DNA of 64,000 bases from Amyelois transitella (Eukaryota; Arthropoda; Insecta; Lepidoptera; Pyralidae). Location: assembly GCF_032362555.1 (NCBI RefSeq), contig NC_083520.1, forward strand, positions 1-64,000, in the 5' to 3' direction. The notes under the pieces were generated by a model, which ran no database searches, was not told the origin of the DNA, and worked only from the letters and a program-made list of their open reading frames with translations. The position numbers and the translations under genes are program-made. How positions within the stretch are numbered: the first letter of the stretch is position 1; the number at the start of each line of letters is the position of its first letter. Shown in pieces: positions 1 through 64,000 of this stretch.

Positions 1-900
1 CTAGGTTTTACCAATGATGACTGGTACATATTAGTTTTGGGAATAAAAAAAAATATTATTCTTAATCATTTATTTCTACCTTTAGCATTATAATAGGCAT
101 GTATTTATGAATCTTACATAATTATGTATTTAAATTACAAACATAAAATATCTTCTCACAAACATAACGCTTAAGTTGGCTAATTAAATCTCACTAAATC
201 GGTATGATTCTTATAATTTGGTATTTTAAGGAACAAAGTTGAAAAAAAAGACAATCGTCATTAATTAGTAGGTACTAAGTACCTAAGAAAAATATTATTT
301 GTTACAACACGGAGTGCTATTGTGGCACTTAGAATTACAAAGTAATCCTGATGACTTGCAAGCGCATTTCTTCGACAAGCATTTTTTGAGACAGTTACAT
401 TTTTTGAATCCTTGTCCTCCAGTCAACGACAATTTTCCAACAACTTCGCGAAGACTCACTTCTTTCTCTTTAACAACATCTTCTATCGTAATAAAATCTT
501 CAGAGCATGAGGTAAACTGATTCTGTGTGTAAAGCTGTTTTAGTACTCCAATATTGGTACCTAGTTGGTAAAACTCGTTGTCCTTTACATCTACTACAAC
601 TGCAATGATGCTTTTCGGGTCAGTTTTAGCTCTGTCAATGTCCGGTACTTTCAGTCTTACATTTTGGCCAAGTTTCACATTTGGATTTTTATCAGACGAC
701 TTAGCTTTCATTTTTTCAGCAATCATTTTCAATATTTACCGTGCTCTTGAGGTAAATCCTAAGATTTACCAATTACATGGTGGTAAAAGTTCGAAATAAA
801 AGAACGTTCGGACTTTTACCATGGAAAGTTGGTAAATCTTAGGTTTTACCGGAAAATCTTAGGATTTACCACAGTTCGGGCTTTTACAGTAACATATATA
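1..900. repeat. Array of GGTAAATC-type palindromes around transposon remnant
   Basis: A 20-bp palindromic unit of the form GGTAAATCYTARGWTTTACC occurs at 752-771, 831-850 and 851-870. A half copy is at 1-12. The related arm GTAAAAGTTCG and its inverse flank 780-825. The units sit just upstream (minus sense) of the Ginger-like coding remnant at 295-732. They may be transposon termini or transposase-binding sites, but this is inference. Sequence at 13-294 is AT-rich with no feature seen. Confidence 0.5.
295..732 (-). pseudogene. C-terminal fragment of a Ginger/KRBA2-like transposon integrase
   Basis: A 145-aa open frame resembles the C-terminal part of the KRAB-A-domain-containing-2-like proteins common in insect genomes, which derive from Ginger-type DNA transposons. 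It has a run with PDIDRAKTDPKSI and then a Cys-rich tail (KKCNCLKKC, KKCACKSS, GLLCNSKCHNS) about residues 105-145. The DDE integrase core that should lie N-terminal (higher coordinates) is absent and is replaced by the palindrome array. I call it a broken transposon end rather than a host gene. The family assignment is from memory of the Cys-tail pattern and is moderately sure. Confidence 0.5.
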
Positions 901-904
901 AAAT

Positions 905-1140
905 AAATATATACGGGACAAATTACACAGATTGAGTTAGCCTCGAAGTAAGTTCGAGACTTGTTTTACGAGATACTAACACAACGATACTATATTTTAT
1001 AATAAATACTTATATAAATAAACATCCAAGACCCAGGCCAAGCAGAAAAAGTTCTTTTCTCCTCATGCCCTGGCCGGGATTTGAACTCGGGACCTCCGGT
1101 GTCACAGACAGTGCGTACTACTACCGCTGCGCCACAGAAG
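905..1140 (-). repeat. tRNA-derived SINE, copy 1
   Basis: Read on the minus strand it begins with a tRNA-like head: A-box-like TGGCGCAGCGGT and B-box-like GAGTTCAAATCC near 1075-1135. A body follows that ends near GGGACAAATTACACAG (about 915-930 on plus). A second copy at 57185-57416 has the same body and a better B box, so this is a family and not a tRNA gene. Confidence 0.75.
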
Positions 1141-1417
1141 GAAGGAAGGAATTTCCATGTAGGAATGGAATGAAACATAGAATGCAGGTATATAGGTAAT
1201 TTTATTTTAGAAGTAAAATATTCTTTAAAAAATAAATATATTTGGAAAATCATAGCTTTAGATAAAATATTTTGAAACGTATTTTCTAATATCACTTATT
1301 CTATGTTTATAATAAAACAGATGACTAGTGCAGATGGTATAAAACATGATTTACATTTACGCATTAGTCGATGTCTGTGAATAAATTAAAAGTTACGTGA
1401 GATACCGAAACTTTTAA

Positions 1418-1423
1418 TTTATT
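1418..1423 (-). promoter_or_regulatory. Candidate Mtp polyadenylation signal (AATAAA)
   Basis: TTTATT on plus is AATAAA on minus. It lies about 85 nt beyond the Mtp stop codon. Position is plausible; cleavage site not determined. Confidence 0.45.
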
Positions 1424-1506
1424 AATATCGCACAAGTAGTAAACATTTTGCAACGGATGAGATTCAATAATTAAAGCCCTAATAGAGTTCATGAGCACGG
1501 CGGCAC

Positions 1507-4500
1507 TCAGCGCCTGTCGGCGGCGGCGAGGTGGCGGCAGGCGCCGTCGTTGTCGCGGCCCAGCGCCAGCGTGCGGCCGGCGCGGCGCAGCGTCCGCCGC
1601 CGGCGCGCCGCCAGCGTGTGGTTGGCGGTCTCCGCGTGCGCCGCGAGGTCTGCGCGCACGCACAGCGTCACGCCGTCGTAGAAGTCCATGTGCGCGTCCA
1701 GCGTGAGCGAGGGCGCTGCGCCGGCGCGGGCGGCGGCGAGCAGCGGGCCGGCGCCGCCCACGGCCGCCACGCCGGCGCGGCAGTCGCTCAGGGACGCCAC
1801 GCGCAGCTCCAGGGTCGCGCGGGCACTGCGCGACCACAGCGACACTTGCGCCTGTTATTAAAATAGACGATGAATATAATAATAATATAATAGTATTATC
1901 GTCAAAGCTGGGGTTTATTTGATTCACGCGAGTCACCTGCGCGTCCACGGCGAAGCTGTCGAGGTGAAGCGCGCGGTGATGCAGCACGGCGCCGGTCACG
2001 AGCGGCGCGCGCGCCGTGCGCAGCAGCGAGCGGTCGCCGAGCGCGGCGCCGCGCAGCACCGGCGTGGGCTCGCTGCCCGCGCCCGCCCACACGTGCCCCA
2101 GCAGCTCCGCCTGCGATATAAGGGCGATAATGAGACCGGACACAGAATATAGAAAGTAAGAATGCTTAAGTGATTTTAGAGGGAGTCAAAAGAAAAAAAA
2201 AAAAAAAGGAAAACAGAAAAAGCTAACTCATTTTCTACTGATTCCATTCGTTTCTTCGAACAATTTTATATAGTGTGCTATAAGTTCAATTACTTCGCCG
2301 AATTTACTGCTAATAGTGAAATATGTGACGGCGACCTGTCCGGAGAAGAGCAGCAGCCCGGGCTGGTGCGTGTGGCGCAGGCGCGTGCGCAGGCCGGCGT
2401 GCGGCGCGGCGGCCGCGTGCGCGCCCTCGCCCAGCGGCGCCGCGTCCGCGCCCGCCAGCGACTCCAGCCCGCGCGCCCACACCTCCACCTGGAACGCGTA
2501 CACTCAGATGATACCTTATCGCCACGCGTGGGTAAACCGATATAAAATACACAATATGTATTTTGACATATTATGTCAAAATCATAGTATTATGAGATTT
2601 GTCACAACGCGGCCGACGAAACGTGCGAACAATAAATTTTTCACACATAATTAGAAGTGTTGAAAGTTAAACAGAGAAGCACTGCCTAGTGGCAGCTCAC
2701 GCACCGCGAGCAGCTCGTGGCCGGCGTCGAAAAGCGCGACCGTGCCGCGCCGCAGCGCGCCCGCCGCCGCCAGCTGCGTGGAGTGCAGCGCCGCGCCGCG
2801 CGCCCAGCCCGTCGCGCGCTGCAGCACGTGAGACGTGCCTGCACACCACACACAACACACAGATCATTCAATTACTTTTTTTTTTCGAGATACACTCGTA
2901 ACATAATATTAGGTCCTTACATACGAAATTAGCGTTTTGTTAAATTGTTGATATTATTATTATTTATTCATACATACATTTATTTATTCATACATTACAA
3001 AATTAATATGAACTTAAACATTTGTACTAAGTTATATTTAACACGTTGAACGCCAGACGGCACACCGGTGGGCCCACTGACATAATCCGTTCGGGCCGTA
3101 GTGAAATTGCGTTTTCCGTAATTTTTGGCCATTTCGTTTTATTGCACCAAACGATTACAAATACGTTACTTCGTAATGTAGGCTATTTATTTTCTTGAAT
3201 TATTACCAAAAAAGTGGAAATATTGAACTAGGCACACCGGTGACCCCCGCGGCCCGAACGGCAGGAATTTCGTAAATCCTTCTCCGCTGGCCACGGGGTC
3301 ACGCAGCGGCCCACCCCGCGCCCCGCTACCGCTACCTTTGCTGGGAAAAGATCTCCTTATAGGATATAATATTGAAAGGTTTTTTGTGTGTTTTGATAAT
3401 TTTTTAGCATTTCTTGAACTAGTAATGTCCCATTGCTGGGTAAATATCTCTCATGTTTCGTATTTTCTCTACAAGATGTTATAATTGCATTTAAGTTAAA
3501 AATATCGTGTGTTTTGTATTAACGCCTGTTTAAGTTGGTTTTGATTTTGTTTTTATTAGGTACATTTTATTTTATAGTTAAAAGTGAAGCTACAAACTGA
3601 AAAGTACCATATTGTTGCTCAATTTATCATTAGGATACCTACAAGCAAAATTCCTGTTTTCAGTTTTTTTTTTTTGCGTTTTTTTGGTATATCTATATAT
3701 ATAAAACTCTTCCGTTACTGAGTGACTGACTGACAGACAACGCACAGTCGAAACTACTGGTCGTAGACAGCTGAAATTTGGAATGTAGGTTCCTTGGGAT
3801 ATGTAGGGGAGCACTAAGAAAGGATTTTTGGAAATTCAACCCCCAAGGGGGGGAAAAGGGGTAAAAACGTTTCTATGAAAAATCTTATTCCTTGGGTTTA
3901 TAAACTTGAAACTTGGCATGAACACGTACATAGGCAAGTAAATATGTTTGACATTATAAGTTTTTTCAAACTACCCTCCAATCGTGATTTAGGGTTTGCG
4001 ATTTGGTGACTGATTTATTAACGCACAGCCGAAACCGCTCGGTATAGGAGTCTGAGATTTTGAACAGAGGTTCCTTTAGTAACATAAGTGAGCACTAAGA
4101 AGGGATTTTTGAAATGTCAACCCCCAAGGGGGGGAAACGGGATAAACTGAGCCGGGGCTGCGGGAAAGTTCTAACGAGATACCGTGGCCCCGGAACGCAA
4201 AGAGCAACTGAAGGAACGAGGTGGGTTTTAGTCAGTAAAAGTCTGACACTCCCTTCCGTTCCACCCAGAGCGGGAGAGGTCATTTGATGATTTCCCATCC
4301 TTAAAAAAAAAGACTTTGTATGACAACTTTCAGTCGTCTCTTTAACATACACGAGATCATTAAAAAACGCTATATATAACCGAATTACACGTGGGCAAAG
4401 CCGCGGGCGGAAAGCTAGTTTCTAATAAAACATTTAACCTAATAATTGGTTTTTGCATTTTAATATTACCTTTCTAATGATAAGTATCTAAATTAATAAT

Positions 4501-7500
4501 TATTTTACTTTAAATATACTTTTGATATGGCAGTTCAGTACAGCCCTAATAATTTGACAAAAATTGGAAAAAAATCTAAGTGTTTACCCGTACAAAAGAA
4601 CCAAGCCGAATCTTATATTCTACAGGGCCAAGCGGCCCACCTTAGTAACGTTATTGCATAGTATCTTTGCGTTTCGGCCAGTAAATTGCGTTTGAAGTGA
4701 AGCTCTCCGATGGCACACCGGTGACCACCAAAGCCTGAACGGAACAACACCCTTTGGCTCACCGGTAACCCCCGTGGCCTAAACGGAACAACATGCTTTT
4801 TCCTTCGGCGTTCAACGTGCTAAAAAACGTAGTTGCCGCGTCATTCTCGTTCTTTGTTTTATAATAAATTTTTTTATAGGTGGCCAGTTCTAACCTATTT
4901 CAATCTGTTGCTTATTTCAAAGAGGTTGCGTGATTGTATTTTCAAACACGTTTTGATGTATTTGCCACTTTCATTTCTCAAATTTCTTCTCTTTTGTTAG
5001 GAATTCCAAATTCAAATTTATACAGTACTAGCTGACCCACGCAACTTCGTTTGCGTGTATCCCGCTACTTCGACAAATACAGTCAACGCACCAACACATA
5101 TTGGATACTAATTTTCAATTCACAATAACTTCTCTTTCCCTTAACCGCGTTTAAAATATTAAAATGTTTTTTGGTTTCTGAGACTCTTCTTTGATCGCCC
5201 CCCCTATCAGTTTTTGGAAAAAAATATTTAAGTAATGTACAGATTTTTTTTTGTCTTATATGTATAGATCAAAGTCGTAGTACCTACTTTTTAATATTAT
5301 TTATTTTTTATGTACCGTTTTTATAGGGACGCTGCCCCCGCCGCCGCGGCCGGCCCGTACCGTGCCGCAATACTAATATCGTGATATCTCCTAAACTATA
5401 TGTCTAAATAACACACTGTAAACTGCAAAAATAATCTAAATTAAATGCTCGTGATGATGAACTTACTTATTTTGATAAGGATATATGTATTATTGGTTAT
5501 ATCACCAGTTAAACATCACCCAACGAATTAAATGTTTTTTTAATACAGAAAAGTAGTTTTTGTGACTTAAATAAAAAAGCTGGATATATGTCATCGCGGA
5601 CTTTTTTGTAGAACTAATAAAGACCAATGTTTTTGCTATACATTGTTCTTACTTGTATCCAACGGTATAAGCGGCGCACGCACAAATGCAATCTTCAATT
5701 AGATTTTTTTTCTGACTTCTTGGACATAAATCGCTATAACTCAGCTAATATAGTTTCAATGTATTTCAATTATATATAAAAACCTGTCGGAGAAAATACT
5801 CTTTCTATTAGTGAAAACCGCATCAAAATCCGTTGCGTAGTTTTATGCATACGAAGGGACTACAGACAAAATGGGCGACTTTGTTTTATACTATGTAGTG
5901 ATTTGTGTTTCGTTAACCGTCATTTATTTGTTTTTTTTTTCTTTTGATTTTTCAAAATGGAAAACTTGAGATATTAAGTTATTTACGAGTACGAGTTATA
6001 CCGTGGAAATTTTGGATACATCTAATGATTGTCTAAGTGCACTTCTTAATTTAGATATTGACGTGAGTACCTAGGATCCAATTATAATCCATATAGTTTC
6101 CGAAAAGCTGGACCCAGAGACTCGAAAGCAGTGGGAGCTGTATACTTTTGACCTGGGTTCGAATGAATTGCCAAAATTCAAGCACTTTAATTAACAGAGC
6201 ATTAGAAAATTTAGAGAACGAAAATCAGGCCAGTAGCTCTCCTACTCACGTAACAAAGTGCATGGTAACTGTACATCTTACAGATGGGCATTGTGAGTTT
6301 TACTCTGAAAAACATAAGTTGTGTTTTTGTAAAAAAAGTAAGCTTTCTTTAGAAGATGACATGATTTTGTAAATAATAACAATATAAATGTATTAATTGT
6401 TTAGGTGGTAACCATATTATATACGAGTGTAGAAAATCATGTACATGTCGAATTTGTCATCAGCGACACCATTCTCTTTTACATCATAACGTACAAGGAA
6501 ATTATAATTATTCTATAGTTCCAAATAGTCCATCTGATCATCATAATAATGATAAAGAATATAAACCATCAAATGTTTTACTACCTACTGCTTTAGTAAC
6601 CGTTAAGTCAAAAGATATTGTACATAATCAAATAAGGACCATAATAGACCAAAGCTCACTAGCCTGTTTCATAACTGAGGCGGCTGTTCGACGAATACAT
6701 TTAAAAAAAAATACCAATCCATAGAAATATATTTATCTTAGGTCACAAAAGGTCTACAGAGGTTAAGTACATGATTCAAATCACCTTAAAGTCAAGAGTT
6801 GATCCTACTTTCAAATAAAATGTGAATGCCTATATCAAGAGCAGCTTCCATCCTTCAAGTAACAACACCTTTACCAGAACAAGATATACATTTAAGCTGT
6901 TAAGGATAGAACTTAGAGCACCATTACTTAGCTGATCCTGAATTTAATATTTTTAATGATATTGATTTGTTACTTGGTAGTAATGTTTACGGTTTTATTA
7001 TTATATTTATTTGAATTTTTTTTTACTATGGATATAATTATGGATATGGAATGGATAATGAAGCTGAAACACCTTTCAAAAATAATGTCAGCACTTGCAA
7101 TTCCAAATTTATATTCTCACATATTGATCCTATAGACATTATCAATACCTTTAAAGAACTTAATCTGAAAAAGTCTGAGGATCATTGGGGTATGTCAGCT
7201 GTCTAATAAATTATTTCATAGTCAGCAATACGGCCTTACTGAGGGGAAATGTAAGTATAACTGATGCACGTATGGCTCTTGTCACTCATATTCTCAATGC
7301 ATGGGAAGACTCACAGGATGCCATCGGAATATTTTGAGATCTGACCAAAGCATTTGATTGCGTAGATCATAGAACTCTTCTTCTCAAGCTCGCTCATTAC
7401 GGGTTCGACGCTACTGCCGTTGAACTATAAAATCATATCTAATGATAGATTGCAGAAGTTAGATTTAAATAATACAAAATCGAAAGGAGCGAAGGTAAAA

Positions 7501-10500
7501 ATTGGGGTACCGCAAGGTTCCATTTTGGGACCTTTTCTCTTTCTAGCATATATTACGACCTGCCTTGCATGATTGAGAAACAGACTGGCATCATGTTGTT
7601 TGCAGATGATGATTGTCACTAATTTATAAGATGAACCGCTGTAGCGTAATCTGTGATGATGTGAATAGCACTTTAGCCGCCATTTCTAACTGGTTTTCAA
7701 TCAACAACTTACTGTTAAATGCAAATAAGATCCAATGCATTAAGTTTACACTTCCCAATGTGCGGCAGGCAAATGTGGATATTAGTATAAGTAGTAAAAG
7801 AGTAGATTTTGTTGATTTCTTAGGAATAACATTAGATTCAAATTTGAAATGGCATGCTCACATTTTGAAACTTTCTAAAAGGCTTAGTTCTGCAGCATAC
7901 GCTATTCGTCGTATTAGGCATTTGACGGATGTGGCAACTGCTAAGCTAGTATATTTTAGTTATTTTCATAGTTTAATGTCATATGGTCTACTGTTTTGGG
8001 GACCAGCAGCAGACATTCAAACTATTTTCATTCTACAAAAAAGGGCTTGACTTTTTTTGTGACATTAAAAATAAAGTGTATGCGTCGGATTCCCCTTCAA
8101 GCGAAGAAATGGTTACCCGCATCAAACCGCATGCGATACTGTAACGCCAGGAATGCTTCGCAATGTCTGGGTTTCCATTTACCGGAGAGCTGACTTGTGC
8201 ATCCAAGAAGGAGGTCGACGTTTTGAACCCTTTCTTTGAAAGGTAGGTAGGTTTTCAATCTTTCTTTGACTTAGTTACCAATATATTTTGTAATGTAGGT
8301 AATTATTTATTAGCTTGCATGAAGAGTTATGAATGTGGATGAAGCGAAGGAAGTATGCAGAGATCGTGGAAAGATGGTCTCTGTCTATCCCTCCGGGAAA
8401 AAGTCGTGGCTTTATGTATGTATGTCGGTAATTTTTATTTCTTTTGCATTTCATGCGAATATTTTCAAATCGATTGAATGTCTTAAACGACGTACCTCTG
8501 TCAAAGCAAAATGATTCTTATTGATTAAGTAAACGAGTCTTATTTGTTTGTTTTATTTTGACTATACCCAGCATGGGTATAGTCAGTAGTCTGAGCCGTC
8601 AGAATAATTTTATTTAAATTAAACGTCATCATTTTCACATTTAAAAAACCCTCAAAAACTACGTCACACGCTTTATTAAAGACCAATACTACAAGAAGAA
8701 ACTAAAAAACTAAACATGTAAATAAATTTTGAAAAAAAAATATTTTTCTAGTATCAAGATCAAGTAAAGTACATAGTTGTCGAGATCGCTCAGCTGAATG
8801 AATTGTGTCGTTGACCTCTGAATCTTACGCGTCGCTTTTCCGCAGGCCGGGGTGATATGACGTATTTAGGATCGTAGGTTTTTGAACCGATATTTTTCTT
8901 TTAACGTTTTTAAATATCCTTTAGATGAGTACACTTAACAGTTAAATTTATGCAGTTGAATTAAAAGTCACCCTGTATTAGTGCAGTGATTATTAAGAAT
9001 AAGTGCAGTTTTACTTCATAGAACATTATCTTCCTTTACAACTTTCAGTTATGTGAATAAATAAATACATGCATCATCAAATTAATACCAAAAGATTACC
9101 AATTTTTTTTTTTCAAAATTTGGATGCCTTTTTTCGCAAGGAAAAATTTCAACTCCAATAGGGCAGTCCAAACTGCTACAAAGATTTTTTTTTAATCTCG
9201 TCCATATGGTTTTTTAGTAAAGGGTGCAATGAACTACATATGAGATGGCAAAAGTGCATAGATAATAATGGTATCTACTTTGATTACATACATACATACA
9301 TAAACTCACGCCTCTTTCCCGGAGGGGTAGGCAGAGACTACCTCTTTCCACTTGCCACGATCCCTGCATACTTCCTTTGCTTCATCCACATTCATAACTC
9401 TCTTCATGCAAGCTCGGCGGTTTCGGGCACTTTTGACCTGACCCTTCACCAGGACGTCCTTAATTTGATCAAGATATGTTCGTCTAGGTCTTCCCACCCC
9501 GACCTTTCCCTCCACACTGTCCTTGTATATCTGCTTAGTCAACCTGTTTTCATTCATCCTCTCCACATGACCGAACCATCTCAACATACCCTTTTCTATT
9601 CCTGTAACTACATCTTCTTTCACATCACAACATTCCCTTATCACGCTGTTCCTTATCCGGTCACTCAATTTCACACCCAACATACTCCTTAACGCTCTCA
9701 TTTCCACTGCATTTATTCTGCTTTCGTGCTTCTTTTGCCATACCCAACTTTCACTCCCATACTTTAATGTCGGGACCAACACGCCCCTGTGCACAGACAG
9801 TCGAGCCTTTTTGGATAGTTTCTGACTGCTCATAAAGGCATGCAAAGCTCCATTCACCATGTTCCCCGCGTTCACTCTCCTTTCAATATCACTATCACAC
9901 TTGCCATCTGATGTAAACTTTGATCCTAGATATACAAACTCTTTCACTTGCTCAACTTTTTCTCCTCCAATCACAATATTACATGCTGTCATTTCTTTCT
10001 CCATTTCAAAAACCAGTGTTTTAGTTTTACTTACGTTCACTTTCATTCCTTTCTCTTTTAAAGCTTCATGCATACAGTTTACCATCTCCTGTAACTCCTC
10101 CGCTGATGACGCCAGTATAACCTGATCGTCGGCATAGAGCAGACATTTGACGAGTAATTCATTCATCCTTAATCCACTTTCAGACTCTTTCAAATCTGTC
10201 AAACAACTATCCATAAATAGGTTGAACAGCCACGGTGACGCAACACATCCCTGCCTAACACCTTTCTCAACTCACTTTGATTAATTGAATAAATATACTC
10301 GTATAATAAAAAAAAATTTCAAACGCCTACTTCATATGTAAGGACCTAATATACCTATAAATAAATAAAAGACCAAACTACTTGTTCTCGCTCGAAGCAC
10401 TTTAGGCATTTATAAGAAATTTTAAATCATGAAAACTACTTTTGATAATTAGGCACAAGGAAAATTATGATGAAATCGCCACTCCCATACATACCGGGAT

Positions 10501-13500
10501 TGGCCCTCGCCAGCCACGAGCGGTCCCGCAGCGGCAGCCCCGGCAGCAGCGCGCGCAGCTCGGCGCTGGCCGCCACGCGCTGCCACAGCACGCGGCGCAG
10601 CTCGGGCGGCGCGGCGCGCAGCTGCGGCGCCAGCGCCAGCAGCGCCGCCGGCCGCCGCCGCAGCAGCAGGTCCAGCGCCGCCGCGCGCACCTCCAGCGCG
10701 CGCCCGCCCGCCGCCGCCACGCGCTGCACGCTGTCCGGCAGCGCGGCCGCGGGCAGCGCCTCGAGCGCGTCCAGCGCGGCCAGCGCCACGCCGGGCGCGC
10801 CGCGCTCCAGCTGCGCCGCCAGCGCCGCCGCCGCCTCGGGCGCCGCCAGGTTGCCGAGCGCGTGCAGGCGTGTGATGCGGCACGGGTCCTCCTGCACCGA
10901 GATTACGTTCTATATCATTCACAGGTAACCGGTTCACATTATGGCTTCTTAAATGCTTATGCATTTTTGACATGGTGTTGACATAATTTGTACAGTAGGT
11001 ACCTTTGTACATATCTTATTTTATCTATATTTATTTGACGAAATATTCGTATTAATATGCTATGCTAAATAAAGTATAAATATAAATAATAAAGTATAAA
11101 TATGCTATGCTTTGCTGACGATATGAAGGTTTTTTCTACTATATCATCGCAATCTGACGCAGCTGCTCTTCAAGCTGATATTGCGCGGCTTGAAGAGTAT
11201 TGCTCTCAAAACGACCTTGACCTAAATCCCTCCAAATGTTGTGTCATTACCTATACCAGAAAAAAACATATTATCCCGACCACAAACTATCTTAAGCAAA
11301 TGCCATTGCAGCGTTCGTCATCAGTTCGTGACTTGGGAGTCGAGCACGACACTAAATTAATATTTGACACCCATGTAAATAAAATAATTTCGAAGGCTCT
11401 TAGATCTCTTGGATTCGTCCTAAGGTGCTCTTCAACGTTTAAATGCATCAAAACTATAAAAATATTATATTGTACATATGTTCGAACTCACCTTGAATAC
11501 GCTTCACAAGTATGGAATCCCTTGTATAATATCTATATAGATCGCCTAGAAAATATACAGCGTAAGTTTGTCAAATATTTATGTTACCGCATGAGACTGA
11601 AATTCAGCTCTGATAATTATTTAACCTTATGCAAACAACAACATCTAGTTCCTCTAAAAATACGTCGTGATGTCGCAGACATAGTTTATTTGTTAAAAAT
11701 TGCTAGTGGTTCAGTGGATTCCCCTGAACTCCTATCTAAATTAAAAATCGTCGCTCCCTCTAGGAATCTTCGATATACGCCTCTTATATCTGTACCGGTT
11801 GTATCAACTAAGTATCGGAAGAACTCTTTTATGTTGCGTGTTGGCCAAAATTTTAATAATATCTGTAGAATTGTGGATTTGGACTTATTTGCCACAGGCA
11901 TAGCAAAAGCGAAACGTCTACTTTACGATCACTTTCTTCAGTGACAACAAAATTTTCCTTTTATTTTGTATCTCATAAGATAGGTATCTAATTTAGTTTA
12001 ATTATATTGTATACTGCATCTTGCACGTGAATCGTAGAACATATCTTGTAAAAACTTTTACTTTAAGTTTCTATTATTTTTTTTAAACTCTAAGTTTGTG
12101 TTGTCAGTGTTCAACTTTTTCTATTTATCTTGTTTCTTATTTGTGAGGACCTTTAATTGGCTCCTTTGCTAACTAGCTTTATTTCTACTACTATATTATG
12201 TTTGTAGCTGTTGGTCTTCCTATTAAAAATAAAATAAAAAAAAATAAAAAAAAAAAAAAAAAAGTATTGAAATCATATGTCATATATGTATATGTGTCAC
12301 TAAAACCACCAATTCATCGACCGAACCTTAAAATTTAAATTTAAAATATGTGTAAAATAGCGTCTCTTAAAGAGAAATAAGATTCCCCAGACCACCAACC
12401 TTACACCGAGCGAGATCCTTCAGCAGATGATCGCGCACTTCGCGCTGCTGCGGCTGGTGGCGCGCGCGCGCGGCGGCGGCGAGCAGCGCGGCGTCGGCCA
12501 CGTGCGGCGCGCGCGCCTCGCGGGCCAGCTGCAGCAGCGCGTCGGCGCCGGCGGCGGGGCCCGCCAGCGCCGCGCCCGCCAGCAGCTGCAGCGCGGGCTG
12601 CCGCGGCGCGTCCTCGTGCAGCAGCTGCAGGTGCTGAATGGCCGCCGACAGACCGGCCGCCGACCCGCTCAGACCCACCAGCCGGTACAGCGTCGGCCTG
12701 CGTGGAAATATCAGTTACATGACATTGCACACTACAGCTGATTCTGCTCGACGTTTACTCGATCACCAGCAGATGATGTTGAATGCCTTACAGAAGGTCG
12801 TAGTAGCGGTCGTCTTCCAAGACGCGGCGCACGGCGGCGGCGGGCGCGGCGGCCAGCGCCGGCAGCGCGCGCAGCGCCGCGCCCGCGCCGCGCTCGCCGC
12901 CGCCCGCGCCCGCCGCCTCCTCGCCGCCCGCGCCCGCCAGCGACAGCAGCTCGGACAGCGCCGGCTCCAGTTCCTCATCCCACTCCCATTTCTGAAAAAA
13001 CAACACGAGCTTTTCGAACTTTTAAATGTACTACGAACACTCATTTTTAGGTTTTATTTGTCATGTTATTTTACATCACATTTTGAAAGCAGCCATACGA
13101 CATACTCCGTAAATACATAAAAGTAATTTCTAGTTTAAGTCCAGTCCAATAATACATGATAAAGATAACATAAAATGTTGAAACATTAACGATGTGAAGG
13201 TGTATGTAGTCTATGTAGAGCGAAGGCCGCCGGTGTATCTGCGGCTGCGCATCTCCACGCGATGTCCACACGCATATTGATCCAGCTGTTCTTACATAAA
13301 TCAATAAAAACATTCTGTACTTTGAAATAAAATCAAAAGTTAGAAAACAAATCTATTAAAATTACGAGTATTACTGTAAATTTTTGAGTGACAATTATAA
13401 GTGAACCTGCAGAAAACATTGGAGCCATAATAATTTTATTTCCAAAAGAATTAAGGAAATACATACTAATGTATCAACTATGCATCGTTATGCATTTTTT

Positions 13501-16500
13501 TAGTCGTTTACTAATGTTAATGTTCATACCAGATAGGTTATAATTGGTTGTCTTCCTTATTACTATTTAATATTATTAAAATATGGATATTAAAAAAAAA
13601 CAATTTGAATAAATTATTAATTACAAAATCTTTTTGAGCCTGTACAGGTTGGTTTCGGCACACGTGGAGGGTGTGAAGCTGCAGTGCATGCCGTGCGCAC
13701 CTTTACTCATTCCAATATGTGCGAAGTTCTTTTAAAACTAGATGTCAAAAACGCCTTTAATTCGGTCAACAGGGATACCTTGCTGAATGAAATTAAATTG
13801 CATGTTCCGGAATTGTACAACTTTTTACTACAATGCTACCATACTCCTTCAAAATTAGTACACAAATATAATGAGATTGATTCGGCCACGGGTTGTCAGC
13901 AGGGTGATCCCCTCGGTCCAGCTATTTTCAGTTTGGCAATTAACTCAATAATTCACGGTTTAAATTCAAAATTAAACGTATGGTACCTTGATGACGGAAC
14001 CCTAGGTGGAGACTTTAAAACAGTTTTGAAAGATTTAATTGATATAAAAAACAAGTTCTCTAATATTGGTCTGGAATTAAATTTTGTTAAATGTGAATTA
14101 TATATTTCTGAAACTTTAAATACATCTTTGGCATCTCAAATTATTCAAAATTTTAATAACATAGCCCCTAATATTAAAATTTTGACAAAAGATAGTCTCT
14201 ACCTACTTGGTTCACCGATATTTGATGAGGCCATACCTTCCCTTCTTAGTAAATCAATTTCAAAATTCACTGACTATTCGGACCGCCTCACCAAAATTAG
14301 CAGTCACTCTGCGTTATTCGTTCTAAAATTCTGTTTATTCATACCAAAATTAACTTACCTGCTCCGTTGTTGCCCTATTTGGAAATACCCCACTTTGGTC
14401 CAACCTATTGATCAACTTTTAAAAAATAAAATTGAATTAATACTCAACATAAGTTTTGGCGAAGAGGCATGGACCCAAGCCTCCCTTCCAATTAGGAATG
14501 GAGGCTTAGGAATCCGAAAAATTTCTTGTGTAGCCCTGCCGGCCTTCTTGTCCTCTATCCACAGCACATCTAATCTCGTAGGTAATATTCTTAAGGTCCC
14601 TGCGACTACAAACTACGAGATTGCGTGCTTGGATGAGGCCACAAATGCCTGGCTAACCGGACCGAGTCCAAATCTACCCTCCAAGCTACAAAGCCAAAGG
14701 GCCTGGGATTCCATTTCATCTAATTTTATTTTCAGTTCTCTTTTGGAAAATTCCTTTAGCAGAGATAGGGCTAGACTATTAGCCGTGTCCAGACCAGAGT
14801 CCGGACATTGGCTTCATGCCTATCCATCTCCTGCTTTAGGAACTTTTCTAAATCCCCTAACTCTTCGCGTGGCTGTCGGTCTCAGAGTCGGGGCTGAAGT
14901 CTGTGTGGACCACAGCTGTGCCTCTTGTGGGGTTTCTGTTGATCGCCTAGGTCACCATGGCCTTGCCTGCTCCTCGGGTGCCGGCCGCCAATCCCGCTAT
15001 GCTGCTCTCAATGACATCCTGAGATGGGCGCTTGTCAGCGCCGACGTCCCCGTGGCCCTTGAGCCCCAGATCGTGCGAGACGATGGCAAGCGCCCCGACG
15101 GGATGTCATTGATACCCTGGCGCATGGGTCGCGCGCTGGTCTGGGACGCCACTTGCGCAGATACGCTGGCGGCGTCCTACCTCCCTGCGACCAGTAAACA
15201 GGCTGGTGCGGCGGCGGACGCCCGGGAGCGCTTCAAGACCAATAAATACAGTTATCTTGGCACCCAGTACGAGTTCGTACCGTTTGGTGTCGAGACACTT
15301 GGTCCTTGGGGCAAGGGCGCGCGGGAGCTCCACAAGGCGCTCAGCAAACGCCTGAGGGAGGCAACAGGAGACCCTCGCGCGGGCAGCTTTCTTGCGCAGC
15401 GTATTGCTATTGCAATACAGCGCGGGAATGCTGCCTGCGTGATGGGAACCCTTCCTAGGGGTCCAAATTTAAACAATAATGTTTTTGGCTTGTAATTTAG
15501 AATAGTTTTTAAACGGTTTTATTTAGCTCACCCCGTTTGTTTTATTTATTCTTGGGTCAAATTTAGTAATTCAAATTTCACCCTCTTCCTGTCAACCGAT
15601 TAATCTGAAATTTTGTATACACTTTGGATTTTGGTGACAATATAATTATGTTTATTCATTATCATTATAAATTCAAGATGGCCGCCGTTACAAAATGGCG
15701 GATAATTTAGGTTTCATTAATCCCATCAATATGGGTATCAAATGAAAGGGCTCAACAAGCAAAATACAATATACTATAAAAAATTGAAATCCAAGATGGC
15801 GGCCTCTACAAAATGGCGGATAACTTAGGTTTTATCAATCCCATCAACATGGGTATCAAATGAAAGGTCTCAACAAGTAGAATACAATTTACTATTCAAA
15901 ATTAAAATCTAAGCAGTGGGATAAAATGTAGCCTATGTTACTCCTGAAGGTTAAGTCTATCCCTGTGCCAAATTTCATTCAAATCGGTCCAGTAGTTTTT
16001 GAGTTTATTCGTTACAAAAACAAATAAAAATAGGTAAAAAAACTTTTTAAGTTAAACGGTTTTATGTTAAACATACATTGCAATGTTTAATATAAATGTA
16101 CTAAAAACCAAAAAATAAAAAAATAGGTAAAAAAACTTTTTAAGTTAAACGGTTTTATGTTAAACATACATTGCAATGTTTAATATAAATGTACTAAAAC
16201 CCAAAAAATAATAAAATAGATACAGTCGTGGGAATTATAAACATATGCATAGACTAGACTAAAATAAAACCGTGGGGCACGTCAATTGTCTACAATCGTT
16301 GATTAAAATGTTTGTTTTGTAATGTTACACTATAATTAGGCAGTTGTTCAACCGACAACGATGGACGTGTGATAAGTAGGGCTAGAATGTGGAAACAAGT
16401 TAGCAAGCTCGATTAAGCGAGTTTTAGGGTTCCATAATGTTGAGCGAGTAGTACTTTTATCATAAGTTTTGTCGATTAAAGACAAACTACGAGCAGTGAA

Positions 16501-19338
16501 ACGATTCCTCGCTAGCCAGCAAAATAGTAAGTAATTTGCGCACCGTATGCGGGCCAACTGCCTAACGACGAATTAAACGATTCTTCTATCGCACATTAAG
16601 TCTATAATTTGTAGACAATTGACGTGCCCCACGGTTTTATTTTAGTCTAGTCTATGCATATGTTTATAATTCCCACGACTGTATCTATTTTATTATTTTT
16701 TGGGTTTTAGTACATTTATATTAAACATTGCAATGTATGTTTAACATAAAACCGTTTTTTATTATTATAAAATAATTAATATTAGTTTAAATTATTTAAT
16801 TAGGTATATTTATTATTAGTACTTTTCTGATTAATTATAAACAATTGTATCTTAACAATTACTTTGAAAAATAAAGGTCAAGCTTTAAAAAAAAAAAAAA
16901 AAAATTTGAATAAATAATAAGATAATAAAGGCAAGTTCCTTATCACTATGCGAGACGGGAGTCAAAGTTCGTGCGCATTTCTCAGATAACAACCTCACAT
17001 TGTATTGATACCGCCAACAAGATCATTTGACAGCAAATTTCATTACGGATAATATAATTTTTTTAAGAAAGTTCTTTTATTTAAAACCTCTTTGTTTGAC
17101 TTATTAGTACCTATCTTATCTACCTACTTGAAACAAAGCCAGTTTATTCCCGTCATGTTGCCTTATATTTACATTAACATCAAGATTTTTGCGTGGCAGC
17201 TGGACAATTTCGTAATCTTTATTTGGTTGCGAGTAATTATTATTGAAAGTATTGCTCTTAGGAGAGTTGTCACTATGTTGGTTTTTAACTGAAGCTGTTG
17301 AGAAATAGGAACTACATAGTAATGTCAACAGAGGGGACTCAGCTGGTACTTTGCTGGCAGTGTTAGAAGACAAAGAATCTTTCTTGGTTGTAATAATATC
17401 ATTCTCACTCATTAACAGATTTATTTACGCTTGAAGTACTCAAAAATGATGAAATGGTATTCTGACCTGAGGTTCTGCCTTCAGGGTCAAATCGTCAGGC
17501 TTGAGATGGGGCGGTATGGCCTGCAGAGCCTGGTGCAGCTCGGCGGGCGCGGGCGCGGGCGCGGGGCGGGCGTGCGCGGCGCGCAGCGCGAGCGAGTGCT
17601 CGGCGCGCAGCAGCAGCAGCGCGCGCGGCGAGCCCAGCGCCGCCGTCTCGCGCGCGCGCACGCCGGCCAGCGCGTCCAGCGCCGCCGACAGCGAGTACGT
17701 GGCGCGCCGCCGCCACTGCCCCGCCTCTTCCCACTCGCACTTCGTCTTGGAGCCAACATATTTTAGTATTTATATAGAAGCAGCTAGATTTAGCTCTGAA
17801 TTGTTGAATTCATGTAAACTGTCACAATTCAAGACTGTTGGCTCTGTCTACCCCGTGAGGGACATAGACTAGGCACAGGAACTTTGTAAAGAATTGTAGT
17901 TTGATTTAAACCTAATACAAAATTTTATACACTCTGTACATACATAAATCTATACAAAATTGCAAATACATAAAAAAAAATTTGATTTTTACTTTCTATT
18001 AACTATTATTACAATTTCATGATCGTCAATTAATCTGAACAATGTATTCTCTCGTTCACATTTCTAGTTTGAGTAATTGTGAAGTTCATGTTGTTGAAGA
18101 AAATGCTGCAGTGCGGTTTGCTACTGCTTCTTCTGCACTGACGCTTTGGAAGTGGCAGTTAACTTAGTTTTAAGTAATTCATTTAACTTCAACCAATGTT
18201 GTGAAACCAAAAGATATGACAATTATTAAGTGATATGAAGTATCCCATAAATTCTCGTATGAATAACATTTTTGAATTTTTGAGACATGACTTATTGTAT
18301 TTATGCTAAATGCCACAAACTAAACGAACAGTTAAAATTGCCAAAATTTAAATATCATTCACACTCCACTGAATCAAGAAATATGATTTAACCAGGAACT
18401 TTAAATTAATTACATAAAACACTAAGATACCAAATAAAAGTTTTGTTAATTCTTATAAGAGTATCTGCTTCTATCTATCTAGTTGTTCGAGGTAAAAAAT
18501 GTGTAGGTAGGTACTCTCAGTAACTATTAAATCTGCATAGGCACTAATAAACAAAATTATTTAAAAAAAAATGAACACCTTTGTTTTGTAAATGGTTGTG
18601 AGTGAAGAAGACTCGTACAGCACATCGCAGGGCCCAGACACGTCCGTCTCTTTGCTTTCACCGTCAATAGCTCGAAACTTGAAAAAACACACTTTGGTTG
18701 AAATACAAGTACCTACTTAATAAAATTTGCTTGGCTGTTCAGATTTTATTTAATAATCACTTATTTAAATAAATAACAAATTCTTAACAATACATTACCT
18801 GAAAAAGACTGATGATAGACTTCTTATAATTGAGCAGGTCCACCGGATCTTTGTCGTCCAGATATGCAGTCTGCACGATGCCGTGCGTCAGCCGCGCGTA
18901 GAACGCGGACTCTCCCAGGGAGCCCCACGAGGACGCCGCGGAGACCTCGCCCTTCTTGCCTGCCGTGTACAGCTGGGGCGATTCCAGCTGAATCAGATGT
19001 TACTGTTATCGGATCAACCCAGCGATTTGCAGGTCCACCATCACAGTGCAGTAAGTACTTACGTGGAACTTTAACAGGAAGTCGGTTTCCTGGCTGCTCC
19101 ATACCGGCTCCACTCTCACGACCGCCTTTATTCTATAACCGATCGATCTCCCGCTCTCGAGCTCATCATTAATTGATACTGAAGTGTTTAGATCGTATAA
19201 GACCGGTGTTTGAAACAATTTAAACTCGCCGTATTCTCGCGGAACTGATGAAGTAGAAGCCAAATATAATGGAAAAATAAAAAGATATATAAATAATCTG
19301 ATTAAATGTTGACTGCTATAAGATTTATATAAAAACAT
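1507..19338 (-). CDS. Mtp: Microsomal triglyceride transfer protein large subunit
   Basis: Eleven coding exons: 19338-19063, 18987-18799, 18677-18579, 17745-17467, 12991-12792, 12697-12400, 10891-10495, 2838-2705, 2488-2336, 2110-1937, 1851-1507. They total 2544 nt and every junction keeps phase, giving 847 aa (human MTTP is 894). MTP is an ER-lumen lipid transfer protein that partners with PDI and lipidates apoB/apolipophorin-type lipoproteins; in insects it supports lipophorin assembly. Residues 1 to about 28 are a hydrophobic signal peptide. SIGYRIKA (about 66-73) matches the N-terminal beta-barrel SVGYRISS, and SIISLFQ followed by TDVSGPC matches ASLFQ and VDISGNC of vertebrate MTTP. The middle exons encode the Ala/Leu-rich helical lipovitellin-like domain, and the last exons the beta-sheet C-terminus. 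The start is the Met at 19338 because it directly precedes the signal sequence; an in-frame Met at 19395 is possible. Exons are strongly GC-rich and introns AT-rich. Confidence 0.92.
2155..2335 (-). other. Mtp intron 9 (plus strand A-run)
   Basis: Mtp intron between the 2488-2336 and 2110-1937 exons spans 2111-2335; it includes an A-rich run at 2188-2208. No other feature seen. Confidence 0.6.
3042..4819. mobile_element. TIR element with TTAA-like flanks, hosting a Helitron
   Basis: CACGTTGAACGCC at 3042-3054 is repeated inverted at 807-819 of the 4.8-kb row (4807-4819). The left flank is TTAA (3038-3041) and the right flank CTAA, suggesting a decayed piggyBac-type TTAA target. Inside, a unit containing CACACCGGTG/GCTCACCGGT followed by CCGAACGG or CTAAACGG recurs near 3060, 3234, 4712 and 4757. 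No transposase frame was seen, so it is non-autonomous. It lies in Mtp intron 7 and is interrupted by the Helitron at 3692-4418. Confidence 0.5.
3692..4418 (+). mobile_element. Non-autonomous Helitron A
   Basis: Starts A|TCTATATATATAAAAC and ends GCGGGCGGAAAGCTAG|T, with a small GC hairpin before the CTAG end. This is the terminal structure of Helitrons inserted between A and T. Internal sequence contains two related blocks with CAACCCCCAAGGGGGGGAAA (near 3837 and 4117), an internal duplication. No Rep/helicase coding. Confidence 0.65.
5028..5901 (-). mobile_element. Non-autonomous Helitron B, minus orientation
   Basis: On the minus strand it starts A|TCACTACATAGTATAAAAC and ends GTGGGTCAGCTAG|T, again the A|TC...CTAG|T signature. 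The ACACGCAAACGAAGTTGCG stretch near the end can form a hairpin. No long open frame inside. Confidence 0.6.
6040..6790 (+). pseudogene. Decayed BEL/Pao gag-protease remnant
   Basis: Broken frames carry BEL/Pao hallmarks: EKLDPETRKQWEL near 6100, a zinc-knuckle-like CRICHQRHHSLLHH near 6455, VLLPTALVTVK near 6575, and the protease region IRTIIDQSSLACFITEAAV near 6640-6700. Stops and frameshifts interrupt it. No LTRs or RT of this class were recognised nearby, so only a fragment remains inside Mtp intron 7. Confidence 0.6.
7070..8080 (+). pseudogene. Jockey-like LINE reverse transcriptase fragment
   Basis: Successive frames show LNLKKSEDHWGMS (near 7160), DLTKAFDCVDHRTLL (near 7345), GVPQGSILGPFLFL (near 7505) and LFADDD (near 7595). 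The longest open piece, 7613-8047, continues with the thumb region (NANKIQCIKF, FLGITLDSNLKW, SYGLLFWG). At least three frameshifts or stops separate the blocks, so it is dead. It is 5'-truncated and lies in Mtp intron 7. Confidence 0.75.
8326..8412 (+). repeat. 3' end fragment of the RTE-like LINE
   Basis: Encodes VMNVDEAKEVCRDRGK, the last residues of the RTE ORF found at 9306-10264, followed by the same TATGTATGT-type tail. A solo 3' tail insertion. Confidence 0.7.
8413..9285. other. AT-rich intron stretch with a short hairpin
   Basis: Within Mtp intron 7. A 12-bp inverted repeat (TGACTATACCCA / TGGGTATAGTCA) with a 3-nt loop sits at 8559-8585. No coding, RNA gene or other recognisable repeat seen. 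Confidence 0.4.
9286..10264 (-). mobile_element. 5'-truncated RTE-like LINE, RT 3' half intact
   Basis: An open frame from about 10264 down to 9306 encodes the C-terminal half of an RTE-type reverse transcriptase: GVRQGCVASPWLFNLFMDS, then YADD (CLLYADDQVILA), VYLGSKFTSDG, RGVLVPTLKYGSESW, and MLRWFGHVERM near the C-terminus. The apurinic endonuclease and first RT motifs are missing because of 5' truncation. The 3' end is a (CATA/TATG)n tail at 9286-9303, the typical RTE microsatellite tail. Insertion is in the same orientation as Mtp, in its intron 7. Fragments of the same family occur at 8326-8412 and 55693-55862. Confidence 0.85.
11095..12263 (+). mobile_element. 5'-truncated Jockey-like LINE with A-rich tail
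   Basis: An open frame to 11944 starts at the RT active site FADDMKVF and continues through the thumb region: DLNPSKCCVITY, VRDLGVEHD, YVRTHLEYASQVWNP, RLENIQRKFVKYL. About 300 bp of 3' UTR follows, then an AAAATAAAA-type A-rich tail at 12224-12263. The element is cut off at the 5' side in the middle of RT, as usual for LINE insertions. The surviving frame has no internal stop, suggesting it is not old. It lies antisense inside Mtp intron 6. Confidence 0.8.
13602..13614. repeat. Left target-site duplication of the RLE LINE
   Basis: The 13-bp AATTTGAATAAAT occurs here and again at 16903-16915, directly after the poly(A) tail. It defines the ends of one insertion of about 3.3 kb. Confidence 0.8.
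15660..15905 (+). repeat. Two tandem ~125-bp units in LINE 3' UTR
   Basis: The blocks starting AAGATGGCCGCCGTTACAAA (15675) and AAGATGGCGGCCTCTACAAA (15793) each continue with ATGGCGGATAA, CCCATCAA-ATGGGTATC and AATGAAAGG-CTCAACAAG. Period about 118-125 bp. Function unknown. Confidence 0.7.
16031..16216 (+). repeat. Two tandem 93-bp units
   Basis: TAGGTAAAAAAACTTTTTAA begins at 16031 and again at 16124; the following 80 bp are nearly identical. The second unit runs into the left arm of the large inverted repeat. Confidence 0.75.
16147..16757. repeat. Perfect 149-bp inverted repeat with 313-bp loop
   Basis: Arms 16147-16295 and 16609-16757 are exact reverse complements by eye. The loop is 16296-16608. 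The whole hairpin lies inside the LINE insertion, between its stop codon and its A tail. The loop has no recognised feature. Confidence 0.9.
17116..17412 (-). other. Orphan 98-aa open frame in Mtp intron 4
   Basis: ATG-initiated frame of 98 aa, 55 nt downstream of the Mtp exon ending at 17467. It is Asn/Ser-rich, with DYEIVQLPRKNLDVNVNIRQ near the end, and has mixed codon usage unlike the GC-rich exons around it. I do not recognise a family. It could be a transposon fragment or chance. Confidence 0.25.
17831..17875 (+). repeat. 3' fragment of SINE-like repeat
   Basis: Contains the family 3' motif ACTGTTGGCTCTGTCTACCC with GTGAGGGACATAGAC. See the full copy at 44325-44598. Confidence 0.6.
18090..18200 (-). 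repeat. Interspersed repeat, GCGTCAGTGCAGAAGAAGC family
   Basis: The reverse complement shares about 100 bp with 40326-40410 and 41580-41760, centred on AAGCGTCAGTGCAGAAGAAGC and CTGCAGTATTTTCTTCAACA. A dispersed family of unknown class, in Mtp intron 3. Confidence 0.6.
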
Positions 19339-19395
19339 TTTAAACAAAACAACTATTAGGTACAAACTATATCCACTAGCGCAAGCGCAACACAA

Positions 19396-19560
19396 AACAT
19401 AACACGGTACTGACTGACTGTCTGAGGTTGTGGGTGATTGGTCGGCTGGACTGTGACGTTAGTACATGTTGTGATTGATATTGACAGTGACAATACTTAT
19501 CTAAGCGACCACGGCGGAGATTATGTACAACTTAGAAAATAAAATTACTTTATAATCAAT
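19396..19560 (-). promoter_or_regulatory. Likely Mtp promoter region
   Basis: Immediately upstream of the first Mtp coding exon. An ATTGG on plus (CCAAT on minus) at about 19438 is the only motif I can point to. No clear TATA box or initiator. Confidence 0.3.
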
Positions 19561-19596
19561 TTTTAACATTAGCGTAAAGCTTACAAACGGTTTCTT

Positions 19597-19800
19597 GTCG
19601 TGTGGTTTCCGTCACGTTAGAATAGGAACACATCTCTTCCTCATTACAAGGGAAAGAAGCACATTCATCTAGTGCCAGTTCCCATGCTGACTGTGCAAAC
19701 CATAGCGTGTGCTAACTACTTACTTCTCCTCCCTTGCATATTGTTAAACTTAATATCAAGGGAAAGGCTAATAATCTGGGATTCTTCTTATATAATTATA
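19597..19800 (+). repeat. Diverged SINE-like repeat
   Basis: GTCGTGTGGTTTCCGTCACG, followed by AATAGGAACACATCTCTTCC and AAGGGAAAGGCTAATAATCTGGGATTC spread over 190 bp, follows the order of the family copy at 44325-44598, with heavy divergence. Confidence 0.4.
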
Positions 19801-19817
19801 TCTACCTTTGATGGGAT

Positions 19818-20003
19818 GCGAGTGCTCAGCATATTCTCCTTATAGTTAAGTTGCCAAACGTTAGTAACCTAGTTTCCTTATCAATTAACTTCTTTGCATT
19901 TAAATTTAATGCGAGTGCTCAGCATATTCTCCTTATAGTTAAGTTGCCAAACGTTAGTAACCTAGTTTCCTTATCAATTAACTTCTTTGCATTTAAATCG
20001 ACA
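19818..20003. repeat. 93-bp tandem duplication at CsRn1 break
   Basis: GCGAGTGCTCAGCATATTCT starts at 19818 and again at 19911; the two 93-bp units are nearly identical. This places a duplicated piece of the protease region at the truncated end of the element. Confidence 0.85.
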
Positions 20004-21649
20004 ATCAAGTTATGATGAGTCAAAAAATCGGCACCTAATATTGCCTGATTAACATCAGCAATTACAAAAGTCCAATGATAAGGGCGTCGAAGATTTAAAT
20101 TTAATGTCAAGTGTTTTATACCAAATGTCTTAATTTCACTATTATTAGCCGCAAATAACTTATAGTCCGTACATGTTTCACGTTTTTGTTTACAGGTTGC
20201 CGGAATAACAGAAATATTCGCACCAGTATCCACTAAAAATTTAAGTTCATTTTCCCTGTCATAAACACATAGGCGGTGATTATTCGTAGGTACAATATTT
20301 CCCGCCGTCGATTGCACCTCCATTAGTTTTCCGTATTTTTTTCCGTTGGAGTTTTCCACGCACAGGGTTGCTCACATTTCCTCGCTCTATTCCTAAAACG
20401 ATAATGCCATTTGCATAACCAATTAGGATCATTAGGAGTCCTGGACTTTGACCTCGATCTGTTTCTAAAATTTTGTCGTCCTCGATATGATGATCGGCGA
20501 TGTTGACTCACCTCTTCACGCAAGGATGCTACTTCCAGGTGTAATTTATGCATCTGAGTCAACAGATCATTAACAGGAAACTGGGTACTCCCTGAAGATG
20601 TATTGTTAATTTCTGCGATATCAGAACTGCGTACACTTTCCATTATCTTGTCAGCAATCTTCGCTAAATTATCCAATGTTTGATCCTGACTTACTGTGAG
20701 TACAGCTCTCACGGATGATGGCAGACGAGCAATCCATAAATTATGCAATGTATGGTCGGAAACTTGCGCTTTTTGTCCTAATTCACGCATACGCCGCACT
20801 AATTGAGAAGGTTTTTGCATTCCCAATTCCATCTCGCCAACTAATTTTTGAAATTGACGTTCCGCACTTTCTTCATAAACTTGTAATAAACGTTCTTTAA
20901 TGGCCTTAAATTTATTAGTTTCAGGTGGCGACAATACAATATCACTAACTTGTTGCAATGCATCTCGATTCAACTTTGCTACCACTACATCAAAATTGGC
21001 TCCATCACTTTGCTTTTGAGGCAAAAGGATACTCTCAATCTGCGCGAACCATAAACGTGGCATTTCAGCCCAAAAATCCGGTAATCGGGCTTGAAGAGCG
21101 ATAGCAGCTAAATCCGTATTAGACGTACCTTGTGCCATTTTTGACGATCCTTGTAGCGGGGCTCCAGCACTTAAGTCCTTGTTCATTATTAATTAGTCCA
21201 AAACTCTTCACTAAATTGTCAACTGTTTATCACTAGTGTCTCTATTTATCGCAAATAACACTATGCACTTATATCTATTCCAGTAGACACTTAACAACTC
21301 TCACACTATTTTTTTAAAATGAAACACTAGGAAAATCGGGGTCACCAATTATAGGCTCCTACTAAATATGTAAAAATTAAATAATTTGTTTAATTAAAAT
21401 ATTCTTGAGTGCCTATTTTGTTATAGTGTGAGGGTCCTAATCTACTGGGAGCACCGCCACTGATCTTCAATAATAAATTGTTCTATATAATTAAATTTTA
21501 CTTTTATTAATGAATTAATTTTCAATAACTAAACAATACGTATACGCGTGAGGACCAGTGCGCAGTAACTGACCACACGCCATTCATTCGTCGCTCTCAT
21601 ACAAAATCGCTGACACATAACAGTCACACTTACATTGTGTCCCTACATC
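19825..21649 (-). mobile_element. Truncated CsRn1-type LTR retrotransposon
   Basis: Minus-strand order: LTR about 21649-21348 (begins TGTAGGGACACAATG), PBS at 21347-21336 (TGGTGACCCCGA, complementary to the 3' end of tRNA-Trp), gag at 21186-20323, and an overlapping protease frame at 20359-19919. Gag has LPDFWAEMPRLWFAQIE near residue 34 and an Arg/Ser-rich end; no intact zinc knuckle remains. Protease has the catalytic FLVDTGANISVIP. RT, RNase H, integrase and the second LTR are missing. Gag and protease overlap in different frames, as expected for a frameshift-expressed pol. It lies between Mtp and CalpC. Confidence 0.8.
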
Positions 21650-22215
21650 CTTTTATGACGATTTTGCTTTCCAATAGCCGACACCCTACGCCCACTTTTA
21701 CTCTAACAAAGATGCCCCGCCTGCCTTCACAACAAGCCGCGTAGCGCAGGCAGGGCATCTTGTTGATCAAGACAAAGGACTGTTTTCATTTCTTCTTTTA
21801 GGTTAGGCGATAGGCTAGAAGCCTGTCAAAATCTTCAATTCTATACTTTGGCCTAACTATAATTCTATAGTTTTGTGATGTGACATTTGGGACACGTCTT
21901 ACTCGTGGGAGATAGACGTGAGATGTGAAGAAAAAGTAAATGGATAGTAGTTTTTGCTTAACCTAATTTGTACTTACAAGTTAGGTCAGTAAAAGGTGAA
22001 ATGGGAAGGTAGATACACAAAATATGAATGGGCAGCCAAGGGCCATGGAATTCAGAATCCTTTTCAAAGTTCCAATTACTATGGGGGCAGCACTGAGCAT
22101 TTTAGACCTCATTGCCAGAAGAAATTAAACACATTTTCATTGAAAAAACATGTAATAATTATAAATTGCACAAATTGTTTAACGTTCTTTAGACACAAAA
22201 TAAACATTTTTACAA
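21650..22215. other. Intergenic stretch between CsRn1 element and CalpC 3' end
   Basis: Holds a GC-rich imperfect hairpin at about 21710-21761 (AGATGCCCCGCCTGC / GCAGGCAGGGCATCT). Otherwise AT-rich with nothing recognised. Confidence 0.4.
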
Positions 22216-22222
22216 ATCAATC

Positions 22223-22228
22223 TTTATT
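22223..22228 (-). promoter_or_regulatory. Candidate CalpC polyadenylation signal
   Basis: AATAAA on the minus strand about 550 nt past the CalpC stop. No closer canonical hexamer was noticed. Tentative. Confidence 0.3.
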
Positions 22229-22778
22229 TATAATACGGTGATGGAGTTAAAATATTTTGTCACACAGAGATGAAATACTTTTGAATTCGTAAAAATGTTA
22301 AGATATTCTACATATTTCTCTAATATTACTTATCTAGGAATAAGTTATAAACTTCCTATGATAAAGCGACTTTTATACATATATCTAAGTTATATATTTT
22401 AGATATAGTAAGAACACAATTATTTAACAACTACCTTAAATTATATCACAACATTCACAATACATGATAAACAAATGAGGAAACGTTTCATAAATAGATT
22501 GTTTTGTTATAAATATATAGCATTTGTACTGTAGACTATCAGCCATCCGTTGAAATCTTTGGTAGATGTCTTTAGTTGATTGTGGAATAAATACTGGAAA
22601 GGATAAATATTGACAGCGCCAGCAGAGTAGCGGCCGCAGACTGGTTTACATCTGTGTGCCACGCGGCCAAAGCGTCTCTGCTGCAATAACTAAGCCTAAA
22701 TCCTCTTGTTACGAAGAAATAACAATGAAGTATACAAATAGTAACTAGCGGCGGAGGCGGCGGCACCCCTGGCGCTGA

Positions 22779-25700
22779 CTATGAGTAGATTGTCATCAGG
22801 ATCATCTGAAAATGTAAAAGAAATACACGTTGTGGATTATACGAGTTAATTAATGCACTTTACAATAATATTAACACACGAACCTCTTCCAAAGATAATG
22901 GGTTAGACTTCATCTTGGTATCCAGGCTCCGGTAACGCTCTGAAACAACAGATTTGGGTCATTGGTATTGAATGTACTCATTTTTCTTGATAAAATGTAA
23001 ATAAAGTGTACGATTAATCGAAAAGTAATTTGAGATATATCTTTTAATAATCTGAATGATGTCTCTTAGTAAAGTCTGTGAGTAACGGTTCTAGTGCGGC
23101 AGTGAGGTCGCGAGGCCGTTACCGTGCGCGAGGTGCAGCCGCGCGAGCGCCAGCAGCGCGGCGTCGGGCGGCAGGCGCAGGCCGCGCGCGAACCGCAGCA
23201 CCACGCACTCCACCACCTTGTTGCTGGCCGCCACGCCCGCCGCCCGCAGCAGCGCGCGCGTGCCGTACGCGGACACCGCCCCGCCGCACGCGCGCCCGCG
23301 CGTTAGTGCCGGCCGCCAGTACGCCAGCAGCGCGGCCAGCGCGGGCAGCTCGTGCGCCGGCAGCCGCCCGCTCAGCGCCGCGTCGCGCAGCGCCACCAGC
23401 GCGCGGCACAGCTCGCGCGAGGGCCGCGCCGGCAGCAGCGCGCGCCAGTGGCGCCGCAGCAGCGCGCGCAGCTGCTCCGCGTCTATGCTCTCCCGCTACG
23501 ACACACATTATTGTTAAGCTTAAGTACTATCAGATAAATAAAGGTGAACTTTTACCCTGAAGGGCCCGACATTCACAGTACAGCGGCGACCGTTCAAGTT
23601 GGGCTGTTAACGTGGACCCGCACTGCAGCGAATGACAAGTTCTACTGTATTGGTATCCATACTTATAATCCCGAGCTGCTTCAGCATATATGATGGAAAG
23701 TTGTAAAAAGACAGTTATCTTGATGAGCGTATACCTGGTCAGGTTTGAGGCTGGCCAGCATCTTGTCGGCGACGTGGCGCACCTCGGGCGGCACAGCGGC
23801 GGGGTCGACGGAGACCTCGCGCCACAGGTCGCGCAGCAGCGCGTTGTCGTCGTTGAGCTCCCACACGGCGGAGCTCTCGTCCGTGAGGATCCGCAGCAGG
23901 AAGGCGGCGTCCGTGTGCGCCGGCCGCGTGTGCGGCACCACCACGTAGCGCCCCGCCGGCAGAGTGAAGAACGTCGCCACCTGCCGTCAGAAACTTACAT
24001 TACCTCATTGTACATTCAATTCTAATTCTACATTCTTCGTCAACATCACTTCTTTTGGTTCCGCAACATTACATGTAGACAGAGTCAATGGAAGGCCACG
24101 ACTTTGACTGGCAGACTATGGAAATAACAATGAATATAACGGATTAGTAATAACCGTTAAATGCAGAAGAGACAGCCCTTAGACAAGTGACTGGGTACCT
24201 CTCTGGCGCGGCACTCGTGCGTGACGTCGAGCGGCGCGCGCGCGCGGTCGCGCGGCGCGGCGCCCGGCGGCAGCTCGTACACGGCGAACCCGACGGCGTG
24301 CAGCCGCCGCGCGCGCTCCGGCCAGTACTGCTGCGACACCGCCACCACCACGTGGCACTTGCGCGACCCCGTCACCTGCCACACCATGTCACTGTCTTCA
24401 TAGCTGATAAAACTTGTTGAAGGTTTGTCGCCACCATTAAACGATTATTGATCACGTGAAAAGAAAAGTTGAGGCGTACCTGCACGTGGAAGTGCGGGTT
24501 GGCGCGCGCGGTGGGCGCGTCGGACGGGCCGCCGGCGTTGTAGCCGCGCCGCCAGCGCCGCCGCGCCAGCACCGCGCGCCACGGGCGGCGCGTGCGCAGC
24601 GCGGGCTCGCGCAGCCAGTCGTCCGGCCCCACGTGCACCAGCTCGAGGCGCGCGAACCGGGCGCTGAACTCCGCGAACGACATCCTGCGACGCGTGCGCA
24701 CCATACACGATTACCAATGTATTGAATTTTTACAATCAATTGTCCTTATTTATAACATTTCATTAATCTACTTGATACTTAATAATCAGATTAATTTACT
24801 TATAATTTATTCTACTACACAAAAAAATGTTACCCAAACTGTCAAAAGGGCAAAAAAAAACAATTTTTAAAATCTAACTTTTACATCCTGGCAATTAAAA
24901 TGAGTCCTAAATGAGGTTCAAAATGTTCCTCATCTTTATCAACGATGTAGTAAGTAAAGTGGCTAACTTACACATATATACTAATATTATAAAGCTGAAG
25001 AGTTTGTTTGTTTGTTTGTTTGAACGCGCTAATCTCAGGTACTACTGGTTCGAATTGAAAAATTATTTTTATGTTGAATAGACCATTTATCGAGGATTTA
25101 GGCTATACAACATCACGCTGCAACTATTAGGAGCGACGAAATAAAATTAAATGTGAAAAATACGGGGAAAATTATTCATCCATTTAGGGCTTCCGTGCGC
25201 TGCGAAAACGGTTCAAAATACCAAAAATATATGTTTGAAAGAATTATACCTCTTAAAATAATCTAAATAAATGTCCACGACAGTAATATGTCTATCTTTT
25301 AAGATTAACTCACTAGAACCGTTTTTATGGTAATCAATTTTGGTTATTTGCGTGGACCAAGAACAGTCTGGAGAATGACGTTCGTAAATGCCACAAAGAC
25401 TATAATTGCTGTGGGATTTGAGACTCTTCCACGCGTGCGAAGTCGCGGGCAACAGCTAGTAACAAATATAATCCATTAAATTATGTACTTAAATGTAATA
25501 ATTATGTGACGGTAAATAGTTTTAAAACTAAATATGTAATCATGAATGTAGTATCTACAGTTGTCAGCGGATTCGCATGATAATAGCACTGACATTGAGA
25601 TAGTTTTGGTGGAAATGAGAGCGAGTGCCTCCTCAACAATACAGCCGCCACATGCAGCTCCGGCGGCGGCGAGAGGTCGCGGATCCGGAGCGTGGGAACG

Positions 25701-28700
25701 CCGCGCCTGCGCCGGCGCCGGCTGCGCACGCTCACTTACATACTTATCTAAATTGTTTTAGTTAAGTTCTTGTATAAAATACATTTGGTATAATGTTCGC
25801 TCCGTCATTTCTATGTAACTACCTACCTATGCCTTGTAATATTGAATTCAATTGCCAAAAACTTTCGATTTTCCTACAATGTGATTTCAGTTTTATTTCT
25901 AAACTATATTTTTCCCACAGCTCTACTCGCGTTAAACTAAAATTCTTAGAATAAATGATGTTTTTATCAAAATCAAACATGGGTTATAAAGAGAAAGAAA
26001 GTTTTACGGACAGATAAAACGACATATTCATTCATAATTTCAGTATGGACTTGTTTGGATTAACCAATTACAAGTATAGATTTTGTATTGTCAACTATGG
26101 TAAAAAGCTTTATCGAAACAGTTAAAGAATTAAGTATTTTAAAGAAATAATAGCGGAAGTATGAAACTTTCATACGACCCGGCTTTTCTAAATATGTGGG
26201 GCAGTGCTATGAAAGTTAGAAGGAGTTGATAAAAACAGTATATCACGTGTGTGCCGACCAGAACTCGTCGGGGCCGGCCGCCAGCAGGTCGCGGTCGGCG
26301 GCGGCGAGCGCGGCCAGCTCGGCGCTGGGCGGGCCCCACGCGCCGCGCCACGCGCCGCCCGCCGCCGCGCGCAGCCGCACGAGCGCGCCCGCCTCCGCGC
26401 CCGCCTCCGCCTCCGCCTCCGCCCGCACGCGAGCCAAGCCCGACACGCAGTACGGGTGTCCGCCGATCAGGCCCAGCCGCTGGGGGACCGAGTGGAAGAC
26501 ACTTCAATAATGTTCTACAATGTTTTTTGTGTGTGTTACCTTAATATATCTGGCGGTAAGCATGTCGAGGACTAAGGTGGTGTATGCAAACTCAGGAGAA
26601 CATAGACGTGGGAAAGAAATGTCTAATTTTAGCAGATCGGGAGGCACTTTGGCTAGAGATATCGAGCTAACGCGTATAGCTCACCGGAGTGTGCTTGGGC
26701 TGGTGGGCGGCGGTGGCGACGAGCAGCGTGGAGCGCGGCACGGCGGAGTTGAGCACGTGGAAGGTGAGCGCGGCGGGCGGCTGCAGCGGGAAGCTCTGCA
26801 CCACGCCGCCGCTGGCGTCCTGCAGCGCCTGCCACAGCGCCGCGTCGCGCACCGCCGGGTACGACCCGTACAGCCTGCGGGGGACATTTACTCTTCAACT
26901 TGCTGTCACACACACACACACACACACAGTAGGTTTAGGTATGTATAATTCTAAATCTCATCATCAAAGAAGTTATTTCAAGACTGTTAGGTTTATCTAC
27001 CTCGTATGGAATAGGAGCGTGATATATTTATTTATTTACGCCAATAATACAACAGTATCCTCTTGAAGTTTTTGGCAAAGAATTCTAATATAACAAAATA
27101 TTACTATATATGACTTTTGCTGGGGCTGTCGACCGGTGGTTATCGACGGAATAATTTTCAGATGATTTGGGAATAGAGGTAACAGGAGGGAGACAATTTC
27201 CATAGACTTGGATATGTTCCACTGCGAATTGCAATATTAATAATGTGACGTGAAGGCTGCGACATAATCTCGAAATATTTTTGAAAAAAGAGAGGCGCTA
27301 TCTTGGACCATAGATGATTCGAACTTCAGTTTGTTGATTGCCCATTTTATATCATTGTCATTGAAATTAACAATATCTACATTGGTACCACCTGGGAAGG
27401 TTTGTGTATAACTTATAGACAGGAGTTTCAGTCAAAAAAAAACCCTTCCCAAATATTTATGTGGTATAATAGAACTATACTAGATTGTAATAGTTGAGGC
27501 GACTAACTTGGCATAAGCTTTTTCCAACAAAGGCAGCGTGAAGTCTGCGCGCGCGACGGCGCGGCTCCCCAGCAGGCGGCCCGCGCGCGTCGGCAGCCGG
27601 TCGTCCACGCGCACCTCGCGCCACTCGCTCCACACCCAAAATCGGAACCTGCCAGTCGTTTACTCATCAATTCATATATTTTTCAAACTGTCATGATCCA
27701 GTATGTTAGTTGACGATGTTGACAAAGTCTGAAATCCATAAAATGTTTAATTTTATGGATTACAGTCAAGTTCGGTTCGGTTCAACAATAAGATAAATTT
27801 ACGTGTACAAAAAGTCCCAATTTTCTAGTTAATCTTCGCCGTTTTCTATTAAAGATCAGGTTGCCGAAATCCAGTCAATACTAAGACAAAAATGTCGGCA
27901 AGGTGTCCTAGCTCCATAAATGCAGCGGCTCTGAGGGGTAACTCCTCAAAGTTTGAAATTGAAGATATTACCGAAAGAGACCGCAGTAGCCGACGCGGAA
28001 GGACTGCGGCGGCGCGACGCGCGCGAGCAGGCGCGGCGTGCCGCACAGAGCGGCGCACGCGCGCCACAGAGCGCCGCAGCTCAGCACTCCCGCGCCATCC
28101 GCTTCTACGCGCCATCTACGCACGTGACACACACAACATGCTACATTCAGTCAGAAAAGTATCGGGAATGGATTATTTATTTATGGTTCCAAATTCAAAT
28201 TTTTGTTTTTTTGTTGTTGTTAGATTGGCACAACTGTTTTCCATTTTGGCGCGGAGTTTGAGTTGCATCTGTTGTTTACATTAAATACAGTGCTATTTTT
28301 AGTTATATCATATCTAGTGTGTATTGCTAATTTCATAATGGATAAAAACATCGAACAAAGAGTGTGTCTTAAATTTTGCATTGCCAATGGAATATCGTGT
28401 TCGGAGTCACTGAATATGTTACAGAAGGCTTACGGTGAATCGACTTTATCAAAAACTCGTGCTTATGAGTGTTACAAAGCGTTCAAAAGCGGTCGAGATG
28501 TGATGGAAGATTTGCCTCGCTCTGGTAGGCCATCAACGTCTGCAACTGAAGTTAACATCGCAAAAGTGAAGGAAATAGTGACTGAAAATCCTCATTCAAC
28601 TTTGAGAGAGATAGCCACCGAACTTTCTGTATCTCACGAGTCGATCCGTACCATTTTAACTAATAATTTGGGTATGAAACATGTTGCCGCTCGGCTAGTC

Positions 28701-31700
28701 CCAAAAGACCTGAATTTTTTTCAAAAGCTCCATCGCATGAGAGTCGCTGAGGACATGCTAGAACGAGTCAATTCCGACCCAACATTCATGAAACGCATTG
28801 TTACTGGTGACGAGACGTGGGTTTACGAGTTTGACATGCAAACTAGTCAACAAGCTTCGGAGTGGCGCCTTCCAACTGAACCGAAACCGAAAAAACCACG
28901 CCAAAGTCGTTCAAAAGTCAAAGTCATGTTGACTGTTTTCTTTGACTATCGCGGTGTTGTGCACTCGGAATTCTTGCCGGAAGGTCAAACGGTAAATAAG
29001 GAATATTATTTGAGTGTTATGCGGCGTTTAAGAGAGCAAATCCGACGAAAAAGGCCAGATTTGTGGAAAGAAAATTCTTGGATTTTGCACCATGTGTTAG
29101 AATTATTTTATTTTAATTTGTTTTATTTTAAAATACTAGTTATAAGGAAAAGGTTTTAATATAAAAATGTCGATGATTAAAAGTATTGTTTTTGATGAGC
29201 GGCCATTTTGACTGAAACGAATTCATTGCTTGGCGGGCATTTGTATCGTGAGGATTACGATTGGTTTCCGCTGAATAAATTTGATTATAATATTAACAAA
29301 TACTTGTTTTATTCCTGATCACTTCTGAATTATTCTATTAGTTCAGAAGTGGGATTAAACAGGAATATTACTTAATATTCTAATCACGCCCATATTTTTG
29401 GTATTTGGATTTGACTGGACAGGTAAAAAAAATAATTGGTCGAAAATAAAGGTGAGTTAAAACTTATGTTTATTTTTTTGTTAATCCGTAAAAATCTAAT
29501 CAATCACGAGTAATAGGAAAAAAGAAATAATGTTAAAATGTATTTTGGTGATGTTTTTAGGTATATGCAAATGAAAATTTGAAAAAAAAAACAGTTTTAT
29601 ATTTTGTGTTAATTTTTAATCCATCAATATCCAACTAATCATGGCGGATTGGGAGACATATATTGTTTAAACATAATTTAGTGATGTTGTTCCACTATAA
29701 CAAATGATAATTTGTTATTTATAATTTAAAACAACTAGCTAGGTATATGAGGCAATCAAATTAATGAAAACATGTTAGTAATTTTATCACCCAAACTGAT
29801 TACAGATTGTTAGAAATAAACGAGATTTGAATAAATAACCAGGAGTTTTATTGTAACAAAAATGACACCAGCAGATTTATTTCTTAGGAATTGACAAGCT
29901 AGACATAAACATAGACACAAACAACAATTTCAAATTATAAATTCAACACTCTCTCCAAATTGTTGCGGTCCTTAACCTTCATAAATATGTAATACAATAA
30001 TAGTACACACATATGTTAAAACAATAGACTTAAAACAATTTTTACAACATCTGACCAATTCCTAATTTATTTCTAAGATACTGATATCTAACTTTTGTTA
30101 ACGCTTTCGTAAATATATCAGCACTTTGTTCAGAACTAGATATATAATTCAAATCAATAATTTTTGCTTCATATTTTTCTTAAACAAATTTATATTTTAT
30201 ATCTATGTGTTTGCAACGTTTATGATAATTCTCATTTTTAATGACAGAAATTGCACTTTGATTATCTATGTTAAGAACAAAACAATCCTGCCTATACTCA
30301 TTTATATCTAACAAAAGCCTCTTTAACCAAATAATTTCTTTCGTTGCACAACACGCAGCCATAAATTCCGCTTCTGTCGTTGACAGTGCTACGCTTTGTT
30401 GACGCTGACTCGCCCATGTTACAGCAGCACCATTTTTGATGAAAACATATCCCGTCATAGACCTTCTTGTTTCTGTATCATTTGCAAAATCAGCATCGCT
30501 GTAACATTCTACTACATTTTGTTTACTTGGTTTAAAACATAGACCATATGTCTTAGTCTCTTTTAAATATTTAAATATCTTTTTCACAGCATTCCAGTGA
30601 CTATGGTCATAACAATCAAGAAATCGACTTAATAAACTCACACCAAACATGATATCAGGTCGACTAACTATAGCCAAATGCATCAAAGACCCAACTGCTT
30701 CTCTATATGGTATTTTCTTATCTACATCTGATGTATTTTTTTCTAACTTCGTGTTTGGGTCTACTGGTATACTGTTTCCATTGGCTTCACTCATATTAAA
30801 CTTGCTAAGTAATTTTTCAACATATTTGGATTGATGTAAGCATATGTAGTCTTCTCCTCTGTCTATTTGAAGTCCAACAAAATTCTTAACTTCACATACT
30901 TTTACTATAAAGTTCTCCTTTAAATCATGGATTACTTTTTCTAATACTATTTCCTCTTTACAAATTATTAATCCGTCATCTACATATAATAATAAATATA
31001 CTTCAGTCCCATCAAAGTTGCCAGTGTAAACACATTTATCAGAATGACTATTAGTGAAACCGAACTTCTTTAATACTGAATCAAATTTATGATTCCAGCA
31101 CCTAGGTGCTTGTTTTAGGCCATATAAGGACCTTTTAAGTTTACATACAACTCCTTCAGGTACGTCTAAACCTTCAGGTGGGGACATATATATATTTTCA
31201 GTTATATCACCATAGAGAAAAGCTGTTTTGATGTCAAACTGTATCATTTTTAGATTATCTTGACATACTTTAGAAAGCAACACTCTAACGGAATCATATC
31301 TGACAGTTGGTGAAAACGTTTCCTTGTAATCTATGTCATATCTTTGTGAACATCCCATAGCGCATAATCTTGATTTGTAGATTGGTGGAGAAGTATTATC
31401 TTTTATTCTAAAAACCCACTTACAACCAATAATTTTTGCACCATCAGGTTTCTTCACCAGCTCCCATGTTTCGTTTACTTCGTGTGCTTTCAGTTCTTCT
31501 TTAATAGAATTTTCCCATTTTTCTTTTTCTGAAGATGACACTGCTTCTCGGTATGTTCTTGGTGTATCATCTTGTTGGTCATCATCTTGACAAATGTAAG
31601 TATTAGATTCATGTTGTTTAATATTTTTACTTTTAGATCTAGTTGTTATATTACTAATCTCAGTTGTATTTATTTCTCTTTCAGGTACATACATGGAATC

Positions 31701-34700
31701 ATCATTTGAAAAGAACGACTCATCATTATCATCAGATGAAGTTTCTGATAACTTACTTATTTCATTACTTTCTAAAGTTTCTGTCGGTATACTATCATTA
31801 TTTTGTTTAACTGTAGTACTATTTTCACTTTCAGACAGCGGAACCGTAATGAATTTTCTTTGTATCGAGTTTTCCATAAATACAACATCTCTACTTATAA
31901 GTATCTTTCTTGCTTTAGTATCTAATAATCTATATCCTTTAGTAGTATCTGAATAACCAACAAAAATCATTTTACTTGCCTTGCTATCCAGTTTCTTACG
32001 TTTAGAGTCAGGTACATGTACCATTACTTCACATCCAAAAATTCTCATGTGTTTCAAATTAGGCTTCTTCCCGGACCATTTTTCTTCAGGGGTAACGTAT
32101 GAAATAGATCTTGTTGGACATCGATTGGTAATGTATGCTGCTGCTGCTACTGCTTCTGCCCAATAGTATTTCTGTAAATTAGCATTAAGTAACATGCAAC
32201 GAGCTCTCTCTATTAAAGTACGGTTCATACGTTCCGCTAACCCATTTTGCTGAGGGGTATATGGATTAGAAGTTTCATGTATTATGCCTGAATTTTGAAT
32301 GTAATCTTGGAATTCATTACTTAGATACTCTCTCCCATTATCTGTTCTCATTCTTTTTATTTTAAGATCAAGCTGATTTTCTACCAATACTTTGAAATTC
32401 TTGAACTTACTAAAGACTTCAGACTTGCTATTAAGAAAATAAACAAATACTTTCCTGGTAAAGTCGTCCACGAAGGTAACAAAGTATTGAGCTCCGCCAA
32501 CTGACTTCACTTCTATAGGCCCACATAGATCGGAATGTATTAGCTCCAGCGGCTTTGTTGCTCGGGAGCCTACTTTAGGAAACGGCAGCCTGGACTGTTT
32601 TCCTTCTTGACAGTATTCACACACCTTATTCAAATTATTCTTACTCATTGTGATGCCTTCTGCACACTCGGTGAGTTTATTCAAATCTTTCAGCAGCCCT
32701 ACACGCCGTGTCAACCCATTATCGTCAAACGCTTTTTGTAAGTTTGTCCACACCTCTTTTGCCGTTTTTGCCTCTTGAATGTGTATGTAATTTACCGAGT
32801 CAACTAATAATATAATTTTTGCTTTTGCTTTCAGGTCGAGCTTCGGATCTACATTTTCATTCTCGATACAACACCATAGATCTTCATGTTGCAAATATGT
32901 TTGCACGGCAAATCTCCATGTATTATAGTTGTCTCGTCCAATTAATTTTTCAATAAGAGTCATAGCATTTGAAGCCATTTTGTGAAACAACATCCACAAA
33001 AAAATTTGACAACGGCGGCTGTAATATGTCGTATCTCTTTAGAGACCGGCGACCGAATTTCACTTTATTTATTTTACTGAATAATTATAAATAAAATCAG
33101 ATTAAGGTGCTGGGCCCATAACCTGTTAGAAATAAACGAGATTTGAATAAATAACCAGGAGTTTTATTGTAACAAAAATGACACCAGCAGATTTATTTTT
33201 TAGGAATTGACAAGCTAGACATAAACATAGACACAAACAACAATTTCAAATTATAAATTCAACACAGATCTATAATATGCCTAAAAGTCATTTTAAGTCG
33301 AGAAAGCGAGATTTTTTCTCGCGGAAAGATATGGAGCACGAGGACGAGGGCACACCTTCATACCGTAGCAGTCGCAGTCGTACGCGACGTTCTTACAAGC
33401 GACCGAGGAGGAGCAGACCTAGCGGACGACGTTCACGAACGTCCAGTGGGAGCTCGGGCCATTCAAGGTGCTCACGGAACAGAGGCTTCTCTACTAGAAG
33501 GCAAGACAGTTTCGATGAGAGCCCGCGGCGGTACAAGCGGCGCAGAACCGTGATTCGACAAGCGACCGTTAAGCGGTCTCGGAAATCGCCCGCTCGCTGT
33601 CGAGATCTTCTGAGATACGAAGAAGTTCCAGTCAGCGTAAAAGTGGAAGTCATCATAAGTGTCCAAGTACGGTGAGTAAAAATACTTGTATCAAAAGTAC
33701 TGAAAATTGCGGAAACAAAATTTCTTGTGAAAGCAATGCATGTAATTCTGAAGATAGTCGTAACTTTAGTATTCAAGATGTAATGGATTTGATAAAGTCG
33801 CTGCCTACATCGGCAACTCAATCACAAAATCACTTTAGTATGTCAACAAACGCGTTACCTGAATTCGATCCATCTAATAGAGAACAACCCGTTGATGTAT
33901 GGATTAATAAAGTTGAGGAATGTGCGTCACTGTATAAGTGGTCGGAGACACAACTTCTTCATTATGCGTTACCTAAACTTACTGGATTAGCTAAAGTATG
34001 GTACAATGGCTTACGTACTATAAAATATAATTGGACAGAATGGAAACAACAATTGGCATCGCAATTTCCCACTGTTGAAAATTATGCACAGATTTTACAT
34101 GAAATGTTAGATAGGAAGGTTAAGTCAAGTGAGTCATTAGAGACATATTATTACCATAAGATGAATTTATTAAATCGTTGTGAAATTAGTGGGGAAAAGG
34201 CAGTTGACTGTATTCTAGATGGGTTAGGTGATAGAGGATTAAGGCTAGGAGCACAAGCAGCTAATTACTCACAACCCGAGGAATTACTTTCTTTCTTGAA
34301 GTCTGTCAAAATAGATGATTCAAAAGAAAAATCATATCGGCAACCGTTCATGAAGAAACGTTTTGATGGTCCTAGTGATCACAATACAAAATCAAATATT
34401 TTGAAATGTTTTAATTGCAACGAGGTTGGACACCCTTCGTTTAAATGTACAAAACCGCTATTAACGTGTACTATATGTAAACGTCTTGGACATCAAAGCA
34501 TTAATTGTAAACGTTTGACTAAAACTAACTCAGATCAAAAAAAAACATCCGATAAAGAAAAAATAGTATCCGAGGTAAACTTAGCCGGTAGTCTGGATGA
34601 TAAATATGTGTTACCACTTACAGTTAATAATGAGCACATGACTTGTTATGTTGATTTAGGAAGTCAAAGTACATTGATTCGATTAAGTGATTTCAACAGA

Positions 34701-37700
34701 TTAAATATTTTATGCGACACAAATGACTTGCCGTCATTAAAAGGGTTTGGTAATTCCCTTATAGTACCTATAGGTAAGGCAATGCTACAAGTACAAGTAC
34801 AATCGGTAAAGATATTTGTAGAAGTATTGATAGTACCTGATGAACTACTGAAACATCCTGTATTATTAGGACATACCTTTACTGAACAAGCAGGTATTAT
34901 TATAATCAAAACAGATGAATATTTAGTATTTCAAAAGAAACCTGAAGTTGACTTAGATAACAAAAAGATTAATTTAACTGTCAATTTCGATGTTACTATT
35001 AAGTCTATTAACATGATACCTATAATAACCGATAACCATGTTACCAATAACCACGGCTCTATCGATGTTTATGTAAGGGGGTCTGTTAGACATGTAGAAT
35101 CGTCTAGTTATTTTATAATGCCAGGGTCATATAAAATTATTAATGGTGTTGGTTATATAATGGCTATCAATTTAGGTTCTAATGAAGTAAAGTTGAAGGC
35201 AGGTGAATTATTGACACGAGCTTATTTTACTGATGAAAATAATATCGCTGACGTTAGAATGGTAGAATGTGAAAAGAAAGATCATATTAAGGATTGTTTA
35301 AGAACTGGCAGTGATTTAAGTGTAGATGACCTTAACAAACTTGAAAATTTACTTAATGAATATAGTTGTTGTTTCTCGTTTGGATTGACAGATTTAGGAT
35401 TAACAAAATTAACGGAAATGTCTATCACGTTGAAAGATACCACTCCAATAGTATACAGGCCCTATAGACTAGCATACTCCGAAAGGAGTAAAGTGAAGGA
35501 AATGATCAAAGATATGTTGGATTCAGGTATTATTATTGAGTCAGATTCTGCCTATGCGAGTCCAATTATTTTAGTACAAAAGAAAACAGGTGATCAAAGA
35601 CTCTGTGTTGACTATCGTGCTTTAAATTCTAAAACGGTTAAGGAACATTATCCTCTGCCCAGAGTCGACGATCAAATCGATCAATTAGGTGGATATGAGT
35701 ACTTTATAACATTAGATCTAGCATCGGGATATTATCAGATCCCTATAGAATCAGCATCTCAGGACAAGACAGCTTTCGTTACACCCGACGGACAATATCA
35801 ATTTACTCGCATGCCATTTGGCTTGGCGAATGCGCCATCAGTTTTTCAGAAAACAATCAACAAGATGCTCAAGGATGTCAGAAATGAAGCGTTTGCTTTT
35901 ATGGATGACATAATTATACCGGCACATAGCATTTCGCAGGGAATGGATAGATTAAGAATGGTACTAAATCTTATTAAGGGCGCAGGACTGACTTTAAAAT
36001 TATCTAAATGTGTATTTTTTTCTAAAGAAATTGACTATTTGGGCTTTGAGATTAGCAAAAATGGTGTAAGACCGGGATCAAAGAAAACTGAGGCTGTAGA
36101 AAACTTTAAACGACCCACGAATCAACACGAAGTTCGTCAATTTGTTGGATTGGCTAGTTTTTTTAGACGTTTTGTTAAAAATTTTGCCATAATAGCTAAT
36201 CCGTTGACAAAATTACTCAAAAAGGATAGCAAGTGGCAATGGGGCACTGAACAGGAAAATTCATTTTCTGCTCTTAAATTAGAGTTGGTAAAAAGGCCTA
36301 TCTTAGCTCTATATAACGCTAAAGCAATCACGCAAGTGCATACTGATGCCTGTAAATTAGGCATCGCTGGAATGCTACTTCAGGAGGACGAAGTTGGTAG
36401 ATGGAAAGCGGTTGCTTACTATAGTAGGCAGACCACTATTGAAGAACAAAAATATCACACTTTTGAACTTGAGACACTCGCGGTTATTGCTTCGTTACAA
36501 CGATTCAGAGTTTATGTTTTAGGTCTTAAATTTACCATTGTGACGGATTGCAACGCTTTACGCACAACATTATCCAAAAGAGATATAATACCTCGTATAG
36601 GTAGATGGTGGCTACAATTGCAAGAGTATGATTGCAGTATCGAATATAGGCCGGGCAACCGTATGTGCCATGTGGACGCACTTAGTAGAAATGCAGTGCC
36701 ACAGACATATGAACCTGAGCCTGTTTTCGATATTTTATCGATAGATACGGATGATTGGCTATCCACTATTCAGGGAGCCGACGAAGAAGTTCAACGAATT
36801 AAAAATATATTGCAAGATCCGGAAACGCCTAAAATTAATGAAATTTACCAAAATTATCGTTTAAAAGGAGGGAAAGTTTACAGAATAGTTGATAGTCAAT
36901 TAAGGTGGTTAGTGCCAAGGGGATTTAGGTGGCAGTTATTAAGGAAATATCACGACGAGCTTGGTCATTTTGGGGTGGAAAAGACGTTAGATAAGTTAAA
37001 ATCACTTTATTGGTTCCCAAAAATGGCTAAATTCGTAAAAAAGTATGTTCAGTCGTGTCTGGATTGTAGTTATCATAAAATACCGACAGGAAAGAAACAA
37101 GGGATGCTTCATCCAATCCCAAAGATTGATAAGCCCTTCCATACTGTACACATGGACCACTTAGGGCCATTTGTTTGCAGCAAGTCGAAAAATTGCTATA
37201 TGTTGGTTCTTGTGGAAGCGTACACTAAGTTTGTTACCTTATATGCGGTTAGAAATACAAAGACTAAATTCACGATTAAAGCTCTAAATCATTATTTTAG
37301 TTTGTTCGGGATACCAAGTAGATTAATTAGTGATAGAGGTACGTCATTTACGAGTAAATGTTTTAAAAATTTTGTGAATAATCTTGGTATAAAACATATT
37401 TTAAATGCAGTGGCAACACCGCGTGCGAATGGTCAAGTGGAGCGATATAATCGTACCATATTGGCCTCTTTATCCGTAAAGAATCATAGTTGTAAGGAGA
37501 ATGAATGGGATATGCACTTAGAAGAGATTCAATTGGGTCTTAATACAACCATTAACAAAGGTACAGGGAGGACTCCAGCTGAAGTATTATTTGGGGTTAA
37601 GTTAAGAGCCAAAAGTGAAGGCATTGTTGCTTCACTAATTGATCAGAATGAGTGTCCTGACAGTTTACAAACTATTAGAGAAAATGTTAATGCTAGAATT

Positions 37701-40700
37701 TGTGAAGATCAAGCAAAGCAAAAGGAGAGATTTGATAAAAAGAGGAGGGTTGGTAGAAAATATAAGGTAGGTGACTTAGTGAGGATAGAGAGAGAGGTTG
37801 GAAGTAACAATGGAAAGTCTAGAAAACTTCTAGCGAAATTACACGGTCCGTATAGAATTGTAAAGGTACTCGAAAATGACAGGTATGCGATTGAAGACAC
37901 TCCATTAACCCGAAAACAAAACAGAAAATATGAAGCAATAGTTTCATTGGACAAAATCCACCCTTGGCTGAGCTTTACTCGTGAGGGTATGGCAGATTCT
38001 GACGATGTGGGCTCAGCCGAAGAAGGTGAAGATTCTGATGATATTATTTCAGATATAGTAGACAATAAATTAGATGTAAATGATGTGTCACAAACGGTTG
38101 AAACCGCTGGTGAAAGCGGCGACATTCAGATCCATTAAAGTTTTGTTAATGAAAATTAAATTTAGTTGCAAATGTTAATTCTATAAGAGAACAGTATCTA
38201 GAAACAGAAATTTGAGACTGATGAAGGGGATTAACGATTTTAATTTACTTTTGTGAATACTATGAAGTTATAAAATTAAAGTGTTTGAACGTGGTTAATT
38301 AACATACATTGATAAATTTTGAAAGTGAGTTATATGTTATGTTGTATGATAATGTAGTCAGATAAAATTATTATGAAAAGTCTACACACAATGGAGTCTT
38401 TTGACAATTATGAGTGTGTTAGATTTGATAGATTACCTATGTAAGTGTTGGAAAAGTCTACACACAAAGGAGTCTTTGGACATTTTATGAGTGTGTTAGA
38501 TTTATAGACTAAGTTATATATGGAATAATCCACACACAATGGAGTCTTTGACAATTATGAGTGCGATGGATTTGTAGATTAAGTCGTGAAAGGTCATCAC
38601 ACAATGAGTCTTTTGACAATTATGAGTGTGTCTGACTTTATGAAATGATTGGAATAGTCTTCACACAAAGGAGTCTTCGGACAAATTACGAGTGTGTTAG
38701 ACTTGAAATAATTTTTAAATATATAATATGATGTGAAATGTAAAATTGGATAAGGATCTTTAGCCATATCGTGATGGTAGTTATTTTATTTTCATTGTAG
38801 CAGAGTGTATACCTAATTTGTTGTTATCAATCCTTTAAATTTTAGTAACATATAATTGGTGGAACAATTATATTAAAAGATGGCCGAACGTAAATTTAGG
38901 ATTAAAATATGTTATTCAGTGTACTTCATTTGTTTATAATTCTTAGAATACTATTATAATTAAGTTGGTAATTCATTAAACCAAATTAATAATAAAAAAA
39001 AGACATTAGAGATTTAATTCGGCAATTAATTTTATTTATTTTGAATTTATGATTAAGAAGGTGTCACATCTTTAATTTTGTAATTGAATTGTTCTAAATT
39101 CTAATTTTGTAAAACAGATTTTATTGATATTGGAAAAATTACATTTAAGATAACACATGTGTAAAAAAATGATTCAACGAGAGGACTCCGTTGATACAGA
39201 ATGGCCGACTGTTAGAATTATTTTATTTTAATTTGTTTTATTTTAAAATACTAGTTATAAGGAAAAGGTTTTAATATAAAAATGTCGATGATTAAAAGTA
39301 TTGTTTTTGATGAGCGGCCATTTTGACTGAAACGAATTCATTGCTTGGCGGGCATTTGTATCGTGAGGATTACGATTGGTTTCCGCTGAATAAATTTGAT
39401 TATAATATTAACAAATACTTGTTTTATTCCTGATCACTTCTGAATTATTCTATTACATGATAATGCACCTTCGCACAAGGCCATCATTGTGAACGAATTT
39501 TTAACCAAACACTCAACAAATACCATTGAGCAACCACCATATTCACCAGATATGGCTCCAGCCGACTTTTTTCTTTTTCCTAAACTCAAATTACCACTTC
39601 GTGGCACCCGTTTTCAATCGGTAGAAGACATAAAAGAGAATTCGCGGCGAGAACTGACCTCAATTCCGGAAACAGCGTTTAAAAAATGTTTTGATGATTG
39701 GATTATTCGTTGGCGTAAGTGTATCGTTTCTAAAGGAGCATATTTTGAAGGTGATAAAATAAATTGGGATGAATAACAAACAGTTTGTGTATTATTGATC
39801 TTTTCCTGCTACTTTCTTGACAGAGTAGTATGAAACCTCTACCATAATCATAATATGGGTGATGTTTCATGTAGGTTTGCATACCTATGGGGAAACTACG
39901 GCTTACCTAGTTTTTAAATAAAATGAATTAGTAACAAGATATTGTACAGGCAGTTCCTAAAAACTTCATATTGCATTTCAATTAGGAAATGTTTCGGTCA
40001 ATTGCGTAGTGGTAATAATTGTCATCATGGCACAGAATGACCCGGATTGTAACCGGTAGGGGCATCACCTGTCTGCGCCGATCTCGTCCTGGCAGCCCGC
40101 CCCGGCCGCGCCCGCCGCGCTCTCCGCCTCCGCCTCGCCCGCGACCTCCTCCCCGAAGAATGTTGGATTGGCACATAGCTCCTGTAGCAAAAACACATAT
40201 GGACAATCACGCCTCTTTAAGATTGAGTACGCAGAAACGACATATTTCCATAGACGCATCGATCTTTGCAAACTTATTTCGCTTCAATATCACTTAATAA
40301 TTGTCTTATCTTTTGTTTTCAACAGCACGCTTCCAAAAGCGTCAGTGCAGAAGAAGCGGTAACAAACTGCACTGCAGCATTTTCTTCAAGAAAGTCAACT
40401 TCACTCTTTTCATGCAACTCGGCGGTTAGTTACAAAAAATATCAGGGTGAAAAAAAAATTTCAAAATAAGAGACATATCTTACCTACTGATATGAACGCC
40501 ACTAAGTATAATTAGTAAATATTTAGTTAAAGTGCATAGCAAGCAAATATTATATACTGTGTTTATTATGGTCAGCAAACTGCTACGATAACAATAGACA
40601 ATGCAATGCGCCTGCGCAGGTCGCTCGCCCGGTGTATGCTAATTTCGACCCGAATGTGATAAACGCCACAATTCTTTAGCCTCCAATGATGGTGCAATTA

Positions 40701-43700
40701 CGTTTTGCCACGAAACGAAAACAGATACAATGATTGCGATTATTTTATAAAGTAAAGACACACGTTTCACTATTTCATTTTCTTGTCCATATATCTAGTG
40801 CCTTCAGTCATCAAGAGCTTCATATATCATGACTAAGGTCATATATTTGCAACAGGAGAAAACAGCAATAACAAATAGTGAATGTCACTCACAGTGGTAG
40901 GTAATGTGGCCACAGCGTCGTTCAATGGACGACTCGCGGGTCTACGAACCCATTTTTTATAACTTGACGATTCGCGACGTGATTGTTTTGTTTTATATTT
41001 GGGTCGTCGTCGTTGCTTCCTTGGGGTCCCCTCACGGGCAACTTGCCGGGGAGAACAAGGGAACAGCCCATTTATACGCGAACGTTGACAAGGCACATGG
41101 CACATCATCTCTCTCTTTTAATCATTTCGGATGACAAAACAAAAAAAGATACTCAATTGATATATTTGAATGCTCTATCAAGCTTCCTGAAAAGACGTTT
41201 TTTCGAAGCATTCCTGAAGATTGGAGAAACCTCACATACCTACGGATTTCCTGGCTGCAATACCTAGCTTATAAACGTGAATTTGACGTTTTAACAAATA
41301 ATAATAAGACAACCGCATTATATTGTAATTCCGAAGATTGATGCTCCAGAATGTGTGAGTTACTGTTAGTTGTTGGTTCACGAATTCATAGTTTATGATA
41401 ATGTGAATTCTAGCGAAGCAGCCGCACTGCACCTGTGTCAGTAAGGCGCCCCAATTAAGGTCGTGCGCATGCGGCGGCTAACTGTACCGCCTATCGCCGC
41501 GTAGTTGCGCGTGCGCACTCAGTCGCCGGCAGACCGAACTTGAGGCGACTGCAGTATCAGAATCATCAAATTTAAAATTTAAAATTCAAATCTTTTATTC
41601 ATTATATCACTAAATACCTAATTGTCATATGTTTTGTTTTCACAACATTGGTTGACGTCAAATAAATTACTTAAAACTAAGTTTACTGCCGCTTCCAAAG
41701 CGTCAGTGCAGAAGAAGCAGTAACAAACTGAACTGCAGTATTTTCTTCAACAACTTTATAATATTCCACACTAAGAATAGAAATGAAAAGAAAAAGAAGA
41801 GTTTGGTTATCCCTTCAACAATTTGAATTTCTTGAATTAATTATTTGGTCAACTTGTCTTTAGAAGTCCAGGGAAAGTCTTCGTACAATGATCATCACCT
41901 GGGTTTAGTTTCGGATGCGCCCTCATCGGGAAGGGCCCTAGGAGTCGCTATTATAAGTAATTAATCTTTTCATAACAAGTCTATCGAAGTCATCTAAGTG
42001 AAGTTTTGCTATACGGGCTATAATCATAGTTTAAATGTATGTCACAATACGGTTCACATAATAACCATAAAAGGTTTACGTAATCCAAGACCAGTAAATA
42101 GTGGTGTCGTCCGCGTTGTGTCAGGTGCGGCACATAGCTGCGCGTGCGTCGGCGCTAGCGACTATTATACGCATGTCAATGTTTTTCACGACTAGTCACT
42201 TTGCTTTCCCTTACGTACGTCTCACATACATACATATTATCACGTCTTTATCCCTTTTGGGGTATACAGAGCCAAGAGAAGTGTCGCAGAGACTGACAAG
42301 CCACTTTTAGCTGTATAGCCTAATGATAGAATTGAAATTCAAATAGTGACAGGTTGCTAGCCTATCCCTTTAAAACAATCCCAAGTTTAATAAATCAATA
42401 CTCAGATTACAAAATAACTGTATCCAAATTTGCACATTTAAAATAATAAGTTTAGAAATTATAGGTACTTTAAAAACACCCTAACAATTTTAAGTGTGTC
42501 GAGCTGCTGGTCTGTATATCGTCATGCCCGCGACGCGTTGATGTCTTACGCAGCGAGCGCGGCCACTACCGGCGAGAGCGAATGTGATGCGCGGGAGATT
42601 GACATGTACGTGAGATTCAATCTGGTGCTGGAAGACATTTAATGTTTTGTTGATAAGTCACAAATTTTACAGGCATTTCGTATTTTGGTATAATTTAAAC
42701 CAGAGTACTGTAAGGTGCCCGGTTAAAACGCGTTTTGCACATAAAGGCACCGGTTCGAATCCCACCGCGGCCATATATACCAATGAGTATTTTCGAAGTT
42801 TTGTACATTAGTTTGAGTACTAACCGATACTCTTACATAAAGGAAAACATCGTGAGGAATTCAGGCAGGTTAGGTTGCCCTGCAAACGTTGCGGTAATCA
42901 GATGGGAGTCGCTACGTGTAAAAACTTGATTCACCCAATCCAGGATCCATGGTCAATGGCTCCAGAGAGGTGAGGAGGTAATTACTAACCAATAAGTAAC
43001 ATCTTTTGTTACCTTATACATGCAAATTAATATAATTAATACAATTAATTTTGCATGTATAAGGTAAGGTTGTCCCACTTTAACTACAGTTAGATATCAG
43101 TCAGTCCCGCTCCGGCCCCTCCATCCCCACCCTGTTAATTACTCTTGTCCAGTGACCGCCGGGACTCATCACCTCTCATTACTTCACTAACCACCGATGC
43201 TTACCGCTAATCACCGACCACGGTCTGGCGGCCGCCTCGCACTCGGTTCAGGCACCTGCTCAGCTCAAATATCCTTCATTATGTATATTTGCATGTTATT
43301 CTAATAGGTTGAATGTTTTACATTTACACAACCGTCGGCTATAGTTAAGTTAACAAATAGTAGCACACATACTGGTTTTATTGCAATCAGGTATTTCCCA
43401 ATACTGCATAACGTTGGAACTGTCGTTACTATAATAGAGCACAGCGATTATTAGAAGTAGTCGATCGAACGGTAACAAAAACAAATAATGTGTAGGAAAG
43501 CGTGCGCGGGCGGAAGACGGTGCCGGCGCGGGCGGCCGAGCGCGGCGCCGCTGGGATCGCCGCGATACTTCGCGAACCTGCTACTTACTACGACGAAGTT
43601 TCCATCAAACTCTATTTGCGGCCACGGCCGCTCAAACGCTGGCAGATATAAAGGTACGTGCGCATTAAAACCTGTGCTATTTATAGTTAGATAGTCAGCA

Positions 43701-46700
43701 GCGATCAGCCTCTGGCGGGGCCGGGGCTAATGACACACGAACCAGATTGAAAGATTGTATTACCTCGAACTCCGCGAACACATGTTGCCGCGCTAAATTG
43801 GACAATTTTCTGCGGAAATTACTTTCCCAGGCTATGTATGGTACTACGTGGCGCCTAGCCAACTTAAATCTACGTGAGAGATCACGATGTGCTTCAGCAC
43901 ATCGCAGCAATCAATGCAATTCACTATTTTGAGGGTTAAATAGAACGAATGAGAAAGCGGGCGACGTGGCTAAATACTGGTAAGGTCGTTCTAGCTTTTA
44001 TTACTATTAGTATGCAGAAGATATTGAAAGAAGCGCAGGCGCACGTGCGGTGTGACGTAACGTAGATGTCAATATTGGCGGACAAGTGTGCCATTGCCGC
44101 GCGGCGAGGACGCGGGACAATGGCGAGGCAGCCTCTCATTGTTCACCATTTTACATTATGTAAACACACTAACACAGAATTACTAACAGTCGAAAAAAAG
44201 TTCGCTAACGCGAACGCGCGCTGAAAACAATTTTAAGAGAAATCCAAACGGACAATTTTGAAGGAATTCTTCAAAGTTTTTAGTTACTTACATAAAAATT
44301 GAAAAAATTACAAGCACTTGGCAACCGTGCCGTTGCCGTGTGGTTCCCGGCACCAATACAAAAAAGAATAGGACCACTCCATCTCTTTCTCATGGATGTC
44401 GTAAAAGGCGACTAAGGGATAGGCTTACAAACTTAGGATTCTTTTTTAGGCGATGAGCTAGCAACCTATCACTATTTGAATCTCAATTCCATCATTAAGC
44501 CAAATAGCTGAACGTGGCCATTCAGTCTTTTCAAGACTTTTGGCTCTGTCTAGCCCACAAGGGATATAGATGTGACCATATGTATGTATGTATGTAATTG
44601 GCAACCATTGACAATGTAGCATGCACCAATGGGTTACCTCTGACATGGTGGTGCATATGGCGCTAGTCGAATACGAGGGACACTGCGAGTGGCTTATATG
44701 CGCTTATGACTGACTCCTTGTTTCAATGGGAAGGAGAGTGTACTTAATTGGACGAAGATAACTGACGCTGGTACTCACGTAAGGCCTCCGCCACTGCACG
44801 GCGGCGGCGCGGCGCTTGTCGGGCAGCGCGCGCGCCGGCGGGAAGTCGGGGTCCTCCCACAGCGGGGGGCCCGCGCCCGCGCGCACCCCCGCGCCCGCCC
44901 CGCACTCCTCCGACCCGCTCCAGTATCTGCACATTACCACAAAAAACTTAACTCATGACCCGTGTATTGAACCCCTCCATTTCTACCATAGATGTCGTAA
45001 GAAGCAAAAAAGAGAACAAAATTCTTCAAGTTAGACTGGCCATAGGATCATCTTTTTTATGTGAAGACCCGGGACAAATTATAGAACAATCATGAACACT
45101 GCAAAATCATTATCTAGGTACTGCGCACCAACAAGAGTTCCGGGCAAAGATCTCATTCCCCTCTCCCTTCTCCTTGGGTAGGAGCTCGAATCCCGCCAAT
45201 GACTACGCTCATTAAATAGTTTAAAGTTACTCAGGATGATGTTTACCATTTTTTATTTTTGTTGGTGAATCCCAACTTTCCAATTTGTATTCAGTTCACA
45301 GATGTATAATTTGTTGATGTTTTCAAAGCTGGAGGCGACTTTGGTTTAGAATTTATAAATGTGCGAGCATGTTATCATCATAATAATTGATTGTCAGCAG
45401 TGTGGGTGTGACAGAGCCTCGGTAACATTACCTGGAGAGCGTGGAGTGCTGGTCGTCGCGTCGAGCGCCGCCCACCCCGTCTGTAAACAATCTACATTAG
45501 ACAGTACTGACAGACATACATGCATCAAAATTGGCAGAAATCTAGTATCACGTATTTTACATAGAGAAAAAATATATGTACCTATATCTACATAAGTAGA
45601 TATAGGTACATATAAAACAAGATTGCCAATTCTAATAATTCTCTTATTGATTCTTGTCTTGAAAAACTCTCTTCTACTCAAAAGACTATTTGTTAGGGAA
45701 GCCTTAAATAACATTGCGAATACTGTGAGGTAATAAATCAAAGGCTAGGCGAAAATTTAATGTTGATGTGTAGCCCTGCAGAATATCGGATTTATTTCCG
45801 GTCTACGGCTGCAATAATCGGATTTATTAATATCAGCAACGCGTCGCGAATTACAACGAGAAACATACATATATGTATCTACGAACAGTAACGTTCTGCG
45901 CACAAACAGGAAGGCGGGTTTGATAAGTATTCGTCAAGCTGAAGTTGTGCGTGCCGCCATCGCGTGCCTGCCTGCGCCGCGCGAGCAAGGCGGACGTGGC
46001 GCGGAATAACCAATCGGCGATTATTAACATCGCTGTATTTCCGCAACTGTCTCCCGATGTTCATCTTGGCAGTAATGATCCCGGGCACGGAGGCGCCGGC
46101 GCACGACGCGGCCGGCTCGGGCTGCTCGAACAAATTGCGAGGTGCAGCGGTCGCCGCTTCCGTGCAAATCCATTATTGCACGACTGATGACACCGCGTGC
46201 TTGTAACTGCGATTATATAATCGCCAAATATTATTGAAGTTATCTTTTGGGTTCATTAATACAAAGAACATAGTTCCAACGTTATTTTATTAATTTTATT
46301 GGCAATAATAATGTCGATTGCATCCACACCTCCCTCTGGAGAAGAACCTGGGGCTACCAGTGAGCACGCTCTTGAATTAGATTACTACACGAAACAACTT
46401 CGTCTTACCTCAGCAACCATGCAGAGGCGGACCTAACCCATATTAGTACGAGTAGCATCGTGGTTCCAAATCCAGGTGCCTGCGTGTGCGTGTATGTTTC
46501 TTCATTTGTTTTTCATCGGCATCGATTAGCAATCAACGATTACGTACCAAACTTTGAAAAGAACCGCGAAAGGATTCGCATCGACACGTATACACGTATC
46601 TTCGTCATTTCTTTTTCTCTCCAAGTGAAGAGAATCGCACATTGCAGAGAAATACAAGCACTGACAGACAGACAGGCCAACAAAGCGGGCAGCGGCGGCG

Positions 46701-47744
46701 TGCGGTTGTTACACTTTAGAGCCGAGGTCGCCGAGAAAAAGGCGGACTTTCATTTCCTCAGCGCGCGGCCGTGCACCAGCTGCGAGTACATCTTCGTTAT
46801 CAGTCCGATCTTACGCAGATTCCCACAACTCGCCGACGCCGACATTTTCGACTACTTTCTCTGAGCACCAGGACGTCCGGGGTCCCTGGACCTTGGGAGC
46901 TGATCTATAACCTACATTCGTATTATTCACATTTCTATGGATGAACTGACTCATTGAGAACCTATGCATATTTTGTTTCAAGTTATGCGACTTATTTTTG
47001 TTTGTGTTTCTGTTTTCTAGATTAGGAAGTACCTACCTACATACATATAGTATAGCTAAATACTTTTATTGTTACTCGTAAATACTTATTATATAACGCA
47101 CTAGTGAAGTAGGGGTGACCTTCACACTTGTAGTAAGTACACAATAGCAATTCTATTCTTCTGGTAAACGAGATTTTCATGAGATCTTCTAGTTTCAAAC
47201 AATTCTTAACAATGAATTTGGTTAATGCTGCTCTGGCAGCGAAGAAAACTCATATAATGTGTACCAGCTATGTACTTCTTCAAATGAGAATTGTACAATC
47301 CAATCAAGTCAGAGGCCAACAAACTTGGTTTTCTTCTGTTGGGCGATAGTCTTGCAATGCCACTATTTGACATTATAAAGCCCTCCAGCTGACAGTGAGG
47401 CTATCAGTCTTTTCAAAACTGGTGGTTCTTCTATCCCCGTAAGATTTCGTTCTGTTTTATTTTAGCTTTTCATATAATATTTACTGCTTATGGTCTGCCT
47501 TGCCTACTTATTTTGAAGCTTTAGTTGGAATATCTTTATCACTACAGGGTAGGCAGAGTCGACAGTTTTGAAAAGGTTCGACGTTCAGTTGGTTTAATGA
47601 TGGCCTCTCATCTTCTACACGAGAAACAAATAGAATGTGTATGCAGCACTTACTGGCGTGTCCATTGGTCTTGGCGAGCGCGGGCAGCGGCGGCGGCTGC
47701 GGCGACTGCGGGCGGGAGCCGCGCGTGCGCACGAACTTCTTCAT
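22779..47744 (-). CDS. CalpC: Calpain-C-like protein (catalytically dead calpain)
   Basis: Fourteen coding exons: 47744-47654, 45480-45432, 44926-44779, 40181-40069, 28115-27972, 27648-27508, 26874-26685, 26479-26259, 24684-24480, 24375-24199, 23980-23735, 23495-23123, 22939-22884, 22805-22779. All junctions agree in phase; 726 aa. Domain order: LWEDPDFPP (about 70), protease core to about 365 (LLARVAPPQSF, WREVRVDDRLPT, LLEKAYAKLYGSYPAV, GGHPYCVS, DEFWMSF), C2-like domain III (VTGSRKCHVVVAV, GRYVVVPHTR, FLLRILTDE), penta-EF-hand domain from about 575, ending EEMILMTIYS like classical calpains. The catalytic Cys of GxLGDCW is gone (GVLSCGALW, Gly148 at its place), His300 remains (GHPY), and the Asn of RNPWG is Ala330. 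Drosophila CalpC likewise lacks active-site residues. ATG at 47744 is inferred; a splice acceptor lies just upstream, so a 5' exon exists. Confidence 0.9.
24974..25459 (+). mobile_element. Non-autonomous Helitron C
   Basis: Begins near TATACTAATATTATAAAG, has a (TTTG)n run at 25005-25022, and ends GCGGGCAACAGCTAG|T. This is the widespread lepidopteran form. It lies in the CalpC intron between exons 8 and 9. Confidence 0.7.
26907..26928. repeat. (CA)n microsatellite
   Basis: About eleven CA units in the CalpC intron just upstream (minus sense) of the exon at 26874. Confidence 0.85.
26929..27507 (-). other. CalpC intron 6, no feature seen
   Basis: Intron sequence between exons ending at 27508 and starting at 26874. 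AT-rich. Exon 6 ends with the donor GTTAGT at 27507. No repeat or coding signal recognised beyond the (CA)n tract. Confidence 0.5.
29091..29094. repeat. Left 4-bp target duplication (CATG) of gypsy element
   Basis: CATG at 29091-29094 and again at 39456-39459 flank the two LTRs. Confidence 0.85.
29095..29340 (+). repeat. Gypsy 5' LTR
   Basis: 246 bp, identical by eye to 39210-39455. Its last 30 bp (CCTGATCACTTCTGAA) are complementary to the primer-site region that follows. Confidence 0.93.
29808..33264 (-). mobile_element. Copia-type LTR retrotransposon, internally deleted
   Basis: LTRs of 141 bp at 29808-29948 and 33124-33264 (TGTTAG...TCAACA on plus) differ at one visible base. The 5-bp target duplication CAGAT is at 29803-29807 and 33265-33269. 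Total length is only 3457 bp. Confidence 0.93.
30044..32978 (-). pseudogene. Copia gag-pol with in-frame deletion and nonsense codon
   Basis: Frame from MASNAMTLIEKL encodes the first about 100 residues of gag. It then jumps in frame (LLKDLNKLTECAEG) directly to the integrase zinc end (VCEYCQEGKQSRLPF). The gag zinc knuckle, the protease and the start of integrase are missing. Integrase core (DLCGPIEV, TDNGREY, NPYTPQQNGLAERMNRT), RT (FDIKTAFLYGD, LLLYVDDGLII) and RNase H (YSDADFAND, LSTTEAEF) follow. A TAA at 30180-30182 stops the frame within RNase H; the remaining 45 codons (TKALTKVRYQYLRNKLG) to 30044 stay in frame. Cannot be autonomous because it has no protease. Confidence 0.9.
33277..33675 (+). 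pseudogene. Arg/Ser-rich leader of gypsy gag, frameshifted
   Basis: 132-aa frame with RS-rich stretches (SSRSRTRRSYKRPRRSRPSG). The frame of the large gag-pol ORF is open from about 33573 and also reads RS-rich there (RSSEIRRSSSQRKSGSHH). This suggests the leader was once fused to gag and that one indel between about 33573 and 33605 separates them. The large ORF has no ATG before 33783; GTG at 33672 overlaps a splice-donor-like GTGAGT. Confidence 0.65.
33573..38138 (+). CDS. Ty3/gypsy gag-pol polyprotein
   Basis: Single open frame for gag and pol. Gag core (PEFDPSNREQPVDVWINKVE) is followed by two CCHC knuckles (CFNCNEVGHPSFKC, CTICKRLGHQSINC). The protease region has CYVDLGSQSTLI, where the usual D-S/T-G is D-L-G. 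RT has LCVDYRALN, DLASGYYQIPI and AFMDDIII. RNase H has VHTDACKLGIAGML and FELETLAVI. Integrase has an HHCC zinc end (YHDELGHFG...CLDC), the DDE core (HMDHLG, SDRGTSF, ANGQVERYNRT), then a GPY/F-like module (HGPYRIVKVL). No env-like frame follows. The frame has no stops, but its start is uncertain because of the leader frameshift. Confidence 0.92.
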   Translation, partial: AVSEIARSLSRSSEIRRSSSQRKSGSHHKCPSTVSKNTCIKSTENCGNKISCESNACNSEDSRNFSIQDVMDLIKSLPTSATQSQNHFSMSTNALPEFDPSNREQPVDVWINKVEECASLYKWSETQLLHYALPKLTGLAKVWYNGLRTIKYNWTEWKQQLASQFPTVENYAQILHEMLDRKVKSSESLETYYYHKMNLLNRCEISGEKAVDCILDGLGDRGLRLGAQAANYSQPEELLSFLKSVKIDDSKEKSYRQPFMKKRFDGPSDHNTKSNILKCFNCNEVGHPSFKCTKPLLTCTICKRLGHQSINCKRLTKTNSDQKKTSDKEKIVSEVNLAGSLDDKYVLPLTVNNEHMTCYVDLGSQSTLIRLSDFNRLNILCDTNDLPSLKGFGNSLIVPIGKAMLQVQVQSVKIFVEVLIVPDELLKHPVLLGHTFTEQAGIIIIKTDEYLVFQKKPEVDLDNKKINLTVNFDVTIKSINMIPIITDNHVTNNHGSIDVYVRGSVRHVESSSYFIMPGSYKIINGVGYIMAINLGSNEVKLKAGELLTRAYFTDENNIADVRMVECEKKDHIKDCLRTGSDLSVDDLNKLENLLNEYSCCFSFGLTDLGLTKLTEMSITLKDTTPIVYRPYRLAYSERSKVKEMIKDMLDSGIIIESDSAYASPIILVQKKTGDQRLCVDYRALNSKTVKEHYPLPRVDDQIDQLGGYEYFITLDLASGYYQIPIESASQDKTAFVTPDGQYQFTRMPFGLANAPSVFQKTINKMLKDVRNEAFAFMDDIIIPAHSISQGMDRLRMVLNLIKGAGLTLKLSKCVFFSKEIDYLGFEISKNGVRPGSKKTEAVENFKRPTNQHEVRQFVGLASFFRRFVKNFAIIANPLTKLLKKDSKWQWGTEQENSFSALKLELVKRPILALYNAKAITQVHTDACKLGIAGMLLQEDEVGRWKAVAYYSRQTTIEEQKYHTFELETLAVIASLQRFRVYVLGLKFTIVTDCNALRTTLSKRDIIPRIGRWWLQLQEYDCSIEYRPGNRMCHVDALSRNAVPQTYEPEPVFDILSIDTDDWLSTIQGADEEVQRIKNILQDPETPKINEIYQNYRLKGGKVYRIVDSQLRWLVPRGFRWQLLRKYHDELGHFGVEKTLDKLKSLYWFPKMAKFVKKYVQSCLDCSYHKIPTGKKQGMLHPIPKIDKPFHTVHMDHLGPFVCSKSKNCYMLVLVEAYTKFVTLYAVRNTKTKFTIKALNHYFSLFGIPSRLISDRGTSFTSKCFKNFVNNLGIKHILNAVATPRANGQVERYNRTILASLSVKNHSCKENEWDMHLEEIQLGLNTTINKGTGRTPAEVLFGVKLRAKSEGIVASLIDQNECPDSLQTIRENVNARICEDQAKQKERFDKKRRVGRKYKVGDLVRIEREVGSNNGKSRKLLAKLHGPYRIVKVLENDRYAIEDTPLTRKQNRKYEAIVSLDKIHPWLSFTREGMADSDDVGSAEEGEDSDDIISDIVDNKLDVNDVSQTVETAGESGDIQIH
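38373..38703 (+). repeat. Five tandem ~68-bp repeats in gypsy 3' UTR
   Basis: Units beginning near 38378, 38453, 38526, 38591 and 38656 each carry a CACACAA-GGAGTCTTTGGACA core followed by ATTATGAGTGTGTTAGA. Diverged from each other but clearly related. They lie between the gag-pol stop and the 3' LTR. Confidence 0.85.
39210..39455 (+). repeat. Gypsy 3' LTR
   Basis: 246 bp, identical by eye to 29095-29340. The preceding purine-rich CGAGAGGA (about 39178) is a weak polypurine-tract candidate. Confidence 0.93.
41580..41760 (+). repeat. Interspersed repeat, GCGTCAGTGCAGAAGAAGC family
   Basis: Longest copy in the window. Contains GTTTTCACAACATTGGTTGA, CTTAAAACTAAG and GCGTCAGTGCAGAAGAAGC; matches 18090-18240 inverted and 40326-40410 direct. 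Confidence 0.6.
42222..42385 (-). repeat. SINE-like repeat copy
   Basis: Reverse-oriented copy starting CATACATACATATT and containing GACAAGCCACTTTTAGCTGT and AGTGACAGGTTGCTAGCCTA. Same family as 44325-44598. Confidence 0.7.
42700..42990 (+). repeat. tRNA-derived SINE of a second family
   Basis: B box GGTTCGAATCC at 42750-42760 with an upstream A-box-like stretch, then GGAAAACATCGTGAGGAA and GCCCTGCAAACGTTGCGG, the body of a widespread lepidopteran SINE. No cloverleaf with intact acceptor stem, so not called a tRNA gene. Confidence 0.65.
43011..43065. repeat. Hairpin, 21-bp arms
   Basis: ACCTTATACATGCAAATTAA pairs with its inverse at 43044-43065 with one extra base. It lies directly after the SINE. 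Confidence 0.75.
44325..44598 (+). repeat. SINE-like repeat, full copy
   Basis: Runs from GTGCCGTTGCCGTGTGGTTC through TAGGACCACTCCATCTCTTT, GATGTCGTAAAAGGCGACTA, GGCTCTGTCTAGCCC to a (ATGT)n tail. The 3' end resembles the RTE LINE 3' end. Other copies: 56368-56625, 60790-61045, 62995-63240 and fragments. Confidence 0.75.
45481..47653 (-). other. CalpC intron 1
   Basis: Contains a 19-bp perfect hairpin at 45573-45614, a GC-rich patch at 46080-46160 and 46690-46790, a 42-codon ATG frame at 46311-46436 of no known family, and diverged SINE-like pieces at 47305-47447 and 47535-47610. No exon recognised. Confidence 0.5.
45573..45614. repeat. Perfect 19-bp hairpin with 4-nt loop
   Basis: TATATGTACCTATATCTAC, loop ATAA, then the exact inverse. 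Could be a MITE relic or microRNA-like fold; too short an arm for confidence in the latter. Confidence 0.85.
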
Positions 47745-50700
47745 GCGCGGCGCCCCCGCACCCTGCTGCACACGGACAAGAATCTATTTCTTACACCACG
47801 CTTGGCTCCACTATGGGTTTTGTCGCAAGAAAAGATTAATTGCGGAAGGTTGGCGACTTGAGAATGAAAATAGAAGTGGTACATGTTGCTAAGCCGCCGT
47901 CTCCTTAGTAACTTTAAGTCCCTTGATGAATATTAGTTTGCTAAGCAATTAAGTCTTTATTTAACTCTAAACTTCTTAAAGCAACAAAAATCTATCTAAT
48001 AGGTACTAGCTGTCCCGGCAAACGTTGTTTTGCCATATAAATCACTTTTTAGTAATTTCTAGTTAAAAAAAAAATGTTAAGTGTGGACAACACAATACCA
48101 TCAACAACAATCTCAACTCCATCATGAAACCATACAGCTGAAAGTGGCCTTTTCGAGACTGTTGGCTTTGTCTACCCCGTAAGGGATGTGACTATATGTA
48201 AATAACCCGAACTATGGTTACCTACGGATGATAGAAAGGTAAGTAGGTACTTAATAAGTATTCTAAGTAGGTAATAAGTGCAGTAAAATTTACGGAATTC
48301 AGAACAATCCTATAGGAACCTAGGTAGTAACTAGGTATGATATATTTTTCGTCAAGTTTGTTTCGGTCAATACAACTTACGTTCTGGTACGTTTATTGTG
48401 CAATTTTAACCCAAGGTTATTCATAAGATTTCAATTCTTTCGAAAAATTACATACACGCTTTCAAAGTCTGTTTTCCGGATGAGTAGGCGGAAAATATTT
48501 CGATTATAATTATCCAGAATTTTAACTGAGATTAGATCTAGGTAGGAAGGTTTACCTATTTCTTTTCTGTGCCACTATACTAACGAGTAGGTAGGTAGTT
48601 ACCAGACACAATTATTGCAATATATAATCCCGTTTAGAGATATTTCAGCGCGGTAGTTAGTGACCGTGCACTTTTTGCTCAAATAACTGCAACCGAGCTG
48701 TTTCCTACGTAAGTACTATTTTTTATTACGTTTCATAGCATTCCACAAAGTGGCGGCAGCTAGCCGCCGCGGTGGACGTCGTTTACCGTTGGCCGTAATG
48801 CTCTGATACTGAATCAAAGCCGTATTCACTTTTACAGTTTGCTTCGCGAATATAGGTCGTGCGCATAAATCATCACGACTATTTGCTCAGCGTCATCACA
48901 GCGACAATAAGGCTGGCAAATTGATGACATTGTGGGTCGCTAAGCAGGCTCGCGGCCGCGGTTGCATCACTCTGAAACCTCCACACGGCATCCAGCTCCA
49001 CGTCTACAGTGCTGGGACTAGCAGCGAGATCTAGATGCTATCTTCATCATGCGTCCCTGCAGGGCTCGGACCAGCCTTCGCGGGCTGATAACTCACACTT
49101 CAGAGCGGCGGTGTCACCAAGGCTGGCGGAACACGGAGCACACACTACACTTGAGGGGCATATCCTCTCTGCTGTAGACACCGTCGTGAGCGATGCAGCA
49201 TATCTGTGTAACGGTGCGGCGCGTGCGCATCGAAGCGCGGAACACGAGCGACTCCGGCGGGCGTCGCGCGCACACTGACATGCGCCGGCGCCGGCCCGGC
49301 TCCACTCCTCCTACTATTACAACTTCAGCAACACTCCCACATGCTACAATTACAATTTCTATCGTAAACGATGAGCAAAAGTACTTTGCTGATAGACACA
49401 AAAATAACATCTCTCTGGGTTCTACACAGATATTCGGGGTTCATAATATAACCAGCATCACTAAAATTATTTCTACTTTAGCATCAACAGAAGCCCTTTA
49501 TTTCAAGCCTCGAAAGGAACAGAAAGTCAGATTGGGCAAGCACTTATCATCAGTTGAGCTGTATTCTGTCCACATTAAAATTATGAACCTAGGTATATAT
49601 GATGATAAGACTGAAAATATTATAACTTTTAAAAGATCCTCTTCACGTTGTAGACTTCGCTGTTAGTTGTCCATCTAAATACGATAACATCATATGCTGA
49701 TGCTAAAACCGTTTTTGACCGACAGGCAGCAGCAGACAACTATATTGGTTCTTTTTGACCATGTAACCTAGAAAATTAACATTCCCTATCGTAATGTACA
49801 ATTTGTTTGACGTCAACGTTTAATCTTCAAAGAAGGGACTTCCCTTTTGTTCATCTATATAAAAATTATAATTCTATCTTTGTAAATATTTTATGTACTT
49901 TTTGCGTCCTGTATATTATTTTTTTTAATCAAGCCATACGTCTCTTCCAAATGATGATGTTGAAGTAAAACTAAAATAAAATCACAAATATAAACAATTT
50001 TCTATAATCAATACATCGGCTACAATTGCGATAGAGATTCATAAATGTAATAGATGCTAAGACAGCACGTAACAATAGAAAAATAATTACAAAAGATACT
50101 ATAATATCGATCACAATTCAATACGCCAACAGCCGGCCGCCGCTGATGCGCCGGAGTGCTTCCTTGATAAGTCAGTTATAACACACGTTGTGTATTGTCC
50201 CTACGCATTTCCTCGCGTTACCGAAGTGCACGGAATGTGTTCCGACTGGTCACAATCCCGATCGCCTCCTGAGACCACTGAAGAAGTAACCACTCACGAG
50301 GCGCGCGCGGCCCCTTATTCTAATACTACTATAATAATATATTATTCTATACTAAAGAAGATCGTTGATAAGAGATAGCTGCCCTTTGGGTTACAGAATT
50401 TTATTTGATTGATCGGAATCATCTTCCTTACACCAGCTACCAGCGTGCAGCCTCTCCTGGCAACGCAGACATGTGGCGGCGGAACGTTACTCGGCATCCT
50501 GCATTTACTTTCATGTAACAAAAATATTTATGCTATAACTTCTCTTTAAACTATAACACTATATGAAACACAAATTGAGAAAACTATAAAAATACGAACA
50601 ACTGAGTATTCCCGAAGTAATGCCAGGGTACCACGAGAAACTGCTGCCTCCACTTCTGATTATAACATTTATAACAACTATAGGTAATCTCATTACATCT

Positions 50701-51333
50701 TTAATATATTACTACAATTCACAGACGAAGTGACAAACATTCAATGATCAACACTAACTTTCGCCATTATTAATACGGGTAATGTGTTTTCAGTTATACA
50801 TTCGGACCGCTGAAGACAAATTCATTATAATAACTACAGACCAGTAATCGCTAAGAATAGGAAATGCCTACGTGTACCTTTTACTCATTAATATTGTGAT
50901 AATATTGATACCAATCACACACCAATTCAAAAGATTTTTTTTTATATTCGATTAACATGTGGATAAAATATAGAGTATACTATGTTATTGCGTTTATACT
51001 AAATCTACAATAGGAATGTAAAGGCGACATCGAAAGAGTCTAGAGTAGAAATCGACTAAAATTCTGAAGTAACTGTAGTAGTCATAGTCATGTAGCAGTC
51101 CTACGCTTGATTCGAGCCGAGTTGGGCTGTTCGTTGTACACCGCCAGACCAGATCAAGGTATAGTCTGTTTTCGAATTTCACAATTATCCCACTTAAGAA
51201 AAGTTAGAAACTTATGAATCAAGCTGCGTTTATGAAGGTATTTCACTAATCCCAGATTATAACTCATCCCGGCATCGTTGCCCACGTCTGTTGCTGTACA
51301 GCATCCCTCAAACCCCGGCGCTGCCCCCGCCGC
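47745..51333. other. CalpC 5' region and kelch 3' flank
   Basis: No coding exon recognised. Truncated Helitron end at 48007-48060 (CTAGCTGTCCCGGCAAACG), SINE-like fragment at 48110-48200 (+). GC-rich patches at 48750-48790, 48940-49110 and 49190-49310 could include the unlocated CalpC 5' exon and promoter. Frames at 49193-49666 match nothing I know. A minus-strand AATAAA at 50400-50405 could end the kelch 3' UTR. Confidence 0.4.
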
Positions 51334-52723
51334 CTACTGGTCGTCGTCGCCGTCCTCCTCCTCCTCTGGCGGCGGCGGTGGCGGCGCGGGCGCGCGGCGC
51401 GGCAGCAGCAGCACGCAGGGCGGCAGCTCCAGCTGCAGCGCGCCGCACGACGCCGCGCGCCGCCACACGCGCACCTCCATCAGCCGCACGCCGCGCCGCG
51501 CGCCTGCGGGCACACTGGCGTTACTGAACCACTCGGGTGCAATGTCAACAAAAACGGTTTACTACAATAAGTGAGGTTTGTGATTCTATTGTACGCTCAA
51601 AACGGCAAGAACGACAGGATGGAGTTTTAATGGATAGGCTGGCCCAGTAGGCGCGGAGGTAGGTTGTAAGCAGCCTCAGAGTAGTCGACTCACCGGGCGC
51701 GTGCTGCGCTCGCCCTTCGTTGAACTCGAGCGTCTGGCTGGCGCGCGCGTGCGGGCAGCGCCGCCCCCAGCCCCCGCCGCCCGCCGCCCCCGCGCCCCCC
51801 GCACCGCCCCCCGCCCCGCCCGCCGCGCCCTCGCCCTCCGCCGAGCCGCCCGCTACGTTCTCTACGCGCTCATAAACGTTCTCTTCTAGTGGAGACTGAA
51901 TCAGAAACATTAAAAAAAAATTTTTTCTTTAAATTAAATATGTACCTTCATCGATTTACTTTCATATATTTAAAATTGGACAGTGACAGTTCGTTTAGCG
52001 TTGTACTTTTCTGAATATGTCCCTTAAAATATGAACGATACATGCACGTGAAAAGCGAATAATATTCTTGAAAACTTATCATTGCCGAAGAAAACTCACG
52101 AAATCGGCCACGAACATAATAACCTGACGTGATATCTGTGACAGCAGGATATATATAACATTCACTATGTATGTAAGTACATAGATGCGAATAAATAGAC
52201 ATTAAAATGAATTTAACACCTGTCACAGAGGTAAAGTTATACTTTAAAAACTAATAGCAATAACCAGACTAGATATTAGGAAAAAAGCACTAGAGAAAGA
52301 GACAGAGAGAGAACCCCCGCACCTGGTGTATGGGGCGCAGCGCGCGGCCCGCGTACAGCGCGCGCCAGCGCACGCCGCCCGCGGCCGGCAGGCCCACGTT
52401 CACGTACCTGTTACAACGACACCAAACACGAACTATAACAGTGCATTTGTAACTATTAACATATCAGTCTCAGAAAATATAATTTTATTAAAGTCATGTA
52501 CTTACTACAAGGACATGTAGGTACATTGATAACAATTTCACGACGAAGGAAAACAATGTGAAAAATTCTGCAAAATCATTCAAGTTTGTAACAATGACGT
52601 GAGGCCTTAGAAGCGGTGGTTATCTAGTTTCGCTCACACGTACCCGGGGTCGAGCGCGGCACTCGGCGGCGGCGAGCGGGGCGGCGAGCGGGGCGGCGCG
52701 CGGGGCGGCGCGGCGGGCGGGCA
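51334..52723 (-). CDS. kel: Kelch read-through extension (ORF2 after UGA)
   Basis: After the UGA at 52726-52724 the same exon stays open for 26 codons to a donor at 52643 (Pro-rich, PPRAPPRSPPRS). It continues through 52407-52323, 51895-51694 and 51503-51334, ending in TAG. All three junctions have GT/AG sites and agree in phase, giving 178 codons without a stop. Segments: YVNVGLPAAGGVRWRALYAG; SPLEENVYERVENV followed by a Gly/Ala-rich run and ASQTLEFNEGR; RGVRLMEVRVWRRAASCGAL; then a Pro run and acidic end (EEEEDGDDD). Drosophila kelch is known to have a second ORF reached by UGA read-through; the same layout here is my inference from phase. An alternative donor at 52745 (GTGCGTGG) would join exon 52407 in frame and bypass the UGA. 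Confidence 0.7.
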
Positions 52724-55700
52724 TCACGCGCGCTCCACCACGCACACGCCCGCGTACGAGCGCCCCAGCGACATGCGCGCCGGCAGCAGCGACCACGTCT
52801 CCGTGCTCGGCTCGAACACCTGCCGTACACACTCGCAATATATCAATTTATATTTAAAATATTTTATAAACACAAGAGTTAAACGCTACACATCCTATCA
52901 GACGCCATTTTATACTCGTTTAGATGAGAGTTCACTCATCCCAATGGATATAAAATTTGTGGCAGTTGAAGAACGGCGAATGACTGATAGTTGTCCCCCG
53001 CAATGCGCCGCGCCGTGTTGAGTTGCTCGTGCAAATATATGTATTGCAAAGCGCTAGAATACAATGCTAATAATCAATCGGGGAGTTGACTAGTTTTCAA
53101 ATCTTGTCTTAAATTAATCAGCAGGGTTTAAATAAACTCCTGCTTCTCATATTTTTTTAAATTTCGACTGTATAATCCAAAATAACAACTTTAAAATTGT
53201 AATTTACTTATACACAAAAACACGGCAATATCAACTGTGACGTCACTGTTCAAATGACAAACACATTTCTAACCTAACATAAGTGAATCCACTCTCGGCA
53301 TATTTGCATAATTTTTCTCCATTCATAGCTGTTTTTAATAGAAATAACCGTAAATTAGTGGAAGCGCGTGTAAAATTCACCACTGCATAACCTCAAACAT
53401 GTCAGTTGTCACCAAATGTCACTGCGCTCGCTGTCATTTGAACAATGACGTCATGTTCTTTGATTCTTGTTTGTAGTCAAGTGACGCTTCGATAAAAAAT
53501 CGAAATTTAAATTAATTATTAAAATTAATTTAAATAATTAAAAAAAACTATATTTTTAGATTCTTTATGACTAAATCTATGTTAATAAATAGCAAAATTA
53601 TTTTTATTGTCTACATTCAACTCGCGGATTATACTAAAAAAATATCTAACGAGATATAATAGATAAGTCAGCATGAGGGCAAAGTTCAGGTAAATATTTG
53701 TCCTGCGCTACAAATACTCGTACAAATTTAGTTAAATTTAAAATATTAAGTTCAGTAGGCAATGGAAATCGCTGACCGTACTTACCTCAACTGTATCCAG
53801 ATTAGCGGCGCCATCATCCCCGCCGACGACGTAGAGCTTGCCCGCGTGCGCGACCACGGCGGCGTTGCGGCGCGCCGTGCACATGGGCGGCGCCGGGCTC
53901 CAGCCCTCCCCGGGCCGGAACCGCTCCACGCTGCGGCGCACCGCCGGCCCGTCGTGCCCGCCCACGGCGTACAGCGCGCCCGCCACCACGCCCACGCCCG
54001 CGCCCGACCGCCGCGCTGCCACACACTACACTATACACAGCTGCAGCCCGCACGCCGCCAATAAACCTTTCCACTAAAAGTCTACAGAGCCCTGCGACAT
54101 GCCCCGCTATCATAAGCCTCTCCCGCATATCTACAACTTCACCGAACGGAGCCACATGTATCCGCAGTGTGATTAATCTATGGCTTGTCCTGAGCAACGC
54201 TTGCTAGCGGGTGCACGAGACCTTCCCAAAATATCTACCGTGGCAGAAGCGGCGTGCACCTAGCGTGTACCCTTCTACCTTTCGATAAGATAGTCAGACC
54301 ACCTAGAGAATCCTACGCTGCGCTTAGTAAGTATTATGTAGTCTGTCTATATTACCCATGAGCTGGTTGGTTTACGCGCTAGTGTTAACAGAAGTATGTT
54401 AAGTATTCGTAATATCAGTAAAAATACATGGCAATGTTAACTAAGACAAAAATTTGTACTTAAGTCGTTCTCATTAAATAATTAATAGTGGTTAATCATA
54501 TTTGTGTTGCAGCACCAGTCACAAGCACCATGGGTGGTGCCCTCCTCAACGAAGCTCCGGGGTCCGCCTATTTTCCACAAAATTTCAGTTTTTTGATTAT
54601 TTGACATACGGTGATATGATTACTAACCCGACATGTCGGCGACGGGCTCCCAGGTGTCGGTGTCGGGGTCGTAGCGCTCCACCGAGTGCAGGCACTGGCG
54701 GCTGGCGCCGTCGTAGCCGCCCACGGCGTACAGGCGGCCGCCCAGCACGCCCACGCCCACGGACGAGCGCCGCGACGACATGCCCGCGATGGGCCGCCAC
54801 GCCGCCGCGCCCGGCGCCAGCGCCTCCGCCGACGACAGCCCCGTCGCGCCGTCGAACCTGCGGCACGCCGCCATCTCGAGTCACGTCTCGGCCTCGTCAC
54901 TAACGTAGCTAACTCTATTCTATCCCAGCGCGCACTGACCCGCCCACGGCGTAGATGGTGTCCCCGATGGCGGCCACGCCCAGCGTGGAGCGGCGCGCGG
55001 CCAGCGGCGGGCCGGCCGACCACGCGTCCCGCGAGATGTCGTACACGTCCACGCTGCGCACGCGCAGGGTGCCTGCACACGCATACAGTTTCATCATCGT
55101 CTGTAGGTATACTAAGTATATCTTTAACTGATGAACTCGTATGCAGAGTGATGAGAATGAAATACATAAATAATAATGGAAGTGAACTTGACTTATTATC
55201 CGTACCACTAAAATCCATATCAGATCGATCATGATTTCACATCCAGTTGTTGAAATGGGCAGGTTTTCTCACAATGTTTTCCCTCACCGCAAGAGCATCA
55301 GTTAGTACTGATGAGCTGAACTGTTTGAGCCATAATATGTAGTGATGATAGTGATAGTGAAATGATAACCTTTAAAGAACATTGAAAAGCACTAATTTCA
55401 CTCGTTAATTAATTAAATTTGTACCAGCACAAGCAATATGAAAGTGATATAAAGTGGTAACCGTTGAAGCCGCCGACGGCGTAGACCTTCCCCGCGACGG
55501 CGGCGAGCCCGGCGCGGCAGCGGCGCGACGGCAGCTCGCTGGCCGCGCGGAACCCGCCCTCGCCCTCCAGCGGGCACAGCTCCACCTCGCGGACCGCCTG
55601 CGACCGCATGCCGGCTCATTGCTTATAGCTCACATGTAGAATAACCCACACAGTACCACGGGATCCGCAAATCACGTTTGTTACATATTATTTATATATA

Positions 55701-58700
55701 CATATAATCACGCCTTTTTCCCGGAGTGGTACACAGAGACTACCTCATTCCACTTGTCACGATCTCTGCATACTTCCTTCGCTTCATCCACATTCATAAC
55801 TCTCTTCATGCAAGCTCGGCGGTTTCGGGTACTTTTGACCTGACCCTTTACCTTTAATTATTTATTTTGAAAGGTAATATATTGTGAACATTTTTAGCGT
55901 TATTAATATGAAGAAAAAACATGCAAAAGAAACTGGAATGCAGAGAGATGTATTGGAAATGCGGCAGCGTGCAGCGAGCACCGACCTTGGGCGCCTGGCC
56001 GCCCACCACGAGCAGCGCGCGCGGCGCCCGCGGCGGTCTCCGCGGCCGCGCGCGCGCACACGCGGCCGCGCACGCCGCGCGCCGCTCGGGCCGCATCAGG
56101 TGGAACGACAGCGCCTCGATGATCAGGTCCTGCAACACCAACATCCAGGACGAACAGACAACTAACAGTATGTTTATTGCGACAGACAGAATGCAGTGAG
56201 ACGGCACACGGCGCACGCACCTTGACCTTGAGCGGCGCGGAGGCGAGCGGCTCGGCGGCGGCGCGCGCCACCAGCGCGTCCTGCGGCAGCAGCGGCAGCC
56301 GCACGTGCTCCAGCAGCGCGCCCAGCGACTCGCGCCGCTCCTGCAAACACGGTGCATACATACATGCGGTCACGGCTATATGCCTTGCGGGGTAGACAGT
56401 GACAACATACTTGAAAGAACTGAATGGCCACGTGCAGGCAGCTATTTAGCTTAATAATAGAATTGAGATTCAAACAGTGACAGGTTGCTAGCCCATCGCC
56501 TAAAAAAGAATCCCAAGTTTGTAAGCCTATCCCTTAGTCGCCTTTTACGACATCCATGAGAAAGAGATGGAGTGGTCCTATTCTTTATTGTATTGGTGCC
56601 GGGAACCACGCGGCACAATACACACACACGGAATCACAGTGACGGAAAAAAATGCTTTAACTAGTGGCTAAAATGACGAGCTCACTGTACGACGGTTACT
56701 AAACGACTCGCCCGATCCGTTTCGACACAAGCTTCAAGTCGAAAAGTCCTGTACGATAACAGCGACAGCGTGCATTATCTTTGTCAACTAAATAAGACGC
56801 ACTCGTGGCTGCTTAAGGAAACATGAAATAAGAAATATCACTGAAATTCTTTCATATCGGCTTTAAACTTTTAATAGATAATACCAAGAATGATTGATAA
56901 TATACTAAAAATATTAGTACATACATCGGGGTCGTGCTGCATCCAGCGGATGACGGCGTCCAGGATCACCTCCTCACTCGGCACCTGCCAGCATTGCATC
57001 GTCATACTTAGCTAGAGTTTTTGGTACACCGAAATAAAAATATGGAAATGATTTGTGGTACTGTGAAGCGGGAGCGAGCAAAGACTAAAAACGAGATGGA
57101 ACCTTATTGTATATCAGACTTTCCTGCCTTTCCTTATTGTATGGACTTTCCTGGATAGTACATTCAAAGATTGAAAAAATATATATATACAGGACAAATT
57201 ACACAGATTGAGTTAGCCTCGAACAAGATATCAAATCAACGATTCGTTATTTAATAATAAATACTTATGTACTTGGATAAACATCCATGACAGAGGACAA
57301 TCAGAAAAAGTTCTTTTCTTAGCACGTCCTGGTCGGGATTCGAACCCGGGACCTCCGGTATCACAGGTAAGCGTGTTATCGCTGTGCCACAGAGGCCGCC
57401 AAAAATCAACAACATTTGTTGTTCATAGTCGTGTCTGACCGTGATGCGGTCGCTGTCGAGCATGTCGGCCAGCACGTCCGGCGTCAGCGCCAGGAACTCC
57501 TCGCTCTCCATCACCTGACGAGAAAAGGTGTATTGAGTTACGTAAAATGAGTTAGTTCATTTTTTTATTAAAGTACTACGTAATCTTATTTATAGCTAAT
57601 TCTGCTACCCTCTATTGAGAACTCCAGTTATGTATTTTCATGTCTAGAAAGGTTACGTAATTACAGTAGTGACAGTCGTAGGAGCTTCACGAACAGTGTA
57701 GCCTGACTCATTTTGAATATCCTTTTCTCCAGTTTTTCTTACTTTGAAAGGAATTGTCTGGAGATAGCACGCACCTGGAGCGCGTGCGCGTCGACGTAGG
57801 CGCGCGCGGCGGCGGCGAGCGCGGCGCAGGCGTGCAGCTCGGCGAAGGCGCGGATGCCCAGCGCGTTGTCGGGCGCCAGCGCCGCGCTCAGGAAGGCGCA
57901 GCTGGCGGCGCGCACGCCCGCCACCTGCAGCAGCGACGCGCCCGCCAGCAGGCCCTGGCAAACGAACAAATAAATATACCTTCGCATTTATTATATCACA
58001 ATACTTGGTACATAACCGGGTGAAGTGCTCACCTGCACGTTGTCCTCCGTGATGACGAGCGACTCGGGCGTGTAGATGTACTCCACGATCGTCTCCAGCG
58101 CAGACGGCTCCACATTCTGAGCGAACAAAACATTACACTTATCAATTTCTCCTTTTTGTAACCAAAAACAGATGAGTTTTGTTTGCTATGAATATCATCA
58201 AATCATACATTGTCCAACCATTTATTTTAATTCTGACAGCACATTAAGTACTGTACTATTAAGTTACCAATGCGATTTTTTACAACAATGGATTTAAAAT
58301 CCAAAGAGCATTTTATATTTTATAACACATTTATATTTAAAGTATTTAGTCATTCACCTTTAATTGCAATAATATTATAATAATGCTATTAATATTTGTT
58401 GCAAATCTGGATATAGGTAAAACTATACATTTATTATCGGGTGTATAAGCGATTAGTATCATTATTTACAACTAAGTCGGTCCGCTACCTGTATGGTGAC
58501 GACGGGCCGCGTGCGCTCGTCGAACTGCGTGAACATGGCGTGGAAGTAGGGCGAGGCGGCCGCCAGCACGGCGCGGTGCGCGCACACGCCCGCGCCGGGG
58601 GCCGCGCCGCTCTCCGCCGACTCCGGCGGGGCCTGCGCCTGCGCACGTTTCTAATTATATTATTATTATATTCACCTATCGAAACTATTTTGCAAGTAAT

Positions 58701-60342
58701 GGAAGTTCTCACGATTTTATATTAAAATTTCTGACCTTAGTGTAGCTTTTATAGTATAGTTTCCTAGACAAATTTACAGAAACAAATTTAAGTTTATCTG
58801 AGAACCCACTAAACAAAATTGATATTCCAAGCAGTATATGTGATGTGATAAGTATGTGCAACAGACTATGAGGCGCACGTCGGTGAGCGCGGCGAGCGTG
58901 CGCAGGCGCGCGAGCTCGGCCAGCAGCGCGGCGGCGTGCGCGGCGGCGGCCGGCGCGTCCGGCGCGCCCGGCCGCTGCGACGACTCGTCCAGCGACGACT
59001 GCGACACGCAACGCACCATGCTGGGGACGGACATGAATGTTAAACTTAGCACAGTGTGTTTGTTTGTCTGTCTTCCACTGACATACAGACATAGGAGATG
59101 GGGTACTATACATACGTGCGAAAGTTAGACAGTCAATATATTTACATACAACTTGTAGTTATTACTGAATAGGACCTACATAAAAATTGTCAACTAGTTA
59201 AAGATCTATTTTATTATCATTAATGTTAGACACTTAACTCCTTGCAATGTAAGCATACATATACATACATATGGTCACGTTTATATCCCTTGGGTGGTGG
59301 ACAGAGCCAACAGGCTTGAAGAGACTGAATGGCCATGTTCAGCTATTTGGCTTAATGATAGAATTGAAATTCAAATAGTGACAGGTTGCTAACACATCGC
59401 CATCATTACAATATTGAATTGCACTGCATTTTATAACTGTTGTTGTGAAAAGGTGGACTGTATAATGAGATGAAATATAATTGGTTATTATTGGTTATAA
59501 TAAAATAGTAAAACTCAAAAGCAGTAAAATAGTAAATTTTAATTAATCTAATAAGAAAGGGGATAAATACTTAAAAAGATTGTATTAAAAAATAGTTCAC
59601 ACCAACAGGGTTTCCCTAATTACTCTCTCTCATCATAGCATGTTCCAAGTTGAACCATCTGCCATTGAGCTTTGGGGCCTGGGGTCTGCTGTTTTTCTAA
59701 GTACAATGTTGGCAATAATATACAGGATGTCAGAAGTAAAAGAAGGTCATCACAGGCAGACCCTGATCTTGTCAACGCAAAGAATACATTGGACACAAAT
59801 ATCATGGGGATTAACAGTATTTCGTGTACTACATACTAATAAATAAACAAGTTTTGTTGTACCACTTTAAAAATCATGTGTAATTTCTATCACAACTGCA
59901 ATGATAGACATCACCACATCCTGTTGATGAGGCCAGGGCTGAGGTAATATAACCGATGCTGTATCATTCTCATCACTAACCTGTATCGGCCGACATCCCC
60001 CTCCGCTGCATCCAACCTTAAACAATGTCATTAATTAATGTTATATATCTAAATACATACATACATATACATAGTTACGTCTATATCCCTTGTGGGGTAG
60101 AAAGATCCAACAGTCTTGAAAAGACTGATAGGCCAAGTTCAACTGTTTGGCTTAATTATAAAACTGAGATTATCTAAATGAGAACTATATATTCATAAAA
60201 TGGGCACGTGTGTCAAAAGATTAGACTAGTTATGTATTGCAACATGTAAGCTTACGGCCATCATCGTAGGTGTAAACATAACGGAGTGTAAACAAGCAAC
60301 TTACATCGCTCGGTCGCGGTCTCCTTCGGCGTGGCCGTCCAT
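52724..60342 (-). CDS. kel: Kelch protein, KLHL2/KLHL3 (ring canal kelch) type
   Basis: Fifteen coding exons: 60342-60305, 60016-59981, 59020-58867, 58638-58489, 58116-58033, 57954-57775, 57514-57440, 56984-56925, 56340-56221, 56129-55986, 55597-55462, 55072-54940, 54857-54628, 54015-53786, 52819-52724. All phases agree; 621 aa (KLHL2/3 about 590). BTB about 65-155 (AHRAVLAAASPYFHAMF) has an Ala/Gly/Pro-rich insertion. BACK about 155-300 (NALGIRAFAELHAC, ESEEFLAL, LLEHVRLPLLP). Six kelch blades from about 335 (LPSRRCRAG, RRSTLGV, FDGATGLSS, RRSSVGVGV, LYAVGGYDGASRQCL, ARRSGAGVGV, VVGGDDGAANL, MSLGRSYAGV), blade by blade as in KLHL2/3. Such proteins are Cul3 substrate adaptors; the fly orthologue acts at actin-rich ring canals. 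The first two tiny exons are inferred from phase and splice sites. Confidence 0.9.
53237..53454. mobile_element. MITE in kelch intron 14
   Basis: Inverted ends GTGACGTCACTGTTCAAATG (53237 on) and its near-inverse at 53432-53454 (2 mismatches in 23). The element may extend slightly beyond. No coding. The rest of intron 14 (52820-53785) is AT-rich. Confidence 0.65.
54016..54627 (-). other. Kelch intron 13, nothing recognised
   Basis: 612 bp between the exons for blades 3 and 4. No repeat family or coding signal recognised. Confidence 0.6.
55693..55862 (-). repeat. RTE-like LINE 3' end fragment
   Basis: Same 3' terminal sequence as 9300-9470 (CACGCC-TTTCCCGGAG, CATTCATAACTCTCTTCATG). Lies in the kelch intron between the 56129 and 55597 exons. 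Confidence 0.75.
56368..56625 (-). repeat. SINE-like repeat, near-full copy
   Basis: Reverse-oriented: GCGGGGTAGACAGTGACAA at one end, AGTCGCCTTTTACGACATCC, then GTGCCGGGAACCACGCGGCA at the other. In the kelch intron between 56925 and 56340. Confidence 0.75.
57185..57416 (-). repeat. tRNA-derived SINE, copy 2
   Basis: Minus-strand head has TGGCACAGCG (A-box-like) and GGGTTCGAATCCCGAC (B box) near 57345-57405. The body matches 905-1140. Lies in the kelch intron between 57440 and 56984. Confidence 0.8.
59021..59980 (-). other. Kelch intron 2
   Basis: Contains a partial reverse SINE-like copy at 59255-59400. A short open frame at 59640-59843 has no recognised relatives. Nothing else seen. Confidence 0.5.
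60055..60175 (-). repeat. SINE-like repeat fragment
   Basis: CATACATACATATACATAGT, CCCTTGTGGGGTAGA and CCAACAGTCTTGAAAAGACT in reverse orientation, in kelch intron 1. Confidence 0.65.
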
Positions 60343-60780
60343 GACGCCTGCGAAACTAACTCTTTGACATCAGCAAACACTACACTAGTCTTCGAAACAG
60401 TTGCCCAAATCGAAGGGCTGGGTTCTTCAAAAACAGAATACCAGTTATCCTTCAACGATAAGCTGAGACAACACAGAAGTTTATCACGAAATCTTATAGT
60501 CTACACTGTGTGAGAAACATGACGAATCTACCTAAAAGTTAATTATATTCGATTTCCTGTGAATGGATATGCTTTTTCTTTTAACAGATAAAATAAAAAA
60601 GTAGATTCATCAAAACAACACACATACGGAGGCAGATCAAATCAATGAGGAAAATATCAAGTCAGTCAATGCCATCAATGAGATGCGATGAAGGTGACAG
60701 TGACATATGACGACAGTGACAGCCACAAGCCTAAAATCAGCTGATATCTGAAATATGATTATGTAGGTTGATACCGACGG
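60343..60780 (-). promoter_or_regulatory. Likely kelch 5' UTR and promoter region
   Basis: Immediately upstream of the inferred kelch ATG. Repeated GACAGTGACA motifs near 60690-60725. No TATA box recognised. Confidence 0.3.
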
Positions 60781-60789
60781 AAAGCTTAC

Positions 60790-61045
60790 ATACATACATT
60801 ATAATCATGACTATGTCCCTTGCGGGGTAGACCGAGCCACCAGTCTAGAAAAGACTGATAGGCCACGTTCAGCTTTTTGGCTTGATGATAGAATTGAGAT
60901 CCAAATATTGACAGGTTGCTAGCCCATCGCCTAAAAGAAGAATCCTAAGTTTATAAGCCTATCCCTTAGTCGCCTTTTACGACATCCATGGGAACGAGAT
61001 GGAGTGGTCCTATTCGTTTTTTTATTGGTGCCGGGAACCACACAC
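60790..61045 (-). repeat. SINE-like repeat, full reverse copy
   Basis: From the TACATACATACATT tail through GCGGGGTAGACCGAGCC, GACAGGTTGCTAGCCCATCG, TAGTCGCCTTTTACGACATC to TTGGTGCCGGGAACCAC. Confidence 0.8.
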
Positions 61046-61199
61046 GGAAAGCTTACCATATCGATAACTCAGCTTTCGAAGACTCAAAGGCTTCAAAGTA
61101 AGATGGTTATGTTAGCGCGTTCCCAGGTCTTAGCGGCACAGCATATTATTTACTGCGCTGCGCTAAAGACCCGCAAGGCAACCTTTTATGTGATAAGCA

Positions 61200-61545
61200 C
61201 GCGGTGACGGTGATATGGCACTCTAATTTCCAAAATCTGCTGCACCAGCTGCAGAAGGAAGTACAGCCACCGGACCTCCCTCCCAATCAGGAAATAGTGC
61301 CTCCGATAACGCCTGAATTTCGCATGAAGAATCTGAGAGCTGTCGGTGCCGATGGAATCCCTATTGTAGCCTGAAAGGCGATGGGTCCTCGTGGTGTGGG
61401 CATCTTGATGAACGAACACGGTCACCATTTTCTTTTTCTGGACATGGAGAAGACTTCGAATGCGGTTCTCGAGTGATGATTTGGTGGGCACTAGTTTAAA
61501 GGGGTTCCAGAAATCTATATTGATTTAATCCGCGACATGTAAGTA
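61200..61545 (+). pseudogene. RTE-type RT remnant
   Basis: Broken frame shows GADGIPIVA, FLFLDMEKTSNAVL and GVPEIYIDLIRDMY, in the order of the RT fingers/palm of lepidopteran RTE LINEs. Stops interrupt it. No other parts remain. Confidence 0.6.
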
Positions 61546-61551
61546 CCGTAC

Positions 61552-61715
61552 CATTTATGATTTTACAGAATTGAAATTATAATAAAAGCTTGTCGCGAAT
61601 AATTTCAATTTGTAAATTCTGTCTCAAAAATTTCATCTGACTGAATATGTAGAGATTTCTTCTAGGCATCGCGACAAGCTTTTATTATAATTTCAATTCT
61701 GTTAAATCATAAATG
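61552..61715. mobile_element. 164-bp MITE with 47-bp terminal inverted repeats
   Basis: Arms 61552-61598 and 61669-61715 are inverted copies with one mismatch (begin CATTTATGATTTTACAGAAT). Central 70 bp is unique. It lies just beyond the RTE remnant. Confidence 0.85.
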
Positions 61716-62994
61716 AATGTGGTTAATGTGATTTAAAATTTTATTTTGATCTTTTTAGGGCACTTAAATAAAAGCTTGTTTTAATGTTTTTTATGATTAT
61801 TTTATTTTTATTATTTTATTTGTCATAGCTTTAAGTTTGTTTATCATTAGTGTTTAAAAATTATCTTTAGCTTTCTGGTTGGTTTGCTATTTGATGCAAC
61901 TCAAACCAGTTGGATAGTTTTATTTTTTTTATTCTTCTTCCACGTCTCAGTCTGACTCTGAGTCCACCAAGAGTCAGTTCGGCCCCGAGGGTGCAACTGG
62001 TAACAGGAAGAGAGAAAGACAGCGGTCAGTTATCTTACTTTTTGGTGAATGAAATATTTTGGTAAATTAATTCCAACAAATGGTTTTCATTCCACTCGGC
62101 TACACACACTTATTACGCTGTGGGTGACATGATGCGCTGGTTGTTGGCTCTGTCTATCCCACTAGGGATAAAGACATGATTATAGTTTGTAAGTAGGTAT
62201 TATGTGAGTAAATTTTCCGAGAATATTATTAGATTCGAGTAATTCGCCGTCACGTAATCACCCACACTGGTCCGGCAATGTCGGGTACTAGTGCTGCGCT
62301 TTACATTCTCTTGCTACAGTTCCTAATCTTTTAAAGGTAGGTACTAAGTCTACTGGTACTTTATGTAGGTAAGTATTTTCAATTCTTTTCTCGTCGTAGA
62401 CTTACCAAGTAAATAGGTATCTACTGTATGGGACAAGTAAAAGCGTGTCCTTATTTACAACAAAAAGTATGACCGTTAGAAGGGCTGGCTCTATCTCATC
62501 AACCCCTTCTTTGTCAGAACAATGGATCAGATGCTGACGTCATCAGACAGATAAAGGCATAATGATTCCTTTGACATTGTTACTGTTAAATGTACACATT
62601 CCTATCCACATGTCTACATATTCATGCAATAAATATATTGAGTTAAAGACATTAGTCCCCATTAGTTTAATAACCTTGGGGGGAATATTCACCTGGTTAA
62701 AACCAAACTCCAAACAAAGGGATATTTATTTTTAAATCAATCAATTAAACAATTTAAATCAATGAAAGTGTGTTTGGTTTATATAATTTGGAAGGATATA
62801 TTATTAAGGCACAGTACCTACTTATCCGACTGGCACCGTTTGTTCATTTTAGCTACTAACATAAATGTTTAGCTATGTCTCTGTCTTACCCTATAACACG
62901 TAGGTACTTTTCAATGATGCAATTCAACTTTCTGATTCCCAATGTAATAAATAACATAAGGGAAGTATTTTAATAAATACCCGCTTGTTATGTT
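61716..62994. other. Intergenic stretch
   Basis: AT-rich. Only a SINE-like 3' fragment at 62145-62185 (GTTGGCTCTGTCTATCCCAC) was recognised. Confidence 0.5.
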
Positions 62995-63240
62995 AGTGCC
63001 GTGTGGTGTCCCGGCACCAATTTAAAATAGAATAGGACCACTCCATCTCATTTCCCATGGATGTCGTAAAAGGCGATTTAGGGATAGGCTTATAAACTTG
63101 GAATTCCTGTTTCACTGCCTTTCACTATTTGAATCTTAATTTTATCATAAAGCCAAACAGCTGAATGTGGCCTTTCAGTCTCTTCAAAACTGTTGGCTCT
63201 GTCTATCCCGCAAGGGATACAGACGTGACTATATGAATGT
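62995..63240 (+). repeat. SINE-like repeat, full copy
   Basis: Begins GTGCCGTGTGGTGTCCCGGC and ends CCCGCAAGGGATACAGACGT then GACTATATGAATG. It ends about 260 bp before the MADF start codon. Confidence 0.8.
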
Positions 63241-63496
63241 TTTGTAAGTGATAGTGAGAGTAACAAGCAGTGATATAGATAGGTATGTATTTGAAATAAA
63301 ACTCCTACCCGAACAATGGTTAAATAACAAGGAACGGTTCAAAAAATATTGTGGGGAGCAAAAAAAATGAATCGTGCACGCGGAGCGGAGCAGGTGACGC
63401 GGCGCGCGGCGGGTGTGTCGGCGGCGGGCCGCTCCGGGCGGGGGCAGCCGCTCAGTCCGCCGCGCGAGCCCGCCGCCGCGCACCGCCCGCCTCGGC

Positions 63497-63626
63497 ATGG
63501 AGCACTTCATCGAGACCGTCCGCAAGTACCCCTGTCTCTGGAACACGACCACCATCGAGTATCGGGATCTGGAATTGAAGGACGCGGCCTGGGCCGAAGT
63601 AATGAAGGAGACGGAGCTGTCGTCAG
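63497..63626 (+). CDS. MADF-domain protein, first coding exon (partial)
   Basis: ATG at 63497 opens 43 codons plus 1 nt to a strong donor, CAG|GTAAGC, at 63626/63627. The peptide MEHFIETVRKYPCLWNT followed by YRDLELKDAAWAEVMKE is the first half of a MADF domain: acidic start, FI-x-V-x-x-YP-x-LW, then the central Trp. MADF/BESS proteins such as Adf-1 are DNA-binding transcriptional regulators of the Myb/SANT-like class. The rest lies to the right of this window. A GC-rich leader (63380-63495) precedes the ATG and could be 5' UTR. Which MADF family member it is cannot be told from one exon. Confidence 0.8.
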
Positions 63627-64000
63627 GTAAGCGAGTGCGCGTCGTGCCGGCGAGCCGCGCGCTTCGGGTGTCGGCATCGGCGTCGCCGGACGCGCCCGAG
63701 CCGCGCCGCCCCCTCCCCGCGCGCACCGCCTCCCTCACACACGCATGACATGCTGTAAACACTACGATTTCGCAGTTCGCTATTGAAGCGAGTGAGGCAG
63801 GCAGCTGTGCCGCTTGGTAGAGTAGGTACTTACCTACTAGTCCGCGGACGACCGGGCCGTGAAATGAAGCGCGCTGGCTCGCCCCACACCCGAGCAGCAA
63901 ATCCCATGCAAACCTCTTCAATGCCACATCACTAGATGGCCACATGTTATTTATTCATTGATAGGTACTATCGCGACTTGACTACTAATGTTTATTATGT

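Follow-up and report, generated by a model that had tools for sequence, protein, structure and literature searches.

Read-through of stop codons has been mapped well in flies and mosquitoes, and Drosophila kelch is a classic insect case, demonstrated by experiment. The fly product is described as going from 76 kDa to 160 kDa, and its read-through is said to be stimulated by 3' structure (PMC4132726). The extensions that follow leaky stops are described as typically long, disordered, motif-rich and C-terminal (PMC4999894), and headcase, dfr/vvl, traffic jam and Synapsin are given as Drosophila read-through genes (PMC13170385). Here we analyze the kelch gene of the pyralid moth Amyelois transitella, located on the reverse strand of a window of 64,000 nucleotides (contig NC_083520.1, positions 1 to 64,000; all coordinates below refer to this whole stretch of DNA). 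In the kelch and insect read-through literature consulted, kelch read-through in Lepidoptera is not described; Hudson 2021, Jungreis 2011, and Robinson and Cooley 1997 may mention it.

The kelch frame beyond its UGA

The kelch open reading frame (ORF1; 52727..59019, reverse strand) comprises 13 coding exons and 596 residues within the window. All 596 are identical to the A. transitella kelch protein in the database (P0001), which has 25 more residues at its N-terminus and also stops at the UGA at 52726-52724. The precomputed domains of P0001 (PF00651, PF07707, and PF01344) correspond to BTB, BACK, and kelch repeats. On this identity and domain content, ORF1 is the orthologue of kelch (KLHL2/3-type). 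The terminal kelch exon (52819-52644) is entered in phase 0, and its stop, the proposed read-through codon (52724..52726, reverse strand), has the context GCG UGA UGC. After it, the kelch frame continues for 178 sense codons through phase-matched exons to a TAG at 51336-51334. An earlier note on this DNA had described this arrangement, with three downstream exons joined in phase and with the exon before the terminal kelch exon ending in phase 0; coordinates and phases, recomputed, agree on both points.

The tail thus encoded (ORF2) lies entirely on the reverse strand. It begins with a Pro-rich linker inside the terminal kelch exon (52644..52723), which ends in LDP plus two bases at a GT donor at 52643. 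Exon 14 (52323..52407) is entered in phase 2 and encodes the motifs YVNV and RWRA; exon 15 (51694..51895, entry phase 0) encodes ENVYERV, a Gly/Ala run, and HARASQTLEFNE; and exon 16 (51334..51503, entry phase 1) encodes AASCG, PPCVLLLPR, a poly-Pro stretch, and an acidic end before the TAG. No Pfam domains were found in the tail. Because the DNA here is ~80% GC, the open frame alone is little proof of coding; the other frames of the same spliced stretch contain five stops (+1) and only one (+2). Codon usage in the predicted frame scores +15.3 bits for exon 14 and +20.8 for exon 16 but barely favors it in the Pro-rich linker (+1.5), and exons 14 and 16 resemble ORF1 in GC content at the codon positions. 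The Gly-rich exon 15 scores -11.6, the best of its three forward frames, yet one reverse frame reaches -8.6.

Relatives of the tail in Lepidoptera

It is homology that decides the matter. A profile built without the window gave the tail 67.0 bits, versus 9.6 for the best of 2000 shuffles and -39.4 and -30.8 for its other frames. Among the six-frame ORFs of the window (n = 1898), the top two were exons 16 and 15, the next having an E-value of 0.42. We therefore take the tail as real coding sequence. Thirteen standalone relatives, 10 of them from named Lepidoptera, were obtained by a profile search over 4035 candidates (E 2.5e-51 to 1.7e-3); the query that worked was a trimmed two-sequence alignment without the Gly/Pro runs, and the top match leans on the Phthorimaea row of this query. 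A full-model search limited to residues 620-775 scored 7982 candidates and produced no match at E <= 10; its candidate list had probably been crowded with Gly/Pro words. Comparing the window tail directly with that of Phthorimaea by BLASTP gave a weak match (E 0.009), and the Ostrinia tail searched against this genome at E <= 1 matched exon 16 with an E-value of 1.1e-5, exon 15 with one of 0.59, and nothing else. With tblastn, exon 15 was matched by P0123 (E 1.8e-13) and P0130 (E 3.6e-10), and exon 16 by P0129 (E 3.3e-13) and P0122 (E 1.2e-10). Run without composition correction, this search placed the best window match in the tail exons for only nine of 14 relatives, the others giving GC-rich low-complexity matches, antisense matches, or matches extending beyond the exon. 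Judged by these comparisons, conservation of the tail spans several lepidopteran families. The earlier note had held that substitutions disrupting the frame in related moths would speak against its reading; at the protein level, the opposite is seen.

The window tail is without three of the eight blocks that its relatives keep, and one more block is degenerate; YxNV, in turn, is missing (GVNL) where the start of the Ostrinia model aligns. The much shorter and odd character of the tail, as described in the earlier note, is in part peculiar to A. transitella. The lost blocks, the weak codon score of exon 15, and a GC content high enough to ease open frames could point to a decaying relic, that is, a tail once coding in Lepidoptera that is not made any more in Amyelois. 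Given a 67-bit match with frame and splice sites intact, and ORF1-like GC values at the codon positions of exons 14 and 16, we give this reading next to no chance.

The relatives bear also on whether exons 14-16 constitute a separate gene, an independent transcript starting in a kelch intron or downstream. Twelve of the 13 stand alone as models or ORFs, whole or partial, but the search was limited to proteins of ~70-230 aa and was therefore bound to find records of this kind. For six of the 10 named relatives, the kelch of the same species is also on record, annotated as a separate gene; for the other four, there is no kelch of their species among the 120 kelch records listed. Lepidopteran "uncharacterized protein" genes located beside kelch, such as LOC114349957 (Ostrinia) and LOC123874063 (Maniola), match the tail by sequence and are likewise annotated as separate genes, under names without any link to kelch. 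Most database models annotate the tail apart, with Danaus and others carrying their own start (upstream, in the Danaus model), and exon 14 could be fed in phase by three short exons that have an ATG and a donor score of at least 5. However, the starts differ between species among the standalone models, and in the window exons 14 and 15 have no in-frame Met: the first of the tail is residue 131, and most of its conserved blocks stand upstream of any in-frame Met. Moreover, the frame is continuous with kelch, and a single protein model, Phthorimaea P0075, contains both kelch and tail. We consider a separate gene quite improbable, and it is very likely that the tail exons are coding and part of kelch.

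Routes past the stop codon

According to the earlier note, the UGA could be passed only by read-through or through a cryptic donor just before it. This was too narrow: six phase-2 GTs precede the UGA, and the UGA itself overlaps an AUG. By alternative splicing, one of these donors would connect exon 13 with exon 14 in phase 2, removing both the stop and the linker. The best of the six, at 52745, scores 3.4 (donor scores are from an approximate matrix), and that at 52727 overlaps the region of the UGA. Since two of the donors that ORF1 uses reach just 0.4 and 1.2, a weak cryptic donor might function, and the Phthorimaea model does get past the stop by omitting the residues after RSYAGVC. On the other side, the donor at 52643 is far stronger (7.2). 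Also, the stretch from the UGA to this donor encodes DPG, which has a counterpart, EPG after Pro-rich stretches, in two of the four other sequences that reach there ([DE]PG stands before Y in P0075 and P0128). Finally, among the kelch records listed, 31 of the 33 from named Lepidoptera end at the stop, 7-10 residues after RSYAG, and one (Phthorimaea) is fused, these records being 90% clusters, so that isoforms may hide inside clusters or outside those listed. We consider alternative splicing unlikely.

The overlapping AUG (UGAUG, 52726-52722) offers ribosomes that stop at the UGA a place to restart. The AUG frame runs without a stop for 27 codons up to the donor at 52643, which it reaches in phase 0, fitting exon 15, and it enters exons 15-16 in the conserved frame if exon 14 is skipped. 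Nevertheless, this route would skip or misread the conserved residues of exon 14 (YVNV, RWRA), whose frame is that of kelch, and with exon 14 kept, the AUG frame meets an early stop in exon 15. The chance of termination and reinitiation is accordingly very slim.

The recurrence of EPG, the 31 of 33 records that end at the stop with one fused, and the absence of an early Met all favor read-through. We infer that read-through of the UGA is the likeliest route, and quite probably the main one, by which the tail is expressed. The mRNA would be spliced through exons 13-16, and most ribosomes would end at the UGA, yielding the CUL3 adaptor Kelch; in a regulated minority, a near-cognate tRNA would decode the UGA, yielding Kelch with a disordered tail of 178 residues. 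Taken as a whole, the locus is likely best explained by exons 14-16 being kelch's own 3' coding exons (ORF2), reached past the UGA.

Concerning the surroundings of the stop, UGA is described as a leaky context, best with C next (PMC8417969); the base after the kelch UGA is U, giving UGA-U and not UGA-C. As to a selenocysteine reading of the UGA, selenoproteins are reported as absent from fully sequenced Lepidoptera (PMC2500217). Folding 3' of the UGA was no better than in shuffled sequences (z +2.45; z from -0.97 to +2.26 in eight windows), leaving a stimulatory RNA structure after the UGA unsupported, and Rfam gave 0 matches at gathering scores on the 64,000 nucleotides. Stimulatory 3' structures are known in some read-through cases and are not a requirement.

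The tail and the fly extension

AlphaFold2 prediction of the Ostrinia tail with 13 sequences gave a mean pLDDT of 51.3 and no secondary structure; by this model the tail looks disordered, or else has a structure that prediction misses. The A. transitella tail carries a YVNV motif of the Grb2 type, and pYVNV is described as binding the Grb2 SH2 domain tightly (PMC2888578). The tail may be a putative SH2 docking strip via its YxNV and ENxYE[SR] tyrosines, a role that we regard as doubtful. If phosphorylated, YxNV (pYVNV class, Grb2 SH2) and ENxYE[SR] might conceivably tie the Kelch-CUL3 ligase to tyrosine-kinase adaptors such as Drk.

Against a provisional sequence of the fly ORF2, the whole lepidopteran tail profile scores negative, and 892 of 1000 shuffles are as good or better. 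Block by block, three of eight reached <= 1/2000 shuffles; their places in the fly sequence (636, 244, and 284) are not colinear; the blocks came from the lepidopteran alignment, but the fly matches had already been noticed beforehand, and the test was not blind. The blocks recurring in this provisional fly ORF2 are SYxNV, ENxYE, and LSxSCGxI. We tentatively suggest, as a possibility short of even, that kelch UGA read-through is older than the split between flies and moths. The stop would be an ancient switch adding a signalling-adaptor strip to a CUL3 ubiquitin-ligase receptor; in Lepidoptera the product would be a conserved, disordered tail with tyrosine docking motifs (YxNV, ENxYE), which databases conceal under separate "uncharacterized" genes. 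Having a conserved but much shorter ORF2 in a second order would make it possible to test the age of the recoding, which parts of ORF2 matter, and the need for 3' RNA structure. If true, a set of "uncharacterized" lepidopteran proteins would be split-off halves of kelch, and annotation would be shown to conceal read-through where introns come after the stop.

The moth locus resembles its orthologue, Drosophila kelch, in that a UGA closes the kelch repeats and is followed, in the same frame, by a long extension that looks disordered. It differs in size and structure, since the fly product goes from 76 to 160 kDa whereas the moth tail has 178 residues and its ORF2 is split by introns. In the fly, 3' structure is said to be stimulatory, whereas none was found after the moth UGA; and read-through, experimentally shown in the fly, is in the moth predicted from sequence. 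Experiments have also shown read-through in headcase, dfr/vvl, traffic jam, and Synapsin; although these proteins are unrelated to Kelch, they too carry long, disordered, motif-rich extensions after a leaky stop.

Exon structure of the kelch extension

The window carries, on its minus strand, kelch of Amyelois transitella (Pyralidae). Our 13-exon model of kelch ORF1 (59019-52727) is identical over 596 of 596 residues to the database A. transitella kelch protein (P0001), and both stop at the same UGA (52726-52724). As the earlier note had observed, the frame remains open past this codon: it runs to a donor GT at 52643 and continues on the minus strand through exons 14 (52407-52323, entry phase 2), 15 (51895-51694, entry phase 0) and 16 (51503-51334, entry phase 1), the last closing with TAG (51336-51334). 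This gives 178 sense codons between UGA and TAG over phase-matched exons. The exon and stop coordinates proposed in that note are correct. On a donor scoring matrix, the donors at 52643, 52322 and 51693 reach 7.2, 7.8 and 9.7, and the remaining twelve of the kelch gene 0.4-11.7. Exon 14 opens with GTACGTG directly after CAG (52407-52402), the same letters as its feeding donor (52643-52638); its start resembles a donor (AG/GT), as at recursive splice sites, a likeness that the YVNV-coding sequence alone may cause.

Pfam matches elsewhere in the window, which spans the opening 64 kb of C16, a contig of the 327-Mb assembly, mark a copia-type retrotransposon frame open for 952 codons (gag, integrase, RVT_2; 30183-33038, minus), a mariner-type transposase frame of 311 codons (Transposase_1; 28224-29156, plus), a reverse-transcriptase frame of 624 codons (RVT_1; 13621-15492, plus), a calpain domain III exon (23684-23986, minus) and the beginning of a gene with a MADF domain (63428-63748, plus).

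Relatives of the tail and its coding signal

When the final kelch blades and the tail together served as query, 347 proteins matched; among the 120 listed, the sole case with tail blocks matching the window's in the same order is P0075, a predicted Phthorimaea operculella protein that holds kelch and tail together. Aligned directly by two-sequence BLASTP, the two tails match weakly (E 0.009). With both trimmed tails as query, 13 of 4035 candidates matched, at E 2.5e-51 to 1.7e-3, from Tuta, Ostrinia, Maniola, Vanessa cardui, Vanessa tameamea, Colias, Euphydryas, Trichoplusia, Manduca and Danaus, plus three others; since only proteins of ~70-230 aa could be returned, the standalone status of these relatives is partly built in. 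Their models start at varying alignment positions, as would be expected of start codons imposed by the annotation rather than of one shared real start; the first in-frame Met of the window tail is residue 131. For six of the ten named relatives, the longest contig equals in size that of their own species' kelch record (Ostrinia 1,124,378; Danaus 516,846; Maniola, Manduca, Euphydryas and Vanessa tameamea 12-20 Mb), and the other four have no kelch record among the 120 listed. We read equal size as tail and kelch lying on the same contig, which on chromosome-sized contigs is only weak evidence of adjacency.

Base composition in the tail region is ~80% GC, which makes open frames cheap, and the open frame alone is therefore little proof. 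Codon usage, trained on ORF1, favours the predicted frame in exons 14 (+15.3) and 16 (+20.8), barely does so in the Pro-rich linker (+1.5), and is ambiguous in Gly-rich exon 15, where that frame ranks top of the forward frames (-11.6) but one reverse frame scores -8.6. Under a profile of the 13 relatives and P0075, built without the window, the window tail scores 67.0 bits, against 9.6 for the top of 2000 shuffles, 2.5 for the reversed tail, and -39.4 and -30.8 for the two other frames; among 1898 six-frame window ORFs, exons 16 and 15 rank first and second and the next has E 0.42. By tblastn without composition correction the picture is noisier: the top window match falls within the tail exons for 9 of 14 relatives; of the rest, one begins in exon 15 then overruns, another runs antisense to that exon and three hit other GC-rich stretches. 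Searched against the whole 327-Mb genome, the Ostrinia tail has all its matches at E <= 1 inside the window, in exon 16 (E 1.1e-5) and exon 15 (E 0.59). It is homology, not openness or codon usage, that decides that the tail is more than chance. That the tail is coding, conserved and linked to kelch has good support.

Proposed passage of the kelch stop codon

The 120 listed proteins include 33 kelch records of named Lepidoptera (order assigned via species names). Of these, 31 end 7-10 residues past RSYAG, so a stop, codon type aside, is conserved at the kelch end; the remaining two are P0076, another kelch record, without the RSYAG end, and the fused P0075. Apart from P0075, no isoform spliced round the stop was found among these 33 records (90% clusters), and in the window such splicing would require one of six phase-2 GTs upstream of UGA, the best scoring 3.4. 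P0075 apparently gets past the stop by omitting residues after RSYAGVC, through a small predicted intron that may be either real splicing or the gene-finder's way round the stop. DPG, encoded just 5' of donor 52643, recurs as EPG following Pro-rich stretches in Phthorimaea and Trichoplusia, which speaks for exon 13 being translated beyond the UGA, and hence for read-through; Danaus reads ADS at this position, and the Ostrinia model start also differs. Against read-through, the base after UGA is U rather than C, and the RNA 3' of the stop folds no better than shuffles. On paper, exon 14 could instead be fed by short ATG exons within introns, three of which could do so in phase. The ORF1 stop also overlaps an AUG (UGAUG, 52726-52722, minus), whose frame has 27 open codons to donor 52643 and would enter exon 15 in frame were exon 14 skipped; reinitiation there, with that skipping, is another route on paper. 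The earlier note had proposed UGA read-through, which we infer to be the likely way past the stop. The intron following the UGA-containing exon holds AATAAA (52489-52484, minus), possibly a poly(A) site yielding an ORF1-only mRNA.

Tail sequence and comparison with Drosophila kelch

The conserved blocks of the lepidopteran tail are, in order, [GS]Y[AV]NV, E[NP]xYE[SR], WWWR, RASQTLEF, GT[MV]PRA, LS[AS]SCGTI, PCVLLL and S[CR]SYH[LV]LPES, then an acidic end. The window tail retains YVNV, ENVYERV, RASQTLEF and PPCVLLL; its SCG block is degenerate, and WWWR, GTxPRA and SYHLLPES are missing from it. AlphaFold2 gave the Ostrinia tail a mean pLDDT of 51 and zero secondary structure. YxNV is present in four of the five sequences extending to that site, the Ostrinia model start having GVNL there. 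According to PMC2888578, the SH2 domain of Grb2 binds pYVNV tightly and that of Src binds pYENI; that the tail might serve as a phosphotyrosine-docking strip is a speculative guess.

In our search of the literature on kelch and insect read-through, no account of an ORF2 in lepidopteran kelch came up, though an earlier mention is possible; the authors of PMC10917498 state that they were unaware of any documented frequency of read-through in Lepidoptera. For fly kelch, PMC4132726 reports UGA read-through extending a 76-kDa product to 160 kDa, commonly at ~5% and higher in imaginal discs at metamorphosis, and PMC8417969 cites higher rates in nervous tissue. Compared with a provisional, non-database fly ORF2 sequence, the whole lepidopteran tail profile does not match (892 of 1000 shuffles equal or better), nor do five of the eight blocks. 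The other three do: SYxNV (at 636; 0 of 2000 shuffles), ENxYE (at 244; 1 of 2000) and LSxSCGxI (at 284; 0 of 2000), the first out of order. Short of a demonstration, these matches would offer a lead towards common descent of the moth tail and fly ORF2.
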